64,000 nucleotides of DNA, taken from Comamonadaceae bacterium (GTDB lineage: Bacteria > Pseudomonadota > Gammaproteobacteria > Burkholderiales > Burkholderiaceae_C). The notes below the pieces were generated by a model. It saw nothing but the letters and a program-made list of their open reading frames with translations, was not told where the DNA came from and ran no database searches. A program made the position numbers and the translations under genes. The stretch lies in the NCBI GenBank assembly GCA_947447355.1, contig CANFJF010000001.1, positions 62,001 to 126,000 of the forward strand, given 5' to 3'. Shown here one piece after another: positions 1-64,000 of this stretch (position 1 is its first letter; the number at the start of each line of letters is the position of its first letter).

Positions 1-678
1 GATGCTTTCTTGCCGCGCGAACATTTCGTCAATCGGCCAGTCACGCTGTTCAATGATGACTTGCTTGCTCGCAGCCACTGCCAGCGGTGCGTTGACCATG
101 ATGCGCCTGGCCAGTTTTTTGGCCTCATCCAACGCTTGGCCAGGCTCGACCAGCACATTGATCAAGCCATATTGATACAGTCGTTCAGCGCTGATCATGT
201 CGCCCGTCAGTGCGGCTTCCATGGCGATGCGTTGCGGTATCAAGCGCGGCAATCGCATCAGTCCGCCGGCCGCGGCGGCAAGCCCGCGTTTGACTTCTGG
301 CAGACCAAACTTGGCATCACGTGCCGCGACGACGAGGTCGCAGGCCAACACTGACTCAAAGCCACCGGCCAGCGCGTAGCCTTCTACCGCCGCAATCAAA
401 GGTTTGCGTGGGGGTGTCATGGCGATGCCCAGAATGCCTCTGCCTTTGACGCGAGTGACTTCGCCGCGCAGGAAGGCTTTGAGGTCCATGCCGGCACAAA
501 AGGTACCACCTGCACCCGTCAGAATGCCGATGCGCAAGTCGTTGCGGTGATCCATCTCGTCAAGCGCCATGCAGACGCCATACGAGACAGCGCGATTCAC
601 CGCATTTTTTTGGGCGGGTCGGTTGATCGTGACAATCACCATCCCATCGATGTGTTCAACCAGGACTTCATCGGACAT
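1..678 (-). CDS. Enoyl-CoA hydratase/isomerase family protein, C-terminus cut off by window edge
   Basis: This ORF is absent from the supplied track because its stop lies outside the window. It reads open for 226 codons from an ATG at 678. The crotonase fold is clear: an oxyanion-hole segment TGAGGTFCAGMDL, a second one at GYALAGG, and FGLPEVKRGL, which carries the usual catalytic glutamate. The family hydrates or isomerises acyl-CoA thioesters in the cytosol. It follows the SMP-30 gene by 23 bases and is the last visible member of a long minus-strand run. The substrate is unknown. The family call is secure; the specific reaction is not. Confidence 0.88.
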   Translation of the reverse strand, partial: MSDEVLVEHIDGMVIVTINRPAQKNAVNRAVSYGVCMALDEMDHRNDLRIGILTGAGGTFCAGMDLKAFLRGEVTRVKGRGILGIAMTPPRKPLIAAVEGYALAGGFESVLACDLVVAARDAKFGLPEVKRGLAAAAGGLMRLPRLIPQRIAMEAALTGDMISAERLYQYGLINVLVEPGQALDEAKKLARRIMVNAPLAVAASKQVIIEQRDWPIDEMFARQESI

Positions 679-701
679 GTTGTTTCTCCATTTTTGATCA
701 A

Positions 702-1709
702 TCACCAGTTCCAGTGCACGGGTGCCAGACCTGCTACCGGGCTGCGAAAACTCATCAGCGAATCGCCAGCCAGGCAGCCCATATACGCGGTGCGCAAGTC
801 AGGCCCGCCAAAAGCCAGGGAGGTCACGTTAGACAAGCGGTGTCCTCGCGCGGCCGACAGTTGCGTTCTGTCGAGTGTGCCAGCATCAAAGGCGACTTCC
901 AGTTCAGCGGCTGTCACCGTTACCGCGTCGTCAATGATGGTTTGTTTCTCGCCGTCAGGTGCAATGCGGTAGACGCGGTTGCTGCCGACGCAGACGACCC
1001 AGGCACCACCTTCTGCGTCCAGCGCCAAACCGTCCGGGAAGTCGCCATCACCAAACGTGGCCATGGTTTCCCGGTCTATCAGTTCGCCGTTGTCAGCGAT
1101 ACGAAAACGCGACAAGCGCCGACCGAAAGTTTCGTTGACGTACATGAACCTGCTGTCAGCGCTGACCCGGCATTCATTCGTGTAATGCAAGCCATCCGCC
1201 ACTATCCGCGTACCGGCAGCATCGCACAGCACGATGCTGCCGCTGGCGTGGCGCAGCGGGTATTTATCACCGCCATCGGTGGCACTGATGCAGGCCCAGA
1301 CACGCCCTTCAGCATCGTTGGTCACGAAGTTCACGCGGTCGATCACTTGGCCGTCGACTTCGGTCATCCATGCCGAAGCTTGTCCATCGGGCGCAATCTG
1401 CCAGACACCGCCATTTGGTCCGAGATTAGCGATCAGAAAACTGCCATCGCGCTGCAGGGCGATGCCATTAGGCAGCAGGGAGGAGTGACCGCTGAGTTGC
1501 TGGCGACCATCGGGCCAGAGTGTCGTCACACCACCGCGTCGGTCAGATACAAAAAGACGGCCTGAAGAATGGGTCAGCACGCACTCGGGACGTTGCAACC
1601 CAGTGGCAACGGTTTGCAGGCCTTGGTCAGAACGGTTAGGCGCATTCACGCGCAATGTCTCTGCAAACGCAAGCCATTCTTCACGCGACGTTTTCTGCAT
1701 CCTGTTCAA
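702..1709 (-). CDS. SMP-30/gluconolactonase/LRE-like beta-propeller lactonase
   Basis: The 335-residue protein has the repeating blade pattern of the SMP-30/gluconolactonase family, with segments such as RPECVLTHSSGRLFVSD, LPNGIALQRDGSFLIANLG and DFPDGLALDAEGGAWV. Members are usually metal-dependent lactonases that open sugar or other lactones. Its start overlaps the stop of the upstream Bug gene by four bases (ATGA), which indicates translational coupling. There is no signal peptide, so it is probably cytoplasmic. Next to a flavin monooxygenase-containing cluster it could hydrolyse a lactone intermediate, but that is inference. Confidence 0.8.
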   Translation of the reverse strand: MNRMQKTSREEWLAFAETLRVNAPNRSDQGLQTVATGLQRPECVLTHSSGRLFVSDRRGGVTTLWPDGRQQLSGHSSLLPNGIALQRDGSFLIANLGPNGGVWQIAPDGQASAWMTEVDGQVIDRVNFVTNDAEGRVWACISATDGGDKYPLRHASGSIVLCDAAGTRIVADGLHYTNECRVSADSRFMYVNETFGRRLSRFRIADNGELIDRETMATFGDGDFPDGLALDAEGGAWVVCVGSNRVYRIAPDGEKQTIIDDAVTVTAAELEVAFDAGTLDRTQLSAARGHRLSNVTSLAFGGPDLRTAYMGCLAGDSLMSFRSPVAGLAPVHWNW

Positions 1710-2665
1710 TCGAGTGAGAGCTTCAGCTTGCTGATGATGTCACGCCAGCGTTGCACATCTTGCTTCAGCAAAGTACCCGTCTTCACGCTGTCCAAATAGG
1801 CAGGCTCCAAACCCCGATCTTTGAGTTTTGACAAGAGATCGGGATCCGTCATGACGCGTGCCAAGTCATCGCTGATTTTTTTGACGATGGCCGGTGGTGT
1901 TTTGGCCGGCGCCAGCAAGCCATACCAAATGTCAACGTCAAATCCTGAGACGCCACTTTCTGCAACCGTCGGCACGTTGGGTAGCCGCGAAAAACGCGTT
2001 GCCGTTGTCACAGCCAAGGGCTTCAAACGGCCTTGTTGAACCAAACCATCAAAAGCGGACATCGCGCCGAACGACAGTTGCACTTCGTCTGCAACCAGCG
2101 CCGTGACGGAGGGGCCTGATCCCTTGTAGGGGATGTGGGTCATCTCGATGCCGGAGCTCAATGCAAATAACTCACCCGCCAAGTGCGGGGCGGTGCCTGT
2201 TCCGGCCGATCCATAGTTGATTTTTCCAGCGTTGGCTTTGGCGTAGGCGACAAACTCAGCAAAATTCTTAACCGGCATTTTGTCGTTGACCACCACCACC
2301 ATGGGTGAAGTCGCGTAACGGCCGATAGGCGCAAAATCGCGCAGCAGATCCCACGGTAAATTTCGATACAGCGACGTGTTGATGGTGTACGAGTTGACCA
2401 GCAGCAAAATAGTGTGGCCGTCTGGAACCGCTTTGGCCACGACGTCTGCACCGATGTTGCCGGCAGCGCCTGGCCGGTTGTCGATGATTACCGGTTGCCC
2501 CCACAACTCAGACAGCTTTTGCCCGACCAGTCGGGCGGAGATGTCGGAGCCACCGGGCGCAAAACCGACGACTAGGCGTACAGGCCGATCTGGAAATGCG
2601 TGGGCAGCGACAGCCAGCAGTGACGTCAGCACGAAGACAGTAATGGTTTTAAAGCGATTTGTCAT
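1706..2665 (-). CDS. Bug-family (TctC-like) periplasmic substrate-binding protein
   Basis: The 319-residue protein begins with a Sec signal peptide (hydrophobic core, then AAHAFP) and continues with the Bug hallmark PVRLVVGFAPGGSDISARLV. Later blocks HTILLLVNSYTINTSLY and NYGSAGTGTAPHLAGELF are also typical. The family binds carboxylates or other small solutes in the periplasm. No TctA/TctB membrane partners lie in the window, so it is an orphan receptor, as is common in Burkholderiales. It is the first of three Bug genes in this island and is translationally coupled to the lactonase gene. The ligand is unknown. Confidence 0.9.
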   Translation of the reverse strand: MTNRFKTITVFVLTSLLAVAAHAFPDRPVRLVVGFAPGGSDISARLVGQKLSELWGQPVIIDNRPGAAGNIGADVVAKAVPDGHTILLLVNSYTINTSLYRNLPWDLLRDFAPIGRYATSPMVVVVNDKMPVKNFAEFVAYAKANAGKINYGSAGTGTAPHLAGELFALSSGIEMTHIPYKGSGPSVTALVADEVQLSFGAMSAFDGLVQQGRLKPLAVTTATRFSRLPNVPTVAESGVSGFDVDIWYGLLAPAKTPPAIVKKISDDLARVMTDPDLLSKLKDRGLEPAYLDSVKTGTLLKQDVQRWRDIISKLKLSLD

Positions 2666-2682
2666 CAGTTTTCTCAGTAGGT

Positions 2683-3813
2683 TCAGGTTTCTGCTGGGCT
2701 GAGCTTGTGAAGACGTTCCATCGTTTCCAAGTACTCGAGTTGCATGCGATACATCACGTCTCGCACGCTGCTTTCTTCATTGATCATGCCAACCACCTGG
2801 CCGGCCGGGAACGAGTAAAGATCTTTGCGCTTAGCACGGACGACGCGCGCATGGGCTTCGTTGTACAAAATGCCTTGCAAGGGTGTCGGCAGGTACTCAG
2901 GGGCGCCGGGCGCTTCCCAGGCTTCTGACAAGCGACTTTTGATCATGCGCACGGTCTTGCCGGTGCGTGCTTTTCGCCGCACGGCGTCCTGTGCACGGGA
3001 GGCAAAGAGCGCTTCTTTTTCAAACGGGTCCAGTTCGCTTTCGGTGGTGCCCAGCCAGACGGTTCCGCACCAGACGCCTTGCGCACCGAGTGCCAGTGCC
3101 GCTGCAATCTGGCTGCCTTTGGCGATGCCACCAGCCGCCAGCACGGCGACTTCGTCACCACAAGCTTCGACCACTTGGGGCACCAACACCATGGTGGCGA
3201 TTTCGCCGGTGTGGCCACCAGCTTCCGTGCCTTGGGCGACGATCAATTGCACGCCAGCTTCCCTGTGGCGAGCCGCGTGTTCACCTTTGCCGCACATGGC
3301 GCCAATCATCACCTTGTGCTCACGCAGTTGCGCTACTACGTCCGGTGGCGGCGAGCCCAAGGCGCTGACCACCAGCTTGACCTGAGGATGCTTGAGTGTC
3401 ACCGCCAGCAGGCGACGTGCGCCATCGGGGGTCATGTTGCCGCGGCCATCGATGATTTCGCGGTGAATGCGTTCGCGCTCGTCAGCCGGCAGCTCGGGTA
3501 CGCCTTCAGCTTGCAAGAAATCGTCCATGAATGCCCGATGTTCTTGCGGGATCATGGTTTCCAAGTCGGCCGTCGTGGTTTCGGCTTCTTTGTCGTACTT
3601 GGTCGGGATGATCACATCCACACCGTAAGGGCGGCCGTTAACGTGCTGATCGATCCAGCGCAATTCGGCTTCAAGTTGTTCGGGCGAAAAAGTGGATGCG
3701 CCCAGCACGCCAAAGCCGCCGGCCTTGGTGACTTCAACCACAACATCGCGGCAATGAGAGAACGCAAAGATGGGCAATTCACAGCCCAATTTTTCACAGA
3801 GTGGGGTACGCAT
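2683..3813 (-). CDS. Nitronate monooxygenase-like FMN-dependent oxidoreductase
   Basis: The 376-residue protein resembles the NPD/2-nitropropane dioxygenase TIM-barrel family. It has an early PIFAFSHCRDVVVEVTKAGGFGVLG, a central IVAQGTEAGGHTGE that matches the flavin/substrate loop around the conserved histidine, and VLAAGGIAKGSQIAAALALGAQGV for phosphate binding. The family includes nitronate monooxygenases and flavin enoyl reductases, and many members inside acyl-CoA clusters have no proven nitronate activity. It sits between a Bug gene and the NDP-forming acyl-CoA synthetase, so a role on a CoA-bound intermediate is possible. The precise reaction is not assigned. Confidence 0.82.
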   Translation of the reverse strand: MRTPLCEKLGCELPIFAFSHCRDVVVEVTKAGGFGVLGASTFSPEQLEAELRWIDQHVNGRPYGVDVIIPTKYDKEAETTTADLETMIPQEHRAFMDDFLQAEGVPELPADERERIHREIIDGRGNMTPDGARRLLAVTLKHPQVKLVVSALGSPPPDVVAQLREHKVMIGAMCGKGEHAARHREAGVQLIVAQGTEAGGHTGEIATMVLVPQVVEACGDEVAVLAAGGIAKGSQIAAALALGAQGVWCGTVWLGTTESELDPFEKEALFASRAQDAVRRKARTGKTVRMIKSRLSEAWEAPGAPEYLPTPLQGILYNEAHARVVRAKRKDLYSFPAGQVVGMINEESSVRDVMYRMQLEYLETMERLHKLSPAET

Positions 3814-3854
3814 AGATAACTTCTTGAAAAAAATGGATCAGTATGGAATCGGTG

Positions 3855-6062
3855 TCAGTGGGCGACAACGGCTGCCGCTGCCGTGACTTCTGATGCGTGC
3901 CAGACGAACAAGGCGTCCAGCGCCTCGACCTGGCTGCCGCGGACCCACAAGGGGTTGACGTCCAGCGCTTCGAGCTCTGGCCCGAGGTTCATGATGGCTT
4001 GCGCAATGCGTTCGATGGCGTTGGCCACAGCATCTAGGTCTGCAGCGGGAACGCCGCGTTGACCCGTCAGCAGCTTGGCGCCGCGCAGACCCGTCAGCAT
4101 GCGTTTGATTTCCCGCGCATCAACAGGCAGCGGCCGCAGCGCGACGTCCTGGAGGATTTCAACCCAGACGCCGCCCAGCCCGACCGCCAGCACCGGCCCC
4201 CATTGAGGATCACGGGTGTAGCCAACAAACAGTTCAATACCGCGCTCGCGCATGGGGGCCACGATGACGCCCTCGATATGCGCTGTCGGGCATTTCTCAC
4301 GGGCCGCTTGCAGCACCTGCAACGTGGCTTCGCGCACCGCGTCATCCCCCTGCAGATTCAGGACAACACCGCCGATGTCGCTTTTGTGGGCGATGTCCGG
4401 GGAGGCTACTTTGACCACGACTGAACCGCCCAATGCACGCGCTGCCGCAACGGCTTCATCAGCATGGCGGGCCAGTGTGGCAGGCACCACGGGAACACCT
4501 TGGCGCGCAAGAAATGCCAGCGCTTCATGCTCTGAGCGCGGACGAAGGCCTAGGTCTTGTGTGGGGGCTGCGGCGACGGTTGCTGTGGTTATGGCTGTCT
4601 TGGCGCTGGCGTGTTCGCGCTGACGCTGAGACCACCAAAAAGCCCCCGCTAGTCCGGTGAGCGCACGGTCCAGACCGCAAGCCAGGTAATTGGCGCCTGT
4701 TTCTGCAATGATCTTTCGCGAAAAATCATTCACCCGTGTGTTGGTGTAACTCACCAGCAGGCCGGGTATGGGCGCGGCGGCCAAGCCGGTCGCGAGATGC
4801 GCATGCAACTGGGTCAGCCGCTCGCTCATTTGAGCGGGTTCGTTGGGAATTTCATACCAAGGGCAGAGAATCGCCGCATGGTCAGTCTGAACGCCCAGAA
4901 TACGCACGACGTCTTCGCATTGCACCGGCGTGACGGAGCCCGTCAGATCCAGCGGATTGTGAACTGTGGCAATGTCCGGCAAATTCTTTTCTAACAGCGT
5001 TGCCGTAGCCGCTGAGATCGCTGGCAGTTGGATGCCGCGCAGGTCTGCCGTATCGGCTGCAATTTCTCCGACGCCGCCCGAATTGGTCAAGACGCACAAA
5101 CCGCCAGGCCGTAAAACGCCGGTCCGGCCGACGATGTCTGCGGTGGCCAGCAGGTCTTCCATTGAGCGCACGCGGATGATGCCGTATTGTTCGCAGATGC
5201 CTTCGAAGACGCGGTCGTCGCCGACTAACGCGCCGGTGTGGGCCATGGCTGATTGGGCGGTCACTTCGCTGGCGCCCACTTTCAGGATGACCAGTGGCTT
5301 CCCGATGGTCAGTGCGCGCTCGGCGACGCGGCGAAAGCGTTCAGGGTGCCTGAAGGTTTCGGCAAAGACCGCAATCGAATGTGTGTGGGGATCGTCTAAA
5401 AAGTAGTCGATGAAACTGGCCGCATCGAGATCGACTTCATTGCCGGTGGAGACGACATGGCTCAAACCGACATCCTGCTGGTGAGCCAGCGTCGACAAAA
5501 AATACGCGGTGGCGCCACTTTGGGAGACGATCGCCACGCCCGAATTGCGCGACGGTGCCATCACCTGCGTGGTCCAGGCGTAGGCCCGGTTGACAAAGTT
5601 GATGAAGCCCAAGCAATTGGGGCCAAGCAAGCGAATGCGGTGCTTGGCGGCCAGTTCGCGCAGGCTGTCCTGGAGCACTTGGCCAGCGCTGCCTGTTTCG
5701 GCAAAACCAGCCGTCACAATCACGGCAGATGTGCCACCCGCCGCGGCCAGGTCAACGATAGCGTCGCCTACTGCGGCTGCCGGCGTCATGATGAGTCCGA
5801 GGTCAATCTTTGCACCGACGGCGATACAGGACGTGGCGGTCTGGCGGCCATGGGCCAGTGCGCCACGGGGGTTGATCAGGTTCAAAGCCCCTTGGTAGCC
5901 GCCTTCGGTCAAGTTCTCAAAGGCAGTGCTCGACCAGCGTGAGCGGTCTGAAGCACCAATGATGGCAATTGATTGCGGTGTCAATAGAGCCGCGACAGCA
6001 TCACGGTTGACGCCGTCGATAGCGGATGTTTTGGCGGCGGTATCTTGTCTCTGAAGTGTCAA
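3855..6062 (-). CDS. NDP-forming acyl-CoA synthetase (acetate--CoA ligase family), single-chain
   Basis: The 735-residue protein carries a CoA-binding Rossmann domain (about residues 25-125, SIAIIGASDRSRWSS), succinyl-CoA-synthetase-like ligase domains (about 170-460) and a C-terminal ATP-grasp domain (about 500-720, GSVVVKVASPDIAHKSDIGGVVL). The motif MAHTGALVGDD at about residue 275 holds the histidine that is phosphorylated in this superfamily. Such enzymes form or break acyl-CoA with ATP/ADP exchange. Its start overlaps neither an RNA nor an odd site; its stop precedes the flavoprotein gene by about 40 bases, and its ATG overlaps the upstream Bug stop by four bases. The acyl substrate is unknown. 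Confidence 0.88.
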   Translation of the reverse strand: MTLQRQDTAAKTSAIDGVNRDAVAALLTPQSIAIIGASDRSRWSSTAFENLTEGGYQGALNLINPRGALAHGRQTATSCIAVGAKIDLGLIMTPAAAVGDAIVDLAAAGGTSAVIVTAGFAETGSAGQVLQDSLRELAAKHRIRLLGPNCLGFINFVNRAYAWTTQVMAPSRNSGVAIVSQSGATAYFLSTLAHQQDVGLSHVVSTGNEVDLDAASFIDYFLDDPHTHSIAVFAETFRHPERFRRVAERALTIGKPLVILKVGASEVTAQSAMAHTGALVGDDRVFEGICEQYGIIRVRSMEDLLATADIVGRTGVLRPGGLCVLTNSGGVGEIAADTADLRGIQLPAISAATATLLEKNLPDIATVHNPLDLTGSVTPVQCEDVVRILGVQTDHAAILCPWYEIPNEPAQMSERLTQLHAHLATGLAAAPIPGLLVSYTNTRVNDFSRKIIAETGANYLACGLDRALTGLAGAFWWSQRQREHASAKTAITTATVAAAPTQDLGLRPRSEHEALAFLARQGVPVVPATLARHADEAVAAARALGGSVVVKVASPDIAHKSDIGGVVLNLQGDDAVREATLQVLQAAREKCPTAHIEGVIVAPMRERGIELFVGYTRDPQWGPVLAVGLGGVWVEILQDVALRPLPVDAREIKRMLTGLRGAKLLTGQRGVPAADLDAVANAIERIAQAIMNLGPELEALDVNPLWVRGSQVEALDALFVWHASEVTAAAAVVAH

Positions 6063-7060
6063 AGTGCAATCCCCAATTTTTTAACGACCGGCGTCCAACG
6101 CGCAATTTCTGCCGCCACGTAAGCCCGTGCCTGAGCGGGGTTGGAGTTCGTGATGGGTTGAATGCCGAGCTGGTTGAGTCGCTCCAAAACCGAAGGGCGA
6201 CTCATCACTCGCGCGACGGCTTTCGAAATCGGTTCGATCACCTCAGGGGGCGTGCCGAGGGGCGCAGCCAGGAGGTTGCAGGTGCCCGCCAAAATATCGT
6301 AGCCAGACTCACGTGCGGTCGCAATGTCCGGGAGATTCTTTTCACGCGTTTCAGCCATCGTGGTGATGATGCGCAACTTGCCGGACTTATGGTGTGGCAT
6401 CAGCGTTCCCGAGGTTTCGACGATGAACTGGACGTTGCCTGCGATGGTGTCAATGATGGCCCCCGCACTGCCCGCATAGGCGATGTCCACCACATCAATG
6501 CCGGCGCGATCTTTGAACAACTCTGCCGCCAAGTGCACCGTGGTGCCGAGCCCAGCATGGCCGTAGGACATCTTGTTGGGACGCGCTTTGGCGTAGGCCA
6601 CCAGCTCTTTCAAGGTTGTCACCGGCAGTGCCGGATTGACGGCAATCACAAATGGTGCGTTGGACAGCAGGGCGATCCAGGTGAAGTCATCAACCGGGCT
6701 GTAGGGTGGCTTGGCTCTGGAGATGGGTGCGGAGATCGCTGTCGATCCGGTCGCCAGCATCAACTGGCTGCCATCTTTGGGGCTGCGCAGGAAACCAATG
6801 GCCACCGTCAAACCACCCGCACCGGGTTTGTTTTCAATCAAGACAGGACGCGAGAGTTCTTCGCGAAGCCCATCAGCCAGAATACGGGCGAATAAATCGC
6901 CAGAACCGCCTGGCGGAAATCCGACGGCAATTTTGATGGGGCTATCAGACGACTGTGCTGCTGCGGGGCTCAAGCCCAGTGTGGCGTTGGCAAGTGCCAG
7001 CGCACCACCGAGCATGATTTGCCGACGCCCATTTGACGTGCGATTATTTTGTTTGGTCAT
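6059..7060 (-). CDS. Bug-family (TctC-like) periplasmic substrate-binding protein
   Basis: The 333-residue protein starts with an arginine-pair leader (GRRQIMLGG) followed by a hydrophobic stretch and a PAAAQ cleavage-like site; this may be a Tat-type signal. The mature part has PIKIAVGFPPGGSGDLFARIL and MSYGHAGLGTTVHLAAELF, both typical of Bug receptors. It overlaps the acyl-CoA synthetase start by four bases (ATGA). A perfect inverted repeat lies upstream in the spacer toward the DUF35-like gene. No TctAB pair is nearby. The ligand is unknown. Confidence 0.89.
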   Translation of the reverse strand: MTKQNNRTSNGRRQIMLGGALALANATLGLSPAAAQSSDSPIKIAVGFPPGGSGDLFARILADGLREELSRPVLIENKPGAGGLTVAIGFLRSPKDGSQLMLATGSTAISAPISRAKPPYSPVDDFTWIALLSNAPFVIAVNPALPVTTLKELVAYAKARPNKMSYGHAGLGTTVHLAAELFKDRAGIDVVDIAYAGSAGAIIDTIAGNVQFIVETSGTLMPHHKSGKLRIITTMAETREKNLPDIATARESGYDILAGTCNLLAAPLGTPPEVIEPISKAVARVMSRPSVLERLNQLGIQPITNSNPAQARAYVAAEIARWTPVVKKLGIAL

Positions 7061-7084
7061 GACTTGTCTCCTGATTTTTTGTAG

Positions 7085-7100
7085 ACGTATTTTTATACGT
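7085..7100. promoter_or_regulatory. Perfect inverted repeat ACGTAT-TTTT-ATACGT, possible operator
   Basis: A 6-4-6 perfect inverted repeat (ACGTATTTTTATACGT) sits 25 bases upstream of the Bug gene that starts at 7060, in the 107-base spacer after the DUF35-like gene. It has no T-tract, so it is unlikely to be an intrinsic terminator. Its symmetry and position suggest a binding site for a dimeric regulator. No regulator can be assigned. Confidence 0.4.
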
Positions 7101-7167
7101 TCATCTCAGCACTGAAATGCAGCCTTGTTTTGAAAGTTCATTCAACATTCAAGGCTGCGAGTGCGTT

Positions 7168-7623
7168 TTACTTGACTAGTTCAAACCAAAAATCCAGTAC
7201 ATCGCCGGTACGCTTTTCAGCGAAACGTGTGATCACAGGGGTACCAATGGCCAGTTGAGCAGCGGCCTTGGCGCCGTCGGTCAAATCTAGGCCCTTGAAG
7301 TAACCACCGATAGCGGTGTCTGCACCTTTGAGCAGCACATAGCCGAATGCATAAGGTGGGTCTGGCAGGTTGTTGAAGGCTTCGTAAACAATGGTGAAGC
7401 ACTCAATCGTGCCTTCCGGCCCGACCGCCACCCAGTCTTTGGTCGGCTCCAGTGTTTCATCCGAGAAAGCGCGTGGCGGCACCAACACCCGGCCTGATTT
7501 CGGGTCGCGGCGACCGTAGATCTGCTTGTTGTCGCGGATTTGGGTGAAGAAATAACTCGCAGTCTCCCCCAACGCGTGGTTGTAGGTGATGTTCCAGTTC
7601 TCGGTACGTGTCATCAGTTCCAT
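7168..7623 (-). CDS. DUF35-type OB-fold protein without zinc ligands, thiolase partner
   Basis: The 151-residue protein matches the DUF35/OB-fold pattern: a short N-terminal helix, a region where a zinc ribbon normally lies (GRRDPKSGRVLVPPRAFS), then an OB-fold with FTIVYEAFNNLPDPPYAFGYVLL. The four ribbon cysteines of the usual CxxC...CxxC are absent; only the VPPR segment that follows the ribbon survives. DUF35 proteins bind thiolase-fold partners and help present acyl-CoA. It lies 52 bases after a thiolase-fold gene, which fits a heteromeric complex. The family call is moderately strong; the activity is unknown. Confidence 0.72.
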   Translation of the reverse strand: MELMTRTENWNITYNHALGETASYFFTQIRDNKQIYGRRDPKSGRVLVPPRAFSDETLEPTKDWVAVGPEGTIECFTIVYEAFNNLPDPPYAFGYVLLKGADTAIGGYFKGLDLTDGAKAAAQLAIGTPVITRFAEKRTGDVLDFWFELVK

Positions 7624-7675
7624 GTTCGTGTCCTTGGTGATTCAGTTCAGTTGTTTAAATAGGGGGTGTATGAGA

Positions 7676-8854
7676 TCAGGCTTCGACAACCATGGTGCCG
7701 AAGAATTGGTGGTCGCCACCGTTGCCGCTGGCAATGCCGCGCTTGGCACCTTTGACTTGGTGGCCACCAGCGCGACCCCAGACCTGCAAGGCGACCTCGG
7801 CAACCCGCACCATGGCCGTTACAGCAATGGCGTTTGCGCACAGTGTGCCGCCCGAGGGGTTGACCGGGTTTTGACCGCCGATCTTAAAGTAGCCTTCGCG
7901 CAGCATCTTGGGTGACTGGCCGAGCTTGGCCAGTCCCGCCGCTTCAATCGCGTGAAACTCGGTATTGCTGAATGGTGAGTACATTTCCGCGACGTCGATT
8001 TGTTTGGCTGGGTCGGTGATGCCGGCCATCTTGTAGGACGCGTGGCAGGCTTCGCCAAGCGCCTTGGCATCCGCATGATCGGCAGTGAAGCCGTTGCCCA
8101 TGCGGTCGCCCATGAAGTAGCTTTCAGAGTTGTGCGCGACACCGGTGATCCAGACGGCTTCCAACTTGTTGTCGCGAATGTAGTCTTCCGAAGCCAGCAC
8201 CATGGCGCAGCCGCCGCTCGATTGCGGGCAGGCGTCAAACAGCTTGATAGGCCACGAGACCATGCGCGAGGCCATGACTTCTTCAATGGTGGTGAGTTTG
8301 CGCAAGTGAGCGTTCGGGTTGAGCGACGCGTGGTATCGGTTCTTTACGACAATGCTGGCCATGTCTTCTTGGGTCATGCCGTACTTGTGCATGTAGCGAA
8401 TAGCCGACATCGCCAACATGGTGATGGTGCCCAGGGGCAGGGCGCGCTCGTAGGCGGGGTCCCAGATCTTGTTCAGAATGGTTTGCGAGTCACCGCATTC
8501 ACCGACCTTGTCAGCGCCGGCCACCAACACCACTTCACAAGCACCAGCAGCAATGTGCGAGTGCGCCGCTGCCAGGGCTGAGAGTCCGGTTGAGCCGCCG
8601 GTGTTGATGCGCATGAAACGCTTGTTGCGTGCGCCCACGGCGTCCACACCAAGGCGTTCTGCATTGCCAATGCCGAGCAGTGCATCCGGTGCCAGCGAGT
8701 ACACCACGGCATCGATCTGGTCGAGCGCCATCTTGGCGTCATTCATGCACAGCGTGACGGCCTCTCGCACCAGTTCGGTGTAGTTGGCGTCCGGGCGCTT
8801 GGCCTTGAACTGGGATTGACCAATCCCTACGATTCCAACGCGTGGCACTTTCAT
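7676..8854 (-). CDS. Thiolase-fold (SCP2/SCP-x-like) protein lacking the nucleophilic cysteine
   Basis: The 392-residue protein has the two-lobed thiolase fold of the lipid-transfer/SCP-x branch. At the position of the classic nucleophile (usual pattern NAACASGG) it reads INTGGSTGLSAL, so cysteine is replaced by glycine at about residue 87. The GHP histidine motif is also missing: the C-terminal segment is VNPSGGTLCANAIAV. A tyrosine is present in VAEMYSPFS at about residue 292, where Ltp2-type aldolases carry a catalytic tyrosine. It overlaps the upstream thiolase-like gene by four bases and precedes a DUF35-like gene. It is probably not a true thiolase; a retro-aldolase or scaffold role is inferred. 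Confidence 0.82.
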   Translation of the reverse strand: MKVPRVGIVGIGQSQFKAKRPDANYTELVREAVTLCMNDAKMALDQIDAVVYSLAPDALLGIGNAERLGVDAVGARNKRFMRINTGGSTGLSALAAAHSHIAAGACEVVLVAGADKVGECGDSQTILNKIWDPAYERALPLGTITMLAMSAIRYMHKYGMTQEDMASIVVKNRYHASLNPNAHLRKLTTIEEVMASRMVSWPIKLFDACPQSSGGCAMVLASEDYIRDNKLEAVWITGVAHNSESYFMGDRMGNGFTADHADAKALGEACHASYKMAGITDPAKQIDVAEMYSPFSNTEFHAIEAAGLAKLGQSPKMLREGYFKIGGQNPVNPSGGTLCANAIAVTAMVRVAEVALQVWGRAGGHQVKGAKRGIASGNGGDHQFFGTMVVEA

Positions 8855-10020
8855 TGAGTTATCTCCTTGGGTTCGTGGCCGAACACGACCACGGTGTTGT
8901 ATTGCATGGCAAAGCCGCTGGCACCATGGGCCACCGTCCGGCGCACGCCGGCTTTTTGGTGAACACCAGCGCAGCCTCGCGACTGATTGGCGGCTTCAGC
9001 AATGCGCATGAGGCCGCTGCAAAAGATCGGGTTGTATGAGATAGCGCCACCTGACAGATTGGTCGGCAAAGTGCCGGCTGCAGCGAACTCGCCGGTCTCG
9101 GTGGCTTTGACCCACTGGGTGCGCTCGCACAGGCCCAAGCCTTCAAGTGCCAGCAGTTCCTGGTAAGCCGTGGCATCTGCCACCTCAGCCAGGTCAAAGG
9201 CTTGCTTGGGCTGCGTGATACCGGCTTCTGCGTAGGCTTGTTTGGCCGAGGCGGCAAGCGAAGGCACCGTGGCCAGATCTCGGTCACCCAGAAAAGCGGT
9301 TTCGGTGGCCCAACCCATGCCGTGCAGCCAAGCGACGTTTTTGCATTTTTTCTCAGCGATCCATTCGTCACTGGCCAGCACCATGGCGACGGCACCAAAG
9401 CTGGATTTGCTGACCATGCCTGCGGTCAGTGGCCAGCGCAGCATTTTGCCGCCTGCGATCGTCACCCGTTCTTGCGGGAAGGCAGAAAGATGAGGGTAAG
9501 CGACGGCACCTTGATGACGATTTTTCACGGTGATCGACAAAGCTGCTTCACGCAAGCCTGGCACCTGGGCTTCAAGCGCATTGGCCTGTAACGCGTGTGA
9601 TGCCAAGTCGTCCAACGGCAGGGCACGGTGAAAGTACGGGTCGTTGCTGAGTCGCTGTGTTTCGTTGATGTCGGCGGTTTCCGCTGGGTTCCACGAGACC
9701 ACCAACTGGGTTTTGTACATGCCCGAACGAACACGCAGGGCGCCCAGCACAAATGCATGTTCGCTGGATGATGGGGTCGACAGGATGTCGCGACCTACAC
9801 CACCCACCGAACCGGAGGCCATCATGATCGAGATGGCGCGACCGTCGAGCTGGTCATTGCCAGCGACGACGATGCCATCAATTTCTTCAATCGTCATATT
9901 TGCGTCGCGCAGGGCTTGCTGCACAACCGCATGCAAGGACTCTTCCAGATAAGCCTGCTCGGGGTGTCGGGGTGCGTACATGACGCTTCCGATGACCCCG
10001 ACCTGAGGTCGTTTTTGCAT
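8851..10020 (-). CDS. Thiolase-fold protein lacking the nucleophilic cysteine
   Basis: This 389-residue protein belongs to the same thiolase branch as its neighbour. The N-terminal lobe opens with RPQVGVIGSVMYAPR and the nucleophile region reads STPSSSEHAF, with serines where cysteine is expected (about residues 84-86). The C-terminal block TNLSGGAISYNPIFCSGLMRIAEA lacks GHP. The tyrosine seen in VAE(I/M)Y of the other two is not conserved here (LAEVADATAYQE). It may therefore be a non-catalytic subunit paired with the next gene, to which it is coupled by ATGA overlap. It is the first gene of this minus-strand run, facing the divergent CaiB gene. Confidence 0.8.
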   Translation of the reverse strand: MQKRPQVGVIGSVMYAPRHPEQAYLEESLHAVVQQALRDANMTIEEIDGIVVAGNDQLDGRAISIMMASGSVGGVGRDILSTPSSSEHAFVLGALRVRSGMYKTQLVVSWNPAETADINETQRLSNDPYFHRALPLDDLASHALQANALEAQVPGLREAALSITVKNRHQGAVAYPHLSAFPQERVTIAGGKMLRWPLTAGMVSKSSFGAVAMVLASDEWIAEKKCKNVAWLHGMGWATETAFLGDRDLATVPSLAASAKQAYAEAGITQPKQAFDLAEVADATAYQELLALEGLGLCERTQWVKATETGEFAAAGTLPTNLSGGAISYNPIFCSGLMRIAEAANQSRGCAGVHQKAGVRRTVAHGASGFAMQYNTVVVFGHEPKEITQ

Positions 10021-10089
10021 TTTCCACCTTCCAAATGGTTCAAGTTACCGCTGAAAAATGTTAATTTCAAGTGCCGCTTATTATTCGGT

Positions 10090-10119
10090 ATTTCGAAATT
10101 AACTACAAGTTTTCGAAAT
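10090..10119. promoter_or_regulatory. Two TTTCGAAAT palindromes 20 bp apart, possible operator
   Basis: ATTTCGAAAT (10090-10099) and TTTTCGAAAT (10110-10119) share the 8-bp palindrome TTTCGAAA and are exactly 20 bp apart, about two helical turns. They lie 70-100 bases upstream of the thiolase-like gene starting at 10020 and in the divergent spacer to the CaiB gene at 10252. This is the arrangement expected for cooperative binding of two regulator dimers on one DNA face. The regulator is not known. Confidence 0.45.
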
Positions 10120-10186
10120 CATAGCACGTGATGTTGCGCTTGAATTTCTTTTCTGATGACCTTTGAAGCTCATGACATGACTCTTC

Positions 10187-10214
10187 TTGAGAGGCGCAAA
10201 CGTCGGTATATACT
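10187..10214 (+). promoter_or_regulatory. Putative sigma-70 promoter for the CaiB/BaiF gene
   Basis: TTGAGA (10187-10192) and TATACT (10209-10214) are separated by 16 bases and lie 38 bases before the ATG at 10252. The inverted repeat TTCTA-AA-TAGAA starts 17 bases after the -10 element, so a bound repressor there could block early elongation. The match is reasonable but not proven. Confidence 0.45.
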
Positions 10215-10224
10215 TGCTGGTACA

Positions 10225-10242
10225 AATTTATTCTAAATAGAA
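10225..10242. promoter_or_regulatory. Inverted repeat TTCTA-AA-TAGAA within a motif shared with the other operon, possible TetR operator
   Basis: AATTTATTCTAAATAG here closely matches AATTTATTCTTAATGG at 21059-21074, upstream of the second operon. This copy contains a 5-2-5 perfect inverted repeat TTCTAAATAGAA (10231-10242) just before the CaiB start codon. Presence at two promoters of one island and the encoded TetR regulator (11417-12115) suggest a shared operator. The second copy is not symmetric, so this remains tentative. Confidence 0.4.
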
Positions 10243-10251
10243 AATTTCAGT

Positions 10252-11406
10252 ATGACAAAACTTCCTTTGTCCGGCGTGCGAATTCTCAGCTTGGCTGAGC
10301 AGTACCCGGGACCCTATGCCGGCATGTTGCTGGCGGACATGGGCGCCGATGTGATTCTTGTCGAGAGACCTGGCAGCGGGGATCCGTCACGGCGATTCCC
10401 TGGCTTGTTTGCATCGTTCAACCGCAACAAACGTTCGGTGGTACTGGACTTGAAATCGGAAGAGGGACGCGCCTCTTTCCTCGAACTGGTCGATTCCGCC
10501 GATGTCGTGATGGAGGGTTTTCGCCCTGGTGTGATGGACCGACTCAAGCTCGGCGCTGAAGCGCTCAGACTGCATAAGCCGGACCTGGTGTTCGTGTCGA
10601 TCTCTGCATTTGGTCAGAACGGGCCGTTGTCCGGTGTGGCGGGTCACGACCTGAGTATTCAGGCTGCAGCCGGTTTGGTGCAAGTGCCCATTGGACAAGA
10701 GGCTCAAGCGCCGTTGCCGATGTTGCCCCTAGGCGACATTGCGTCGGCCATGTTCGCTGCTTTGGGCGTTGTCACGGCTCTGTTTGCGCGGAAAAGTTCG
10801 GGCAACGGGTCGACGCTGGATGTTTCCATGCTTGATTCACTTGTGAGTTGGATGACGCCGTTTCTGATGCCGCCCATGAACAAGCTGCCAACCCGTGAAT
10901 TGCCACCGCTAGACCCTGGCTACGGTATTTTTCTGACCGCCGACAGCCGTCAAATCACGCTCAGCATCGCCGGTGAAGACAGCATGTGGATGGCGCTTTG
11001 TAATATTCTCTCGCTGCCTCAATTTGCCGATTTGAACGAGGATCAGCGCAGCTCGAGAAGCAAAGAGATCACGCCCTGTTTACGCGAAGCGATTGCCAAG
11101 CAGCCGTTTGAACGTCTTTATCAGCAACTGAAAGATCATTCGATTGCCTTCGGCCCTGTACTGGGTCTTGACGAAGTGCTGAAGGATCCGCAGATGATTG
11201 TTCGCGGCATGACGCAAACGCTGGAGACTGCTGAGGGTAAACAAAAATACGTCAGGCAGCCGATTTTGATGGATGGTCAAGGAGGACTCATCAATCGCTT
11301 ACCGCCGGCATTGGGTCAGCACAACGAAGAACTGTTGGCGCATGCAAAAAAGCCGGCTGCTCATACCGCCCAATCGAAGCTATTGCTGGTGGCGAATCAA
11401 AAATGA
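10252..11406 (+). CDS. CaiB/BaiF family CoA-transferase
   Basis: The 384-residue protein opens with the class III CoA-transferase pattern GVRILSLAEQYPGPYAGMLLADMGADVILVERPGSGD and has FNRNKRSVVLDLKS. The catalytic aspartate is probably in LPLGDIASAM (about residue 161), followed by GNGSTLDVSMLDSLVSW. The family moves CoA between acyl groups in the cytosol. It is the only plus-strand gene of the island, transcribed away from the thiolase-like gene at 10020 and converging on the TetR gene, with 10 bases between the stops. No clear Shine-Dalgarno sequence precedes the ATG. Confidence 0.9.
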   Translation: MTKLPLSGVRILSLAEQYPGPYAGMLLADMGADVILVERPGSGDPSRRFPGLFASFNRNKRSVVLDLKSEEGRASFLELVDSADVVMEGFRPGVMDRLKLGAEALRLHKPDLVFVSISAFGQNGPLSGVAGHDLSIQAAAGLVQVPIGQEAQAPLPMLPLGDIASAMFAALGVVTALFARKSSGNGSTLDVSMLDSLVSWMTPFLMPPMNKLPTRELPPLDPGYGIFLTADSRQITLSIAGEDSMWMALCNILSLPQFADLNEDQRSSRSKEITPCLREAIAKQPFERLYQQLKDHSIAFGPVLGLDEVLKDPQMIVRGMTQTLETAEGKQKYVRQPILMDGQGGLINRLPPALGQHNEELLAHAKKPAAHTAQSKLLLVANQK

Positions 11407-11416
11407 GGCTGGGGCG

Positions 11417-12115
11417 TCACAGTGGTCGTTTGGCTTTCACCATGTTCAATACCAAGGTGGCGATTTTGTCGGCGGTCTCAGCCTGCGTCAGGCGACCGTC
11501 AGCGCGGTACCAGACATAGGACCAGCTGATGATGCCGCCGATAGCCAGAGAGGTGATCTTGACATCATCGACCTCGAATTCGCCGGCTGATACCCCCGCG
11601 GTGAGCAGTGTAAAAATTTTCCTGTCGAATTCGCGGCGCATGTTGTCGATGGCGGCGCTGTCTTCGGTTGACAGGTGTTTTTGCTCACGGTTGTAAATGG
11701 CGATGTGGCCCTGATTCTCAATCACGGCCAGCATGAAGTCGCGGGCTAAATGATGCAGTTTGTCAGTTGGCGACAGATCAGTTGCCACAACCCGGTTGAG
11801 AACATCGAGTGAGGCACGAATCCCGCGGGAGCATATTTCAGCCAGCAAAGCATGCTTCGACTTGAAGTGTGAATAAATGAATGGTTTGGTGACATTCATT
11901 TTTTCTGCCACCGCTTCGAGCGTTGTGTTGCTCAAACCGTTGTGGTGAAAAAGTTCGACGGCCGTGGCGATGATGCGTTCGCGTTTGAGTCTTGAGACTG
12001 CGTCACGAATATCTTCTTCGACATTCAGATCAGCCCCATCAGCAGGGTGTTCAGGCAGACTTCGTTTGGACGTCTTTGTGGCGCTCAACACCTTTGGTTT
12101 GAGTTTTTTAATCAT
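11417..12115 (-). CDS. TetR family transcriptional regulator
   Basis: The 232-residue protein has an N-terminal extension of about 40 charged residues, then a TetR helix-turn-helix (about residues 45-90: RIIATAVELFHHNGLSNTTLEAVAEKMNVTKPFIYSHF in outline) and a helical ligand-binding domain. It follows the zinc-ribbon DUF35 gene by 20 bases and is the last gene of the 21029-11417 minus-strand run, so it is probably cotranscribed with the genes it controls. Related regulators respond to acyl-CoA or aromatic ligands. The shared AT-rich motif at 10225 and 21059 is a candidate target. Confidence 0.9.
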   Translation of the reverse strand: MIKKLKPKVLSATKTSKRSLPEHPADGADLNVEEDIRDAVSRLKRERIIATAVELFHHNGLSNTTLEAVAEKMNVTKPFIYSHFKSKHALLAEICSRGIRASLDVLNRVVATDLSPTDKLHHLARDFMLAVIENQGHIAIYNREQKHLSTEDSAAIDNMRREFDRKIFTLLTAGVSAGEFEVDDVKITSLAIGGIISWSYVWYRADGRLTQAETADKIATLVLNMVKAKRPL

Positions 12116-12135
12116 GCTTTCTCTGTCTGGCGACG

Positions 12136-12558
12136 CTATGCGATTGGATTATGGCGGTTGGCAACAGGTCGAAAAACAAGATCGATCCCATCTTCACGTG
12201 TCTCAAATTGGCCATGCACCGGGAGATCAAGTGAGGGCGGGATATCGCTTCGCCATACGCCAAGCGCCCGAACACCCTCTTCAAGATCAATTGTGACAAG
12301 TGTATAGGGTAGATCCGCGGCGAAGCCTGGGTGAAAGGCGTGGTGGGCAACTGTCCAACTGTGCACCTTGCCGCGGCCACTGGCATCTTTCCAAATGACA
12401 GCGTCTGAATAGCAATGACTGCACAGAAGTTGTGGATAGTGCCGTTTCCGCCCGCACTCGGCGCAGCACTGCAAGCTTAATCGACCTTCTGCCGCTGCAT
12501 CCCAGTAGGGGCGTGACATGGCCGATGGCTCTGGGATAGGTTTGAGTATTTTTTCCAT
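12136..12558 (-). CDS. Zinc-ribbon OB-fold protein (DUF35), partner of thiolase-fold protein
   Basis: The 140-residue protein has an N-terminal helix ending in SRPYWDAAAEGRL, a rubredoxin-like zinc ribbon with C32-x2-C35 and C46-x2-C49, and an OB-fold that starts with the segment VHSWTVAHHAFHP. This is the complete DUF35 architecture seen in ChsH2-type partners of Ltp2-type aldolases. It begins five bases after the stop of the thiolase-fold gene at 12564, as expected for subunits of one complex. Its intact ribbon contrasts with the zinc-less homologue at 7168. The specific substrate is unknown. Confidence 0.88.
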   Translation of the reverse strand: MEKILKPIPEPSAMSRPYWDAAAEGRLSLQCCAECGRKRHYPQLLCSHCYSDAVIWKDASGRGKVHSWTVAHHAFHPGFAADLPYTLVTIDLEEGVRALGVWRSDIPPSLDLPVHGQFETREDGIDLVFRPVANRHNPIA

Positions 12559-12563
12559 AAGAG

Positions 12564-13718
12564 TTATTCCCCTCGCATGATGGCCAAAGCGCCATCACCT
12601 TGGTCGCCGTAACCTGTGACCAGACCGACCTTGGCATTGGCCACTTGGGCGCGTCCGGCATCGCCGCGTAACTGTCGGACCAATTCGACGATGTGGTTCA
12701 GCCCCCAAACGTGGGCCTGCGAGAGCAGTCCGCCGTGCGTATTGGTGGGCAAGGCACCGCCCAAACGCAGACGTCCGCCCGCGACAAAGGGCCCGCCTTC
12801 GCCTTTTTCGCAAAAACCCATGTCTTCAAACTGGCGAATGACAGCGTAAGTGAAGCAGTCATAAATTTCGGCTACTTGGATGTCAGCATGTGTGAAGCCG
12901 CTCATCTCAAAAGCGCGTGGCGCAGCTTTGGCGATGCCCAAGCTGGTCATGTCTGGCCGTTGCGTGATGGATCCTGGTGAGTCGGGATGACCGGTAGCCA
13001 CGCCAGAGATAAAGACTCGTTTGTGGCGTAGATCAGCAGCCTGCGGGGCTGCGCTGACAACAATGGCCGCACCGCCATCGCTTTCCAGGCTGCAATCCAG
13101 CAGACGGAAGGGGTCGGCGATCATCCGCGAGTTGCGGTGGTCTTCCAGTGTGATGGGCTTTTTCATCACGGCATTGCCGTTGAGCAGCGCGTGCTCGCGG
13201 CAGGCCACTGCCACCTCGCCAAAATGCGCGACAGTGGTGCCGTAAAGCTCCATGTGTCGGCGTGCCATCGGGGCGTAGAGTTGTGCAGGAGCAATCGCCC
13301 CCATGGGGTATTCGAACTCGGTCACAAAATGGAACTGCGGCATTTGGTGAATGCGTGCGCCCGCCTTGTTGGAAGCTGCTGTGACATTGCGTCCGAAAGT
13401 GATCAGCACGTGCTTGCAAACGCCGGCGGCAATAGCTGAAGCGGCTGCTTGCAAAGCCATCGTCGGGCTGGCACCGCCGTGCGGGATCAAGGCCGAAAAA
13501 CGCAAGTCGGGTAGACCGAAGTTGTCAATGAAGTCGTCGGCTGTGCCGCTTATCAGACCGATCGGGATCACGCCATCGATGTCTTTGGGCGTCAGCCCTG
13601 CGTCTGCAATCGCTTTGAGCGAGGATTCGATCTGCAACTCGAAGGCGGTCTTGGTCGAGCCCCGCATGTAGACGGTTTCGCCAATACCGGTGACGCAGGC
13701 TTTGTCTGAAAGCGACAT
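12564..13718 (-). CDS. Ltp2-like thiolase-fold protein, probable CoA-ester aldolase or lyase
   Basis: The 384-residue protein is a lipid-transfer-type thiolase homologue. The nucleophile position reads IPHGGASPTM (glycine for cysteine, about residue 81), and the C-terminal block is LPTNTHGGLLSQAHVWGLNH without GHP. VAEIYDCFTYAVI places a tyrosine at residue 286, matching the catalytic tyrosine region of Ltp2, the mycobacterial steroid side-chain aldolase that works with the DUF35 protein ChsH2. The neighbouring gene is exactly such a DUF35 protein. The fold call is firm; retro-aldol cleavage is inferred from family and context, and the second Ltp2 tyrosine is not obvious here. Confidence 0.82.
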   Translation of the reverse strand: MSLSDKACVTGIGETVYMRGSTKTAFELQIESSLKAIADAGLTPKDIDGVIPIGLISGTADDFIDNFGLPDLRFSALIPHGGASPTMALQAAASAIAAGVCKHVLITFGRNVTAASNKAGARIHQMPQFHFVTEFEYPMGAIAPAQLYAPMARRHMELYGTTVAHFGEVAVACREHALLNGNAVMKKPITLEDHRNSRMIADPFRLLDCSLESDGGAAIVVSAAPQAADLRHKRVFISGVATGHPDSPGSITQRPDMTSLGIAKAAPRAFEMSGFTHADIQVAEIYDCFTYAVIRQFEDMGFCEKGEGGPFVAGGRLRLGGALPTNTHGGLLSQAHVWGLNHIVELVRQLRGDAGRAQVANAKVGLVTGYGDQGDGALAIMRGE

Positions 13719-15062
13719 TTATGCCTCCCCTTTGTTCAAATTTTGAGCCGCCGTTGTCGCCGCACTGGCACGACCCCGAGTGCGTTGCCTGGCAATTTGC
13801 TTGCGATAAAAGATGGGATCCAGTTCCAATGCATAGCGGGTGCTGCCCGGGAAATGCTTGGTCAGGTACTTTTGCTCTTCTTCCATGGCGAGGTTCATCT
13901 GCGAAAGATCGGGCAAGGTCTGATCGCCACAGACCAACTCGGTGACCCACTCGGCTTGGTCGTCCATCATGCGGATGTTGCCGCCACCGGCCACATTGAA
14001 CAGGCCAGTGAAATAAAGACCGCTTTCGGTCGGGTGCACAACGCGCAGGTAAAGCTTGACCCGGTGACCATCCATCGGTCGCATGTCGGGGGCCAGAAAT
14101 GGCAGACTGACCGAGTACCCGGTTCCCGCAATGATGCTGTCAAAGGTTTCCTTGCTGCCGTCGAGAAAGGTCACTTCTTGACCATTGACAGATTGGATGC
14201 CCGGCTTGGCCCGGATGCGGTTCCAGACCATGTGCGCCATCAAGGTCGGGTGGCTGGTTGGGTGGGTACGCTTCTTAGGTGTCGTGAAGCCCCATTGCTC
14301 CATACGGCCATAGATGATGCGCACCAGTATTTCGCGAATCGTGCGGCGGACCGGCCAAGGCATCCAAGACTTTTCAAGCAGAGCCAGGGCCCGCGAGTTC
14401 GGCAGACCAAACAACATGCGCGGCATCACCAGCACCGGCGAGCGGGCGGAAATCATGGTCGACTCAGTGACCACACAGATGTCTGCTGCGATATCAACGG
14501 CGCTGTTGCCCATGCCCACCACCAGCACGCGTTTGTCGCGGAAAGGCTCCGGGATACGGTAGGTGTGCGAGTGCAGATACTCGCCCTTAAATTCATCCCG
14601 CCAGGTTGGATGCGTCGGCACACTTTGATGCCCGCTGCCAATCACCACGGCGTCGAACGTGTCGACACTGCCGTCCGCCAGACGAACCTGCCAGCTGCCT
14701 TCATGCTTCGCCACATTCTCTACTTTAGAGTTGAAACGGATGTATTGAATGATGTTGAAATGGGCCGCATAAGCTTCTAAGTAGCGCCGCATGCCTGCAT
14801 GATCCGGGTACAACGGGCCACCTTCCGGAAACGGGAAATCCTTGTAGGCCGTGACGGCCACTTCTGAGTTCAGATGCAGACTCTTATAAGCCGGCGCCAT
14901 GCCGTTGTCGTTGTTGTAAACCCAGAGTCCGCCGATGCACGAGCCCATTTCATACACCACCACCTTGACACCACGTGCGAGAAGGTGCTTAGCCGCGCAC
15001 AGGCCGGCAGCACCCGCGCCGATCACGGCGACCCGTTTTTGAAGTTGTTCAGTCGTTTGCAT
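13719..15062 (-). CDS. Flavin-containing monooxygenase (FMO/Baeyer-Villiger-like)
   Basis: The track starts at 15098, but the ATG at 15062 (MQTTEQLQ) has an AGAGGTG ribosome-binding site and places the FAD motif VIGAGAAGLCAAKHLL right at the N-terminus, so it is preferred (447 residues). FKGEYLHSHTYRIP fits the FMO fingerprint and GMGNSAVDIAAD is the NADPH-binding motif. A short hydrophobic segment lies in the middle of the chain. The family inserts one oxygen atom using FAD, NADPH and O2. Its stop abuts the Ltp2-like gene start. A hydroxylation or ester/lactone-forming step in the pathway is plausible; the substrate is unknown. Confidence 0.86.
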   Translation of the reverse strand: MQTTEQLQKRVAVIGAGAAGLCAAKHLLARGVKVVVYEMGSCIGGLWVYNNDNGMAPAYKSLHLNSEVAVTAYKDFPFPEGGPLYPDHAGMRRYLEAYAAHFNIIQYIRFNSKVENVAKHEGSWQVRLADGSVDTFDAVVIGSGHQSVPTHPTWRDEFKGEYLHSHTYRIPEPFRDKRVLVVGMGNSAVDIAADICVVTESTMISARSPVLVMPRMLFGLPNSRALALLEKSWMPWPVRRTIREILVRIIYGRMEQWGFTTPKKRTHPTSHPTLMAHMVWNRIRAKPGIQSVNGQEVTFLDGSKETFDSIIAGTGYSVSLPFLAPDMRPMDGHRVKLYLRVVHPTESGLYFTGLFNVAGGGNIRMMDDQAEWVTELVCGDQTLPDLSQMNLAMEEEQKYLTKHFPGSTRYALELDPIFYRKQIARQRTRGRASAATTAAQNLNKGEA

Positions 15063-15144
15063 CAGAATGCACCTCTCAAAAAATAAAATAAAGCTCAACC
15101 TACCGCTATCAGAAGCCCACTCGGACGTGATGAGTACAGCTGAC

Positions 15145-16743
15145 TCAGACCTTGCTGGCAGTTAACTCGCTCACTCGACGTGCCGCTAATTTTTTCAGCT
15201 CATTGCGCTGCAGCTTGCCCGTCACCGTCAGCGGTAAGCTCTCGCAGACTTCAATATGGTCTGGCAGTTTGTACTTGGAGGCTTCTTTGGCGCAATGCAG
15301 GCTCAGCGCCTCCAAGTCAACGGTTCCAGGCGAGACAGGGACAACAAAAGCAAAGATGCGCTCGCCGCGCGCCACATCAGGCACGCCGACTACAGCCGCT
15401 TCTTGCACTGAAGGGTGGCGCCGCAGCACTTCTTCTACTTCGGCTGGTGAGACGTTGATACCTGCACGCTTGATCATTTCGCTGATTCGGCCAACAAAGA
15501 CGAAGTCACCATCGGCATTGAACATGCCCATGTCACCGGTCTTGTAGTAGCCGTCATCAGAAAATGTTTTTGCATTTTGAGCCGCACTTGCGCCGCTGTA
15601 GCCGTGGGTGATATAGCCGCGTACTTCGGTCAAGCCGGGCGTGCCGGCCGGAACGATTGCCCCCGTGATTTCGTCTACAAATCGCATTTTCTGCCCCGGC
15701 AATGGAGGACCTTGGCAATGCGCCCGTCTTTCCAAAGGCCAGTGGTGCCACGTGACGGCGCAATTGCCGTAGGTCTCGGTCGCGCCATAGACATTGCACA
15801 GTTCTGCTGCACCCAGTTTCTCGACTGCAAACAGAAAGTCTTCGGGGCTGCCGATCATCAGGCCGGTACGCAGGCTGCTCAGACGCTTGGCTTGGTAGCT
15901 TGGATGACGGACCAGCGCAGAGGTCATGGCGGGCAGGGTGTAAATGGATGTGCAGCGTTCTTCTTCAATCGCAGTCAAGGCGAGTGCGGGGTCAAAGCGC
16001 TCCATCAGCACCAGTGTTGCGCCGTGTGAGAACGTTGCCGGCAACGCATTGGCGCCACCGAAAGCCCAGAACAGCGGGGCCGCCAGCAGGACGCGGTCGG
16101 AGGCGGTGAGTCCCTGACGCTCGCCGATGTTGAAGCCATTTTCAATCAACGCAAATTGCTGTAGCGGTACAGACTTAGGAGCACTGGTGGAGCCCGAGGT
16201 GTAGAGGATGAGTACGTCGTCACCCGCACTTGAACCGTCCCCGGGGGGGGCGACTTCTTGCGGAGTAGCGCTACTCACCTGAATAGCAAAGTCTGGAAAC
16301 TGACCCAGTTCGCCGTCGATCAACCAATTCCGTTCCATCGATGGCATGCCTGGCGCATCTTTCAGAGCCACCAAGTCGGCCTCGAAATGACTGTCGCCAA
16401 AACGGGCTGCCGTGACCAGCAATGACAGCTCAGAATCTTTCAGTAGAACGGCCAACTCTGCCCGCGTTGACCAAGAGCTGAGCGGTACGGTCACCGCGCC
16501 GACAGCGCCAGCGCCCAAACAGACATCAATCCACTCAACCCGGTTGCTCATCAACAGGCCAACACGATCGCCGCGCCGGATACCCAGTGCGTGCATGGCG
16601 CCGGCCACCTGCGCTGCACGTGCCGCTAAGTCGGCGTAACTGAAACGACCCTGCGGGCAGACCAAGGCGGTCTGGTTAGGTGCGCGATCTGCTTGTTCGC
16701 GTACCAAATCAATCAACGTTCGGGAATAAGGTGGCGTCATCAT
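15145..16743 (-). CDS. AMP-forming acyl-CoA synthetase/ligase
   Basis: The 532-residue protein is a class I adenylate-forming enzyme. The P-loop reads ILYTSGSTSAPKSVPL (SA in place of the common TG), followed later by YKTGDMGMFNADGDFVFVGRISEMIKRAG in outline and the C-terminal VTGKLQRNELKK with the catalytic lysine. It would activate a carboxylic acid to its CoA ester with ATP. It starts three bases after the stop of a Bug receptor gene, linking uptake and activation. It probably makes the entry CoA-thioester of the pathway; the acid is not known. Confidence 0.9.
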   Translation of the reverse strand: MMTPPYSRTLIDLVREQADRAPNQTALVCPQGRFSYADLAARAAQVAGAMHALGIRRGDRVGLLMSNRVEWIDVCLGAGAVGAVTVPLSSWSTRAELAVLLKDSELSLLVTAARFGDSHFEADLVALKDAPGMPSMERNWLIDGELGQFPDFAIQVSSATPQEVAPPGDGSSAGDDVLILYTSGSTSAPKSVPLQQFALIENGFNIGERQGLTASDRVLLAAPLFWAFGGANALPATFSHGATLVLMERFDPALALTAIEEERCTSIYTLPAMTSALVRHPSYQAKRLSSLRTGLMIGSPEDFLFAVEKLGAAELCNVYGATETYGNCAVTWHHWPLERRAHCQGPPLPGQKMRFVDEITGAIVPAGTPGLTEVRGYITHGYSGASAAQNAKTFSDDGYYKTGDMGMFNADGDFVFVGRISEMIKRAGINVSPAEVEEVLRRHPSVQEAAVVGVPDVARGERIFAFVVPVSPGTVDLEALSLHCAKEASKYKLPDHIEVCESLPLTVTGKLQRNELKKLAARRVSELTASKV

Positions 16744-16746
16744 TTA

Positions 16747-17727
16747 TCAGTCCAGTTTGGCGCCAGTCAACTCAACCATCGTCTTCCACTTCACGCGCTC
16801 GCGTTCGGCAAAGGCAAAGGTTTCTTGCGGCGTTGTGGAGACGGTGCGGGCACCGCCTTCGAGGAAACGTTTTTGCACGGCTGGATCTGCGGCAATTTCT
16901 TTGATCGCTTCTGACAGCTTGGTGACGATGGCCGCCGGCGTCCCTTTGGGCAGCACAAAGGCACCCCAGGACGTGATGATGAAATCCTTGATGCCGACTT
17001 GCCCCATTGTGGGAACTTCAGGCAGAGTTGGCCAACGCTCGGACGATGTCACGGCCAAAGCTTTGACCTTGCCGGCTTTGATCAGCGGCATGTAGCTGGC
17101 GATGTTGTCGATTGCAAAATCGGTATCGCCAGCCATCAATGCTGGCATCGACTGTGCTGCACCGCGGTAAGGAACGTGCAATGTTTTGAGTCCATTGCGG
17201 GCGCCAAACAATTCACCCGCCAAGTGGGGCGTGGTGCCGACGCCCGCTGAACCGAAGGTCACGCCTTGTGGTTGTTTTTTGGCCCAAGCCAAAAATTCTT
17301 GAGCAGTTTTTGCCGGATGCTTGGGGGACACGACGAGGACGTTGCAGTTCTCCCAAATCATCGATGAGTAGTCGAAATCGCGAACCGGGTCATAGCTCAG
17401 CTTCGAAAAGAGAAACTGGTTGATAGACAGCGTTCCGATCGTGGCTGAAGAGATGGTGTAGCCGTCAGCCGGTGCCGTGCGAACAGCTTCCATGCCGATG
17501 TTGCCACCTGCGCCTGTTCGGTTGTCGACGACGAAGTTTTGACCAAATTTGCTCGTTAGTCTCTCCGCAACCAAGCGGGTCAGCAGATCTGATGCGCCTC
17601 CCGCCGTGAACGGCACGATGATCTTGACCGGGCCAGTTGGCCAGTTGGTTTGGGCGTGTCCCAATTGGAAGGTCATGGCGGCACCAGTAGCGATGGCGGA
17701 TTGGATTAGTTTGCGGCGTGAGATCAT
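16747..17727 (-). CDS. Bug-family (TctC-like) periplasmic substrate-binding protein
   Basis: The 326-residue protein begins MISRRKLIQSAIATGAAM, an arginine-pair leader of Tat-like type, with a QLGHAQ cleavage-like site. The mature part has GPVKIIVPFTAGGASDLLTRLV and VTFGSAGVGTTPHLAGELF, diagnostic of Bug receptors. It is the third orphan receptor in the island and sits directly before the acyl-CoA ligase, so its ligand may be the acid that this ligase activates. No TctAB genes are present. Confidence 0.9.
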   Translation of the reverse strand: MISRRKLIQSAIATGAAMTFQLGHAQTNWPTGPVKIIVPFTAGGASDLLTRLVAERLTSKFGQNFVVDNRTGAGGNIGMEAVRTAPADGYTISSATIGTLSINQFLFSKLSYDPVRDFDYSSMIWENCNVLVVSPKHPAKTAQEFLAWAKKQPQGVTFGSAGVGTTPHLAGELFGARNGLKTLHVPYRGAAQSMPALMAGDTDFAIDNIASYMPLIKAGKVKALAVTSSERWPTLPEVPTMGQVGIKDFIITSWGAFVLPKGTPAAIVTKLSEAIKEIAADPAVQKRFLEGGARTVSTTPQETFAFAERERVKWKTMVELTGAKLD

Positions 17728-17771
17728 AAAATTTCTGGTTGTTAGCTCAATGTCGGATTAGCGATAACTCT

Positions 17772-18932
17772 TTAAGCGGCCTTGCGCACTTTCGGCAAGA
17801 TCGAATTAGCAATGATCTGGCGCATCACTTCTGCCGTGCCACCACCGAGACGGCACATGCGGGCATCGGCGTAAGCGCGGGCAATCGGGTATTCCCACAT
17901 AAAGCCCCAGCCGCCAAAAAACTGCAGACATTCGTCCATGACACGACCTTGCAATTCGGTGGTGATGAGCTTGCAGGTGGCCGCATCAGCAGGGTCTAAT
18001 TTGCCCTCTAAGTGCAGCTCAAGGCATCGGTCGACAAACACACGTTGTCCCAAGACTTCTGCATGCAAGCCGGCTAACTTGAAACGGGTGTTCTGGAAAT
18101 CGGCCAAGGTCTGGCCGAACATGTTGCGCTCTGAGACGTAGGCAATCGTCCATTCCAGCGCGGCTTCAGAACTCGAAACGCCGCGGATCCCTTGAATCAG
18201 TCGCTCTTGTGCAAGTTGGGTCATGAGCTGCACAAAGCCGCTGCCCTCTGCGCCCAGCAGATTTTCAGCAGGTACGCGGACATCGGCAAAAAAGAGCTCC
18301 GAGGTGTCTTGGGCTTTGCAACCCATTTTTTCGAGTTTTCGGCCACGTTTGAAACCAGCCCGATCAGTTTCTACCAAGATCAAGCTAACGCCTTTGCCGC
18401 GTGCTTTAGGGTCTGTTTTGCAGGCCAGCAACAGCAAGTCAGCACTGTGGCCATTGGTGATAAATACTTTCTGGCCATTGATGACGTACTCGTCACCCTC
18501 TCGGATGGCTTGCGTGCGCATGGCTTGGACGTCGCTGCCGCCAGAGGGCTCGCTCATGCCCAGCGCGACAACCACTTCGCCGGTTGCCATTTTGGGCAAC
18601 CATTTTCGTTTTTGCTCTTCAGTGCCGAAATCAACCAGATACGGTGCAACGATGTCGGAGTGAAGGTAAAAGGTGGGTCCGGTCGCACCGACTCGCGCCA
18701 TCTCTTCAATCAGGATGGTGCTGTGCAAAAAATCACCCCCCATGCCGCCGTATTCTTCCGGCACATTGCAGCACAGCAGACCGAGTTCGCCAGCCTTCAA
18801 CCAGAGCGATCGAGGGACTTGGCCGGCCTTTTCCCACTCTGCATGGTGAGGCACCACATGCTCAGCAATGAAGCGTCGCACGCTGTCGCGGAAGGTGTCG
18901 TGGTCAGGGGTAAAAATGGTGCGTGGAATCAT
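17772..18932 (-). CDS. Acyl-CoA dehydrogenase
   Basis: The 386-residue protein has the usual order of N-terminal helical domain, beta domain (VALGMSEPSGGSDVQAM) and C-terminal helical domain (QFFGGWGFMWEYPIAR). The segment CRLGGGTAEVMRQII carries glycine where MCAD-type enzymes have the catalytic glutamate, so the base is probably on another helix, as in isovaleryl- and long-chain-type enzymes. It forms an alpha,beta-double bond in an acyl-CoA and passes electrons to ETF. It lies 12 bases after the CaiB gene and belongs to the second operon. Confidence 0.92.
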   Translation of the reverse strand: MIPRTIFTPDHDTFRDSVRRFIAEHVVPHHAEWEKAGQVPRSLWLKAGELGLLCCNVPEEYGGMGGDFLHSTILIEEMARVGATGPTFYLHSDIVAPYLVDFGTEEQKRKWLPKMATGEVVVALGMSEPSGGSDVQAMRTQAIREGDEYVINGQKVFITNGHSADLLLLACKTDPKARGKGVSLILVETDRAGFKRGRKLEKMGCKAQDTSELFFADVRVPAENLLGAEGSGFVQLMTQLAQERLIQGIRGVSSSEAALEWTIAYVSERNMFGQTLADFQNTRFKLAGLHAEVLGQRVFVDRCLELHLEGKLDPADAATCKLITTELQGRVMDECLQFFGGWGFMWEYPIARAYADARMCRLGGGTAEVMRQIIANSILPKVRKAA

Positions 18933-18944
18933 GATTTTTAGTGA

Positions 18945-20147
18945 TTAAACGGCGGCGCAGGCCCCGCCTTGGGCTAACAACTGCAGGATGGCAGATTCTT
19001 CGTAATCGCATTCGCGCAAAATTTCTGCACTGTGCTCGCCCAAGGACGGTGGCAAGCGTGTGATCTCCGGTGGCGAGGCGCTCATTCGAATCGGATTCAT
19101 CGGCAGGCGCAGACGACCTTCGGTCGGGTGCTCCATGATTTTCCAGAAATCAATGGCATTCAGGTGCGGGTCGTTCGGCAAGTCTTCGATGCTGTTGACG
19201 ACTGAAAACGGAATGTCCTCGGCACCCAACAATTGAAGCCATTCAGCATTGGTTTTTCGGGCCACTTGACGTTCGATTTCACCCCAGACCGTGCTGACAT
19301 TTTTCTGCCGACCAGCGAAGGTTGAAAAGCGTGGATCCTGCATGATCTGTGCTTCTCCTGCCAATTCGAAAAAACATTTCCAGTGCGCGTCGGAATACGG
19401 CAGCAGCGCCAAATGACCGTCAAGTGTTTTGTAAGGCCGACGCGCAGCGGTGATCACGGGCTCGTAGCCCATGGGGCCGATGGGCGGTTCGAAGGCGTGA
19501 CCCCATTGATGTTCGAGCATGTTGAACGCCGTCATGGTTTCAAACATTGAGACGTCGACCTGCTGACCTTCGCCGGTGCGCATCTGGTGCATCAGCGCCA
19601 ACACAATGGCATAAGCTGCATGCACACCGCTGATTTTGTCGGCAATGATAGTCGGCACATAACGCGGCTCACCGTTGATAACTTTTTGCATCATGGCCAA
19701 GCCGGAGGCGGCTTGAATGATGTCGTCATAAGCCGGTCTGCCGCCATAGGGGCCGTCGTCGCTGAAGCCGGTCACGTGGCAATAGACCAAGGCGGGGTGG
19801 TTGGCAGCGAGAGTGGCGTAATCGAGGCCGAGTCGGTTCGCGGCCGAGGTTCGCATGGAGTGCAAAAGTACGTCGGTTTTGCCGACCAAACGTTGCAGAA
19901 TCTCGCGACCTTCGGGTTTTTTCAAATCGACCACAATGCTGCGCTTGCTGCGGTTGCTGGTCATGAAAAAGGCCCCCATTTTGGGTGAACGACGGGGCCC
20001 GATGGCGCGCGTTAAATCACCTTCAGGTGGTTCCAACTTGATCACCTCGGCACCCATGTCGCCCAAGTACTGGCCCGCGAGCGGGCCAAAGATCATGGAC
20101 GCGATTTCCAGAACGCGGATGCCTTCGAGGGGACGTTTCTTTGTCAT
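18945..20147 (-). CDS. CaiB/BaiF family CoA-transferase
   Basis: The 400-residue class III CoA-transferase has GIRVLEIASMIFGPLAGQYLGDMGAEVIKLEPPEGD, FMTSNRSKRSIVVDLKKPEGREI and TIIADKISGVHAAYAI, whose aspartate is the likely catalytic residue, then QQVDVSMFETM. It differs clearly from the other CaiB protein at 10252. It starts six bases after the cyclase gene. It probably transfers CoA onto or between pathway acids; donor and acceptor are unknown. Confidence 0.91.
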   Translation of the reverse strand: MTKKRPLEGIRVLEIASMIFGPLAGQYLGDMGAEVIKLEPPEGDLTRAIGPRRSPKMGAFFMTSNRSKRSIVVDLKKPEGREILQRLVGKTDVLLHSMRTSAANRLGLDYATLAANHPALVYCHVTGFSDDGPYGGRPAYDDIIQAASGLAMMQKVINGEPRYVPTIIADKISGVHAAYAIVLALMHQMRTGEGQQVDVSMFETMTAFNMLEHQWGHAFEPPIGPMGYEPVITAARRPYKTLDGHLALLPYSDAHWKCFFELAGEAQIMQDPRFSTFAGRQKNVSTVWGEIERQVARKTNAEWLQLLGAEDIPFSVVNSIEDLPNDPHLNAIDFWKIMEHPTEGRLRLPMNPIRMSASPPEITRLPPSLGEHSAEILRECDYEESAILQLLAQGGACAAV

Positions 20148-20153
20148 GTCAAC

Positions 20154-21029
20154 TCAGAGAACGGCCACAGGGGCCAATGGACTGCCCGTGGCGCCGACGA
20201 TCGGCAGCGGGCTGGCAATGAAAAGAAACTCGTGGCGACCACTTTCAACCAGAGGATCCAGCATCAGACCCTCTAGCAGGGGCACACCATAGTCCCGAAT
20301 CAAGAGTTGGTGAACGGGGAAAACGGTACTCTCTGGAAAGGGCATGACTTCTACGGCGAAGTTGTCTGCACCGACGATGGCGACGCCTGATTCGGCCAGC
20401 CAGCGTGCGGCTTCTACGTTGATGCCTGGCTCAACGTCAAAGGAGGGTTGCTTCACGCCTTTTTGCGACTCGAGCCACCCGGTGCGGATCAGCACAGCAT
20501 CGCCGCGTCCGGGCGTGACCCGGGCGGCTGCGGCTGCGGCTTCGAGGTCGGTGCGGTCAATGGCTTCGCCAGGTGCAATCACGCGGCCTTTGAGCTTGAC
20601 CAGATCGAGCAGCACGCCGCGCGTGACGATAGGCGGCATTTTTTCGACGCCCAGCTTTTCTGCACCACGCGCGCTGCGTACGTCATTGCCGGAAAAGCCG
20701 TTGAACATTTTGTCGTCATACCAAGCGTGACACAGCGCGTCGACATGGGTGCCGATATGCAGGGGCATGACGACAGTGTCTTCGGCAAACTGGAAGCCGC
20801 CGGGTCGTTTGCTGCCGGCGGCATAATCACCCCCGTCGCGGCCCATGAAGTGCTGCAAACCGCAGCGATGACCGGGTACGGGTGTTTTGCTAGAGAGCAG
20901 TTGCGCCAGTCGTAGAACCTCACCAGTGCGGACCAGAGCCGTTGCCCGACGCACTTCGTCCGGGCCAATGTAGTTAAGCGCGCCGCGTTCGTCTTCCGCG
21001 CCCCAGCGTTTCCATGCTTCTTGACTCAA
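20154..21029 (-). CDS. Cyclase family protein (kynurenine formamidase-like metal-dependent hydrolase)
   Basis: The 291-residue protein contains the HxGTHxDxxxH metal-binding motif (MPLHIGTHVDALCHAW) of the cyclase/KynB-like family, plus GVLLDLVKLKGR and GDAVLIRTGW. Members hydrolyse amide or ester bonds or act on polyketide-like rings. The start is a TTG at 21029 with a weak ribosome-binding site; no ATG nearby would keep the N-terminus. It is the first gene of the second minus-strand operon. Ring or lactone opening is a possible role here, which is inference. Confidence 0.85.
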   Translation of the reverse strand: MSQEAWKRWGAEDERGALNYIGPDEVRRATALVRTGEVLRLAQLLSSKTPVPGHRCGLQHFMGRDGGDYAAGSKRPGGFQFAEDTVVMPLHIGTHVDALCHAWYDDKMFNGFSGNDVRSARGAEKLGVEKMPPIVTRGVLLDLVKLKGRVIAPGEAIDRTDLEAAAAAARVTPGRGDAVLIRTGWLESQKGVKQPSFDVEPGINVEAARWLAESGVAIVGADNFAVEVMPFPESTVFPVHQLLIRDYGVPLLEGLMLDPLVESGRHEFLFIASPLPIVGATGSPLAPVAVL

Positions 21030-21058
21030 TGTGTACTCGCTTTTTACTCTAAAGATAT

Positions 21059-21088
21059 AATTTATTCTTAATGGTATTTTATTTGTAC
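21059..21088. promoter_or_regulatory. AT-rich promoter/operator region of the second operon, sharing AATTTATTCTWAATRG with 10225
   Basis: AATTTATTCTTAATGG (21059-21074) matches the motif before the CaiB gene at 10225 at 14 of 16 positions. GTACAAAT also occurs near both copies (10220 on plus; 21088 on minus), though in a different relative orientation. The region is AT-rich and lies 30-60 bases upstream of the TTG start at 21029, where a promoter is expected. A shared TetR operator is the simplest explanation. Confidence 0.4.
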
Positions 21089-21097
21089 TTGGCGGTA

Positions 21098-21117
21098 AAT
21101 CAGGGTTTTCCCTGATT
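21098..21117. repeat. Perfect hairpin AATCAGGG-TTTT-CCCTGATT in divergent intergenic region
   Basis: A perfect 8-bp inverted repeat with a TTTT loop lies between the divergent cyclase (21029) and DUF3422 (21221) genes. It has no T-tract suitable for termination and no gene ends here, so it is more likely a regulator site or a dispersed genomic palindrome than a terminator. Confidence 0.45.
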
Positions 21118-21220
21118 CTTGAACCGATGCCAAGCGACAGCGATAGGAACGGATGCGTGGGTGTCGTAACCCAGCTTCAAGAGTGAACTGAAGAGCGCCC
21201 TTATCCATCACAATCCCACC

Positions 21221-22573
21221 ATGAGTTCAACCCTGACCCCTTTTGCCGTCAGTGCAGGTGTGGCGCTGTTGCCAACTGATGATCTGCATCGTCGTGCACT
21301 GCACAACGAAGTACACGCACGGCCGACAGCCCGTATTCATCTGCCGGCGTTAGTGGTGTATGTGGCGGTGCTCAACAGCGACATCAGCCGCGAGCAGGAG
21401 TGTGAGCATTTGCGCCGATTGCCGGGTCAGGCAGCCCTGACGATTGAACAATTAGCGGTTAATTTCTTGCGGCTTCGCCTTGACGGCTACACCGTCAAAT
21501 GGGAGCGACACACTGAGTTCACGCGTTATTCCATCGTGCAGCCCTTGCCCGACTACGCTGTTTTGGGTGCTGCCAATCCAGACTTGCTGCCAGCCTTGGC
21601 TGTTGCGCCAGAGTGGTTGCGTGAAATTCCTGGCCGGACGATGGCCGCCATCATGCTGGCGATGGTTGATGGCGATTTAGACAAGCCGGATGACATCTTG
21701 GCCAAGGCCAAAGTGTGGTTGGGTGACACGCCGGTGATGGCGTCGGTGCTGGGGCAAAACGGCCATTCCTTGGCCATCAGCGATTTTTTGCTGCGGCCTG
21801 ATGGCTTTGAACGCATGCTGGTGGTGGCACCTGCGGACATGAGTGCGACGCGCGCTGGCCGAGTCTCGCAGCGGCTGTTGGAACTCGAAACTTACCGGCT
21901 GATGGCGCTGCGCGGCTTGCCGGTGGCCAAGCTGCTGGGCCCGATGCTGACGAAGTCTGAAAACGCGCTGGCCGACATCATGGCAAGCCTTGAGAACAAG
22001 GCGGCGGCTGATCAAGAGTTGCTCGACACGCTGGTGTCTTTGGCCGCCCGTGTTGAGCGCGCCACCGCCGAGCACGTGTACCGTTTTGCGGCTACACGGG
22101 CTTATGACGGGCTGGTGGCGCAGCGCACCGCGGAGTTGCGCGAGACAGCCATTCCAGGCACGCAGACCCTAGGTGATTTCATGCAGCGGCGTTTGTCGCC
22201 AGCGATTGCTACTGTGGCAGCCACAGCGCAGCGACTGGCCTCTTTGTCGGAGCGTGTGGCTCGCACCAGCGCGCTGCTAAGGACTCGCGTTGACATTGCC
22301 ACTGAAGTGCAAAACCAGCAGTTACTTGAAAAGCTCACGCGAGGGCAAGAGTTGCAATTGCGTCTGCAAGCCACTGTCGAAGGCTTGTCGATTGCGGCCA
22401 TTTCTTATTACGTGGTCAGCCTGCTGCTGTATGGCAGTAAAGCGCTGAAAGCGCTCGGGCTGCCGATCAACCCTGAGATGGCCGCCGGGGCCATGATTCC
22501 GCTGGTGCTATGGGGGTCATGGACGACGATTCGGCGTATCCACAAGAAATTGCGCCCTGATCTGGAACGTTGA
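21221..22573 (+). CDS. DUF3422 family protein, membrane-anchored
   Basis: The 450-residue protein has the N-terminal LHNEVHARPTARIHLPALVVYVAVL segment typical of DUF3422, a long helical middle (about residues 240-390) likely to form coiled coils, and two hydrophobic segments near the C-terminus (about 385-435: IAAISYYVVSLLLYGSKAL and AAGAMIPLVLWGSW). No function is established for the family. It is a single-gene unit diverging from the catabolic island and ending at a strong hairpin. Confidence 0.85.
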   Translation: MSSTLTPFAVSAGVALLPTDDLHRRALHNEVHARPTARIHLPALVVYVAVLNSDISREQECEHLRRLPGQAALTIEQLAVNFLRLRLDGYTVKWERHTEFTRYSIVQPLPDYAVLGAANPDLLPALAVAPEWLREIPGRTMAAIMLAMVDGDLDKPDDILAKAKVWLGDTPVMASVLGQNGHSLAISDFLLRPDGFERMLVVAPADMSATRAGRVSQRLLELETYRLMALRGLPVAKLLGPMLTKSENALADIMASLENKAAADQELLDTLVSLAARVERATAEHVYRFAATRAYDGLVAQRTAELRETAIPGTQTLGDFMQRRLSPAIATVAATAQRLASLSERVARTSALLRTRVDIATEVQNQQLLEKLTRGQELQLRLQATVEGLSIAAISYYVVSLLLYGSKALKALGLPINPEMAAGAMIPLVLWGSWTTIRRIHKKLRPDLER

Positions 22574-22575
22574 TC

Positions 22576-22612
22576 ACCCTGGCGCCAGTCATGCTGACTG
22601 ACTCAGGGTTTT
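22576..22612 (+). terminator. Probable intrinsic terminator after the DUF3422 gene
   Basis: ACCCTG (22576-22581) pairs with CAGGGT (22604-22609), and nested inside CAGTCA pairs with TGACTG, giving a long stem followed by TTTT. It starts two bases after the TGA of the DUF3422 gene and overlaps the last codons of the convergent DUF393 gene. The short T-run makes termination likely but not certain. Confidence 0.5.
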
Positions 22613-23019
22613 CTGCTTTCAAGACCCCGTGCCAGTTTTTGCAGTCGGGGCCTGATACGCAAAAATCCCAGATACAGCAGTTCTAAAAACGCAGTGGCTC
22701 CAGGCAAGGACGCTGCTCGGCCCAACCAGCGCCAGCCCGGCAACAGCAGCCACAAGGCGACGAAGGCCTGCGCACCACTCAGCAACTCGCCATTGGCCCG
22801 TCTCACATGAAAACGGGACAATAAACGCGATCTGTCCTCCGCCTTGGCAAGGGGACTGGTTTCGATGCTGACGTCCAGCCATCGCAACGGTTGCAGCGGC
22901 CTCATGCTGCGGTACAAGCTGACCTCGCGACGACACAGCGGACAAGCCCCATCGAACATCACAGTCAGCGCGTCGCAGTTCGGCGCCTCAGGCTTTACTG
23001 GTGTTGACGCCTTGCTCAT
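22603..23019 (-). CDS. DUF393/DCC family thiol-disulfide oxidoreductase-like protein
   Basis: The 138-residue protein carries the family signature MFDGACPLCRREV, the (Y/F)DGxCxxC motif of the DCC family, near residue 20, and SGAQAFVALWLLLPGWRWLGR, typical of the C-terminal half. The CxxC suggests thiol redox chemistry, though few members are characterised. Its ATG overlaps the stop of the upstream hypothetical gene by four bases, so the two are coupled and probably in one operon with the Rrf2 regulator. Confidence 0.82.
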   Translation of the reverse strand: MSKASTPVKPEAPNCDALTVMFDGACPLCRREVSLYRSMRPLQPLRWLDVSIETSPLAKAEDRSRLLSRFHVRRANGELLSGAQAFVALWLLLPGWRWLGRAASLPGATAFLELLYLGFLRIRPRLQKLARGLESRKP

Positions 23020-23318
23020 GTTTCTAGCAAATCTTCATGTTGATTGATGATGCGCTTGGGGCACAAGCGGTCGTCGTACTGGACTTGTCCTTTGTAGGAA
23101 AAGCGAATTTTCAATTTTTCAAAATCATCAACCGCCAGCTTATCGACAAACAAATTGACTAGCTGCAGTCGGTTCTCCCTGATTTTTTTTTTCAGGTCTG
23201 CCAGCACGGCATTGGCTTGTTCTTCGTCTTCTACAAAGTGGTGCCATTGCCAAGACTCACCAGCAGGAATTTTTCTGGATTTGCCTGCATGGTTGCGCAG
23301 GACGTAACTGACCTTCAT
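23016..23318 (-). CDS. Hypothetical protein, 100 residues
   Basis: No family is recognised. The protein is soluble and rich in charged residues, with a WQWHHF motif near residue 24 and a helix-forming stretch EQANAVLADLKKKIRENRLQ. A single cysteine lies near the C-terminus (RLCPKRI). It lies 11 bases after the Rrf2 gene and overlaps the DUF393 gene by four bases, which supports a real, cotranscribed gene. Its function is unknown. Confidence 0.7.
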   Translation of the reverse strand: MKVSYVLRNHAGKSRKIPAGESWQWHHFVEDEEQANAVLADLKKKIRENRLQLVNLFVDKLAVDDFEKLKIRFSYKGQVQYDDRLCPKRIINQHEDLLET

Positions 23319-23329
23319 TTAAGAGTGCC

Positions 23330-23830
23330 TCAGGCTATTGAAGCCATCTTCCAATCGAAAACCGAATTCGCAATGCGGATGGCGACGCGTTGGGGTAGGG
23401 GCTTGAGTTTGAAAATGCTCCGGACTTCGGTTTTTTGGCGGTCTGGCAATTTGGCTTGGCGCGCCAGGTCTGTCAGGCTGCGCAATTCAAAAAAGCTTTG
23501 GATGCGCTGCCGCATCTCGGTTTCCATGATGGCCAGAGGCATCGCTTCAGGGGACGATTTATGGGTGCTCGAATCCGGCATTTCAAAAATTTTCACGATG
23601 TCCCACAAGGTCACTGGGCGATTTCTTTCATCCAGTTGGTAACCGCCACCGGGGCCTTTGTAGGCGCGGACGATGGCATGGTTTTTGAGTTCGCTCAAGG
23701 TGACTTCAATGTAGGAAATCGACAAGCCGAGCAAGGTTGAAATTTCGTGTGCAGGGACTGGCTGCCCCGGGCTGTAGCGGGCAACAACCGTGGCTATCTC
23801 GATGGCTTTGATGGTCTTTTTTGAAATCAT
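23330..23830 (-). CDS. Rrf2 family transcriptional regulator without cysteines
   Basis: The 166-residue protein has the Rrf2 winged helix (VPAHEISTLLGLSISYIEVTLSELKNHAIVRAYKGPGGGYQL in outline) and the following VTLWDIVKIFEM dimer helix. There is no cysteine anywhere in the protein, so it cannot bind an Fe-S cluster in the manner of IscR or NsrR. It faces the MerR-like gene at 23972 across a 141-base spacer with repeated CTACTCA motifs and leads a three-gene minus-strand operon. The signal it senses is unknown. Confidence 0.87.
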   Translation of the reverse strand: MISKKTIKAIEIATVVARYSPGQPVPAHEISTLLGLSISYIEVTLSELKNHAIVRAYKGPGGGYQLDERNRPVTLWDIVKIFEMPDSSTHKSSPEAMPLAIMETEMRQRIQSFFELRSLTDLARQAKLPDRQKTEVRSIFKLKPLPQRVAIRIANSVFDWKMASIA

Positions 23831-23853
23831 GTTGCTTTAACTCTTTTCTTGGT

Positions 23854-23971
23854 TGAGTAGACTATTCCACATATTCAAGAATAAAACTACTCATAAATCA
23901 AAAAAATTGAAAATAAACCTTGACTATTATGGGTTTAACTCATAAATTCTACGCAAATACTACTCAAAAAT
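23854..23971. promoter_or_regulatory. Four CTACTCA/ACTCATAAAT motifs in the divergent Rrf2/MerR promoter
   Basis: TGAGTAG (23854-23860, inverted), CTACTCATAAA (23887-23897), ACTCATAAAT (23938-23947) and CTACTCAAAAA (23960-23970) share a core CTACTCA or ACTCATAAAT. One copy overlaps the -10 of the MerR-gene promoter and another ends at its ATG. This arrangement suggests a multi-site operator for one of the two divergent regulators, with autorepression likely. Confidence 0.5.
23920..23948 (+). promoter_or_regulatory. Sigma-70 promoter for the MerR-like gene
   Basis: TTGACT (23920-23925) and TAAATT (23943-23948) are separated by 17 bases, an optimal spacing, and lie 23 bases before the ATG at 23972. 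The -10 overlaps the repeated ACTCATAAAT motif. No Shine-Dalgarno sequence is evident in the very short leader. Confidence 0.6.
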
Positions 23972-25009
23972 ATGATCCAAACAGATAAATTGACGATTGA
24001 CACGCCAATCCCACATTACAGAATTGGCGCTGTCGCAAAATTAGCGGGTGTGCCCGTCACGACTTTGCGGGTGTGGGAAATTCGCTACGGCGCTTTCAAG
24101 CCGACAAAAAGTGACGGTCAGCATCGTCTTTACAGTCAGGCCGACGCGGTCAAAGCGGGCCAGCTCAAGCTGCTGTGCGATGCAGGGCATGGCATCAGTG
24201 CTATTGCCAATCTGGACGCCGTCAGTTTGAGTCGCTTGCTGGTGCAGCAAAGACCTGTTGCCGGAACTCATGTGCAGAGCAAATCGGAGGGCCAAAAAGT
24301 GGCCATGGCAGTGGTCGGAAACGCCATGGCCAGCAGAATCAGATCCCCAAAATTCACACTTAAATTTCTAAGCCATTCGATTCAAATCACGGATGTTTTT
24401 GAAGACCTCGCAGAGGCTGGTTTAGCGGTCTTCAACGATCAGCCGAAGATCCTTCTCATCAAGGTCAATACGTTGAACGACAGCGCGCGTGCACAGATCG
24501 AAAGTTTGGTGGCGCGTCATCCGATCTTCCAAACTATTGTCTTTTACAGCTACGGGCAAGAAGGTGTGGTCGAGGCGCTCAAAGTGCTGGGAATGTTGGT
24601 GCGTCGGGAGCCGATGTCAGACTACGACTTGTCTGATCTCATCAGTTCCGTGCTCTTGGTGGATGCTTCAACATCGATGGGGATATCCGGCCCCACGGCG
24701 CTGATTCCAGCGCGTAAATATTCGGACGCAACACTGAGCCGTGTCGCAGGCATTTCGAGCAGCATTCTGTGCGAATGTCCGCGGCATGTCGCCGAGCTGA
24801 TTGGCCAACTGGCCAGCTTTGAGCAATACAGCCAAGAGTGCCTGAACAACAGCACAGAAGATGCTCACTTACATGCTTACTTGCGGGCGGTCTCGGGCTC
24901 AGCCCGAGCCATGTTTGAGCGCGCGCTTGAAATGGTCGCCGTGCACGAGGGCATTTCGTTGAACAATGACACGCCGGCTCTACCGGTTCTATTTCCCTCA
25001 CAAGGCTAA
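23972..25009 (+). CDS. MerR-type regulator with an unusual C-terminal sensor region
   Basis: Residues about 15-85 form a MerR-type winged helix ([21 protein letters not shown] and the following [10 protein letters not shown]). Residues about 110-230 look like a degenerate Rossmann-like domain, but the DxHxxG signature of cobalamin-binding MerR proteins (CarH/LitR) is absent. The C-terminal helical region ([20 protein letters not shown]) is about 90 residues. At 345 residues it is far longer than classical MerR regulators. It diverges from the Rrf2 gene. The DNA-binding call is firm; the ligand is unknown. Confidence 0.82.
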
Positions 25010-25025
25010 CCTTAGAATCATCCTC

Positions 25026-25814
25026 ATGAAAATACTCATCTGTAACGACGACGGTTATCAGGCGCCAGGCATCGTGGCGTTGTACGACGCCCTTAAAAAA
25101 ATTGCAGATGTGGCTGTCGTGGCACCCGAGCAAAACAACAGTGCTAAGTCGAACGCGCTGACGCTGCATTCGCCGATGTATGTGCAAACGGCTGCCAACG
25201 GTTTTCGGTATGTGAACGGCACGCCGGCTGATTGCGTGCACATCGGGTTGACCGGACTGTTAGGCTACCGGCCCGACCTCGTGGTTTCCGGAATTAACAA
25301 CGGCGCCAACATGGGCGACGACACGATTTATTCAGGCACCGTGGGCGCTGCCATGGAAGGCTTCCTTTTCGGTGTTCCTGCGATTGCCTTTTCGCAGACT
25401 GAGAAGGGTTGGGCGCACATTGAGGTGGCGGCTCAGCGCGCACGTGATTTGGTCTTGCAACTTGAACCATCGATTGAAGTGTTGGCCCATGGCGAATCGC
25501 CAAAAGTAGCCCCTTGGCTGTTGAATGTGAATATTCCGAATTTGCCGAACGACCAGATCAAAGGCTTCAAAGTGGCTCGGCTCGGACGCCGCCATGCGGC
25601 TGAGCGCGTTATCACGCAAACCAGCCCACGCGGCGAAACCATGTACTGGATCGGCAGTGCCGGCCCGGCCAAGGACGACGGCGAAGGCACTGACTTTTAT
25701 GCAACTAAACAGGGCTTTGTTTGCATCACTCCACTGCAAGTGGATTTGACGGACCACGAAAACTTGCCTTATTGGGCGCAGACCGCTGCCCGCTTGACTC
25801 AGATCCAGTCATGA
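25026..25814 (+). CDS. surE: 5'-nucleotidase SurE
   Basis: The track start at 24966 is too early. The ATG at 25026 gives [16 protein letters not shown], the canonical SurE N-terminus with the two metal-binding aspartates. [11 protein letters not shown] and [25 protein letters not shown] complete the active site. SurE dephosphorylates nucleoside monophosphates and polyphosphates under stress. The 262-residue length is normal. The gene overlaps pcm by four bases (ATGA), the conserved surE-pcm pairing. It starts 16 bases after the MerR gene, so some cotranscription is possible. Confidence 0.96.
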
Positions 25815-26641
25815 GTGTGACCGAGCGACCAGCCGCTGCAGCGGGTGACAAGCGGCCGGGGTTTCCGGTGCGTCTGTCACCCCATGCGGGCGTGCCATCG
25901 GCGAGCAAAAAAATCACAAACGCATCCGATGCGTTCAAACCCTTGCCGTTGAAGCATGCTGTGCCGGGTTTGCAAAAGCCCTTACCGGCGGGTGTCGGAC
26001 TTGATTCGCAGGCGGTGCGAACTCGCATGGTCGAAAAGTTGGCCAAGCAAGGCGTTCGAGACGCTGCTGTACTGTCGGCGATGGGGTTGGTCGAGCGGCA
26101 TCGTTTTGTGGACACCGCGTTGGCCAATCAGGCCTATGAAGACACCAGCCTGCCGATTGGTCTCGGGCAGACTATTTCCAAGCCCAACGTCGTTGCCCGT
26201 ATGCTTGAGTTGCTGCGTGAAGGCAAGGGCGAGCAACTAGGCCGCGTGCTTGAAATCGGTACCGGTTGCGGCTATCAGGCGGCGGTGTTGAGTCATTTGG
26301 CCCGTGAGGTGTACAGCATCGAGCGCTTGCGCGGCTTGCATGAAAAAGCCCGCGAAAACCTGCGGCATTTTCGGCTCGCCAATGTGCATTTGTTGTTTGG
26401 TGACGGTATGGCGGGCTTTGTCAAGGGCGCGCCTTATGCTGCCATCATTGCGGCGGCGGGTGGCGAGGCCATTCCGCCTGCTTGGATTGATCAGTTGGCG
26501 GTCGGTGGTCGGCTGGTCGCACCCATGCAAACAGCCGGTGGACAACAAGCGCTGGTCGTCATCGACAAAACGGCGCAAGGGATTCGTCAAACCGTTCTTG
26601 AGGCTGTTCACTTTGTGCCTCTAAAATCAGGAACCAATTGA
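25811..26641 (+). CDS. pcm: Protein-L-isoaspartate O-methyltransferase
   Basis: The ATG at 25811, overlapping the surE stop, is preferred over the track start at 25721; this gives 276 residues. About 70 N-terminal residues are an extension rich in proline and charged residues. The catalytic part has [32 protein letters not shown] and the SAM-binding [19 protein letters not shown]. The enzyme repairs isoaspartyl damage in proteins. It lies in the conserved surE-pcm-nlpD order. Confidence 0.94.
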
Positions 26642-26652
26642 GCTGACGGAGT

Positions 26653-26669
26653 GTCTTTATCCTAAAGAC
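26653..26669. other. Small stem-loop GTCTTTA-TCC-TAAAGAC in the pcm-nlpD spacer
   Basis: A perfect 7-bp stem with a 3-base loop lies 12 bases after the pcm stop and 67 before nlpD. There is no T-tract, so it may stabilise the 3' end of the transcript or mark a processing site rather than terminate. The role is unknown. Confidence 0.3.
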
Positions 26670-26735
26670 TTGTGCCGCTATTGCCCAGTTGTGATTGAGC
26701 CCTTGTCGGGCTACGAAGATTGAGGACTTGAATTG

Positions 26736-27623
26736 ATGAATCATCCCGCACGTGCTGGCCGTTTGAATGGCTTGTTGGCCGTCTCCCTTTCGCTCTTGCT
26801 GACGCTGCTGGTGGGCTGCTCTTCGCGCTCGCTGACAAACGCCCCTGTGGAAGACCGAGGTACTGCCCGCCCAGCGGCCAGCGTACCGTCTTCAAGTGCG
26901 CCCGCTAAGCCGGTCGCGCAGCTACCTGGTGCGGAGAACGCTGGTAAGCCCGGGTTTTACACCGTCAAGCCCGGCGATACGATGATTCGCATTGGCCTTG
27001 ATTCGGGACAAAACTGGCGAGACATCACGCGCTGGAACACCATTGAGAACCCGAACCAGATCGAAGTCGGTCAAGTGCTGCGTATCACCCCGCCGCCTAG
27101 TGCCCCTGGTGTTGTGGCCCGCCCTGTGACGACTCAGGCACCCGTGTCGACCGCATTGCCAGCGCAAGCTGTCAGCCCGGCCAAGCCGACTGCCAACAAC
27201 GCCACACCGCAAGTGAGTACGGAACAACCCGCAAGCGCACAAAGCGCCGGCGAAGACGATCTGGCTTGGCTTTGGCCTGCCCCAGGCGCTCAGCTGGCTG
27301 GCTTTGATGAAGTTAAAAACAAAGGTATCGACATCGCCGGTCATGCGGGTGAGCCAGTGATTGCGTCGGCAGACGGCCGCGTGGTGTATTCGGGTGCTGG
27401 TTTGCGCGGCTATGGCAACCTGATCATTCTTAAGCACAACAACACCTACCTCACCGCCTATGCGCACAACCAAACGCTGCTGGTCAAAGAAGATCAGTCA
27501 GTTCGCAAAGGCCAGAAAATCGCCGAGATGGGTAGTAGCGACACTGACCGTGTCAAGCTGCATTTCGAGATTCGTCGGCAAGGTAAGCCTGTTGATCCGC
27601 TCAAATACCTGCCGGCACGTTGA
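26736..27623 (+). CDS. nlpD: NlpD-like lipoprotein (LysM plus degenerate M23/LytM domain)
   Basis: The track starts at a TTG; the ATG three bases later (26736) is preferred. The product is a 295-residue lipoprotein with lipobox LLVGC near residue 28. A LysM domain (YTVKPGDTMIRIG, about residues 72-115) binds peptidoglycan, followed by a proline/alanine/threonine-rich linker and a C-terminal LytM fold (NKGIDIAGHAGEPVIASADG). The first zinc-ligand histidine of active M23 peptidases is missing, so it is an amidase activator rather than a peptidase. The gene that follows is not rpoS. Confidence 0.93.
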   Translation: MNHPARAGRLNGLLAVSLSLLLTLLVGCSSRSLTNAPVEDRGTARPAASVPSSSAPAKPVAQLPGAENAGKPGFYTVKPGDTMIRIGLDSGQNWRDITRWNTIENPNQIEVGQVLRITPPPSAPGVVARPVTTQAPVSTALPAQAVSPAKPTANNATPQVSTEQPASAQSAGEDDLAWLWPAPGAQLAGFDEVKNKGIDIAGHAGEPVIASADGRVVYSGAGLRGYGNLIILKHNNTYLTAYAHNQTLLVKEDQSVRKGQKIAEMGSSDTDRVKLHFEIRRQGKPVDPLKYLPAR

Positions 27624-27641
27624 GTTAGGCTGAGCTGACGC

Positions 27642-28448
27642 ATGGTCTGGCCGGTTCTGGTTTTTGACATTGAGTCCATTCCCGACGTTGCCGGTTTGCG
27701 CGCCCTGCGGGGCGCTCCTTCTGAGAGCAGTGACGCCGAGGTCTACGCCGACTACCTTATTGAGCGCAAGGCACGCGGCCAGAGCGACTTCATGCCGCTG
27801 CATTTGCAGCGCATTTTGGTCATCAGCTGTGTCTTTCGCAATGCTGAAGGTTTGCGGGTGCATTCCTTTGTTGACTGCGAGCCGGGCGGCGTGAGCCAAG
27901 AAGGCAAGCTCATCCAGACTTTTTTCAACACCGTCGAAAAGCACGTACCGCAACTGGTCAGCTGGAACGGCGGCGGTTTTGATTTGCCGGTGTTGCATTA
28001 CCGCGGCCTCAAGCATGGCGTGGTGGCCAGCAAATACTGGGACATGGGCGAGGGCGGCGACCACGACAGCCGTGAGTTCAAGTGGAACAACTTCATCAGT
28101 CGCTACCACATGCGTCACCTCGACCTGATGGATTTGCTGGCGATGTACCAGCCCAAAAACAATGCACCGCTTGACGCTATGGCCAAGCTCTGCGGTTTTC
28201 CGGGCAAGCTCGGGATGGATGGCTCTGCGGTCTACCCGGCTTATCTAAACGGCCAGTTGGAAGAGATTCGCCGCTATTGCGAAACCGACGTGATGAACAC
28301 GTATTTGCTGTATTGCCGCTTTCAAAAAATGCGCGGTGGCCTGCTGGAAACCGAGTACGAGCAGGAAATCGCGATGGTCAAGGAGAGCTTGCATCAGCTG
28401 GTGCCAATGGAGCCGCATTGGCAGGCTTATCTGGACGCTTGGCACTGA
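27642..28448 (+). CDS. PolB-like 3'-5' exonuclease (DnaQ-like superfamily)
   Basis: The 268-residue protein has Exo I at VLVFDIESIPD (DxE), Exo II around VSWNGGGFDLPVL (aspartate after NGxxFD) and Exo III at YCETDVMNTYLLYCRF. This matches the stand-alone PolB-type exonuclease family found across proteobacteria. It would remove nucleotides from the 3' end of DNA using two metal ions. It starts 18 bases after nlpD, in the position where many relatives have rpoS. Confidence 0.88.
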   Translation: MVWPVLVFDIESIPDVAGLRALRGAPSESSDAEVYADYLIERKARGQSDFMPLHLQRILVISCVFRNAEGLRVHSFVDCEPGGVSQEGKLIQTFFNTVEKHVPQLVSWNGGGFDLPVLHYRGLKHGVVASKYWDMGEGGDHDSREFKWNNFISRYHMRHLDLMDLLAMYQPKNNAPLDAMAKLCGFPGKLGMDGSAVYPAYLNGQLEEIRRYCETDVMNTYLLYCRFQKMRGGLLETEYEQEIAMVKESLHQLVPMEPHWQAYLDAWH

Positions 28449-28507
28449 ATTTCTTGCGTGAACGTGCCGCGCAACGTGGTGGGTCATCGACCTGAGACAA
28501 TTCAGGC

Positions 28508-30025
28508 ATGACGGAAGAAACAAAGACACTCATCTGGGCCTTGCCGCCCGAATACCCCCCTGATTTTTTAGACGTGGAGTCGCTTGACATGGAGGCCCAG
28601 GGCATTGCCCACCGGGCTGACGGCAAGGTGGTTTTCATTGAAGGTGCCTTGCCGTTTGAGCGGGTCACAGCGAATGTTTTTCGCAAAAAAACCAGTTTTG
28701 AAAAAGCCACGCTGACAGAAGTTCACCGCGAATCATCACAGCGGGTCACGCCCGGTTGTCCGCACTTTGGCATGCATGTGGGCGCCTGTGGCGGCTGCAA
28801 AATGCAGCACTTGCACGTAGCCGCACAAGTGGCCGTCAAGCAGCGCGTGCTGGAAGACAACCTGTGGCATATCGGCAAGGTTCACGCCGAGAGTATCTTG
28901 CGGGCGATTGAAGGGCCGGCTTGGAATTACCGCTACCGCGCCCGTTTGTCGGTGCGCTACGTGCGTAAAAAAGGCACGGTGCTGGTCGGCTTTCATGAGC
29001 GCAAGAGCACCTATGTGGCGGACATTCGTGAATGCCATGTGTTGCCCAAGCATGTCAGCGCGATGCTGCTGCCGCTGCGTGAACTCATTGGCAGCATGGA
29101 AGCACGCGAAACCTTGCCGCAGATTGAGCTGGCGTGCGGCGACGCGCCGGGCGATGGCACGCCCGCCATCACCGCAATGGTGCTGCGCCACATGGAGCCG
29201 CTGAGCGACGCTGACTTGGCGCGTCTGCGGGTCTTTGCCGCTGAGCGGCCGGGGCTGCAGTGGTGGTTGCAATCCAAGGGGCCGGAGACCGTCAAGCTGC
29301 TCGACCCCCTGCAAGAAGGCGATGCGGAACTCGCCTACGCCTTGCCGGACTATGGCGTCAGCATGCCCTTCAAACCGACTGATTTCACGCAGGTCAATCC
29401 TTACATCAACCGCGTCTTGGTGGCGCGGGCTTTGCGCTTGCTGGAGGTGCAAACCAATGAGCGCGTGATCGACTGGTTTTGTGGGCTCGGCAACTTCACG
29501 TTGCCGCTGGCAACCTATGCAGCCGAAGTGCTGGGCATTGAAGGCAGCGAGGTGCTGGTCGCCCGTTCGCAGTCCAATTACGCCAGCAACCAAACCACAC
29601 GTCCAGCCGCTGGTTTGGCCCCGCTGGCGCCGACCCGCTTTGTGGCGCGCAATCTGTTTGAGATGACACCCGCTCTGCTGGTGCAGGACGGCCAAGCCGA
29701 CAAATGGTTGGTCGACCCGCCCCGCGAAGGTGCGTTTGAGCTGTTCAAAGCCTTGGTGGCGTTGCACCCGTTCGGTCCTGTGCGGGCCACGGTCTTTGAG
29801 GCCGGCGTCGACACCGGCGTGCATGCGATTGCGGCAGTCACGCCGCCGGCTGGTTGGTCTGCGCCTAAACGCATTGTTTATGTCAGCTGCAACCCCGCCA
29901 CATTGGCGCGCGATGCGGGTCTGTTGGTCAACGAAGCCGGCTACCGCTGCGTCTCAGCGGGCGTGGTCAACATGTTCCCGCATACGGCGCACGTGGAGTC
30001 GATGGCGGTGTTTGAGCGTCCTTAA
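28508..30025 (+). CDS. rlmD: 23S rRNA (uracil-C5)-methyltransferase RlmD-like
   Basis: The 505-residue protein has an N-terminal TRAM-like region, a cysteine cluster [14 protein letters not shown] plus a later RECHVL that fits the [4Fe-4S] ligands of RlmD, and the SAM domain with [27 protein letters not shown] holds the catalytic cysteine. It methylates a uracil of 23S rRNA, U1939 in E. coli. At 505 residues it is longer than the E. coli protein. A bidirectional terminator follows 21 bases after the stop. Confidence 0.92.
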
Positions 30026-30046
30026 GCAGGCTTTGAAGAGGCCATG

Positions 30047-30074
30047 AAAAAAGGGACCCTCGGGTCCCTTTTTT
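30047..30074. terminator. Bidirectional intrinsic terminator between rlmD and the BI-1 gene
   Basis: AAAAAAGGGACCC pairs perfectly with GGGTCCCTTTTTT around a two-base centre. The A-run on one side and T-run on the other make it functional in both directions, for rlmD (+) and for the convergent BI-1 gene (-, ending at 30107). Confidence 0.9.
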
Positions 30075-30106
30075 CGTCAGCTGAAGTCAGCTTGTTTGAG
30101 AAGGCG

Positions 30107-30796
30107 TCAGTCGCGTTCGCCGCCGAAGATGCCGAGCAGTGCCAGCAAGCTTTGGAAAACGTTGAAGACGCTCAGGTACAGGCCCATGGTGGCGGTGATG
30201 TAGTTGGTCTCGCCGCCGTCGATGATGCGCTTCAGGTCATACAAGATGAAAGCGCTGAAGATACCAATCGCCATCATGCTGATGACCACCATGCCGGCCG
30301 ACGAGGCGACGAACATGTTGATGACTGCGCCGACCATCAGCACCACAGCGCCCACGGTGAGCCACTTGCCCATGCCGGATAGGTCACGCTTGATGACGGT
30401 GGAGAGTGTGGCCATCAAAAAGAAGACGCCGGCCGTGCCGCCGAAAGCGGTCATGATCAGATCCGTGCCGTTTTTAAAACCCAGCACCATAGCGATCATG
30501 CGTGACAGCATCAGGCCCATGAAGAAGGTGAAGGCGAGCAGCACAGGGACACCTGCTGCTGAATTCTTGGTTTTCTCAATGGCGTACATGAAGCCAAAAG
30601 CACCGCCCAAGAAAACGACCAGTCCTAATCCACCTCCCAAGTTGGCAGTGATACCGGTGGCAACCCCCATCCAAGCGCCCAGCACGGTTGGCAGCATGCT
30701 CAGGGCCAGCAGCCAATACGTGTTGCGCAACACCCGGTTTCGCTCCAAGCTCGTTGGCTGGTAGCCGTAGCTATAGTCTTGAGTTTTGTCGTTCAT
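30107..30796 (-). CDS. Bax inhibitor-1/YccA family membrane protein
   Basis: The ATG at 30796 (MNDKTQDYSYG) has an AGGAG ribosome-binding site and is preferred over the track start at 30853, giving 229 residues. The protein has about seven hydrophobic segments, among them TYWLLALSMLPTVLGAWMG, and ends with LYLSVFNVFQSLLALLGIFGGERD, the characteristic BI-1/YccA C-terminus with conserved aspartates. Members are inner-membrane proteins, some with calcium-leak activity or FtsH-modulating roles. It is a single-gene unit. Confidence 0.92.
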   Translation of the reverse strand: MNDKTQDYSYGYQPTSLERNRVLRNTYWLLALSMLPTVLGAWMGVATGITANLGGGLGLVVFLGGAFGFMYAIEKTKNSAAGVPVLLAFTFFMGLMLSRMIAMVLGFKNGTDLIMTAFGGTAGVFFLMATLSTVIKRDLSGMGKWLTVGAVVLMVGAVINMFVASSAGMVVISMMAIGIFSAFILYDLKRIIDGGETNYITATMGLYLSVFNVFQSLLALLGIFGGERD

Positions 30797-31004
30797 AAAG
30801 TGTTCTCCTCGTTCAATGAAAGAAGGCTCTGAAAAAGAGCAGACTGATTTCATTCTAAAGACTCCAGCCGACTTTTGACAACTTCCTTAAGCGCACTGCC
30901 TACTATTTGTAAGGGCTCTTTCAGCCGCGATGGGGGCAATTCCCCTGTTAACCTGTGAAAAACCTGCGTATGCTCGAGTTTTTGCAACTAAAGGGGAAAA
31001 CCAC

Positions 31005-31412
31005 ATGCAAACCAAGTCCTTTCTCGAACTCGCAGACATCAAAAAGATTGCTGCCGGTGCGGAAGCTGAAGCCCTGAAGAACAACTGGGCCGTCACCATC
31101 GCCATCGTCGACGACGGCGGTCACTTGTTGCACTTGACCCGTTTGGATGGCGCGCCACCCATTTCTGCGCACATTGCGCCGGCAAAAGCCAATACGGCCG
31201 CTATGGGACGACGCGACAGCAAGGTCTACGAAGACGTCATTAACGGCGGTCGCATCTCATTTTTGAGTGCGCCTTACCTGAAGGGTTTTCTCGAAGGTGG
31301 CGTGCCCATCATGAAAGACGGCGCTTGCTTGGGTGCGGTCGGCGTCAGCGGCGTCAAGTCGAACGAAGATGCACAAGTGGCGCGCGCGGGGATCGCCACA
31401 CTCGGCCTCTGA
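31005..31412 (+). CDS. GlcG/HbpS family heme-binding-like protein
   Basis: The ATG at 31005 (MQTKSF) follows an AAGGGG ribosome-binding site and is preferred over the track start at 30930; this gives 135 residues. NWAVTIAIVDDGGHLLHLTRLDGAPP and GGVPIMKDGACLGAVGVSGVKSNEDAQVA are diagnostic of the GlcG/HbpS (Haem_degrading) fold. Functions in the family include heme binding and accessory roles in oxidation clusters. There is no signal peptide. It converges on exbD with only 16 bases between the stops. Confidence 0.88.
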   Translation: MQTKSFLELADIKKIAAGAEAEALKNNWAVTIAIVDDGGHLLHLTRLDGAPPISAHIAPAKANTAAMGRRDSKVYEDVINGGRISFLSAPYLKGFLEGGVPIMKDGACLGAVGVSGVKSNEDAQVARAGIATLGL

Positions 31413-31428
31413 GCGTTGTTTTGAATGC

Positions 31429-31839
31429 TTAATTTTTCGGCTCAGTGATAAAGCCGATTTTGCGCAGCCCGGCCTGTTGGGCTGCTGCCATGGCTTGGGC
31501 CACGCGTTCGTAACGCACGGCTTTGTCACCCTTGATATGCAGATCTGGCTGTGGGATTTTGGCCGCGGCCGCTTTCAGTTGAGGCGCTAGATCATCGTCG
31601 GAGACCGGCGTTTCGTTCAGGAAATAGTGACCTTGCGCGTCGACGCTGAGTCGCAGTGTTTCGGGTTGGGTGATTTGCACCTCGTTGCTGGCGATGGGCA
31701 AATCAATGTTCACTGAATGCTTCATGACCGGCACGGTGATGATGAAGATGATGAGCAGCACCAGCATCACGTCGACCAGCGGGGTCATGTTGATTTCGTT
31801 CATCACCTCATCGGTGTCGTCTTGGGTTCCAAAAGCCAT
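31429..31839 (-). CDS. exbD: Biopolymer transport protein ExbD
   Basis: The 136-residue protein has the ExbD pattern: a short cytoplasmic N-terminus with EMNEINMTPLVDVMLVLLIIFII in outline (the aspartate in the membrane segment is the proton-path residue), then a periplasmic domain with IPQPDLHIKGDKAVRYERVAQAM. With ExbB and TonB it uses the proton gradient to power outer-membrane receptors. It is the last gene of tonB-exbB-exbD, 11 bases after exbB. Confidence 0.95.
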   Translation of the reverse strand: MAFGTQDDTDEVMNEINMTPLVDVMLVLLIIFIITVPVMKHSVNIDLPIASNEVQITQPETLRLSVDAQGHYFLNETPVSDDDLAPQLKAAAAKIPQPDLHIKGDKAVRYERVAQAMAAAQQAGLRKIGFITEPKN

Positions 31840-31850
31840 GCTGTGCTCGC

Positions 31851-32573
31851 TCAGACTTTTGTCAAGGTCGGACCATGAGGCATCTTGGCTGGACTGCCGG
31901 CGCTGACACGCGCGCCGGTCACGAAGTAAGCATGCAGGTCATGCGCAAAGCGGTTGACTTTGTGCAGCACGCCCTTGTTGCCGCGGACCAAGGCGTTGTA
32001 GCCCAGCACCGCCGGAATGGCAACGGCCAGTCCTAACGCGGTCATGATCAGAGATTCGCCAACGGGCCCGGCCACTTTGTCGATGGTGGCCGCACCGGCT
32101 ACACCAATCGACAACAGCGCGTGGTAAATCCCCCAGACCGTGCCGAACAAGCCGACGAACGGTGCGGTGGAGCCGACCGAGGCCAGGATGGCCATGCCCG
32201 ACTGCAAGTGCGTCGTGAACTCGTCGATAGCTTGACTCAGGCTGCGCGAGACCCAGTCACTCTTGTCCAGCGTGTCGCGCAACTGGGGTTGCGTATCGCG
32301 GTGGTGGGCGGTGGCTTCGCAGCCGTGTTCAACCAGCTGGCGAAAGGGGTTGGTCGGGTCTGATCCTAAGCTGGCCAAGCCGGCGGCTAGGTCTTTGGTG
32401 TGCCAGAACCCTTCTGCATTGCTAGCGATTTTTTTGTAACGCAGCAGGTCAAGCGACTTGACGATGATGACCATCCAAGACGCGAGTGACATCAGCAGCA
32501 ACAATACAGCGACCGATCTGATGACGACGTCGCCTTGAGACCAGACGCTGGCCAAGCCAAATTGGGAATTCAT
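31851..32573 (-). CDS. exbB: MotA/TolQ/ExbB proton channel family protein
   Basis: The track start at 32717 is too early; the ATG at 32573 (MNSQFGLASVW) gives 240 residues and a normal N-terminus. Three membrane segments are visible (VAVLLLLMSLASWMVIIVKS, about 15-40; FVGLFGTVWGIYHALLSIG, about 145-165; TALGLAVAIPAVLGYNALV, about 190-210). GLFGTVWGIYHAL is the family signature. It forms the pentameric channel around ExbD and feeds TonB. The order tonB-exbB-exbD and tight spacing indicate one operon. Confidence 0.95.
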   Translation of the reverse strand: MNSQFGLASVWSQGDVVIRSVAVLLLLMSLASWMVIIVKSLDLLRYKKIASNAEGFWHTKDLAAGLASLGSDPTNPFRQLVEHGCEATAHHRDTQPQLRDTLDKSDWVSRSLSQAIDEFTTHLQSGMAILASVGSTAPFVGLFGTVWGIYHALLSIGVAGAATIDKVAGPVGESLIMTALGLAVAIPAVLGYNALVRGNKGVLHKVNRFAHDLHAYFVTGARVSAGSPAKMPHGPTLTKV

Positions 32574-32632
32574 GAAGCGGTTCTCCGAGGTTGCGTGATT
32601 TTGAAATATTGAGACAGGGCTGGAAGGATCGG

Positions 32633-33343
32633 TTAATTCCGCAGCTCCCAATGGATTGGCACGTTGAAGGCCATGGTTTCGGCGACGCCGTTGCGCTTGC
32701 CCGGCACATAACGCCAAGACATGACGGTGTCGTAAGCGGCTTTGTCGAGGCGCGGAAAGCCGCTGGAGTTGACCAGTTCGGCGCGCTCCGGTTTGCCGTC
32801 TACACCGATCCAGACCTTGTAAACGGTCTTGCCGGTTTCACCCAAACGTGCGCTCAACGAAGGGTAGGGTGGCTTCGGGTTCTGCAGATACTCGGCGCTG
32901 CTGGAAGGCTGTTGCACAACGGCTGCCGCTGCTGCCGCAGCTGGCGCAGGAGGGGCCGGCGTTGCTTGGACAGGGGCTGCTGACTTGGTTGAAGGTATTG
33001 GCGCTGCCACGGCGGCAACTGGCACAGTGGCCTGTACTGCTGGGGCCGCAACGGCCAAAGGCTGAGGCGCCTGCACTGGCGGCAGCGTTGGCTTGATCGG
33101 CTCAGGTGGCTTCGCGGGGAGTTTTGGCGCCACTGTCGGCGGTTTTTGGGGTTGGATGGGCGCTGGTGGATCGATCAATTCCGAGAGCACCTCGGCCGGT
33201 ATCAGAATTTCTGCAGCCCGGATCAACAGTCCGCTTTGTAAAGCCCAGATCAGGCCGGCGTGAAGCAATACAACGCTCAGCGCAATCGTCAGATGGCGGC
33301 TGAGCAGGGGTTTAGCAGGCATGAAAGGAGACAGAGAGGACAT
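32633..33343 (-). CDS. tonB: Energy transducer TonB
   Basis: The 236-residue protein has an N-terminal membrane anchor (LTIALSVVLLHAGLIWAL, about residues 18-36), a long proline/alanine/lysine-rich periplasmic spacer (about 50-150) and a C-terminal TonB domain with PYPSLSARLGETGKTVYKVWIG and FPRLDKAAYDTVMSWRYVPG. It couples the ExbBD motor to the outer-membrane receptor encoded upstream at 35557. A second ATG seven codons in is an alternative start; neither has a clear ribosome-binding site. Confidence 0.94.
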   Translation of the reverse strand: MSSLSPFMPAKPLLSRHLTIALSVVLLHAGLIWALQSGLLIRAAEILIPAEVLSELIDPPAPIQPQKPPTVAPKLPAKPPEPIKPTLPPVQAPQPLAVAAPAVQATVPVAAVAAPIPSTKSAAPVQATPAPPAPAAAAAAAVVQQPSSSAEYLQNPKPPYPSLSARLGETGKTVYKVWIGVDGKPERAELVNSSGFPRLDKAAYDTVMSWRYVPGKRNGVAETMAFNVPIHWELRN

Positions 33344-33431
33344 CGGTGCGAGTAATCGGTCGGTTCAGCGTTCAGTTTTGCGTTCAGTTCAGGTCGAGCT
33401 GTTGAGTTTATAGATTCGGTGTGGCGGGTTC

Positions 33432-33758
33432 TTAGACATCCGCCCACATGCGCAGTAAAGTGTGATAACAGCCGGTGAGCTTCATCACTTCCGAGCTTTC
33501 GCCGAGCTCGCTATTTTGTGCCAAATTCTGCCGTCTCAAGGCCGTGATCGCCATGTCCCTGTCATACAGCAGGCGGCGCTGGGCATCCGACCTGACCATG
33601 CTGTCGACTCAGAAAAAGCAAGCCAAGCGTTCGCCGCGGGTGACGGGCTCGACCTGGTGCAACGACGTGCCGGGATATATCAACAACTCGCCCGTTGCAA
33701 AATTAATGTTCTGCTTGCCATCGGTATCTTCTACATCCAGTTCGCGACAGCCGTAACT
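33432..33758 (-). pseudogene. Decayed PiuC-type Fe(II)/2-oxoglutarate PKHD hydroxylase, C-terminal half
   Basis: The track ORF 33609-33887 ends in GELLIYPGTSLHQVEPVTRGERLACFF and then stops at TGA, exactly where PiuC-type hydroxylases have tryptophan (CFFW followed by a Q/DSMVR segment). Reading through the TGA in the same frame gives [18 protein letters not shown] and continues to TAA at 33432, matching the rest of the family C-terminus. The N-terminal half, including the first iron-ligand histidine, is missing. PiuC genes commonly accompany catecholate-siderophore receptors such as the one at 35557. This is a remnant with one nonsense codon and a 5' deletion. Confidence 0.78.
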
Positions 33759-33816
33759 GTTCGGCTGTGCGTTGCGTTTGTGACTATTTTTTGATTTGTC
33801 AAAGTGGCTCTCCGAT

Positions 33817-34008
33817 TCAACAGTCTGCCAATGGCATGAGTGAAAGGTGGTCAGCGTGCCGAACGAAAACCAGTCTTGTGTTTGCATTGATTGGCTTGTA
33901 ATCCGGCGGTTCAGGAGGTCGAGAGCGGCTCAAGACCCACCAAACCGCGCCCATCACCAAAATCAGGCTGATGGGACGCGTGATGAGCGACAAGATGGTG
34001 ATGCTCAT
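33817..34008 (-). CDS. Small single-span membrane protein, hypothetical
   Basis: The 63-residue ORF has one membrane segment (ITRPISLILVMGAVWWVL, about residues 9-27) followed by a proline-rich and basic tail. Its ATG overlaps the stop of the Bfd gene by four bases, which suggests coupling. The last 20 or so residues may be derived from the junction with the decayed piuC and not be original. No family is recognised. Confidence 0.45.
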   Translation of the reverse strand: MSITILSLITRPISLILVMGAVWWVLSRSRPPEPPDYKPINANTRLVFVRHADHLSLMPLADC

Positions 34009-34220
34009 GAGTGGTTTTCAAGCTGATGATTGAGTTGCTTGATGTGGGCTGTTGGACTCGACGCGCTGCACTGAGCGATCACATCACGTGCGCAGCCTTC
34101 GCAGCGGCCGCATTGGGTTGCGACACCGAGTTCGAATTGGATCTCGTCGAAGCCCATGCCTGCGCGGGCATGGCGGCCGATGTCACGGTCAGAGATGCGG
34201 CGGCAGACACAGATGATCAT
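34005..34220 (-). CDS. bfd: Bacterioferritin-associated ferredoxin (Bfd)-like (2Fe-2S) protein
   Basis: The ATG at 34220 (MIICVCRRISDRDI) is preferred over the track start at 34286; this gives 71 residues. The cysteines CVC near the N-terminus and CGRCEGCARDV later form the Bfd-type [2Fe-2S] binding pattern. Bfd-type proteins reduce bacterioferritin iron for release. Here it lies in the siderophore-uptake operon between the PepSY gene and a small membrane ORF, not beside the bacterioferritin gene at 37934, though both are within 4 kb. Confidence 0.86.
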   Translation of the reverse strand: MIICVCRRISDRDIGRHARAGMGFDEIQFELGVATQCGRCEGCARDVIAQCSASSPTAHIKQLNHQLENHS

Positions 34221-34309
34221 GGCGATGGCTCGGTTGTAGTTTGATTCGATCAAGCGAAGATATTTAATGCTGTTGGCGGCGGGCAATGAATCGGCATAGT
34301 TGGCCTATA

Positions 34310-35542
34310 TCAGCGTCGCACGCGCGAACGTCGCTTGCGCGTCCAGATCACGATGCCGGTGACCGACAGCATGGCAACCAACACGCCCATCAGCGACATC
34401 AGAATCCGACCGGGCATTCCGAGAATCCGGCCTGAGTGCAAGGGCAGCTGCAGCTGAACGAAAACGTCGGCGGCGGTTCCCTGCCATGGCCTGTATTCGC
34501 CCAACACGCCACCATCTTTTGCATCAATGTAGAGGTTGGACAATCCCATGCCCATCGCCCCCATTTTGTTCGCAGGGTCGAAAAAAGACACGTTGTAAAA
34601 AGCGAAGTCGCCGCCGTAGTAAATACCGCCTGGCTGCGTGTCGAAGCCGCGTCGAACAGCTTCGGTGCTGGCCACTTGAATCGCTTGATCAAACCCAAGC
34701 GTCGGCTCGATGTGAGTGCCGAAGGGCGCAGGTGTTTGCGTTTCGTAAGGCCCTGGCGTGGTTTTGGAGACCAGCGACATCACGGGGTAAAACACCTCGC
34801 GGTAGAGGTTGAGCGAGAAAGAGGTGAACGCCACCACCATGATCACGCCCCAGACCCACAAGCCACCGGCGCGGTGCAAATCGAAGTTGAGCTTGTAGCC
34901 GCCAGCCTTCCAGCGCAAGAGCCATGAGGGCGTCCAGCGTTGCATCCAAGTGGAGGAATCTCGGCGCACTGGGGCGGCGTCGCTGTGAGCCCTCAAGCGG
35001 CGCGGCAGGGTGAGGTAAAAGCCCACGAAACTGTCTAGCAGCCAGACCAGTGCGACGCCGCCCATCAGCCAGTAACCCCAGCGGTCAGTGCCCCAGAAAG
35101 CAGGGATGTGAAGGCTGTAATGCACGGTGCGCAGAAAAGGCATGAGGCTGCGCCGTGACAGCGACGCGGCCAGCGAATCGCGCTGCCCGGTGATCTCTGC
35201 GGTGACCGGATCCACAAAGACATTGTTGTAGCCAAGTACGTAAGGCTGACCGGTGGCCGGATCGGTCAGCGGGCGTACCAAGAAGGAGGCTGCATGCCCT
35301 TCCTCCAAGCCAAGTGAGATGTAGCTCACTTGCACGCGCGGGTCGGCCGCCTCCACCACGGCTGCCAGCGCCAGAGGGTCGCGCAACTCGCCCCGCCCCG
35401 GTGTTGACATGATGTCGGCGTTGAGCCATTCGTCAAGTTCGTGATCCCACGAGGTTACCGCGCCGGTGAGCCCGGCGACGATCAGGAACAGGGCGACCGT
35501 GAGGCCTGCCCAGCGATGAATTAGTGTCCAAAATGCCCGCAT
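34310..35542 (-). CDS. PepSY-associated transmembrane (PepSY_TM) iron-uptake protein
   Basis: The 410-residue protein begins with the classic HRWAGLTVALFLIVAGLTGAVTSW membrane segment and has three more: LMGGVALVWLLDSFVGFYLT, WVWGVIMVVAFTSFSLNLY, and a C-terminal ILMSLMGVLVAMLSVTGIVIW. PepSY_TM proteins of this type sit beside TonB-dependent siderophore receptors and are thought to act as inner-membrane ferric-siderophore reductases. It starts 14 bases after the receptor gene, indicating one operon. Confidence 0.91.
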   Translation of the reverse strand: MRAFWTLIHRWAGLTVALFLIVAGLTGAVTSWDHELDEWLNADIMSTPGRGELRDPLALAAVVEAADPRVQVSYISLGLEEGHAASFLVRPLTDPATGQPYVLGYNNVFVDPVTAEITGQRDSLAASLSRRSLMPFLRTVHYSLHIPAFWGTDRWGYWLMGGVALVWLLDSFVGFYLTLPRRLRAHSDAAPVRRDSSTWMQRWTPSWLLRWKAGGYKLNFDLHRAGGLWVWGVIMVVAFTSFSLNLYREVFYPVMSLVSKTTPGPYETQTPAPFGTHIEPTLGFDQAIQVASTEAVRRGFDTQPGGIYYGGDFAFYNVSFFDPANKMGAMGMGLSNLYIDAKDGGVLGEYRPWQGTAADVFVQLQLPLHSGRILGMPGRILMSLMGVLVAMLSVTGIVIWTRKRRSRVRR

Positions 35543-35556
35543 CGTGTGCTTCCTTT

Positions 35557-37749
35557 TTAAAAGTCGATGGAGCCGCTGACGACCAGCGTGCGGGGTGCAC
35601 CCAGAACCAAGTAGTTAGACCCGGGGAACCCGCCTGCCGATGCCCAATAGGAGGTGTTGAGTACGTTGTCTAGACGGCCACGCAGTGTCAACAGTCGGTT
35701 GCTGCCGATGTCCATCAGGTAGCGCGCACCGAGATCCAGACGGTTCCAAGCCGGCACGACCTGTGTGTTCGCAGCATTGGCGTATTGCGATGAGGTGTGC
35801 AAAACCCGCGCATTGAGCGCCAAGCCGCGCACGCCTGCCACGTCCCATTCGGCATTCAGGTTGAGTTGTTGCCTCGGCACTCCAATGGCATCGCGTCCAT
35901 TCGTCATGGCCCCTTCCATTTGGGTTTGCTCGGCGTTGATAAGCGTGACGCCCCCAAGCAGGCGAAGGCCTTTGAGCGGTTCGCCGTAAAGTGAAAACTC
36001 AAGGCCTTGGTTACGCTGCTTGCCATTGAGACCATAGGTCTGGTTCTGCACAAAGGCGCTGGGCTGAGTGGTGGTGAAGAATGCAACGCCGCCACCCCAT
36101 TTCCCGCCGTCGAATTTGGCACCGATCTCTTTTTGCTTGGAGGCATACGGCGCAAATACCTGTCCGGCATTGGTCACTGGCTGGCTGTTGGCGGTCGTTG
36201 GTGCGACGCTGCCTTTGACCAGGCCCTCAATGTAATTGGCATACAGAGACACTTTGGGCGTTGCCTTGAACACGATGCCAGCCACGGGTGTGACTTTGGA
36301 TTTTTTATAGCTGCCGGTTTCGATGCCGTCGTAGCCGGCATAGCTGATTTGTTCGATGGTTTGGCTTCGTGCGCCTAGCGTCAGCAAGACGGTATCCTGC
36401 GCGAACGACAGCGTGTCCGCGACCGCCACGCTGGAGGTCAGCACTTCGTTGGAGAGTTGTGGGTCGCTGAGGTTGCCACCTGTGTAAAGGTTGGCCGGTG
36501 GTGCGGAAGATGCGTAGGGCGCATAGAGGTTGTTGGCAATCACCGCACCTGACATGGCGTAGGCGTTACGTTCCTCGCCGTGATAACGCGCGGCCGAAGC
36601 GCTGACGGTATGTCCGACCGAGCCGGTGCTGAACTTAGCGCGCACACCCACTTCACCCGTCGAAATATTCTCTTTGCGTTGGTTGTCAAAGCGCGATGAC
36701 AGGCTGTCACCGGCCGCATTGGTCAGGCTCAAACTTGTCAATGAATTGGACTCTTTGCTGCGGCGCTGCCCGCCTGCGGCCCAAGCGGTGACGTCGTCGT
36801 TGATGTCAAACTCGGCGCGCAGGGTGGCAAAGGTGTCTTGCTCACTTGTATAGGTCCAAGGCTGCGCAAAATTGCGCTTGGCATCCGGAGCGGTTGGAAT
36901 CGGCAGGCTTGACGATGGCGTCACGCTGGGCTGGAGTTCTGTCCCCTTGTGGTCTTGATAGCCCACATCGGCGGAGATTCGAACATTGCGGCTGTGCCAA
37001 TCCAAGCCTAAGCTCAGTGCGCTGAGTTCCTTATTTTCTCGGTCGATACCCGTGCCGCCGTCGCGTCGAGCCGCATTGAGGCGGATGCCCGTACTTTGAT
37101 CGGGGCCGAAACGCCGAGCGATGTCGGTGGACAAGGATGTTTGCCCGCCGGACTGCAAGCCGAACCCGACTCGGCTCAATGGCTCATTCGGTGCTCGCTT
37201 CGGCAGGAGGTTGATGGCGCCACCGATGCCGCTGCCGCCGGGCGCCGCACCATTCAGAAAAGCGCTGGCCCCGCGGAACACCTCGACCCTTTCAAAGAAC
37301 TCAGCAGCGATGTACTGGCGTGGCAGCATGCCGTAAAGCCCGTTGTAAGACACATCGTCGGAGTACACCGGCAAACCACGAACAATGTAAACCTCTTGGA
37401 AGTTTCCAAAGCCACGTGCTTGTCGTACAGATGGGTCATTGCGCAGCACGTCTGCGACGCTTTGGGCTTGTTGGTCTTGGATCAGTTCGCTGGTGTAGCT
37501 TGTGCTTGAAAACGGCGTGTCCATGATGTCCTGGTTGCCCAGAATGCCGATACGACCACCCCGTGCTACTTGGCCGCCCACAAAAGGTTTGGTCAGACCT
37601 TCAGTAGATGCATCGGCGCTGACAGTCACCGTTTCTAGTGTGGTCACCGTGGTCTCTGTGGCGACTGATTTTTGTGCGTGTGCAAACGGAATCCAGAGCC
37701 CAAGCACAGCGGCGGCGACAGGAGTGAAAGGAAAACGGGAAATCATCAT
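35557..37749 (-). CDS. TonB-dependent siderophore receptor
   Basis: The 730-residue outer-membrane protein has a signal peptide (MMISRFPFTPVAAAVLGLW, cleavage near AHAQ), a plug domain with QAQSVADVLRNDPSVRQARGFGNFQE, and a 22-strand barrel ending in VVSGSIDF, the terminal phenylalanine recognised by the Bam machinery. The FNGAAPGGSGIGGAINLLPKR segment is typical of siderophore receptors. The flanking PepSY, Bfd and piuC remnant suggest a catecholate-type siderophore. It is the first gene of the operon; a Fur-like site lies just upstream. Confidence 0.93.
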   Translation of the reverse strand: MMISRFPFTPVAAAVLGLWIPFAHAQKSVATETTVTTLETVTVSADASTEGLTKPFVGGQVARGGRIGILGNQDIMDTPFSSTSYTSELIQDQQAQSVADVLRNDPSVRQARGFGNFQEVYIVRGLPVYSDDVSYNGLYGMLPRQYIAAEFFERVEVFRGASAFLNGAAPGGSGIGGAINLLPKRAPNEPLSRVGFGLQSGGQTSLSTDIARRFGPDQSTGIRLNAARRDGGTGIDRENKELSALSLGLDWHSRNVRISADVGYQDHKGTELQPSVTPSSSLPIPTAPDAKRNFAQPWTYTSEQDTFATLRAEFDINDDVTAWAAGGQRRSKESNSLTSLSLTNAAGDSLSSRFDNQRKENISTGEVGVRAKFSTGSVGHTVSASAARYHGEERNAYAMSGAVIANNLYAPYASSAPPANLYTGGNLSDPQLSNEVLTSSVAVADTLSFAQDTVLLTLGARSQTIEQISYAGYDGIETGSYKKSKVTPVAGIVFKATPKVSLYANYIEGLVKGSVAPTTANSQPVTNAGQVFAPYASKQKEIGAKFDGGKWGGGVAFFTTTQPSAFVQNQTYGLNGKQRNQGLEFSLYGEPLKGLRLLGGVTLINAEQTQMEGAMTNGRDAIGVPRQQLNLNAEWDVAGVRGLALNARVLHTSSQYANAANTQVVPAWNRLDLGARYLMDIGSNRLLTLRGRLDNVLNTSYWASAGGFPGSNYLVLGAPRTLVVSGSIDF

Positions 37750-37768
37750 GGTATCTATTTCAAATCTA

Positions 37769-37790
37769 AATGAGAGTGACTCGTATTATC
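37769..37790. promoter_or_regulatory. Putative Fur box upstream of the siderophore receptor
   Basis: AATGAGAGTGACTCGTATTATC, written here only as its two halves AATGAGAGTGA and CTCGTATTATC, resembles Burkholderiales Fur sites of the type TGAGAATNATTCTTATT, with about three mismatches. It lies 20-41 bases before the receptor start at 37749, where repressor binding would block transcription under iron sufficiency. The match is fair, not perfect. Confidence 0.5.
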
Positions 37791-37864
37791 ATCTAATCAG
37801 AAAGTTTAGTCGGATTAAAAAAACTTTGTTTGAAACGTCATTCAGCCACTGGCGTGTGACCCAT

Positions 37865-37886
37865 AAAAAAAGGGCCCTTAGGCCCT
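37865..37886 (-). terminator. Intrinsic terminator after the bacterioferritin gene
   Basis: On the minus strand AGGGCC-TAAG-GGCCCT is followed by a run of T (the plus-strand AAAAAA at 37865-37870). It is 48 bases after the bacterioferritin stop at 37934 and separates that gene from the iron-uptake operon. Confidence 0.8.
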
Positions 37887-37933
37887 ATAACAGTGTTGTG
37901 CGTCGCCCGCAGGCGCCACAGAAGGAAGGTTTC

Positions 37934-38395
37934 TCAGCTGAGTTCGCCCATTTGGCTCTGCAGGTAGTTTTGGATTCCCACTTTGCCCAGCAACTCAATT
38001 TGAGTCTCCAAAAAATCAATGTGCTCTTCGGTGTCGTCTAGGATCATTTGCAGCAAGTCGCGGGAGACGTAATCACGCACCGATTCGCAGTGGGCAATGC
38101 CGTCCTTGACGGTGATCTGCGCCGCACTTTCCAGTTTCAGATCGCAATTCAAAACTTCAGGCACGTCCTCTCCGATCATCAACTTGCCCAGATCTTGCAC
38201 ATTAGGCAGGCCGTCCAGCATGAAGATGCGGTCCATCAGCTTGTCTGCGTGCTTCATCTCGCCGATGGATTCTTCATATTCCTTCTTGGCCAGCTTGTCC
38301 AAACCCCAGTGCTTGTACATGCGGTAGTGCAGGAAGTACTGGTTGATAGCGGTCAGTTCATTTTTAAGCTGAGCCTGCAGGAACGCAATGACTTG
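37934..38395 (-). CDS. bfr: Bacterioferritin with no recognisable start codon
   Basis: The track ORF starts at an internal ATG (38320, MYKHWGLDKL), but the same frame reads upstream as QVIAFLQAQLKNELTAINQY, the normal first helix with the ferroxidase glutamate. Bfr proteins usually begin with about six residues before VI. Here that stretch and the whole open frame back to a TAA at 38434 contain no ATG, GTG or TTG. A good ribosome-binding site (AAGGAG) lies about 40 bases upstream of the Q codon, but the TTG near it is in another frame. The heme-ligand EMKHAD region and the C-terminal DDTEEHIDFLE are intact. Either a frameshift/sequence error or a non-canonical start is involved. Confidence 0.8.
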   Translation of the reverse strand, partial: QVIAFLQAQLKNELTAINQYFLHYRMYKHWGLDKLAKKEYEESIGEMKHADKLMDRIFMLDGLPNVQDLGKLMIGEDVPEVLNCDLKLESAAQITVKDGIAHCESVRDYVSRDLLQMILDDTEEHIDFLETQIELLGKVGIQNYLQSQMGELS

Positions 38396-38472
38396 TGCTG
38401 ACCGCCGCGAGGCAAGGCAAGGAGATTCTCCTTAACCCTTCTCGCGGCAGGACACAGGACTCAACTCAAGGC

Positions 38473-40044
38473 TCAGGCTGCCGGCGCCGAAGTCCGGATC
38501 AGGTGATCAAAAGCGCCCAGCGCTGCCTTGGCACCGTCGCCGGCGGCAATGATGATTTGCTTGAACGGCACGGTGGTGGCGTCACCCGCTGCGAAGACGC
38601 CCGGCACCGAGGTTTGCCCCTTGGCATCGACCACAATTTCGCCGTGCTTGGACAACTCGACCACGCCCTTCAGCCAGTCGGTGTTCGGCACCAGACCGAT
38701 CTGGATGAACACGCCATCCAGTGCGACCGTGTGGAGCTCGTTGCTGGCGCGGTCTTTGTAGACCAGACCGTTGACGGTTTGGTCTCCGGTGATCTCCGTG
38801 GTTTGCGCGTTGGTGAGCACTGTCACGTTTTGCAAGCTGTGGAGCTTGCGTTGCAGCACGGCATCTGCGCGCAATGCCTTGTCAAACTCAATCAGCGTCA
38901 CATGGCCAACCACGCCAGCCAGATCAATCGCCGCTTCAACGCCAGAGTTACCCCCGCCGACCACAGCCACGTGCTTGCCTTTGAAGAGCGGGCCGTCGCA
39001 ATGCGGGCAGTACGCCACGCCCTTGTTTTTGAATTCGGCTTCGCCGGGTACGTTGATGTTGCGCCAGCGTGCGCCGGTCGAGATGATGATCGCTTTGCTC
39101 TTTAACGAGGCGCCACTGTCGAGCTGAATTTCGATCAAATCTTTGCCTGGGCCACTGTTCGGAATCAGCGCCTTGGCGCGTTGCATGTTCATGATGTCAA
39201 CGTCATAGGCGCGGACATGCTCTTCAAGCGCCAGCGCGAACTTCGGTCCTTCGGTTTCCTTGATGGAAATGAAGTTTTCAATGCCAAGTGTGTCGAGCGT
39301 TTGACCGCCAAATTTCTCTGACGCGATGCCGGTGCGAATGCCCTTGCGTGCGGCATACACCGCAGCGGCTGCGCCGGCTGGGCCGCCGCCAATGATCAGC
39401 ACGTCAAAAGGTGCTTTGGCAGCAATTTTGGTGGCTTCGCGTTCGACGGCGCTGGTGTCGATTTTGGCGAGAATTTCTTCCAGGCTGGTGCGACCTTGGC
39501 TGAACTCGGTGCCGTTCAAAAAGACGGTGGGCACAGCCATGATCTGGCGCGCTTTGACTTCGTCTTGAAACAAGCTGCCGTCGATCATGGTGGTGCGAAT
39601 GTGTGGGTTTTGTACGGCCATCAGATTCAATGCCTGAACCACATCGGGGCAGCTGTGGCAGCTCAGCGAGACGTAAATTTCAAATTCAAAGTCGCCATCC
39701 AGCGCTCGAATTTGTTGTAGCACTACTTCATCGACTTTGGGCGGGTAGCCGCCGATCTGCAATAACGCCAAGATCAGCGAGGTGAATTCGTGGCCCATGG
39801 GCAGTCCGGCAAAGCGCGGACCGTGGTTTTCGCTAGGGCGGTTGATTGAAAACGATGGCTTGCGTAAGTTGTCGTCGCGGCTTTCCGTGACAGTGACCAA
39901 GGCCGAGGAATCTGTGATGTCTTTCAGCAGCGACTGCAGCTCAACCGAGGCCTTGCTGTCGTCGAGCGAGGCGACGATCTCGATCGGCTGCGTGGCGCGG
40001 TCGAGGTAACTCTTGAGTTGGGCTTTGGTGGCAGCGTCGAGCAT
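38473..40044 (-). CDS. ahpF: Alkyl hydroperoxide reductase subunit F
   Basis: The 523-residue flavoprotein has an N-terminal double-thioredoxin fold with the redox pair C129-x2-C132 ([11 protein letters not shown]), an FAD domain starting [19 protein letters not shown] (about residue 215), the second redox pair CPHCDG (about 345) and NAD-binding [17 protein letters not shown]. It passes electrons from NADH to AhpC. It lies downstream of ahpC, separated by an intrinsic terminator, so its level may depend on readthrough or its own promoter. Confidence 0.96.
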
Positions 40045-40106
40045 GAAGACTCACTTTGAAAAATAGGGAAACGGGGGAGCTGATGGTGCTGGGCAGGCCA
40101 GCGCCA

Positions 40107-40137
40107 ATAAAAAAGCCCGGACGCAAGCGCCCGGGCT
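40107..40137 (-). terminator. Intrinsic terminator/attenuator between ahpC and ahpF
   Basis: On the minus strand AGCCCGG (40137-40131) pairs with CCGGGCT (40120-40114) around a GC-rich loop and is followed by TTTTTTA. It lies 17 bases after the ahpC stop and about 60 before ahpF, so most transcripts would end after ahpC. Confidence 0.8.
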
Positions 40138-40153
40138 GGGCGCACAGAGGAGC

Positions 40154-40726
40154 TTAGATCTTGCCGACGAGGTCAAAAGAAGGCTTCAGGGTTTCAGCGC
40201 CCTCAGTCCATTTGGCTGGGCAGACTTCACCTGGATGGGCTGCAACGTATTGCGCAGCTTTGACGCGGCGCAGCAATTCAGCAGCGTCACGGCCGATACC
40301 GTTGTCGTGCACTTCGATGGTCTTGATCTTGCCGGCAGGGTCGATCACGAAAGTGCCGCGGTAAGCCAGACCAGCGTCTTCACCTTCTTCGATCATCACT
40401 TCGAAGGCGCGGGCCAGTTGGCCGCTTGGGTCGCCGATCATCGGGTAGGTGATCTTGCCGATGGTGTCCGATGTGTCGTGCCAAGCTTTGTGGGTGAAAT
40501 GGGTGTCGGTGGACACGCTGTAGACCTCGACGCCCATTTTCTGGAATTCAGCGTAATGGTCGGCCAAGTCGCCGAGTTCGGTTGGGCAGACGAAGGTGAA
40601 GTCAGCCGGGTAGAACACCACGACAGACCATTTGCCTTTGAAGTTGTCATTGCTGACAGGGATAAATTTGCCGTTGTGGTAAGCAGTTGCTTTGAATGGA
40701 ACGATTTCAGTATTGATTAAGGACAT
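40154..40726 (-). CDS. ahpC: Alkyl hydroperoxide reductase subunit C (2-Cys peroxiredoxin)
   Basis: The 190-residue protein has the peroxidatic cysteine at C47 ([18 protein letters not shown]) and the resolving cysteine in [10 protein letters not shown] near residue 168. It reduces peroxides and is recycled by AhpF, which is encoded next. A near-perfect OxyR-type operator lies 72-108 bases upstream of the ATG, so induction by peroxide is likely. Length and motifs are standard for the AhpC subfamily. Confidence 0.97.
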
Positions 40727-40797
40727 GATTGGCTTTTGGAAGGTTGCTATCGAAATTCGACAGTCAATAGTTTAACTTCATAAGCTGATGAATTTCA

Positions 40798-40834
40798 ATA
40801 GATTATTGCTATTTAAAGGGTTAACCCTCTCTAT
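40798..40834. promoter_or_regulatory. OxyR-type operator upstream of ahpC
   Basis: Four tetrads at the OxyR spacing are present: ATAG (40798), CTAT (40809), GTTA (40820, consensus ATAG) and CTAT (40831), each separated by seven bases. Three of four match exactly. The 12-bp palindrome AGGGTTAACCCT lies inside the second half. Position upstream of ahpC fits the known OxyR target gene. Confidence 0.72.
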
Positions 40835-40911
40835 TGAACGCCTGGGCAACGCGTGCCTACCGCCCGTTTCCGCTTTAACTGTTGTCAGTTTCAAACGCTT
40901 CATGCGCTTTC

Positions 40912-41733
40912 TCAATACCCTAGCCGCTCAGGCCTGACCTCTTGCAAGATCGTCGTGGCGATCTCTTCGATGGATTTGGTGGTGGTCGACAACCAGCGAA
41001 TACCTTCGCGCCGCATCATTGCTTCAGCTTCATGAATTTCATGGTTGCAGTTGGCCACGCTCGAATAAGTTGAATTCGGTCGGCGTTCGTTTCGGATTTG
41101 GCTCAGTCGCTCAGGCGCGATCGTCAGGCCAAAGATTTTTTTACGGTGTGGCACCAGCGCTGGGGGTAATTGGCGGCGCTCAAAATCTTCTGGAATCAAG
41201 GGGTAGTTCGAGGCTTTGACACCGAACTGCATCGCCAAATACAGCGAAGTCGGCGTTTTTCCGCTACGGCTCACGCCCACCAGAATCACATCTGAGCCCG
41301 CTAAGTCCCGGTTGCTCTGTCCATCGTCATGCGCCAATGAAAAGTTAATCGCTTCAATACGCTCGTCGTAAGCTTTGCTTTTGGACGCGTCTGAAAACCG
41401 TCCGACGCGGTGGTTCGACTTCAGCCCCAGTTCGCGTTCCAGCGGCGAGACGAACATGCCAAACATGTCCAGCAGCATGCCGTTGCAATGCGCTTTGATG
41501 ACCGACAGAATTTCCATATTCACCAAGGTGGTGAAGACGATGGGGCGGACGCCTTCTAATTCACCGGTGTGGTTGATTTGACGGACGGCCTGATGCGCCT
41601 TGTCCACGCTGTCAATGAACGGCAAACGCACATGACGCGGGTTGATTTCGAACTGGGCCAGAATCGCGTTGCCGAAGGTCTCGGCTGTGATGCCAGTGCC
41701 GTCAGAGATAAAAAATACGGTTCGATTGGCCAT
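40912..41733 (-). CDS. ppsR: Phosphoenolpyruvate synthase regulatory protein (bifunctional kinase/pyrophosphorylase)
   Basis: The ATG at 41733 ([21 protein letters not shown]) is the canonical start of the PSRP/DUF299 family; the track start at 41904 is too early. The 273-residue protein carries the P-loop-like [19 protein letters not shown]. It inactivates PEP synthase by ADP-dependent phosphorylation and reactivates it by Pi-dependent pyrophosphorolysis. It is transcribed divergently from its target ppsA, the usual arrangement. Confidence 0.95.
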
Positions 41734-41933
41734 GGGTGGGTCTTTGGTCGGTCTTGGGATGTGTTTTGAAGGGCGTCGTTTGAGGGGCCACTGAAAATTC
41801 AGCGGCCATCTACAATTGCCGCTAATTATCCAGACTCTGTCGCCATGCACCGCAACAACTCTTTCAAACAACAACAAGGTTGGCTGCCGTCCATGGAGGC
41901 TCACATGTTTTTAAAACCTCCCGGAGTATTTAA

Positions 41934-44333
41934 ATGTCCAACTTGTTTGAGGCGACCGCCCTGGTCGTACCGTTCGAAAACCTGAGGATGACCGACGTCG
42001 ACTCGGTCGGCGGTAAAAACGCCAGCCTTGGCGAAATGATTTCCCAACTGCCTACCGGCCCGAAAGGCGTTCGTGTTCCGACGGGCTTTGCCACCACTGC
42101 CCATGCTTTTCGCGTTTTTCTCGCGCATGCTGGCTTAGACAAAAAGATCAACGGCGTGCTTGACACGCTCGACACCGAAGATGTGCGAGCGCTCGCCGCA
42201 GCCGGCGCACAGATTCGCGCGATGGTCGAAGCTCAGCCTTTTCCGGCTGACTTTGAGGCCGCTATTCGCCAAAGTTTCGCTGCGTTGAGCGCTGGTAACC
42301 CTCAGGCCAGCTTTGCGGTGCGTTCTTCCGCTACCGCTGAAGACTTGCCCGACGCGTCTTTTGCCGGTCAGCAGGAAACCTTTTTGAACGTGGTGGGCGT
42401 CGAGGACGTGCTACACAAGATGAAAGAAGTGTTTGCCTCCTTGTACAACGACCGCGCTATCAGTTACCGCGTGCACAAGGGCTTTGCACACGCCGATGTG
42501 GCCCTCTCTGCCGGCGTTCAGCGCATGGTGCGCAGCGACTTGGGTGCTGCCGGCGTCATGTTCACCATCGACACCGAAAGCGGTTTTGAAGACGTGGTCT
42601 TCATCACCTCCAGCTATGGTTTGGGTGAAACAGTGGTGCAGGGCGCCGTCAATCCTGACGAGTTTTATGTGCACAAGCCGATGCTGCGGGCCGGTAACCG
42701 CGCGGTGATCCGCCGCAACCTGGGCTCCAAGTTGTTGCAGATGGAATTCACCAGCGCCGACGAGAAAAAAGCCACCGGTCAGTTGGTTAAAACGACTGAT
42801 GTGCCGGTCGAGTTGCGCAACCGTTTCTCGCTGACAGATGACGACGTTGAGCAACTTGCCCGTTACGCCTTGATCATCGAAGCCCATTACGGCCGCGCCA
42901 TGGATGTGGAGTGGGGCAAGGACGGCACCGACGGCGAAATTTATATTTTGCAGGCCCGTCCGGAAACCGTCAAAAGCCAGTCCAAGGGCAAGCCTGAGCA
43001 GCGCTACAAACTCAAAGCCACTGGTACCGTGCTGACAGAAGGTCGCGCAATTGGCCAAAAAATCGGCACTGGCCCTGTGCGCATCGTGCGGCACATCAGC
43101 GAAATGGACCAAGTTCAAGCGGGTGACGTGCTGGTGACGGACATGACCGACCCGAACTGGGAACCGGTGATGAAGCGCGCTTCCGCCATCGTCACCAACC
43201 GCGGTGGACGGACTTGCCACGCGGCGATCATTGCGCGCGAGTTGGGTATTCCGGCGGTGGTCGGCTGTGGCGATGCGACCGAGTTGCTGAAAGACGGCAT
43301 GCTGGTGACCGTGAGTTGCGCTGAAGGCGACACCGGCAATATTTACGACGGCCTGCTCGAGACCGAGGTCACTGAAGTCATCCGCGGCGAGATGCCGCCG
43401 ATTGACGTCAAGATCACGATGAACATTGGCAATCCGCAACTGGCGTTTGACTTCTGCCAGATTCCGAACCACGGTGTTGGCCTGGCGCGGCTGGAGTTCA
43501 TCATCAACAACAACATTGGCGTGCACCCGAAAGCCATTTTGGACTACCCGAATGTCGATGCCGACTTGAAAAAGGCTGTTGAGAGCGTGGCCCGCGGCCA
43601 TGCCTCACCGCGCGCTTTTTACGTCGACAAAGTGACCGAAGGCATCGCCACCATTGGCGCGGCTTTCTGGCCAAAACCTGTCATCGTGCGTCTGTCGGAC
43701 TTCAAGTCCAACGAATACCGCAAGCTGATCGGCGGCTCCCGTTACGAGCCTGAGGAAGAGAACCCAATGCTGGGTTTCCGCGGTGCAGCGCGTTACCTGA
43801 GCGCCGACTTTGCCGGTGCTTTTGCCATGGAGTGCGAGGCTTTCAAGCGCGTGCGCAACGAGATGGGTCTGGTCAACGTCGAAGTCATGGTGCCCTTCGT
43901 GCGCACACTCGGGCAGGCCCAGGCCGTCATCGAGTTGCTCGGTCAGCATGGGCTCAAGCGCGGCGAAAACGGCTTGCGCATCATCATGATGTGCGAGGTC
44001 CCGAGCAACGCCGTGTTGGCCGATGAGTTCTTAGAGTACTTTGACGGATTTTCAATCGGTTCTAACGACTTGACGCAGCTGACGCTGGGTCTTGACCGGG
44101 ATTCCGGCCTTGAAATTCTGGCCAAAGACTTCGACGAGCGTGACCCTGCGGTCAAAGCCCTGTTGAGTCTGGCCATCAAAGCTTGCCTGCGCCAAGGCAA
44201 ATATGTCGGTATCTGTGGCCAAGGCCCCAGCGATCACCCTGACTTTGCGCAGTGGCTGAAAGAGCAGGGCATTGGCTCGATGTCCTTGAACCCGGACACG
44301 GTCATCGACACTTGGAAAAAGCTCGCCGGCTGA
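41934..44333 (+). CDS. ppsA: Phosphoenolpyruvate synthase (pyruvate, water dikinase)
   Basis: The 799-residue enzyme has an N-terminal ATP-grasp domain ([38 protein letters not shown] in outline), a phosphohistidine domain with [21 protein letters not shown] holding the catalytic histidine, and a C-terminal PEP-binding barrel ([28 protein letters not shown] in outline). It converts pyruvate, ATP and water to PEP, AMP and phosphate for gluconeogenesis. A CCGGAG ribosome-binding site precedes the ATG; the leader can fold GGAGG (41895) with CCTCC (41917). Its regulator ppsR lies divergently upstream. Confidence 0.97.
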
Positions 44334-44355
44334 CCGGCTGCCGGACTGCTCTTCA

Positions 44356-44925
44356 ATGATTGCCGCCGCTTACTGGATGCAGCGCGGGCTGGCCATGGGC
44401 TTGCTTTACGCAGGTTGGTCTCGTCTGGCCTTGGCTGTTTTGAATCGTCTGCTGGTCTTGCGACCTCGCGATTTATACGCTGGGGTCCGTCGTGCCAAAG
44501 TGCTGGCTGACTTGGGTCAAAAAAACGCTGCGATCAAAAGCTTGCAGGAATTGCTGGTCGATCATCCTCAGCATGCCGCCAGTTGGTACCAACTGGCGTA
44601 TCTGCAAGAAAGTTGCCAGCGTCATGCGGAGTCAGAGCCGGCCTTTAGGTCGGCTCTGGCCATTGACCCCGATATGGATGAGGCTTGGTATGGATTGGCG
44701 ATGCTGTTGGTACGTGAAGAGCGGCTGGACGAAGCCGTCGCGGCGCTGGAGCACACAACCCGTCTTCAGCCTTTGAGTCCGCACGGTTGGTACCAATTAG
44801 GCAAAACCCATGCGAAACTCGCGCAATCCGAACAAGCCCTGGAGGTGATTCGGCGTCTGCGCACCTTTGAGCCGCAAGTGGCCAACCGGTTGGCCAGTGA
44901 GATCGGCCTGTGTGGTGTGAAGTGA
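44356..44925 (+). CDS. Tetratricopeptide repeat protein
   Basis: The 189-residue protein consists of about four TPR units (for example AASWYQLAYLQESCQRHAESEPAFRSAL and DEAWYGLAMLLVREERLDEAVAALEH in outline), starting with a hydrophobic stretch (LAMGLLYAGWSRLALAVLN) that may be amphipathic or a weak membrane anchor. TPR proteins are protein-protein interaction scaffolds. It follows ppsA by 22 bases and may be cotranscribed. No specific partner is indicated. Confidence 0.82.
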   Translation: MIAAAYWMQRGLAMGLLYAGWSRLALAVLNRLLVLRPRDLYAGVRRAKVLADLGQKNAAIKSLQELLVDHPQHAASWYQLAYLQESCQRHAESEPAFRSALAIDPDMDEAWYGLAMLLVREERLDEAVAALEHTTRLQPLSPHGWYQLGKTHAKLAQSEQALEVIRRLRTFEPQVANRLASEIGLCGVK

Positions 44926-45001
44926 AACGTTGCTTCTAATGCGCGGTTGAAAAAACAAACAATAAATAGCCGAAAACGGCTTACGGTTGGAGGCAAGCGG
45001 T

Positions 45002-45262
45002 ATGCAGGCAAACAACAATCGCCGCCTTTATTGGTGCAAAAACATCAGGCTCACCGGCCTCTTGATGATGTTTTGGTTTTTTGTGTCCTTCGGCGTGAGC
45101 TTCTACGCCCGCGAGCTGAATTTCGATTTTTTCGGCTGGCCATTCAGTTTTTGGATGGCAGCGCAGGGCTCGCCGCTGGTCTATGTCGTCATCATCGCCA
45201 TTTATGCGCGCTATATGGAGCGGTTAGATGTCGCTCATGGCTTCGACGAAAGCGAGGACTAG
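45002..45262 (+). CDS. DUF4212 small membrane subunit of a sodium:solute symporter
   Basis: The ATG at 45002 has a GGAGG ribosome-binding site eight bases upstream; the track start at 44987 is a TTG within that region. The 86-residue protein has two membrane segments (LTGLLMMFWFFVSFGVSFYA and GSPLVYVVIIAIYARYME) typical of DUF4212. These small subunits are found directly before VC_2705-type symporters, as here: the large subunit starts one base after this stop. It probably stabilises the transporter. Confidence 0.9.
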   Translation: MQANNNRRLYWCKNIRLTGLLMMFWFFVSFGVSFYARELNFDFFGWPFSFWMAAQGSPLVYVVIIAIYARYMERLDVAHGFDESED

Positions 45263-45263
45263 C

Positions 45264-47387
45264 ATGCCTACCAACCCGAATTCAGGTGGTGGAAGCGGAG
45301 CGCAAGCGCGGGCCGCATTCAAAACGGCGTTGAACCACGTTTACAAATGGTACGCGGCTGGCTTTCTTGCCTTCGTGCTGGCGCTGGCTGTTTTGGAGCA
45401 GATGGGCTTGTCGCGTCAGTGGATCGGTTTGATTTTTCTGCTAGCCACCATTGGCCTGTATGCGGGCATCGGCATCATGTGCCGAACCACCGATGCCGCG
45501 GAATATTACGTCGCCGGTCGCCGTGTGCCTGCCGTTTACAACGGTATGGCCACGGGTGCTGACTGGATGTCCGCAGCCTCTTTCATTGGCTTGGCGGGCA
45601 CGCTCTACCTGACGGGATACAGCGGTCTGGCTTTCATCATGGGCTGGACGGGGGGGTATTGCCTAGTGGCCTTTTTTCTAGCGCCGTATCTGCGGAAATT
45701 TGGACAGTTCACTATTCCTGACTTTTTGGGCGAACGCTATGGCGGTAACGTGCCGCGATTAATGGGCGTGATGGCTGCCATCTTTTGCTCCTTCACCTAC
45801 GTGGTAGCCCAGATCTACGGTGTTGGCATCATCACTGCGCGTCTGACCGGTGTGGCCTTCGAATTGGGTATTTTTCTGGGTCTCGGCGGGATCTTGCTGT
45901 GTTCGTTCTTGGGCGGTATGCGCGCTGTCACGTGGACGCAGGTGGCCCAATACTTGGTGATCATCGTGGCCTACCTGCTGCCGGTGGTGTGGTTGTCAGT
46001 CAAGCAGACGGGCGTACCCGTGCCACAGGCGATTTATGGATACCAGTTGCAAAAAGTCACTGCTCGCGAAACAGAGTTGAGCCTCGATCCTAAAGAGCAG
46101 GAAGTTCAGAAAATTTTCAAGGAGCGTGCAGCTGAACTAGCGGCCAAACTGCGGGACCCCCACGCCGCTTTGGTGGCCGATCGGGTTCGTGCCACCAAAG
46201 TGCTGGCAGAACTCAAGTCGACAGATGCCCCCTTGGGTTTGATCTATGCCGCCGATCGGGCGCTGAGCAACTTGCCCAAAACGACCGATGCCGCGTTGAA
46301 TGGCTGGATGCTCGAAAAAGCCGAGGCGGATGCTAAATCCCGGCCACTCAACGGTATGCCCCCGCATGCGCAGCAATTTGCGGGAGATCCGGCCGGCGAC
46401 CCTAAGGCGCGCGAAGAGTTTGACGTGTCGCGGCGAAATTTTTTAGCCTTGGTGTTTTGCCTGATGGTGGGCACGGCCGCCTTGCCGCACATCCTGATTC
46501 GTTATTACACCGTGCCGAGTGTCAAAGAAGCCCGTCAATCGGTGGCTTGGTCGCTGCTGTTTATTGTGTTGCTCTACATCACGGCGCCAGCCTTGGCGGT
46601 GCTGGTGAAGTACGAGGTGTTCACCTTGGTGGTGGGCACGCCTTTCGACCAGTTACCTGACTGGATCACGGCTTGGAATAAAGTCGATCCGAGTTTGTTG
46701 TCGGTGGTCGATGTGAACCATGATGGTCTCTTGCAGCTTAATGAAATGTCCATTGGTGGCGACATCATCATGCTGGCGGCGCCTGCCATCGGTGGCTTGC
46801 CCTATGTTGTATCTGGGCTGGTGGCTGCTGGCGGCTTGGCGGCGGCCTTGTCGACCGCAGATGGCCTGTTGCTGACGATTGCCAGTTCACTCAGTCATGA
46901 CGTTTACTACAAGATGATTGACCCGAATGCATCGACGGCTCGCCGGGTAACTTTGTCCAAAGTGCTGCTGCTGGTGGTCGCTTTAGGAGCTGCTTATGTC
47001 GCCTCTCATAAGCCTGCGGACATTTTATTTTTGGTGTCTGCAGCATTTTCGTTTGCAGCCGCGGCTTTCTTTCCAGCCCTGTCGCTGGGCATTTTTTGGA
47101 AACGGGCGACGGGTATCGCCGCCTCGTTGGGCATGGTGGCGGGTCTCGGAACCACGTTGTATTACATGATGCTGACTCAACCTTGGATGCGCAGACTGTT
47201 CAACGTGACACGGCCGATCGAGCTTTGGTGGGGGATTCAGCCGATTTCTGCCGGCGTCTTTGGTGTGCCGGTGGGTTTTGCGGTGATCATTGTGGTCAGC
47301 CTGCTGACCAAGCGGCCTAGCCCTGCTGTCCAAGATTTGGTTGAATATGTGCGCTACCCAAGTTTGAGAACCTCTGAAAAACGCTAA
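45264..47387 (+). CDS. VC_2705-type sodium/solute symporter (cation acetate symporter-like), with EF-hand-like loop
   Basis: The ATG at 45264 (MPTNPNSGGG) is preferred; the track start at 45228 lies inside the small-subunit gene. The 707-residue protein has the SSS fold, with FIGLAGTLYLTGYSGLAFIMGW and GGLPYVVSGLVAAGGLAAALSTADGLLLTI in outline, and a large soluble insertion (about residues 260-395). Residues 483-494 read DVNHDGLLQLNE, an exact 12-residue EF-hand calcium loop between membrane segments. It probably takes up acetate or other monocarboxylates with Na+; the substrate is not proven. Confidence 0.9.
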   Translation: MPTNPNSGGGSGAQARAAFKTALNHVYKWYAAGFLAFVLALAVLEQMGLSRQWIGLIFLLATIGLYAGIGIMCRTTDAAEYYVAGRRVPAVYNGMATGADWMSAASFIGLAGTLYLTGYSGLAFIMGWTGGYCLVAFFLAPYLRKFGQFTIPDFLGERYGGNVPRLMGVMAAIFCSFTYVVAQIYGVGIITARLTGVAFELGIFLGLGGILLCSFLGGMRAVTWTQVAQYLVIIVAYLLPVVWLSVKQTGVPVPQAIYGYQLQKVTARETELSLDPKEQEVQKIFKERAAELAAKLRDPHAALVADRVRATKVLAELKSTDAPLGLIYAADRALSNLPKTTDAALNGWMLEKAEADAKSRPLNGMPPHAQQFAGDPAGDPKAREEFDVSRRNFLALVFCLMVGTAALPHILIRYYTVPSVKEARQSVAWSLLFIVLLYITAPALAVLVKYEVFTLVVGTPFDQLPDWITAWNKVDPSLLSVVDVNHDGLLQLNEMSIGGDIIMLAAPAIGGLPYVVSGLVAAGGLAAALSTADGLLLTIASSLSHDVYYKMIDPNASTARRVTLSKVLLLVVALGAAYVASHKPADILFLVSAAFSFAAAAFFPALSLGIFWKRATGIAASLGMVAGLGTTLYYMMLTQPWMRRLFNVTRPIELWWGIQPISAGVFGVPVGFAVIIVVSLLTKRPSPAVQDLVEYVRYPSLRTSEKR

Positions 47388-47403
47388 GGTGCGATTGGCG
47401 GGC

Positions 47404-47409
47404 TATAAT
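47404..47409 (+). promoter_or_regulatory. Putative -10 element of the rpsF operon promoter
   Basis: A perfect TATAAT lies 68 bases before the rpsF ATG. The -35 position is poorly matched, so the promoter may depend on other contacts. The 5' leader before rpsF is about 60 bases long and could host the autoregulatory S6:S18 site known in many bacteria, which was not identified here. Confidence 0.45.
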
Positions 47410-47476
47410 CATGGGCTTCGCCTTGCTGCACCCTTAACGACGCTGGGGCAGCTTTCATCAACCAAAAGGAGAGTTT

Positions 47477-47842
47477 ATGCGTCATTACGAAATCATCTTG
47501 CTGATCCATCCGGATCAAAGCGAGCAGGTCCCGGCCATGCTGGAACGCTACAAAACCATGATCACCGTCGGTGGTGGCAAAGTGCACCGCGTCGAAGATT
47601 GGGGTCGCCGTCAACTGGCTTACCTGATCCAGAAGCTGGCCAAAGCCCACTACCTGTGCATCAACATTGAAGCCACGCAAGCTGTCATGGACGAAATTGA
47701 ACACGCGTTCAAATTCAATGACGCTGTGCTGCGTCACATGACTGTGGTCAAGAAAAAGGCTGAAACCGGCCCATCCCTCATGATGCGCAACGTCGAGAGA
47801 GAAGAAGCCCGCAAAGCCCAGCAGCAGGAATACGCAGCTTAA
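47477..47842 (+). CDS. rpsF: 30S ribosomal protein S6
   Basis: The 121-residue protein starts [22 protein letters not shown] and contains [26 protein letters not shown], both diagnostic of S6. The C-terminal tail is charged, as in other betaproteobacteria. AGGAGAG just upstream is the ribosome-binding site. It is the first gene of rpsF-priB-rpsR-rplI. Confidence 0.98.
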
Positions 47843-47904
47843 TCAGCCGCTAAAAACCACTGTTGTACGCGATTGAATGTTGCTTACCTGATTTGATGAT
47901 TTGA

Positions 47905-48192
47905 GTGAACCATGTTGATTTGACGGCGAGTATTGTGGAGGTCAGCCCTCTGCGTTACACGCCAGCTGGACTCCCCGCTGCCAATTTTGTTCTCGACCAC
48001 GAGTCTGAAGTTGAGGAGGCAGGCAGCAACCGGCAAGTCAAATTAAGTATCAAGGCGGTTGCCTTTGGAAAGATGGCTGAACAAACAAGCCAGCTTCCTT
48101 TGGGAAAAGTCTTCAGGTTTCGCGGATTTCTCATCAGTGCACGCACCAACAAAAGCGTCATTTTTCATATTCAAGAATTGAACCCTATTTAA
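47905..48192 (+). CDS. priB: Primosomal replication protein N
   Basis: The 95-residue protein is a single OB-fold of SSB type: [29 protein letters not shown] in outline, then [27 protein letters not shown]. PriB binds single-stranded DNA and helps PriA restart replication. It starts at GTG 47905, and lies between rpsF and rpsR, its conserved place in betaproteobacteria and enterobacteria. Confidence 0.94.
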
Positions 48193-48202
48193 GGAGTCCT
48201 TC

Positions 48203-48487
48203 ATGCCCGGACCAAAACGTTTCAACAAAGACAAGCGCCCTAAGCGCAATACCCAATCTCTGCTGTTCAAGCGCAAGCGCTTTTGCCGCTTCACCGCTGC
48301 TGGCGTGGAAGAGATTGACTACAAAGACATCGACACCCTGCGTGACTTCGTCGCCGAAAACGGAAAAATCATCCCTGCGCGCCTGACTGGCACGCGCGCG
48401 ATTTTTCAACGCCAAATCAACACCGCCGTCAAGCGCGCTCGCTTTCTTGCGATGCTGCCTTACAGCGACCAACACCGTAGCCTGTAA
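48203..48487 (+). CDS. rpsR: 30S ribosomal protein S18
   Basis: The 94-residue protein has [27 protein letters not shown] and [31 protein letters not shown] in outline, the S18 core that binds S6 and 16S rRNA. AAGGAG lies just before the ATG. It is in the standard order between priB and rplI, with 11 bases to rplI. Confidence 0.98.
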
Positions 48488-48498
48488 GGAGCACAAGC

Positions 48499-48951
48499 AT
48501 GCAAATTATTCTGCTCGACAAAGTTGTCAACCTGGGCAATCTGGGTGATGTCGTCAAAGTCAAAGACGGCTATGCACGCAATTTCCTGATCCCATCGGGC
48601 CGCGCACGTCGCGCTACCGCTGTCGCGATCAAGGAATTCGAAGTCAAACGCGCCGATCTTGAAAAAGTCGCCGCGGCCAAATTGGCCGAGTCACAAGCCC
48701 AAGGCGCCAAGCTTGGCGGTACCGTGATCAAGCTCACACAGAAGGCTGGCGTTGACGGTCGTCTGTTTGGTTCGGTCACCAATTCAGACATCGCTCAGGA
48801 ACTGACCAAACAAGGCTTCGCTGTCTTGAAGGCTCAGATCCGCATGCCTAACGGTCCTTTGAAGGTCGTTGGCGACCATCCAGTCGGCGTTGCACTGCAC
48901 ACTGATGTGCTGGTCGACGTCACCGTGACGGTGTACGGCGAATCCGCTTAA
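48499..48951 (+). CDS. rplI: 50S ribosomal protein L9
   Basis: The 150-residue protein opens [32 protein letters not shown] in outline, the N-terminal L9 domain, followed by the long connecting helix (about residues 40-75) and the C-terminal domain. It binds 23S rRNA near the L1 stalk. A strong intrinsic terminator follows 20 bases after the stop, closing the operon. Confidence 0.98.
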
Positions 48952-48970
48952 GAGTTCACGCTCCCTTGAA

Positions 48971-48999
48971 AAGCCGCTCCTCGGGGCGGCTTTTTTTTT
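48971..48999 (+). terminator. Intrinsic terminator after rplI
   Basis: AGCCGC pairs with GCGGCT (loop about TCCTCGGG, with possible extra CC/GG pairs) and is followed by a run of nine T. It ends the rpsF-priB-rpsR-rplI operon. Confidence 0.9.
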
Positions 49000-49052
49000 G
49001 GCGAAAGCGGATGTTCTGCCCAACGATTCGATTTAAATCACATTTCCACGCT

Positions 49053-49083
49053 CTATGCACATCAGACTCACCTGTTATGCACA
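49053..49083 (+). promoter_or_regulatory. Two DnaA-box-like sequences upstream of dnaB
   Basis: CTATGCACA (49053-49061) and TTATGCACA (49075-49083) share eight of nine bases, and the second fits the DnaA-box pattern TTWTNCACA. They are 22 bp apart and lie 60-90 bases before the dnaB ATG. They could couple dnaB expression to DnaA, but chance occurrence is possible. Confidence 0.35.
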
Positions 49084-49143
49084 GCTTTATCCCAAGGCGT
49101 TTTACGACTCTGGCTTTAACATGGCCGTGTTTTCAGGAAAATC

Positions 49144-50562
49144 ATGTCTGCCGTACTCTCCCCCCTTGACGACGCTGGCTACAGCACCGACCGGCAAATA
49201 GCCCAGCTCCGCATTCCTCCGCATTCGATCGAAGGCGAGTCGAGCGTGCTCGGCGGTCTGCTGCTCGACAACAGCGCCTGGGACCGCGTTGGCGACTTGC
49301 TGGTCGACGAAGACTTCTACCGCTACGAACACAAGCTCATTTACGCCTCGGTGGGTGCGCTGATCAACGCCAGCAAGCCGGCAGATGTCATCACGGTTTT
49401 TGAGCACCTGCAAAGCCAGGGCAAGGCCGATGAAGTCGGTGGCTTGAGCTACCTCAACTCACTTGCTCAGTACGTGCCGAGCGCAGCCAATGTGCGGCGC
49501 TACGCCGAGATCGTGCGTGAGCGCTCCATTTTGAGAAAGCTGGTCAAGGCCAGCGACGAGATCGCCACCAACGCCTTCAATCCCCAGGGCAAGCCCGTCG
49601 CCACGATTCTGGACGAAGCAGAGCAGAAGATCTTCAAAATCGGTGAGCAAGGCTCGCGCATGAAGCAGGGCTTTCACAGCATGGACACGCTGGTGGTCGA
49701 GCTGCTGGACCGTGTTACTGAGATGTCGGAAAACCCGAACGACATCACCGGCGTGCCGACTGGTTTTTACGATCTAGACCGTCAAACCTCCGGCTTTCAG
49801 GCTGGCGATCTGATCATTTTGGCTGCCCGACCTTCAATGGGTAAAACCGCGCTGGCCATCAACATTGCCGAGCACGTCGCGCTCAACGAAGGCTTGCCGG
49901 TGGCGGTGTTCTCGATGGAGATGGGTGCCTCACAACTGGCAGTGCGTATTGTCGGCTCGATTGGCCGCATCGACCAAGGGCATCTGCGTACCGGCAAACT
50001 GTCGGACGAAGAATGGCCACGCCTGACGGAAGCTATTGAAAAGCTGCGAAATATTTCACTGCACATTGATGAAACGCCGGGCTTAACGGTGAGTGAGTTG
50101 CGTGCCAATGCGCGGCGCCTCGCACGACAGTGCGGAAAACTTGGTTTGATCGTGGTCGACTACCTGCAGCTGATGAGTGTCTCGACCAGTATGAACGATG
50201 AAAATCGTGCAACAGCCGTCGGCGAAATTTCGCGTGGCTTGAAAATGCTGGCTAAAGAATTGCAGTGTCCCGTGATTGCCCTGTCGCAGCTCAGTCGCGG
50301 TGTGGAGTCACGCACAGACAAACGCCCGATGATGAGCGACTTGCGTGAGTCCGGCGCCATTGAGCAGGATGCCGATGTGATCATGTTCATCTACCGCGAT
50401 GAGTATTACACCAAGGAGGCTTGCAAGGAGCCCGGTGTCGCTGAAGTCATCATCAGCAAGCAGCGAAATGGCCCGACCGGCACGGTGAAGTTGGCCTTCA
50501 TCAGCCGCATCACGAAGTTTGAAAGTTTGGCCGGTGGCAGTAGCAGTGGTAGCGATTACTGA
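49144..50562 (+). CDS. dnaB: Replicative DNA helicase DnaB
   Basis: The 472-residue protein has the N-terminal primase-interacting domain (PPHSIEGESSVLGGLLLDN), a linker, and the RecA-like helicase domain with Walker A AARPSMGKTALAINIA, Walker B LIVVDYLQLM and SDLRESGAIEQDADVI. It unwinds DNA at the replication fork as a hexamer. No intein or insertion is present. Its position after rplI is conserved in many proteobacteria. Confidence 0.98.
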   Translation: MSAVLSPLDDAGYSTDRQIAQLRIPPHSIEGESSVLGGLLLDNSAWDRVGDLLVDEDFYRYEHKLIYASVGALINASKPADVITVFEHLQSQGKADEVGGLSYLNSLAQYVPSAANVRRYAEIVRERSILRKLVKASDEIATNAFNPQGKPVATILDEAEQKIFKIGEQGSRMKQGFHSMDTLVVELLDRVTEMSENPNDITGVPTGFYDLDRQTSGFQAGDLIILAARPSMGKTALAINIAEHVALNEGLPVAVFSMEMGASQLAVRIVGSIGRIDQGHLRTGKLSDEEWPRLTEAIEKLRNISLHIDETPGLTVSELRANARRLARQCGKLGLIVVDYLQLMSVSTSMNDENRATAVGEISRGLKMLAKELQCPVIALSQLSRGVESRTDKRPMMSDLRESGAIEQDADVIMFIYRDEYYTKEACKEPGVAEVIISKQRNGPTGTVKLAFISRITKFESLAGGSSSGSDY

Positions 50563-50586
50563 TCCTCTTTACGGTATGCTTTCGGT

Positions 50587-51222
50587 ATGAAACTGCATAA
50601 CTACTTCCGCTCCTCGGCGTCCTACCGAGTCCGAATTGCCCTCAATCTCAAAGGCTTGGACTTTGACTATGTGTCAGTGCACATCGCTCGTGGCGATCAT
50701 AAAAAACCGCCGTATATCGATCTGTCTGCCGACACGCTGGTGCCCCTGCTAGAGACCGATAACGAGCGCTTGTCGCAATCGATGGCCATCATCGAATACC
50801 TCGACGAAACGCATCCTCAGCCTCCTTTATTGCCAGCAGACGCGTTAGGCCGTGCCAAAGTGCGGGCGCTGGCACAGTCGATCGCCTGCGACATTCATCC
50901 GCTCAATAACCTGCGCGTACTGAAGTACTTGGTGCGTGAACTGAAGGTCGACGATGACGCTAAAAACGCCTGGTACCGGCATTGGTGCCGTGAGGGTCTT
51001 GAGGCCTTTGAACGTCAGTTAGCGCAGATGCCAGAATCGACTTATTGCTACGGTGAAACCCCGAGTTTGGCTGACTGTTGCTTGGTGCCGCAGATTTTCA
51101 ATGCCAGCCGTTTCGACGTTAGCTTTGAGGGCCTGCCGCGCACCATGCGCGTCTACGAGGCCTGCACTGCGCTGCCTGCATTCAAGCTGGCAGAGCCCTC
51201 GGCCTGCCCGGACAGCGAGTAA
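50587..51222 (+). CDS. maiA: Zeta-class glutathione S-transferase, maleylacetoacetate isomerase-like
   Basis: The 211-residue protein has the zeta-class motif SSASYRVRIALNLKG at residue 9, the equivalent of SSCSxR with alanine for cysteine, and the substrate-recognition LSQSMAIIEYLDETHPQPPLLP. It would isomerise maleylacetoacetate or maleylpyruvate with glutathione. No homogentisate or gentisate genes are nearby, so the physiological substrate is unclear. It follows dnaB by 24 bases. Confidence 0.88.
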   Translation: MKLHNYFRSSASYRVRIALNLKGLDFDYVSVHIARGDHKKPPYIDLSADTLVPLLETDNERLSQSMAIIEYLDETHPQPPLLPADALGRAKVRALAQSIACDIHPLNNLRVLKYLVRELKVDDDAKNAWYRHWCREGLEAFERQLAQMPESTYCYGETPSLADCCLVPQIFNASRFDVSFEGLPRTMRVYEACTALPAFKLAEPSACPDSE

Positions 51223-51251
51223 GACTCGCCGAGTCGGGCGACCACTTGCAC

Positions 51252-52118
51252 ATGCCGTTGAGTCCGAACTTAACGCTGGATTGGCTGATCCCGCAATGGC
51301 CTGCGCCAGCAGCTGTACGTGCAGTGTTCACGACGAGACAGGGCGGCGTTTCGTTGCCGCCTTACGAGAGCATGAATCTTGGCGATCATGTTGGTGATTA
51401 CGCTGAAGCAGTTGCTGCCAACCGACTTAGCTTGCAGCGCGCCATCGGTTGTCGTCCGGTATTTCTGCAGCAGATTCACGGCGCAGGGGTAATCGAAGTG
51501 AACCACGGCAGCGCTGATGGCCAGACGGCAGATGCGTGTCTGACGAGCCAGCGAGGCATGGCCTGCACGATCATGGTCGCTGACTGCTTACCGGTTTTGT
51601 TTGCGCATCTGGACCAGCCTATCGTGGCTGCGGCACATGCGGGCTGGCGTGGCTTGGCGGGGCTCTGCAATTCAGGCAACGGTGACCCGAACAGTGACTC
51701 AACGTCGAACTTTTTTGAAGGCGTTTTGGAGGCCACCTTCAGGCGATTCACCGCCTTGGTTGGTTCAGGCAGTGCCGATGTGGCGGAGAGAACCATCGCC
51801 TGGCTGGGACCCTGTATCGGACCGACTGCCTTTGAGGTCGGGGCTGAGGTGAAGGCGGCATTTGAAGTTGTGGATCCAGCCTCAGGGGCTTTTTTTGTGA
51901 CTGTGCCGGGTCAGACCCATCCAGCAAAATTTCGGGCCGATTTGGCGAGCTTGGCACGACTCAAGTTGCGCGCGCTTGGGATCACACAGATCTTTGGCAA
52001 TGACAGCACTGCCGATTGGTGCACAGTCAGTCGGCCTTCAAGGTTCTTTTCTCATCGGCGAGATGCGGGCATCGGTTGTAGCACTGGCCGAATGGCCGCC
52101 AGTATCTGGCAGGTTTGA
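51252..52118 (+). CDS. pgeF: Peptidoglycan editing factor PgeF/YfiH (laccase-domain protein)
   Basis: The ATG at 51252 is preferred; the track begins at a TTG two codons earlier. The protein has the DUF152/laccase-like core with QQIHGAGVIEVN, MVADCLPVLFAH and AAHAGWRGLAG, which hold the zinc-ligand histidines and cysteine, and IGPTAFEVGAEV. In E. coli PgeF clears L-Ser from UDP-MurNAc so L-Ala is used; other homologues show purine nucleoside phosphorylase activity. It follows the GST gene by about 30 bases. Confidence 0.9.
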   Translation: MPLSPNLTLDWLIPQWPAPAAVRAVFTTRQGGVSLPPYESMNLGDHVGDYAEAVAANRLSLQRAIGCRPVFLQQIHGAGVIEVNHGSADGQTADACLTSQRGMACTIMVADCLPVLFAHLDQPIVAAAHAGWRGLAGLCNSGNGDPNSDSTSNFFEGVLEATFRRFTALVGSGSADVAERTIAWLGPCIGPTAFEVGAEVKAAFEVVDPASGAFFVTVPGQTHPAKFRADLASLARLKLRALGITQIFGNDSTADWCTVSRPSRFFSHRRDAGIGCSTGRMAASIWQV

Positions 52119-52122
52119 CTGG

Positions 52123-52368
52123 TCAGTCTTTCAATTTTTCTGAGGAATCGGTTATTTTTAGACTTGCTTCGTCCGCGACTTTTTCTTTCGCTTTTATCGC
52201 GCGTTTTCTGGCTGGCGTACGCATGATGTACAGCACCAACGACAGCGGCAGCAGCCCATAGAGGAAAAATGTGATCAGCGCGCCAAGGAGGGTGCCGGTG
52301 GTGTTGGTGGCTTCGGCAATGCTCATCAAGAGCACCACATAAATCCATGCGATGGCAATTAAGTACAT
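52123..52368 (-). CDS. Small membrane protein, hypothetical
   Basis: The ATG at 52368 (MYLIAIAWIYVVLLMSIAEA) is preferred over the track start at a TTG at 52398. The protein of about 81 residues has two membrane segments (YLIAIAWIYVVLLMSIA and LLGALITFFLYGLLPLSLVLYI) and a charged cytoplasmic tail rich in lysine and glutamate. It converges on pgeF and diverges from phaC. No function is recognised; length and topology look like a genuine conserved small protein. Confidence 0.7.
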   Translation of the reverse strand: MYLIAIAWIYVVLLMSIAEATNTTGTLLGALITFFLYGLLPLSLVLYIMRTPARKRAIKAKEKVADEASLKITDSSEKLKD

Positions 52369-52488
52369 AAAAATTGATGCATAGTAAGGTGAGTGCAATG
52401 ATATTTGTTCATAGTCTGATTATCTGTAGTCGTTGGCTTGAGAGTCTTGTTCAAAAGACCATCGCAACCCGCTCCTTGAAGAGGCAAC

Positions 52489-54234
52489 ATGAATTCTGAA
52501 GCAAATTGGGCCAAGGTCGCTCAGCAATTCCAGGAAACCCTGGGTTCGAGTATGCAAAAGGCCGTAGCCGCCATGAGTGGTGCACCCGCACCATTGCCAC
52601 CTGCTTTACCCAGCGTGTTGATGCAGGGTTTGCCCAATGCCATGGAGGCTTTACCGGTCCTTCAATTTGATCCCGCCAAGATGCTGGAAATTCAGCAGGC
52701 CTACCTCAAAGACGCTAGCGCCTTGTGGAACAACGGTCTGTCGCCAAATGATGCGCCCACTAGCGCAGCGAAGGACCGACGTTTCGCCTCTGAGGCTTGG
52801 CACACCAATCCGCTGGCTCATTTTTCTGCTTCTTCGTACATGCTCAATTCCCAAGCCTTGATGGGCATGGCTGAAGCAGTGGAGGGTGACGAGAAAACCA
52901 AAGCCCGCGTGCGCTTTGCTGTCGAGCAATGGCTGGCCGCTGCGGCCCCCAGCAATTTCTTGGCACTGAATGCCGAGGCGCAGAAAAAAGCCATTGAAAC
53001 GAAAGGTGAAAGCATCGCCCAAGGACTGCACAACCTGATGCATGACATGCGGCAGGGGCACGTTTCCATGACCGACGAAAGCATTTTCGAAGTCGGCAAA
53101 AATGTAGCAACTACCGAAGGTGCCGTGGTGTTTGAGAATGCGTATTTCCAACTGCTGGAATACAAGCCATTGACCTCTAAGGTATTCGAAAAGCCGTTCT
53201 TGTTGGTGCCGCCTTGCATAAACAAGTTTTATATTCTTGACTTGCAGCCCGAGAACTCACTCATTCGTTACGCAGTCGAACAAGGCCACCGCACCTTTGT
53301 GGTCAGCTGGCGCAACCCGGATGAGTCGATGCAGGACAAAACTTGGGACGACTACATTGAGAACGCGGCGATTGAGGCCATCCAAGTTACGCGTGAGATC
53401 ACCGGCGCCAAGACGATCAATGCGCTTGGCTTTTGTGTTGGTGGTACGATTTTGGCGACAGCCTTGGCCGTGCTAGCTGCGCGCGAAGAAAAACCGGTTT
53501 CTAGCGTGACTTTTTTGACCTCTTTGCTAGATTTTTCGGACACCGGCATTCTGGATATTTTCATCGACGAAACCGCCGTCAAATTTCGCGAAATGCAGAT
53601 GGGGCAGGGTGGTCTGCTGAAGGGCCAGGACTTGGCCTCTACCTTCAGCTTTTTGCGGCCTAATGACTTGGTCTGGAATTACGTCGTGGGTAATTACCTC
53701 AAGGGTGAAACGCCGCCGCCTTTTGACTTGCTTTACTGGAACAGCGATTCAACCAACTTGCCAGGCCCGTTTTACGCTTGGTACCTGCGCAACACTTACT
53801 TCGAAAACAACCTGATCAAGCCTTGCAAACTGACCGTTTGTGGTCAGCCAGTGGATCTGTCCAAGCTCGACATGCCGGCCTATATTTATGGCTCGCGTGA
53901 AGACCATATTGTGCCAATTCAGGGTGCCTATGCCTCTACCCAAGTGCTGAGAGGTAGCAAGCGTTTTGTCATGGGTGCATCAGGCCACATTGCCGGCGTG
54001 ATCAATCCGCCCGCCAAAAAGAAGCGCTCGTTTTGGACCGGCGATAAACTGGCGCCGACTCATGAAGCATGGCTGGCCAGTGCGACTGAGCACCCCGGCA
54101 GTTGGTGGACAGATTGGTCGGCGTGGCTCAAGCGCCAAGCTGGCAAGCAAATTGCTGCACCCAAGACCTACGGCAGTCGAAAATACAAAGCTATTGAGCC
54201 AGCGCCTGGGCGTTACGTCAAGGTCAAGGCTTGA
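52489..54234 (+). CDS. phaC: Class I polyhydroxyalkanoate synthase
   Basis: The 581-residue protein has a PhaC N-terminal domain (about residues 90-260) and an alpha/beta-hydrolase domain with the lipase-like box LGFCVGG, whose cysteine is C316. SREDHIVP holds the catalytic aspartate and GASGHIAG the histidine. It polymerises 3-hydroxyacyl-CoA into storage granules. It heads phaC-phaA-phaB, the classical polyhydroxybutyrate operon order. Confidence 0.97.
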   Translation: MNSEANWAKVAQQFQETLGSSMQKAVAAMSGAPAPLPPALPSVLMQGLPNAMEALPVLQFDPAKMLEIQQAYLKDASALWNNGLSPNDAPTSAAKDRRFASEAWHTNPLAHFSASSYMLNSQALMGMAEAVEGDEKTKARVRFAVEQWLAAAAPSNFLALNAEAQKKAIETKGESIAQGLHNLMHDMRQGHVSMTDESIFEVGKNVATTEGAVVFENAYFQLLEYKPLTSKVFEKPFLLVPPCINKFYILDLQPENSLIRYAVEQGHRTFVVSWRNPDESMQDKTWDDYIENAAIEAIQVTREITGAKTINALGFCVGGTILATALAVLAAREEKPVSSVTFLTSLLDFSDTGILDIFIDETAVKFREMQMGQGGLLKGQDLASTFSFLRPNDLVWNYVVGNYLKGETPPPFDLLYWNSDSTNLPGPFYAWYLRNTYFENNLIKPCKLTVCGQPVDLSKLDMPAYIYGSREDHIVPIQGAYASTQVLRGSKRFVMGASGHIAGVINPPAKKKRSFWTGDKLAPTHEAWLASATEHPGSWWTDWSAWLKRQAGKQIAAPKTYGSRKYKAIEPAPGRYVKVKA

Positions 54235-54279
54235 GCTGAGTCATCAGCAACTCTCAACTACTACTAGAAAGTGACAAAA

Positions 54280-55458
54280 ATGGAAGACATCGTTATCGTT
54301 TCAGCGGCTCGTACGGCCGTTGGTAAATTCGGCGGTTCGTTGGCCAAGACGCCTGCAACTGAGTTGGGTGCTGCCGTCATCAAAGCCTTGATGGAGCGTT
54401 CGGGCCTGCCTGCTGATCTCGTCGGTGAAGTCATCATGGGTCAAGTGCTGGCGGCGGGTGTGGGTCAAAACCCTGCCCGTCAGTCGGTGCTCAAGTCGGG
54501 TCTGCCACACGCCATTCCCGGGCTCACCATCAACGCTGTCTGCGGCTCTGGCCTGAAAGCCGTGATGTTGGCAGCGCAGTCGGTGGCCACCGGCGACAGC
54601 GAGATCGTCATTGCCGGCGGTCAAGAAAACATGAGTGCTTCGCCGCACGTGCTGAATGGATCGCGCGACGGTCAGCGCATGGGCGACTGGAAGATGGTCG
54701 ACACCATGATCGTCGACGGTTTGTGGGACGTTTACAACCAGTACCACATGGGTATCACGGCTGAAAATGTGGCTAAAAAATACGGCATTGACCGGGCCAT
54801 GCAAGACGCACTCGCGCTGTCCAGCCAAACCAAGGCAGCCGCGGCCCAAGATGCCGGCAAGTTCAAAGATGAGATCGTGCCGTTTTCGATTGCCCAGAAA
54901 AAGGGTGATCCGATCATTTTTTCAGCTGACGAATTTATCAACCGCAAAACCAATGCCGATGGCCTGGCGGGTTTGCGTCCAGCCTTCGACAAGGCCGGCA
55001 GTGTGACCGCCGGCAACGCGTCGGGCATCAATGACGGTGCCGCTGCCGTGATGGTCATGACGGCCAAAAAAGCAGCTTCGTTGGGTTTGAAACCACTGGC
55101 GCGCATTGCCAGTTACGCCACCAGCGGCATCGACCCTGCCTTCATGGGCATGGGCCCTGTGACGGCTTCCACCAAGGCCCTGCAACGCGCCGGTTGGAAT
55201 GCGCAAGACCTTGACTTGCTTGAAATCAATGAGGCCTTTGCGGCCCAAGCTTGCGCCGTCAACAAAGAAATGGGTTGGGACACCAGCAAGATCAACGTCA
55301 ATGGTGGTGCGATTGCGATCGGTCACCCGATCGGTGCGTCCGGTTGCCGTATTTTGGTGACACTGCTGCACGAGATGGTGCGCCGCGACGCCAAGAAAGG
55401 CATTGCGAGCCTGTGCATTGGCGGCGGAATGGGTGTTGCGCTGACACTGGAACGCTGA
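54280..55458 (+). CDS. phaA: Acetyl-CoA C-acetyltransferase (beta-ketothiolase)
   Basis: The ATG at 54280 (MEDIVIVSAARTAVGKFGG) gives the usual start; the track uses a GTG three codons earlier. The 392-residue enzyme has the nucleophile C88 in NAVCGSGL, the GHPIGASG motif (about residue 349) and the second catalytic cysteine in CIGGGMG (about 379). It condenses two acetyl-CoA to acetoacetyl-CoA for PHB synthesis. Unlike the three thiolase-fold proteins of the 7-14 kb island, all catalytic residues are present. Confidence 0.97.
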   Translation: MEDIVIVSAARTAVGKFGGSLAKTPATELGAAVIKALMERSGLPADLVGEVIMGQVLAAGVGQNPARQSVLKSGLPHAIPGLTINAVCGSGLKAVMLAAQSVATGDSEIVIAGGQENMSASPHVLNGSRDGQRMGDWKMVDTMIVDGLWDVYNQYHMGITAENVAKKYGIDRAMQDALALSSQTKAAAAQDAGKFKDEIVPFSIAQKKGDPIIFSADEFINRKTNADGLAGLRPAFDKAGSVTAGNASGINDGAAAVMVMTAKKAASLGLKPLARIASYATSGIDPAFMGMGPVTASTKALQRAGWNAQDLDLLEINEAFAAQACAVNKEMGWDTSKINVNGGAIAIGHPIGASGCRILVTLLHEMVRRDAKKGIASLCIGGGMGVALTLER

Positions 55459-55581
55459 AATCAGGGTAATACTCTCGGCGGAGACAAATTCAGAGTATCG
55501 ATCGCTGGTTAAAAAATAGCGTTGAGGTCGGACTCAGGATGCGATGGCAATAATTATTAACAAGAACCGAAAGAGCAGAAC

Positions 55582-56319
55582 ATGACACAAAAAATAGCTT
55601 ACGTTACAGGCGGTATGGGTGGGATCGGAACGGCTATTTGCCAGCGACTCGACCAGGATGGATTTAAAGTTGTGGCCGGTTGTGGCCCGACTCGGGATGC
55701 CGACAAATGGTTGGATGAGCAAAAAATGCTCGGTCACACTTTCTACGCCTCTGTGGGCAATGTCGGTGATTGGGATTCCACTGTCGCAGCCTTTGACAAA
55801 GTCAAAGCTGAACACGGCCCTGTCAGTGTGCTGGTCAACAACGCCGGCATCACGCGTGATGGTCAGTTCCGAAAAATGAGCAAGGCCGACTGGGACGCCG
55901 TGATTTCGACCAATTTGGACAGCATGTTCAACGTGACCAAACAGGTCATCGAAGGCATGATTGAAGCGGGCTTTGGTCGTGTCATCAACATCTCTTCCGT
56001 CAACGGTCAAAAAGGTCAGTTTGGTCAAGTCAACTACTCCACAGCCAAGGCCGGTCTGCATGGCTTCACCATGGCGCTGGCGCAAGAAGTGGCCAGTAAA
56101 GGCGTGACCGTCAACACCGTGAGTCCAGGTTACATCGGTACCGACATGGTCAAGGCGATTCGTCCTGACGTGCTCGAAAAAATCGTCTCGGGTGTTCCTG
56201 CCAAACGTCTCGGTAAACCTGAGGAGATCGCATCGATCATTTCGTGGATTGCTTCAGACGAAGGCGGATATGCGACGGGTGCGGACTTTTCGCTCAATGG
56301 TGGTTTGCACATGGGTTAA
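55582..56319 (+). CDS. phaB: Acetoacetyl-CoA reductase
   Basis: The 245-residue SDR has the NADPH-binding TGGMGGIGTAICQRL, the catalytic serine in INISSVNGQKGQFGQVNYSTAKAG in outline with the YxxxK pair (Y153, K157 region), and VNTVSPGYIGTDMV. It reduces acetoacetyl-CoA to (R)-3-hydroxybutyryl-CoA for PhaC. It lies 123 bases after phaA. A strong terminator follows 21 bases after the stop, ending the pha operon. Confidence 0.96.
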   Translation: MTQKIAYVTGGMGGIGTAICQRLDQDGFKVVAGCGPTRDADKWLDEQKMLGHTFYASVGNVGDWDSTVAAFDKVKAEHGPVSVLVNNAGITRDGQFRKMSKADWDAVISTNLDSMFNVTKQVIEGMIEAGFGRVINISSVNGQKGQFGQVNYSTAKAGLHGFTMALAQEVASKGVTVNTVSPGYIGTDMVKAIRPDVLEKIVSGVPAKRLGKPEEIASIISWIASDEGGYATGADFSLNGGLHMG

Positions 56320-56339
56320 AGCGTTAAATGCTTTAAAAA

Positions 56340-56360
56340 AACCTGCTTCGGCAGGTTTTT
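56340..56360 (+). terminator. Intrinsic terminator after phaB
   Basis: AACCTGC-TTCG-GCAGGTT is a perfect 7-bp stem with the stable TTCG tetraloop, preceded by an A-run and followed by T. It closes the phaC-phaA-phaB operon. Confidence 0.92.
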
Positions 56361-56505
56361 TTACGCCACAAAAAAAGTCAAAGGGTTGATCCTGCTCAAC
56401 TGTAAGAACGCGCTGACATCAAGCGCATGGTTTGGCTGATACCTCAACAGCAGAGATGCGTTCAATATCGGACATCTTCACAAAAACGGCTTTTGACGCG
56501 TAGTT

Positions 56506-56685
56506 ATGTTGCGACTCACCCAGTTTTCTCATTGGCTTGGCAGGCACCGACTTTCGGTGGGAATCGTGCTGTATTGCTGCGTGGTCGCATTGTTAGCGAG
56601 CGCCACAGCGCTGATATCGACGGATTTACCATTCACGGGATTCCGACATGTGGTTAAAGGTGCCTTGCAGGCTTTTAAAATTTAA
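56506..56685 (+). CDS. Possible 59-residue single-span membrane protein (below the ORF-track cutoff)
   Basis: In a 500-base gap with no other convincing gene, a frame not listed in the track runs from ATG 56506 to TAA 56683-56685. It encodes MLRLTQFSHWLGRHRLSVGI and then a hydrophobic helix (VLYCCVVALLASATALIS) and a short tail ending ALQAFKI. The basic N-terminus and single helix look like a real small membrane protein, but no good ribosome-binding site precedes the ATG. No family is recognised. Confidence 0.35.
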   Translation: MLRLTQFSHWLGRHRLSVGIVLYCCVVALLASATALISTDLPFTGFRHVVKGALQAFKI

Positions 56686-56860
56686 AGGGTAAAACCATGT
56701 GTCCATTGAATCTTTTGCCGGGTCAAGATGTTCCATCGGGGCCCAAGGAGCCGTCTGAGCCACAGGTGGTGACACGTCGAAAAGAGCATCCACATCCCCG
56801 TTTCGCGTGATATTGCACATCGCGAGCAACTACCTTGGCGAGTGAGGTTTCAAGGGCGTG
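56686..56860. other. Remaining intergenic stretch without a supported gene
   Basis: The gap between the phaB terminator (56360) and the RidA gene (56861) is about 500 bases. Apart from the 59-residue ORF, track ORFs here (56427-56657 plus, 56626-56829 minus) lack recognisable domains or ribosome-binding sites. The pha regulator phaR, often next to phaB, is not present in this position. Confidence 0.5.
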
Positions 56861-57256
56861 TCAGTCTGGAATCACGGCGGTGACTTCGATTTCGACTTTG
56901 GCGCGGTCTTCCATCAACTCTGCGACTTGAACCGCGCTCATGGCCGCATTGAAGCTGCCAATAATGTCTCTAAATGCCTTGCCAATCTCGGGATAGGCCG
57001 CAATGTATTCACGCTTGTCGGTGACGTACCAAGTCATACGCGTGATGTGCTCGGGTTTGGCCCCAGCTTCATGCAGCACTTCAACCACATTGATCAAGGC
57101 TTGTCGCACTTGGCCTGCTAAATCGTCTGTGTGGAAAACGCATTGCGCGTCCCATCCGATCATGCCCGCCACAAATACCAGTTGGCCGCGGGCCGTCACT
57201 CCGTTGGCATAACCGCGAGGACGAACCCAATGGGGCGGCTGCAAAGTTTTCATCAT
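56861..57256 (-). CDS. RidA family protein (enamine/imine deaminase-like)
   Basis: The 131-residue protein has the RidA (YjgF/YER057c/UK114) pattern YANGVTARGQLVFVAGMIGWD, DLAGQVRQALINVVEVLHEAGA and ITRMTWYVTDKREY, with a C-terminal KVEIEVTAVIP. RidA proteins hydrolyse reactive enamines and imines to ketones and ammonia. It is the last gene of the anthranilate-type operon, 48 bases after the CoA ligase, and could deaminate a 2-amino intermediate of the 2-aminobenzoyl-CoA route. Confidence 0.92.
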   Translation of the reverse strand: MMKTLQPPHWVRPRGYANGVTARGQLVFVAGMIGWDAQCVFHTDDLAGQVRQALINVVEVLHEAGAKPEHITRMTWYVTDKREYIAAYPEIGKAFRDIIGSFNAAMSAVQVAELMEDRAKVEIEVTAVIPD

Positions 57257-57304
57257 GTGCTTTCTTCTGGAGGGCTTTATGAACGTCAGGTCAACATGGC
57301 GAGT

Positions 57305-58912
57305 TCAGAACTCACGCAACTTGAATCGCTGCAGTTTTCCTGTTTGCGTACGCGGCAAATTTTTGAGAAATTCAATGGCGCGGGGGTACTTGTACGGGGC
57401 AATGGTTTTCTTCACGAAATCCTGCAACTCCTTCACCATATGAGAATCGTCAGCGTGCCCTGGATGCAGCACCACAAAGGCTTTGACGATCTGGCCGCGC
57501 TCTTCGTCCGGGACACCAATCACGGCGCATTCTGCGACGGCCGGATGCATCATCAAGCCTTCTTCGACCTCCGGCGCGGCAATGTTGTAGCCGGCTGAAA
57601 TGATCATGTCATCGGTGCGCGACTGGTAGTAAAAGTAGCCATCCGCATCCATCAGATAGGCATCGCCTGTGAGGTTCCAGCCGTTTTTGACATAGGCGTG
57701 TTGGCGTTCATCGCGCAGGTAGCGGCAACCGGTGGGGCCGCGCACGGCTAGTTTTCCGATGGTGCCGAGGGCAACGGGTTGGCCATTGTCATCTACCACG
57801 CAGGCCTCGTAGCCGGGCACCACTTTGCCAGTCGCTCCGGGGCGTGCCTCTTGCTCATCGGCAGAGATAAAAATGTGCAGCATTTCAGTGGCACCAATGC
57901 CATCGATCAATTCGATGCCGGTGGCATCGCGCCATTGGTGGCGGGTGCTGGCCGGCAAAGCTTCACCGGCTGACACGCATTTGCGCAGGCGCGTCTGGCG
58001 CAACTCGGCACCGTGCGCCGCCAATGTCCGGTAAGACGTGGGCGCCGTGAACAGAACCGTCGCGCCGTACTGGCGAATACCTTCCAGCAGTTGCGGCGGT
58101 CCGGCTTTTTCCAGCAGCACGGTCGATGCGCCGATCGACATCGGGAACAGCACCATGCCACCCAGACCAAACGTGAACCCCAGTGGCGGGCTGCCGATAA
58201 ACACATCGTCTTCGCGCGCCTTGAGAACGGAGCGTGGCCAGCAGGCACAAATTGCCATGACATCGCGGTGAAAGTGCAGGGTGGCCTTGGGAATGCCTGT
58301 CGTGCCGCTGGTAAAGCCAATCAAGCAAGTGTCGTCAGCGGCTGTATTGCAATTTTTGAAATCAACCGGCTGGCCTTGCATGCTGGCTTCCAGACTGTCT
58401 GGACCAGTGCTGTTGAAGTAGCGTGTGTGTCTTAAGTCAGAGGCGGCGAGTGCGGCTTCGTCCAATTCTTGCGCCAGACTGGCATCGCAAAAGGCATGGC
58501 TGATGCGTCCGATCTCCAGTATCGGTTTGAGTTCTTTGGCGCGCAGCAGTGGCATGGTGGCCACCACAACGCCGCCCGCTTTGACGATCCCGAACCAGCA
58601 GGCCACCATCATCGGTGTGTTGGGCGCATGCAGCAGAACGCGATTGCCCGGCACAAGGCGCATGTCTTTCACCAGGACGTTGGCGATGCGGTTGGCCCTG
58701 TCGAAAAGGTCTTTGTAAGTCCACGTTTCGTGCGGGCTGCGAACACACAGACGGTCACCGCGGCCCGCCAGAATGTGCTTGTCGAGCAGTTCGCTTGCGC
58801 AGTTCAGCTGTTCTGGGAATTGCAATTCAGGCAGCTTGAACAAAAATTCAGGCTGCAAGTTTGCCGCCGGCAAGTTGTCATGCGTGAACGTGTCCAAGTG
58901 GGCGGTCGTCAT
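57305..58912 (-). CDS. Aryl-CoA ligase, probable 2-aminobenzoate--CoA ligase
   Basis: The 535-residue AMP-forming ligase has [21 protein letters not shown] (P-loop) and a C-terminal [15 protein letters not shown] with the catalytic lysine. Its N-terminal pattern ([41 protein letters not shown] in outline) is like benzoate- and 2-aminobenzoate-CoA ligases. With the bifunctional monooxygenase/reductase in the same operon, 2-aminobenzoate is the likely substrate. It overlaps the acyl-CoA dehydrogenase stop by four bases. Another benzoate derivative cannot be excluded. Confidence 0.85.
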
Positions 58913-60081
58913 TGCGGGTAACCCACTTCTTTCAGCAGGTCGCGGGCGATGATGAGCTGTTGCACCTCGGTCGCCCCTTCGTAAATCCGCAGCGCTCTGA
59001 TCTCTCTGTACAGCCGCTCCACCGGGTGGTCACTGACAACGCCCAGTCCGCCAAAGAGTTGCACCGCCGCATCGATCACTTGTTGCGCACCCTCGGTGGC
59101 GGCCATCTTGGCCATCGCGGCTTCCCGCGTGACAGTGCCGCCTTGGTCACGCTGCCAAGCGGCACGGTAGGTCAGAAGAGCCGCACTGTCGATGGTGGTG
59201 GCCATCTGGGCCAGCTTGGCTTGGGTGAGTTGAAAATCGGCCAGTGTTTGATTGAACATCTTGCGCTGCGTCACGTGCTTTAGCGCTTCATCCAGCGCCC
59301 GGCGCGCAAAGCCAAGCGCCGCCGCGGCGACCGAGGTGCGGAACACGTCCAGCGTGCGCATGGCGATCTTGAATCCCTCGCCGCCCCGGCCAATACGCTG
59401 CTTCAGCGGGATCCGGCAGTCGTCAAATTGCAGTTGACCCAGGGGATGCGGGGCGATCACGTTGATGCGCTCTGACACCTTGAAACCGGGCGTTGAGGCG
59501 TCAACGATAAAGGCGCTGATGCCCCGCGCGCCCGGTGCCTCACCGCTGCGCGCAAAGACCACGTAAAAATCGGCAATGCCCCCGTTGGAGATCCAGGTTT
59601 TACGACCATTGAGAATGGCGATATCTCCCTCAATGCGTGCGCTGCACTGCATGGCGGCCACATCAGAGCCAGCGTCGGATTCGCTCAGTGCAAAGGCCGC
59701 AATTGCCTCGCCAGCGGCGACAAGCGGCAGATACGTTTTTTTTTGCGCCTCGGTGCCGGCCAGGCTGATCGCGCCGGATCCCAAGCCCTGCATCGCAAAT
59801 GAAAAATCGGCCAAACCATGGTGGCGTGCCAGCGTCTCGCGGATCAGACAAATGCTGCGGGTATCAATCGTGTCTTTCGCGCCGCCGTAGGTTTTTCCTG
59901 CAACCGCGTAGCGCAGCCAGTTCCCTTGGCCCAGCGCGGTCACTAAATGGCGGCACTCTGCATCCACATCGTGGCTGTGCGGGCCGCTTAAATTGGCCGT
60001 GCTCCATGTCTCCAGCGCTTGGGGCAAGTCGCCATGTGAAGCCTCAAAAAAAGGCCACTGCAGATAGTTCAAGTTGCTCAT
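58909..60081 (-). CDS. Acyl-CoA dehydrogenase, anthranilate-type cluster
   Basis: The ATG at 60081 ([12 protein letters not shown]) is preferred over the track start at 60168, giving 390 residues. [19 protein letters not shown] and [17 protein letters not shown] mark the beta domain; [18 protein letters not shown] keeps the MCAD-type catalytic glutamate. It oxidises an acyl-CoA with FAD and ETF. It follows the enoyl-CoA hydratase by eight bases and the ligase overlaps it, so the three are coupled in one operon. Confidence 0.92.
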
Positions 60082-60089
60082 GACGGTAC

Positions 60090-60950
60090 TCAGTTGCCCT
60101 GAAAAGCAGGACGCTGCTTGGCCACAAAGGCGTTGTAAGCGCGGCGGAAGTCTTCGGTCAACATGCAAATGGTTTGCGCTTGCGCTTCAGCTTCAATGGC
60201 TTGGTCGATCGACATGTTCCACTCTTGGTGCAGCATGGTTTTGGTGATGCCGTTGGCAAAGGTGGGGCCCGCCGCAATGTCCCGTGCCCAAGCTTGCGCA
60301 TCGTTCGCCAAGCTGTCTGCGGACACCAATCGGTTCAAGAAACCACTGCGCTCAGCCTCTTCGCCGCCAATCGAGCGTCCGCTGTAAAGCCAGTCACTGG
60401 CCCGACCTTGACCGATGATGCGCGGCAAAATCGCGCAAGCGCCCATGTCGCAACCGGCCAAGCCGACACGGTTGAACAAAAAGGCCGTCTTGCTTCTGGC
60501 TGTGCCTAAACGCAGGTCTGAAGCCATGGCCATGATGGCGCCGGCACCCGCGCAAATGCCGTCAATAGCCGCCACGATGGGTTGTGGGCAAGCGCGCATG
60601 GCTTTGACCAGATCGCCTGTCATGCGCGTGAACATCAACAACTCGGGGACTTTCAGAGCCACCAGGGGTCCGATGATTTCATGCACATCGCCACCAGAGC
60701 AGAAGTTGTCGCCCGCACCGATCAGCACCACGACTTTGACGTCATAGGCGTATTTCAGTTGTCCAAAGAGGTCGCGCAATTCGGCATACGAATCGAAGGT
60801 GAGCGGGTTCTTGCGCTCGGGCCGGTTGAGTGTGATGGTGGCCACACCGTCTTGGCAGGTCCACAGAAAATGCGTGGCGCGGTAGTCGGCCAAAGGCTTG
60901 CGGTTACCTGCGAGCAGTGTGGGGTCAATAGAAACAGTGGCTTGGTTCAT
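60090..60950 (-). CDS. Enoyl-CoA hydratase/isomerase family protein, anthranilate-type cluster
   Basis: The 286-residue crotonase-fold protein has [22 protein letters not shown] for the first oxyanion position, [20 protein letters not shown] for the second, and [21 protein letters not shown]. These patterns match the hydratases or ring-opening hydrolases found with CoA-dependent aromatic pathways. It lies four bases after the MarR gene. Ring-opening or hydration of a non-aromatic CoA-ester is inferred. Confidence 0.9.
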
Positions 60951-60954
60951 GGGC

Positions 60955-61497
60955 TTAGCTTTCTAAAACGGATGGGGCCACAGCGGTGGATTGCTGCTTC
61001 AGGGTGTGCACACGCAGCGTGCCCAGTTGCGTGTAAGTCTGAGAGAGTTCGGGTGCACTGAGACAAGCAAACAACTCCAAGATCCATTGCTCGTGCACTT
61101 GTGCCATGGATTCAAATTGCCGGCGTCCTTCGGCGGTGAGGTTGACGATGAGCGAACGCCGGTCCGTCGGGCTGCTGGACCTGGCGACCAGTCCGTCACG
61201 CTCTAGTTCATCGGTGATACCCGTGACGTTCGCACCCGTCACCATCAAGTGGCTGGAGAGGTCTTTCATGCGCAAGCCCTCGGGCGTTCGATAAAGCTGC
61301 GCCATGTAGTCAAAGCGCGGCAAACTGGTGTTGAAGCGCGCACGCAGCCGGCGTCGAATTTCACCTTCAATTTGCGTCGTGCAGGCGAGCATCCGCAACC
61401 ACAATTTCAAGGCTGCATGGTCGCCAGTGGCACTGCGGGCTTCGTAGCCTAATTCGTCAGCCGCATTCAGCAGGGCCAAGCTAAGGTCTTTTTTCAT
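60955..61497 (-). CDS. MarR family transcriptional regulator, anthranilate-type cluster
   Basis: The ATG at 61497 ([17 protein letters not shown]) is preferred over the track start at 61578; this gives 180 residues. The winged helix has [38 protein letters not shown] in outline and the wing [18 protein letters not shown]. MarR proteins often bind aromatic acids or their CoA esters. It lies inside the operon between the SDR and hydratase genes, so it probably represses its own operon until the CoA-ester appears. Confidence 0.91.
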
Positions 61498-61502
61498 AGC
61501 GC

Positions 61503-62267
61503 TCAGTTCATGATTTCGCCACCGCAGACCGCGATGGACTGGCCATTGATGGACGCGGCTGCGGCACTGCACAACCAACGCACCGTGTCGGCCACTTCTT
61601 CGGGTTGCACGATGCGGCCTTGCGGATTGCCTGCGGCAAACTCGGCACGTGCAGCCTCTTCGGTGCGCCCGGTCTTGGCGATCACGTTGGCAATGCTGTC
61701 ACGCAACAGCTCGGTCTCGGTATAACCTGGGCAGACAGCGTTGACGGTGATGCCTTTGCGGGCCAGCTCCAGCGCCAACGCGCGGGTCAGTCCCACCACG
61801 CCATGCTTGGCGGCGCAGTACGCGGCCACATAAGCGTAGCCTGCCAGCCCCGCTGTACTGGCTATGTTGATGATGCGGCCCCAGCCAGCTTGCAACATAT
61901 CGGGCAGCACGGCCTGCGTGCAGATAAACGTTCCCGTGAGGTTGACCGACAGCATCTGCTGCCACAGTGTGGCATCGGTCTTGAGAAAGGGTGCGCTACT
62001 GGCTTGCCCAGCGCTGTTGACCAAGACCGTGATGGGCCCGAAGTTCGCCCGCGCTTGAGCGAAAGCCATCGCCACGGCGTCAGCATCCGCCACGTCCGCT
62101 TGCACCGCCGCCATGTGGCCTGGATGGTCTGCCGCTAGGCGTTGCAAGGGCGCTAAAGTGCGGCCCAGCAGCGTCACGCGCAGGCCGTCGTTCACCAGTG
62201 TTTTCGCTACGGCAGCGCCAATGCCACTGCCGCCGCCGGTGACCAACGCATGGCCTGATGCTTTCAT
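61503..62267 (-). CDS. SDR family oxidoreductase, probable 3-hydroxyacyl-CoA dehydrogenase
   Basis: The 254-residue protein has TGGGSGIGAAVAKTLVNDGLRV (NAD-binding), IINIASTAGLAGYAYVAAYCAAKHG (serine, tyrosine, lysine) and VNAVCPGYTETELL. The family oxidises or reduces alcohols on many substrates, and those in CoA-dependent aromatic clusters usually act on 3-hydroxyacyl-CoA. Its ATG overlaps the stop of the bifunctional monooxygenase by four bases. The exact step is inferred from context. Confidence 0.9.
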   Translation of the reverse strand: MKASGHALVTGGGSGIGAAVAKTLVNDGLRVTLLGRTLAPLQRLAADHPGHMAAVQADVADADAVAMAFAQARANFGPITVLVNSAGQASSAPFLKTDATLWQQMLSVNLTGTFICTQAVLPDMLQAGWGRIINIASTAGLAGYAYVAAYCAAKHGVVGLTRALALELARKGITVNAVCPGYTETELLRDSIANVIAKTGRTEEAARAEFAAGNPQGRIVQPEEVADTVRWLCSAAAASINGQSIAVCGGEIMN

Positions 62268-64000
62268 GCTTCACCCGCCCGAACGGCACTGAGGCCGGCG
62301 GCTGCCTGCACTTTTTCACGTTGGAAGTTAGCTTCCATCTGCGTTTTGGCTGAACTGTATTGACGCGGCCAAGGCTGCGCGGTGTAGCCAATTTTGGCGG
62401 CCTCTGTCAGCGTCCAGGCGGGGTTGGCCAAATGCGGGCGGGCAACCGCGCACAGGTCTGCACGGCCCGCAGCAATGATGCTGTTGACATGGTCGGCTTC
62501 GCTGATCGCCCCGACGGCGATGGTGGCGATGCCTGCCTCTTGGCGAATGCGATCGGAGAAGGGCGTTTGAAACATGCGGCCATAGACCGGCTTTTCTTTC
62601 TTGCTCACCTGACCCGACGAGCAGTCAATCATGTCAGCACCGGCTGCCTTGAAGGCTAGCGCGATTTGCACCGCATCTTCGGGGGTGATGCCGCCTTCGA
62701 CCCAATCGTGCGCAGAAATTCGCACCGACATCGGTTTGTCGGCAGGCCATGCGGCCCGCACAGCGGCAAACACTTCCAGCGGGTAGCGCAACCGATCCGC
62801 CAGACTGCCGCCGTAGTCATCGGTGCGGTGATTGGTCAACGGTGAGATAAAGCTCGAGAGTAAATAGCCGTGCGCACAATGCAGCTCCAGCCAGTCCACA
62901 GCAATCTCCGCTGCGGCTTGCGTCGTCGCTACAAACTGTGATTTGACGCTGTCCATGTCTGCCCGGCTCATCCCGTGCGCCGTTTGGCTCACGCCTTCTA
63001 AGTATTGCTGAGCCGACGCGGCCATGATGGGCCAGTTGCCCGATGCCAGCGGTTTGTCGATGCCGTCCCAAGCCAAACGCGTGGACGCCTTGGCGCCCGC
63101 ATGACCAATCTGCATCCCGAACTTCGCATCCGTTTGGGTGTGCACCCAATCCACAATGCGCTTCCATGCCTGCTGGTGCTCAGGCGTGTACATGCCGGGG
63201 CAGCCGGGCGTGATGCGGCCCTCGGCGCTGACACAGGTCATCTCTGCAAAGACCAGGCCTGCGCCGCCCATGGCGCGCGCACCCAGATGCACCAAGTGGT
63301 AATCCCCGACCAATCCGTTGACGGCCGAATACTGGGCCATGGGCGACACCAGCACACGGTTTTTCAGCGTGACACCGCGAACTGTGTACGGGGTGAACAT
63401 CGGGGGCGGGGCGCTTTGCGTTGGCGTCAACGCCATGCCCGCCTGGTTGGCAAACCAGCGTTCAAAGTCACCCAGCCATTGGGCATCGCGCAGACGCAGG
63501 TTTTCGTGGCTGATGCGTTGGCTGCGGGTCAGCATCGAGTACATGAACTGCGGGCCTTCCAATTGGTCGCAGTAACGCGCGCCACACACTTCGAACCACT
63601 CCATGGCGTTCCAGGCCGCGTTTTGCAAGCGCAGTACATCAATGTTGCGCGCCGCCTGGTACTTTTCCAGAACGCCGGGGATGCCCTCGCGGGTTTGTCC
63701 ATCCGTGCGGAACAGGTTGGCCAACACAATGGCATCTTCAATCGCCAGCTTGGTGCCTGAGCCAATCGCAAAGTGGGCCGTGTGCACCGCATCGCCCATC
63801 AGCACCACGTGGCTCTTGCCATTGAACGTGGACCACTGCTCGCACTTGACGCGCTGGAAATTGAGCCAAGCAGAGCCCCGCAGGTGCCTTGCATTGGTCA
63901 TCAGCTTGGCACCGTCCAGCGTTTTTGCAAAGACCTTTTCACAGAACGCGATGGATGCGTCTTGGTCCGCTGTGTCCAGCCCATGCGCCAGCCAGACATG
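62264..64000 (-). CDS. Bifunctional aryl-CoA monooxygenase/OYE-type reductase (2-aminobenzoyl-CoA monooxygenase/reductase-like), 5' end outside window
   Basis: The track begins at an internal ATG (63901), but the same frame is open to the edge (33 more codons ending HVWLAHGLDTADQDASIAFC), so the true start is beyond 64000. The N-terminal part is a flavin monooxygenase tail with VVLMGDAVHTAHFAIGSGTKLAIEDAIVL, the salicylate-hydroxylase-type motif. From about residue 205 of the visible protein an old-yellow-enzyme domain follows, with LKNRVLVSPMAQYSAVNGLVGDYHLVHLG in outline and LHCAHGYLLSSFISPLTNHRTDDYGG. This fusion is the hallmark of the anthraniloyl/salicylyl-CoA monooxygenase-reductase family. 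Confidence 0.92.
   Translation of the reverse strand, partial: HVWLAHGLDTADQDASIAFCEKVFAKTLDGAKLMTNARHLRGSAWLNFQRVKCEQWSTFNGKSHVVLMGDAVHTAHFAIGSGTKLAIEDAIVLANLFRTDGQTREGIPGVLEKYQAARNIDVLRLQNAAWNAMEWFEVCGARYCDQLEGPQFMYSMLTRSQRISHENLRLRDAQWLGDFERWFANQAGMALTPTQSAPPPMFTPYTVRGVTLKNRVLVSPMAQYSAVNGLVGDYHLVHLGARAMGGAGLVFAEMTCVSAEGRITPGCPGMYTPEHQQAWKRIVDWVHTQTDAKFGMQIGHAGAKASTRLAWDGIDKPLASGNWPIMAASAQQYLEGVSQTAHGMSRADMDSVKSQFVATTQAAAEIAVDWLELHCAHGYLLSSFISPLTNHRTDDYGGSLADRLRYPLEVFAAVRAAWPADKPMSVRISAHDWVEGGITPEDAVQIALAFKAAGADMIDCSSGQVSKKEKPVYGRMFQTPFSDRIRQEAGIATIAVGAISEADHVNSIIAAGRADLCAVARPHLANPAWTLTEAAKIGYTAQPWPRQYSSAKTQMEANFQREKVQAAAGLSAVRAGEA

Follow-up and report, generated by a model that had tools for sequence, protein, structure and literature searches.

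Two predicted thiolase-fold aldolase complexes with DUF35 partners in a catabolic gene cluster of a Comamonadaceae bacterium

Overall organization of the gene cluster

We found that an island in the analysed window (64,000 nucleotides from a Comamonadaceae bacterium) probably encodes two thiolase-fold retro-aldolases that would take 3-hydroxyacyl-CoA esters as substrates during degradation of a small carboxylic acid, probably a branched or alicyclic one; judging from the sequence, we give this reading a probability of roughly two in three. Residues, tree, synteny and pathway logic all lend good support to the prediction of two aldolase-type complexes, one of them heteromeric and with a subunit that is probably non-catalytic. 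The first-pass annotation had proposed two such complexes on the model of Ltp2-ChsH2; the prediction of two complexes stood, but the model covers ThlC only. Gene order and family placement were observed directly and are as follows.

1..678, minus strand: crotonase (enoyl-CoA hydratase), truncated at the window edge; 76% identity to the orthologous crotonase of locus L055, full-length in locus L075
2683..3813, minus strand: NMO-family flavoprotein (Pfam NMO, 2e-39)
3855..6062, minus strand: ADP-forming acyl-CoA ligase (Pfam ATP-grasp_5, Succ_CoA_lig)
7168..7623, minus strand: DUF35a, OB-fold without zinc ribbon, putative scaffold of complex 1 (Pfam OB_ChsH2_C, 1e-7; no zf-ChsH2)
7676..8854, minus strand: ThlA, putative catalytic subunit of complex 1, Ltp3-type, with Gly87, Tyr292 and Asn341 (Pfam Thiolase_C_1, alignment, tree)
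8851..10020, minus strand: ThlB, apparently degenerate partner subunit, Ltp4-type, with a nucleophile-loop deletion and Ala281 replacing Tyr (Pfam Thiolase_C_1, alignment, tree)
10252..11406, plus strand: CaiB/BaiF family III CoA-transferase (Pfam CoA_transf_3, 1e-93); recurs in orthologous loci
11417..12115, minus strand: TetR-family regulator (Pfam TetR_N, TetR_C_24); recurs in orthologous loci
12136..12558, minus strand: DUF35b, zinc-ribbon OB-fold protein, putative partner of ThlC (Pfam OB_ChsH2_C and zf-ChsH2)
12564..13718, minus strand: ThlC, aldolase candidate of the Ltp2 clade, with Gly82, Tyr286-Asp-Cys288-Phe and His336 (Pfam Thiolase_C_1, alignment, tree)
13719..15098, minus strand: flavin monooxygenase (Pfam FMO-like, 7e-64; FMO-type fingerprint FxGxxxHxxxY)
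15145..16743, minus strand: AMP-forming acyl-CoA ligase (Pfam AMP-binding)
17772..18932, minus strand: acyl-CoA dehydrogenase (Pfam; under every NCBIfam equivalog cut-off)
18945..20147, minus strand: second family III CoA-transferase (Pfam CoA_transf_3, 1.7e-110)
20154..21029, minus strand: cyclase-family (PF04199) hydrolase (Pfam, 9e-26)

The minus-strand open reading frames of ThlA, ThlB, ThlC and both DUF35 proteins are intact at these coordinates, and the ThlB and ThlA genes overlap by 4 bases. Pfam placed Thiolase_C_1 on all three thiolase-fold proteins and the ChsH2 OB-fold on both DUF35 proteins, whose genes directly follow those of ThlA and ThlC, as had been pointed out earlier; only the DUF35 protein at 12136 carries the zf-ChsH2 zinc ribbon. 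The two thiolase/DUF35 modules are separated by the plus-strand CoA-transferase gene (10252-11406) and the TetR gene (11417-12115).

Active-site residues of the thiolase-fold proteins

In an alignment of 52 rows that included thiolases and aldolases from the PDB, ThlA has Gly87 and ThlC has Gly82 in the column of the nucleophilic Cys, which in ThlB falls inside a shortened loop. All three proteins have also lost the HDxF His and the GHP motif, and none of them has any of the three SCP2-type thiolase residues (nucleophilic Cys, HDxF His and GHP His). These directly observed residues agree with the first-pass annotation, which had described the proteins as devoid of the catalytic cysteine and GHP and had noted a tyrosine kept in the VAE(I/M)Y motif of two of them. 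In particular, Tyr292 of ThlA (VAEMY) and Tyr286 of ThlC (VAEIY) align with the HDxF His of thiolases, and Ltp2 and Sal have their catalytic Tyr at this same site. Across the alignment, this site holds His in 9/9 rows with Cys and Tyr in 31 rows with Gly, and the Tyr at this position is the proven catalytic base of TcLtp2 and CtSal (PMC12329534). The Gly and Tyr do not vary across 33 ThlA and 13 ThlC sequences, so the pattern is not due to chance. However, the feature is less exceptional than the earlier annotation implied, because Cys-less relatives of the Tyr type are frequent; all seven of the other paralogs examined in the same genome lack the nucleophilic Cys.

Comparison of ThlA, ThlB and DUF35a with Ltp3, Ltp4 and Rv3521

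The genes for ThlB, ThlA and DUF35a were adjacent in 32/32 complete orthologous loci from alpha- and betaproteobacteria and Rokubacteria; a 33rd locus, cut at a contig end, was left out of this count. For the tree, Ltp3 and Ltp4 orthologs were picked by NCBIfam cut-offs and synteny, with Nocardia and Streptomyces proteins as stand-ins for the mycobacterial sequences. The tree revealed an A-type clade comprising ThlA and the Ltp3 types (support 99/95) and a branch separating the B types, in which ThlB is placed with the Ltp4 group (96/95). By their sequences, ThlA, ThlB and DUF35a belong with the Ltp3/Ltp4/Rv3521 triad of Actinobacteria, which is linked to C24-branched sterol side chains, and not with Ltp2-ChsH2. 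As in complex 1, adjacent B-type and A-type genes are accompanied by a DUF35 gene in the triad, and a 4-residue deletion at the nucleophile loop is common to all B types. Ltp3-type proteins also resemble ThlA in having a Tyr (theirs in YxPF) and an Asn replacing the GHP His. Nevertheless, ThlA is merely 34-37% identical to the actinobacterial proteins, ThlB differs from its counterparts in having lost the residue of the Tyr/His column, and the triad has two DUF35 domains compared with one in complex 1, which lies outside any steroid context. As ThlA scored 302.8 bits against a cut-off of 514 (PRK08313) and ThlB 107.7 against 419 (PRK07937), the two proteins are relatives rather than orthologs of Ltp3 and Ltp4. 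Ltp3 and Ltp4 are reported to be aldol lyases that act on branched side chains of sterols (PMC4761994, PMC6593523), and the evidence seen there is genetic; our literature search found no biochemistry on this type.

In ThlB, Ala281 stands in place of the Tyr, and the GHP His and the nucleophile loop are lost as well. ThlB looks like a non-catalytic partner because the loop deletion is group-wide and the Tyr is lost. Mean identity was 60% for ThlB versus 79% and 77%, and ThlB evolves faster, while S84, H88, R132, W237 and N330 are invariant in 33 ThlB sequences. In the predicted structures, which are single-chain models with cap loops of low confidence, residues ~56-83 and ~114-136 of ThlB were poorly predicted. 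DUF35a has no zinc-ligand Cys, whereas all four are kept in the Rokubacteria ortholog (locus L059). Most ThlA orthologs have a Cys at the position of Cys339, where relatives of the Ltp3 type from Nocardia, Streptomyces and Rhodococcus have Ser or Thr. We also observed that the B protein of myxobacteria retains the Tyr.

Comparison of ThlC and DUF35b with Ltp2-ChsH2 and Sal-Shy

ThlC is the one protein for which the earlier comparison with Ltp2-ChsH2 held, as it grouped with TcLtp2 (PDB 6ok1) with a support of 97/92. The two proteins share Gly at the nucleophile site and the Tyr of YDxF, and both have a DUF35 partner with a C4 zinc ribbon; in DUF35b, a stand-alone protein of 140 residues, this ribbon is C32-x2-C35-x10-C46-x2-C49. 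There were also differences: Ltp2 contains YDHF and a second catalytic Tyr, Tyr344, while ThlC contains YDCF (Tyr286-Asp287-Cys288) and has His336 in the Tyr344 column. Furthermore, Ltp2 is associated with a MaoC hydratase via its DUF35 protein, whereas DUF35b is free-standing, the hydratase of the ThlC cluster is of the crotonase type, and Pfam revealed no MaoC family member among the cluster genes. Cys288, which had been missed earlier, occupies the column of Cys304, which serves the Sal aldolase as its catalytic acid, and both Cys288 and His336 are invariant among ThlC orthologs (n=13). The Tyr and Cys found in ThlC form the proven catalytic pair of CtSal (PMC12329534), and the Tyr-Asp-Cys arrangement is common to ThlC and CtSal (PDB 9myr). 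However, ThlC falls outside the Sal branch of the tree, and the ribbon of DUF35b is C4 and not C3H1 as in Sal-Shy.

In ibuprofen degradation, the thiolase-like protein and partner gene IpfD/IpfE are assigned a retro-aldol release of propionyl-CoA (PMC9195938), which by its description resembles the non-steroid reaction proposed here; in contrast to that system, the ThlA/ThlC cluster has no ring dioxygenase. Other known thiolase-fold/DUF35 systems share the fold and the DUF35 partner with ThlA and ThlC but have retained the nucleophilic Cys along with HDxF and GHP.

Proposed mechanism and alternative readings

We infer a scheme in which complex formation, subunit roles, reaction and step order would be as follows. 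The ligases or CoA-transferases would form an acyl-CoA, into which the acyl-CoA dehydrogenase would introduce a double bond; the crotonase would then add water, and the resulting 3-hydroxyacyl-CoA would be cut into a short acyl-CoA and a ketone or aldehyde, with no 3-keto intermediate. Complex 1 would be a ThlA-ThlB-DUF35a heteromer of the Ltp3/Ltp4 type with its active site in ThlA, where Tyr292 may act as the base on the beta-hydroxyl and Cys339 or the D381-H382-Q383 loop is the candidate acid; ThlB would be a degenerate structural or substrate-shaping partner and DUF35a a zinc-less scaffold. Complex 2 would consist of ThlC and DUF35b, and in ThlC the base would probably be Tyr286 and the acid Cys288, a pairing shown for Sal. 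A more specific version, possible but doubtful, is that ThlA, ThlB and DUF35a form an obligate asymmetric aldolase in which each pair has a single working active site, that within the proteobacterial clade the partner lost its catalytic Tyr and the scaffold its zinc, and that this enzyme and ThlC together cleave a small branched or alicyclic acyl-CoA in two retro-aldol steps, in a non-steroid route with no genes assigned to its lyases.

If another Cys supplied the nucleophile, such as the invariant Cys288 of ThlC or Cys339, present in most ThlA orthologs, the proteins could be ordinary thiolases. This is very improbable and was rejected on residues: the Cys288 column holds the general acid of Sal, in which the nucleophile column is Gly and thiolysis was excluded by the authors (PMC12329534), the Ltp3-type relatives named above carry Ser or Thr instead of Cys339, and the HDxF His and GHP motif are missing too. 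Also unlikely is a second active site in ThlB, rebuilt from S84, H88, R132, W237 and N330, which would make complex 1 a two-activity enzyme; the invariance of these residues despite fast overall divergence and the Tyr of the myxobacterial protein are in its favor, but the loss of Tyr, nucleophile loop and GHP His from ThlB argues against it, the conserved residues may serve a dimer or DUF35 interface, and the model is poor around residues 56-83 and 114-136. We also consider it unlikely that the fold catalyzes another C-C reaction here, either an aldol or acyl condensation or a decarboxylation in the biosynthetic direction. Thiolase-fold/DUF35 assemblies do include acyltransferases such as PhlABC, and TbSLP slowly decarboxylates malonyl-CoA, but PhlC-type enzymes use a Cys nucleophile, CtSal did not show this decarboxylation (PMC12329534), and the uptake proteins, CoA activation, dehydrogenase and hydratase of the cluster form a catabolic set.

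Pathway context

The cluster contains CoA ligases, CoA-transferases, an acyl-CoA dehydrogenase, an enoyl-CoA hydratase and uptake proteins, and Pfam revealed neither a 3-hydroxyacyl-CoA dehydrogenase nor an SDR among its genes. Retro-aldol cleavage of a 3-hydroxyacyl-CoA would fit this content, because the acyl-CoA dehydrogenase and hydratase are present and the 3-hydroxyacyl-CoA dehydrogenase is absent from the cluster. SDRs do occur in related clusters of Simplicispira and Rhodococcus, and a dehydrogenase may be encoded elsewhere in the genome. The cluster is conserved but patchy in distribution, and recognised steroid genes are absent from it. Thiolase-fold aldolases have been characterised chiefly in steroid and bile acid breakdown, and from their sequences the present complexes look like a non-steroid variant of this known kind. 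The cluster joins both known architectures, an Ltp2-like enzyme and an Ltp3/Ltp4-like pair, outside a steroid setting, and its complexes are small systems for testing Ltp3/Ltp4-type catalysis. If the aldolase reading is true, it would suggest that thiolase-fold aldol chemistry serves generally for beta-branched acids, which resist thiolysis in ordinary beta-oxidation, and renaming would be due for many proteins annotated as acetyl-CoA acetyltransferase, lipid-transfer protein or transporter.

A 1-hydroxycyclohexylacetyl-CoA lyase activity is known from older literature. Cyclohexylacetate fits the logic of the pathway as a substrate, but it was set aside, as the literature search was empty and no gene proves it; the literature gave no substrate lead via Rhodococcus sp. 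ZPP either, which has a plasmid with the ThlC module. A Baeyer-Villiger step on the released ketone was dropped, since the FMO encoded beside ThlC contains FxGxxxHxxxY and not the Baeyer-Villiger W-P/D form. The Baeyer-Villiger W-P form is present (FAGERHHTAHWP) in a cluster from Sphingobium that also encodes a ThlC relative.

Gene organization and active-site residues

The five genes of the two putative complexes, ThlA-ThlB-DUF35a (complex 1) and ThlC-DUF35b (complex 2), lie in a 3.95 Mb draft genome.

Thiolase-fold and DUF35 genes of the window
7168-7623, minus strand: DUF35a; open frame intact; Pfam ChsH2 OB-fold domain, without zinc ribbon
7676-8854, minus strand: ThlA, thiolase-fold; open frame intact; Pfam Thiolase_C_1
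8851-10020, minus strand: ThlB, thiolase-fold; open frame intact; Pfam Thiolase_C_1
12136-12558, minus strand: DUF35b; open frame intact; Pfam ChsH2 OB-fold domain and zinc ribbon
12564-13718, minus strand: ThlC, thiolase-fold; open frame intact; Pfam Thiolase_C_1

The ThlB and ThlA reading frames overlap by four bases, which suggests translational coupling. As the first-pass annotation noted, ThlA and ThlC are each followed by a DUF35 gene, and both small proteins carry the ChsH2 OB-fold in Pfam, with the ribbon in DUF35b only.

The window proteins were aligned with stretches of thiolases and aldolases of known structure to assign the residue columns. The nucleophile Cys was absent from all three proteins, as had been noticed earlier; its column was occupied by Gly87 in ThlA and Gly82 in ThlC, and the ThlB loop at this site was four residues shorter. 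The two retained tyrosines were likewise borne out and were placed at the HDxF His column of thiolases (Tyr292 in ThlA, Tyr286 in ThlC; Ala281 in ThlB). The GHP His column held Asn341 in ThlA and Asn330 in ThlB and was lost in ThlC. In an enlarged alignment of 52 sequences, the nucleophile Cys was paired with His at the second site in 9/9 Cys sequences, the Gly and Tyr combination occurred in 31, and the exchange of Cys/His for Gly/Tyr reads as a coordinated swap. The missing Cys is unremarkable by itself and frequent in this branch of the superfamily, since it was absent from all seven family members read elsewhere in the genome (Tyr in six, His in one). Of these seven paralogs (loci L001-L005, L007 and L008), several were close to PDB 4u4e, with YDAF or YDSF.

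Catalytic candidates and proposed subunit roles

The base of TcLtp2 is the Tyr of YDHF and its acid is Tyr344, and the catalytic residues of CtSal are Tyr302 and Cys304 (PMC12329534). ThlC shares the Tyr and Cys pair with Sal through Cys288, two residues past the Tyr (Tyr286-Asp-Cys288-Phe), which had been overlooked; it differs from Ltp2 in having His336 at the Tyr344 column, and this His was invariant in 13 ThlC orthologs. YDCF or YDCFS with the His was also present in related Rhodococcus and Sphingobium proteins. ThlA retains the Tyr and has Pro at the position of Cys/His in the ThlC, CtSal and TcLtp2-type motifs; Cys339 and the D-H-Q loop would be candidates for its general acid.

ThlB is best read from its sequence as a non-catalytic partner. 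That it instead has a rebuilt active site seems unlikely, although ThlB-specific residues are conserved and a deltaproteobacterial B protein retains the Tyr. Among ThlB orthologs, S84, H88, W110, D127, R132, W237, N330 and P331 were conserved, and the Tyr column drifted.

The single-chain AlphaFold models of ThlB and ThlA had mean pLDDT values of 82 and 81, respectively, with a pTM of 0.87 each, and matched SCP2 thiolases, archaeal thiolases, BbsB, Ltp2 and Sal. Low-confidence loops (ThlB ~56-83 and 114-136; ThlA 119-141) likely border the pocket.

Family placement and conservation

In a maximum-likelihood tree of 35 sequences, ThlA grouped at 99/95 with the A-type (Ltp3-like) proteins of Simplicispira, Rhodococcus, Nocardia, Streptomyces and one deltaproteobacterial (Myxococcota) genome, and the B-type (Ltp4-like) proteins, including ThlB, were set apart from all others at 96/95. 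The loop deletion was common to all B-type sequences except the short Simplicispira and Rhodococcus ones, the latter on a very long branch of unsure placement. ThlC, TcLtp2 and the Simplicispira C protein grouped at 97/92, apart from Sal. The Ltp2-ChsH2 comparison made earlier thus holds for ThlC; the kind of complex proposed is also supported, but complex 1 calls for Ltp3/Ltp4 instead, and Cys-less members are common.

The Nocardia and Streptomyces pairs were taken as Ltp3/Ltp4 orthologs because they scored far above the PRK08313 and PRK07937 cut-offs and the Nocardia triad adjoins an Rv3520c-family F420 oxidoreductase, matching the published list of Rv3520c, Rv3521, ltp4 Rv3522 and ltp3 Rv3523 (PMC6429209). 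Ltp3 and Ltp4 are described as aldol lyases acting on C24-branched sterol chains (PMC4761994; PMC6593523). No biochemical or structural work on either protein turned up in our literature search.

When GTDB contigs were scanned once with ThlA as the query, 42 loci were recovered; in 33 of them, from betaproteobacteria, alphaproteobacteria and one Rokubacteria genome, ThlA was at least 57% identical. DUF35a directly followed ThlA in 33/33, and ThlB directly preceded it in 32; the remaining locus begins inside ThlA at a contig end. Mean identities to the window proteins were 79% (ThlA), 77% (DUF35a) and 60% (ThlB), and Gly87, Tyr292, Asn341 and D381-H382-Q383 of ThlA were invariant in the 33 sequences. 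The nearest named loci, from metagenome-assembled Comamonadaceae and Polaromonas, had ThlA 97-99% identical and unchanged gene order. Among 300 sampled genomes of the order, there was no match at E < 1e-80 except in the window's own genome; the distribution is patchy.

The DUF35b ribbon is a regular C-x2-C-x10-C-x2-C. In DUF35a all four zinc cysteines are missing, and each of its proteobacterial orthologs retains one Cys at most at these positions; the Rokubacteria ortholog (L059:5761-6180) has all four (CPAC and CDRC), which makes loss of the ribbon within the proteobacterial clade probable. The ThlB of this locus retains the Tyr. The Rokubacteria locus may represent an intermediate preceding the losses of the proteobacterial clade. 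The Rv3521 equivalent of Nocardia comprises two DUF35-like halves with Cys in neither, and that of Streptomyces has Cys in the second half only. Actinobacterial Rv3521-type proteins (L073:6911-7933; L074:6916-7935) resemble tandem DUF35 units, with the cysteines absent from one or both.

Pathway context

The cluster encodes AMP-forming and ADP-forming CoA ligases and, as further acyl-CoA enzymes, an acyl-CoA dehydrogenase, two family III CoA-transferases and a crotonase; the crotonase gene is truncated by the end of the window but whole in the genome. An FMO, an NMO-family flavoprotein, a cyclase-family hydrolase and an SMP-30 lactonase-like protein are also encoded. No cluster gene matched the SDR or 3-hydroxyacyl-CoA dehydrogenase families; the latter enzyme is dispensable for a retro-aldolase pathway and required for a thiolase pathway. 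Three TctC-type solute-binding proteins are present (1706-2665, 6059-7060 and 16747-17727); the annotated cluster genes include neither a TctA nor a TctB membrane partner. Related clusters have branched-chain-amino-acid-type ABC or TRAP transporters, which makes a small carboxylate the probable substrate.

No steroid-specific gene was recognised in the cluster or in those recurrent neighbours that were tested, and the ThlA/ThlB/ThlC system is, as judged from its sequences, a non-steroid relative of the thiolase-fold aldolase systems already described. The two complexes belong to separable modules, since a Rhodococcus plasmid carries a dehydrogenase, CoA-transferases, FMO, ThlC (67%), DUF35b, crotonase, ligase and cyclase with no close ThlA or ThlB. 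On a Simplicispira suum plasmid (L071, 6535-13839), an operon-like array comprises an Ltp3/Ltp4-like pair with a zinc-ribbon DUF35, an Ltp2-like protein with a DUF35, and a Cys-containing thiolase.

A ThlC relative on Sphingobium yanoikuyae SJTF8 plasmid pF2 (L078, 7785-20189) is annotated as a 'transporter' and stands with a P450, an NMO, two acyl-CoA dehydrogenases, an alpha/beta hydrolase and an FAD protein with a Baeyer-Villiger fingerprint.

Follow-up and report, generated by a model that had tools for sequence, protein, structure and literature searches.

Conserved operator between the divergent merR and rrf2 genes

The window analyzed here, a stretch of 64,000 nucleotides from a Comamonadaceae bacterium, carries a CTAYKCA operator between two divergent regulator genes, one of the MerR type (merR) and one of the Rrf2 type (rrf2), and this operator is real and conserved in many freshwater bacteria. 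We consider it probable that the merR product is an autorepressor which governs a light/photolyase regulon and also controls rrf2.

The preliminary description of this DNA had listed four copies of CTACTCA within 118 bases. Three exact copies are indeed present: an inverted half-site at 23854-23860 (- strand), situated downstream of the inferred rrf2 promoter and 23 bases ahead of the rrf2 start codon (23828-23830, - strand), a half-site at 23887-23893 (+ strand) on the rrf2 side, upstream of the merR promoter, and a half-site at 23960-23966 (+ strand), which is separated from the merR ATG (23972) by 5 bases. The fourth copy, assigned to the -10 box TAAATT, is actually AACTCA(T) at 23937-23943 (AACTCATAAATT) and is not conserved; we rejected this AACTCAT (+ strand) as an operator copy, close orthologs reading TTAACTGTAAATT, TTATGTATAAATT and TTTGTCGTAAATT. 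What had been overlooked is a conserved CTACGCA at 23949-23955 (+ strand), directly 3' of the merR -10 box, which precedes the CTACTCA at 23960 by exactly 11 bp. The two form the main operator, an 11-bp direct repeat (CTACGCAaataCTACTCA, 23949-23966, + strand) that abuts the merR -10 box and covers the expected +1. The merR promoter, TTGACT-17-TAAATT (23920-23948, + strand), is the sole consensus promoter match in the rrf2-merR intergenic region, and its position is kept in close relatives. A terminator-like hairpin is found at 23988-24010 (- strand), within the start of merR and upstream of the rrf2 promoter region.

Across the 64 kb, CTACTCA alone was found 5 times, compared to 2.25 expected, which is unremarkable, so that the case for an operator rests on local clustering and on conservation. 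Four CTAYKCA half-sites lie in the 141-bp intergenic region, a number reached by 0 of 20,000 dinucleotide shuffles, and the CTAYKCA tandem was obtained in 1 of 20,000. A whole-genome scan located the 11-bp tandem in the source genome at this locus only. Genome scans allowing two mismatches returned extra matches at about the control rate and were not used to define a regulon.

To assess conservation, we compared 80 loci that carry a merR homolog; almost all of them belong to Comamonadaceae or other related Burkholderiales, among them Limnohabitans, Polaromonas, Rhodoferax and Zwartia. These provided 79 usable upstream regions, of which at most one, in the whole-genome set, duplicates the locus of a close relative; the counts are of loci and not of independent events. 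One locus comes from a contig titled as an Akkermansia muciniphila metagenome-assembled genome (MAG), but its merR groups with Limnohabitans, and the contig is probably mislabelled or misbinned. Loss of the copies from orthologous regions, named in the preliminary description as one of the observations that would refute its reading, was not what we observed: a CTAYKCA half-site is present upstream of the merR homolog in 79 of 79 loci. At least two half-sites occur in 68/79 upstream regions (mean of 0.15 in shuffled sequences) and the exact 11-bp CTAYKCA tandem in 43/79 (0 in shuffled sequences), with a slightly looser tandem form in 47 of 78 loci. The spacing of same-strand half-sites peaks at 11 (47 cases), and the spacing from reverse to forward half-sites is 24 (18 cases) or 33/34 (12 cases). 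As in the window, the tandem of relatives sits after a -10-like sequence, and a second set of half-sites, often inverted, is found on the rrf2 side. The position of the half-site at 23887 is kept as CTACTCA or CTACGCA in the close clade, with a counterpart in many Polaromonas and Limnohabitans loci, and the inverted half-site at 23854 is kept as TGAGTAG or TGCGTAG in many relatives. Beyond the merR upstream regions, only two further tandems were detected within 737 kb of loci. The notion of an operator between MerR-type and Rrf2-type genes, with autoregulation, is well supported.

MerR is a LitR-type protein

The merR gene (23972..25009, + strand) encodes a 345-aa LitR-type regulator (Pfam MerR_1, E=2e-11), a light-response kind of protein that had been missed in the preliminary description. 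It comprises a helix-turn-helix (HTH) domain (residues ~16-81), a Rossmann-like domain (~107-230) and a C-terminal helical domain (~246-330), and no convincing Pfam domain was detected in the protein beyond the MerR HTH. The helical domain carries an invariant segment that includes RKYSD. CECPRH is present in 77/77 aligned MerR rows, C267, C269 and H272 (CxCPxH) being invariant, whereas the B12 motifs ExHxxG and Wx9EH occur in 0/77. These missing motifs rule out the identity of MerR as a B12-type CarH (class I, an AdoB12 photoreceptor), which is marked by ExHx2G...SxV/T...GG and Wx9EH. The CECPRH domain is a candidate cofactor or metal site. This helical domain (residues 246-330) belongs to no Pfam family and was also seen in homologs from Burkholderia, Caballeronia and Methylomagnum.

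The HTH fold is intact, and its closest solved relatives are CarA and CarH. An AlphaFold model of MerR (mean pLDDT of 73) contains the HTH, the Rossmann-like domain and the C-terminal helices. Ranked by E-value, its best PDB matches are to CarH. Their TM-scores are low, as a different domain arrangement would lead one to expect, and in MerR the helical domain comes after the Rossmann-like domain, whereas in CarH it comes before it.

Full-length homologs in Burkholderia and Caballeronia (~31% identity over 94%) have the CECPRH domain in common with MerR and adjoin folE-type GTP cyclohydrolase and SDR genes, to which the Burkholderia neighborhoods add DUF3429, FAD oxidoreductase and photolyase genes. 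These regions contain a sigma-70 family gene, in contrast to the divergent Rrf2 gene of the window, and no CTAYKCA tandem was found in them. The neighborhoods of these homologs resemble that of the Pseudomonas LitR regulators (PMC9758184). On a Caballeronia plasmid, a photoactive yellow protein gene (L186, 825-1202) lies ~7 kb from a LitR homolog. As summarized in PMC9758184, class III LitR proteins occur mainly in Burkholderia and have a light-dependent spectrum and a C-terminal domain of no known kind. Judging from the homology to Burkholderia LitR-like proteins of folE/photolyase clusters, MerR is most likely a B12-motif-free LitR of the class III kind, the Burkholderia multivorans LitR being known here by description only (Sumi et al. 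2018, J Bacteriol 200:e00285-18, as cited in PMC9758184 and PMC6739363); as far as that description goes, both proteins combine a MerR HTH with a C terminus without a known domain.

Rrf2 and its pairing with merR

Divergently from merR, rrf2 (23330..23830, - strand) encodes a 166-aa Rrf2-family regulator (Pfam Rrf2, E=4e-16). It is followed by a gene for a 100-aa protein, H100 (23016..23318, - strand), which has no match in Pfam or NCBIfam and recurs beside rrf2/merR (15 loci in its neighbor cluster), and by a gene for a DCC-type thiol-disulfide oxidoreductase (22603..23019, - strand; Pfam DCC1-like, E=2e-21), which recurs in 16 loci and likely belongs to the rrf2 operon. The winged-HTH fold of Rrf2 is kept, its model matching RsrR, CymR and IscR, whose GGGY wing it also has. 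Unlike these proteins, it lacks cysteine ligands and bears a conserved C-terminal NSVF tail (SVF in 40/50 aligned rows). The window protein is cysteine free (0 Cys), as had been noted, but this is not a trait of the family, since only 7 of 50 aligned rows are without Cys. No conserved Cys column was found in the Rrf2 alignment, the Fe-S ligand cysteines of the IscR/RsrR/NsrR type being absent.

In most of the 80 loci, rrf2 is the divergent neighbor of merR. Within the genus, a merR homolog of >50% identity was found in 6 of the 37 genomes searched, and it is these six that gave strong matches to rrf2 (E below 1e-45). One more such match, the seventh, comes from a genome outside the merR search set (G088). 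In three genomes (G077, G082 and G083), in which all Rrf2 matches were weak and IscR-like, the motif stays with merR, bearing in mind that a missing Rrf2 may reflect incompleteness in some MAGs. Conversely, rrf2 stands apart from merR at two loci, of which one (L174) retains the tandem at rrf2 alone and the other (L176) shares it with a DPRP photolyase-related gene. No description of an Rrf2-LitR or Rrf2-photolyase pairing was found in the literature searched.

Link to photolyase genes

Photolyase genes are present in 36 of 76 neighborhoods of merR homologs, and in 25/70 a photolyase gene of the same orientation follows downstream within 2.5 kb. Pfam confirmed DPRP, photolyase, SOUL, DUF2237, FolB-type, DUF2805, SDR, HiPIP and DUF3429 among the neighbors. 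At loci L048/L128, another exact tandem, one of the two further tandems mentioned above, precedes a DUF2237-SOUL-folX-photolyase stretch. At L128, an H100 gene is divergent from the DUF2237-SOUL stretch, with the tandem operator in between.

In the source genome, none of the three photolyase-family genes has a site within 200 bp upstream of its called start. A DNA photolyase gene lies on the same contig at 127937, ~1.9 kb past the window end and ~41 kb from merR; no operator was found near its start. Since the tandem is found at this locus only and the own photolyases have no site, the regulon of the source lineage may have shrunk to this locus or may rely on weaker sites.

Proposed mechanism and alternatives

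The mechanism proposed here combines computed elements (motif conservation, geometry, gene pairing, the photolyase link in relatives and protein architecture) with steps that we infer (MerR as the binder, repression, light as the signal and any role of Rrf2). The CTAYKCAA repeats would be the operator of the MerR protein encoded at 23972-25009. Since the repeat directly follows the merR -10 box, MerR bound over the start site would block transcription initiation and thereby repress its own gene. The inverted and upstream half-sites fall within the rrf2 promoter region, so that repression by MerR should extend to rrf2, H100 and the DCC gene, and Rrf2 would be a co-regulated second regulator. 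Light or photo-oxidative stress may relieve the repression, a part of the mechanism suggested by homology and gene neighborhood, and the ancestral regulon would have comprised photolyase and related genes.

That MerR is the binder is favored by the persistence of the motif without a close Rrf2, by a CarH-like layout and by the covariation of a MerR residue with the site; Rrf2, whose winged helix is intact, may bind too. CarH binds 11-bp direct repeats of the form nAnnTnnACAn (PMC8156234), and the TACTCA of the motif fits the T-n-n-x-C-A of that repeat. Base 4 of the site is C in 46 of 48 rows in which recognition-helix residue 30 is S or T, and with P-30 it is T in 17 of 25 rows and C in 8; the combination of P-30 and T is seen in two separate regions of the tree. 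The covariation is confounded by shared descent.

Several other readings were weighed against this one. That the repeats arose by chance in an AT-rich spacer would agree with the lack of CTACTCA enrichment over 64 kb, but this has a negligible probability, refuted as it is by the shuffle tests and by the conservation in 79 loci. It is also highly improbable that Rrf2 binds CTAYKCA instead of MerR: the loci at which rrf2 stands apart from merR do retain the motif, but so do merR loci without a nearby Rrf2, the 11-bp direct repeat has the CarH geometry, whereas palindromes are the usual targets of Rrf2 proteins, and the site shows partial covariation with MerR residue 30. The preliminary description had envisaged a mutual or autoregulatory switch. 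In a mutual switch, each protein would repress the other, MerR by acting at CTAYKCA and Rrf2 by acting either there or at another intergenic site. The intact HTH folds of both proteins, the divergent arrangement and co-inheritance of the pair and the half-sites in both promoter regions are all consistent with such a circuit; we nonetheless regard it as unlikely, since the motif is retained in genomes that yielded no close relative of Rrf2 and since inspection of the aligned intergenic regions brought out no obvious second conserved palindrome of the Rrf2 type. The mutual switch as such was also left unsupported by the CarH-type geometry, the photolyase-related gene that the site precedes in one relative and the residue 30 covariation.

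A further possibility, which we consider rather unlikely, is that MerR binds the operator and responds to redox, metal or singlet oxygen at the invariant CxCPxH and not to light itself. The invariance of C267, C269 and H272 fits this notion, as does the presence of a DCC oxidoreductase, and not a photolyase, in the operon of the window. Its relatives, however, have photolyase, SOUL and folX company, and the class III LitR of B. multivorans is reported, in the account cited in PMC9758184, to change its absorption with light.

Comparison of MerR with known LitR proteins shows both kinship and differences. With CarH of Thermus thermophilus (class I LitR), MerR has in common an 11-bp direct-repeat operator at the promoter, a related HTH and the top fold match; the B12 motifs are missing here and the repeat sequence differs. 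Class II LitR of Pseudomonas mendocina was experimentally shown to be a repressor of light-inducible genes (PMC9758184). Like MerR, PmlR2/PplR (class II LitR, Pseudomonas) is B12 free; it represses photolyase/folE-type genes and has a partner encoded nearby (PMC9758184). That partner is a short LOV photoreceptor acting as an anti-repressor, whereas here it is an Rrf2 regulator, and the operator there is T(G/A)TACA-N12-TGTA(C/T)A. By analogy, a LitR-type protein that uses CxCPxH as a new cofactor site might act together with Rrf2 as a two-protein unit sensing light or singlet oxygen, with Rrf2 in the role of the Pseudomonas LOV anti-repressor, an idea that we consider unlikely.

With CTAYKCA, the poorly understood, B12-independent LitR branch of freshwater bacteria gains a readable operator, and the cofactor of this branch and the switching of B12-free LitR proteins become testable.
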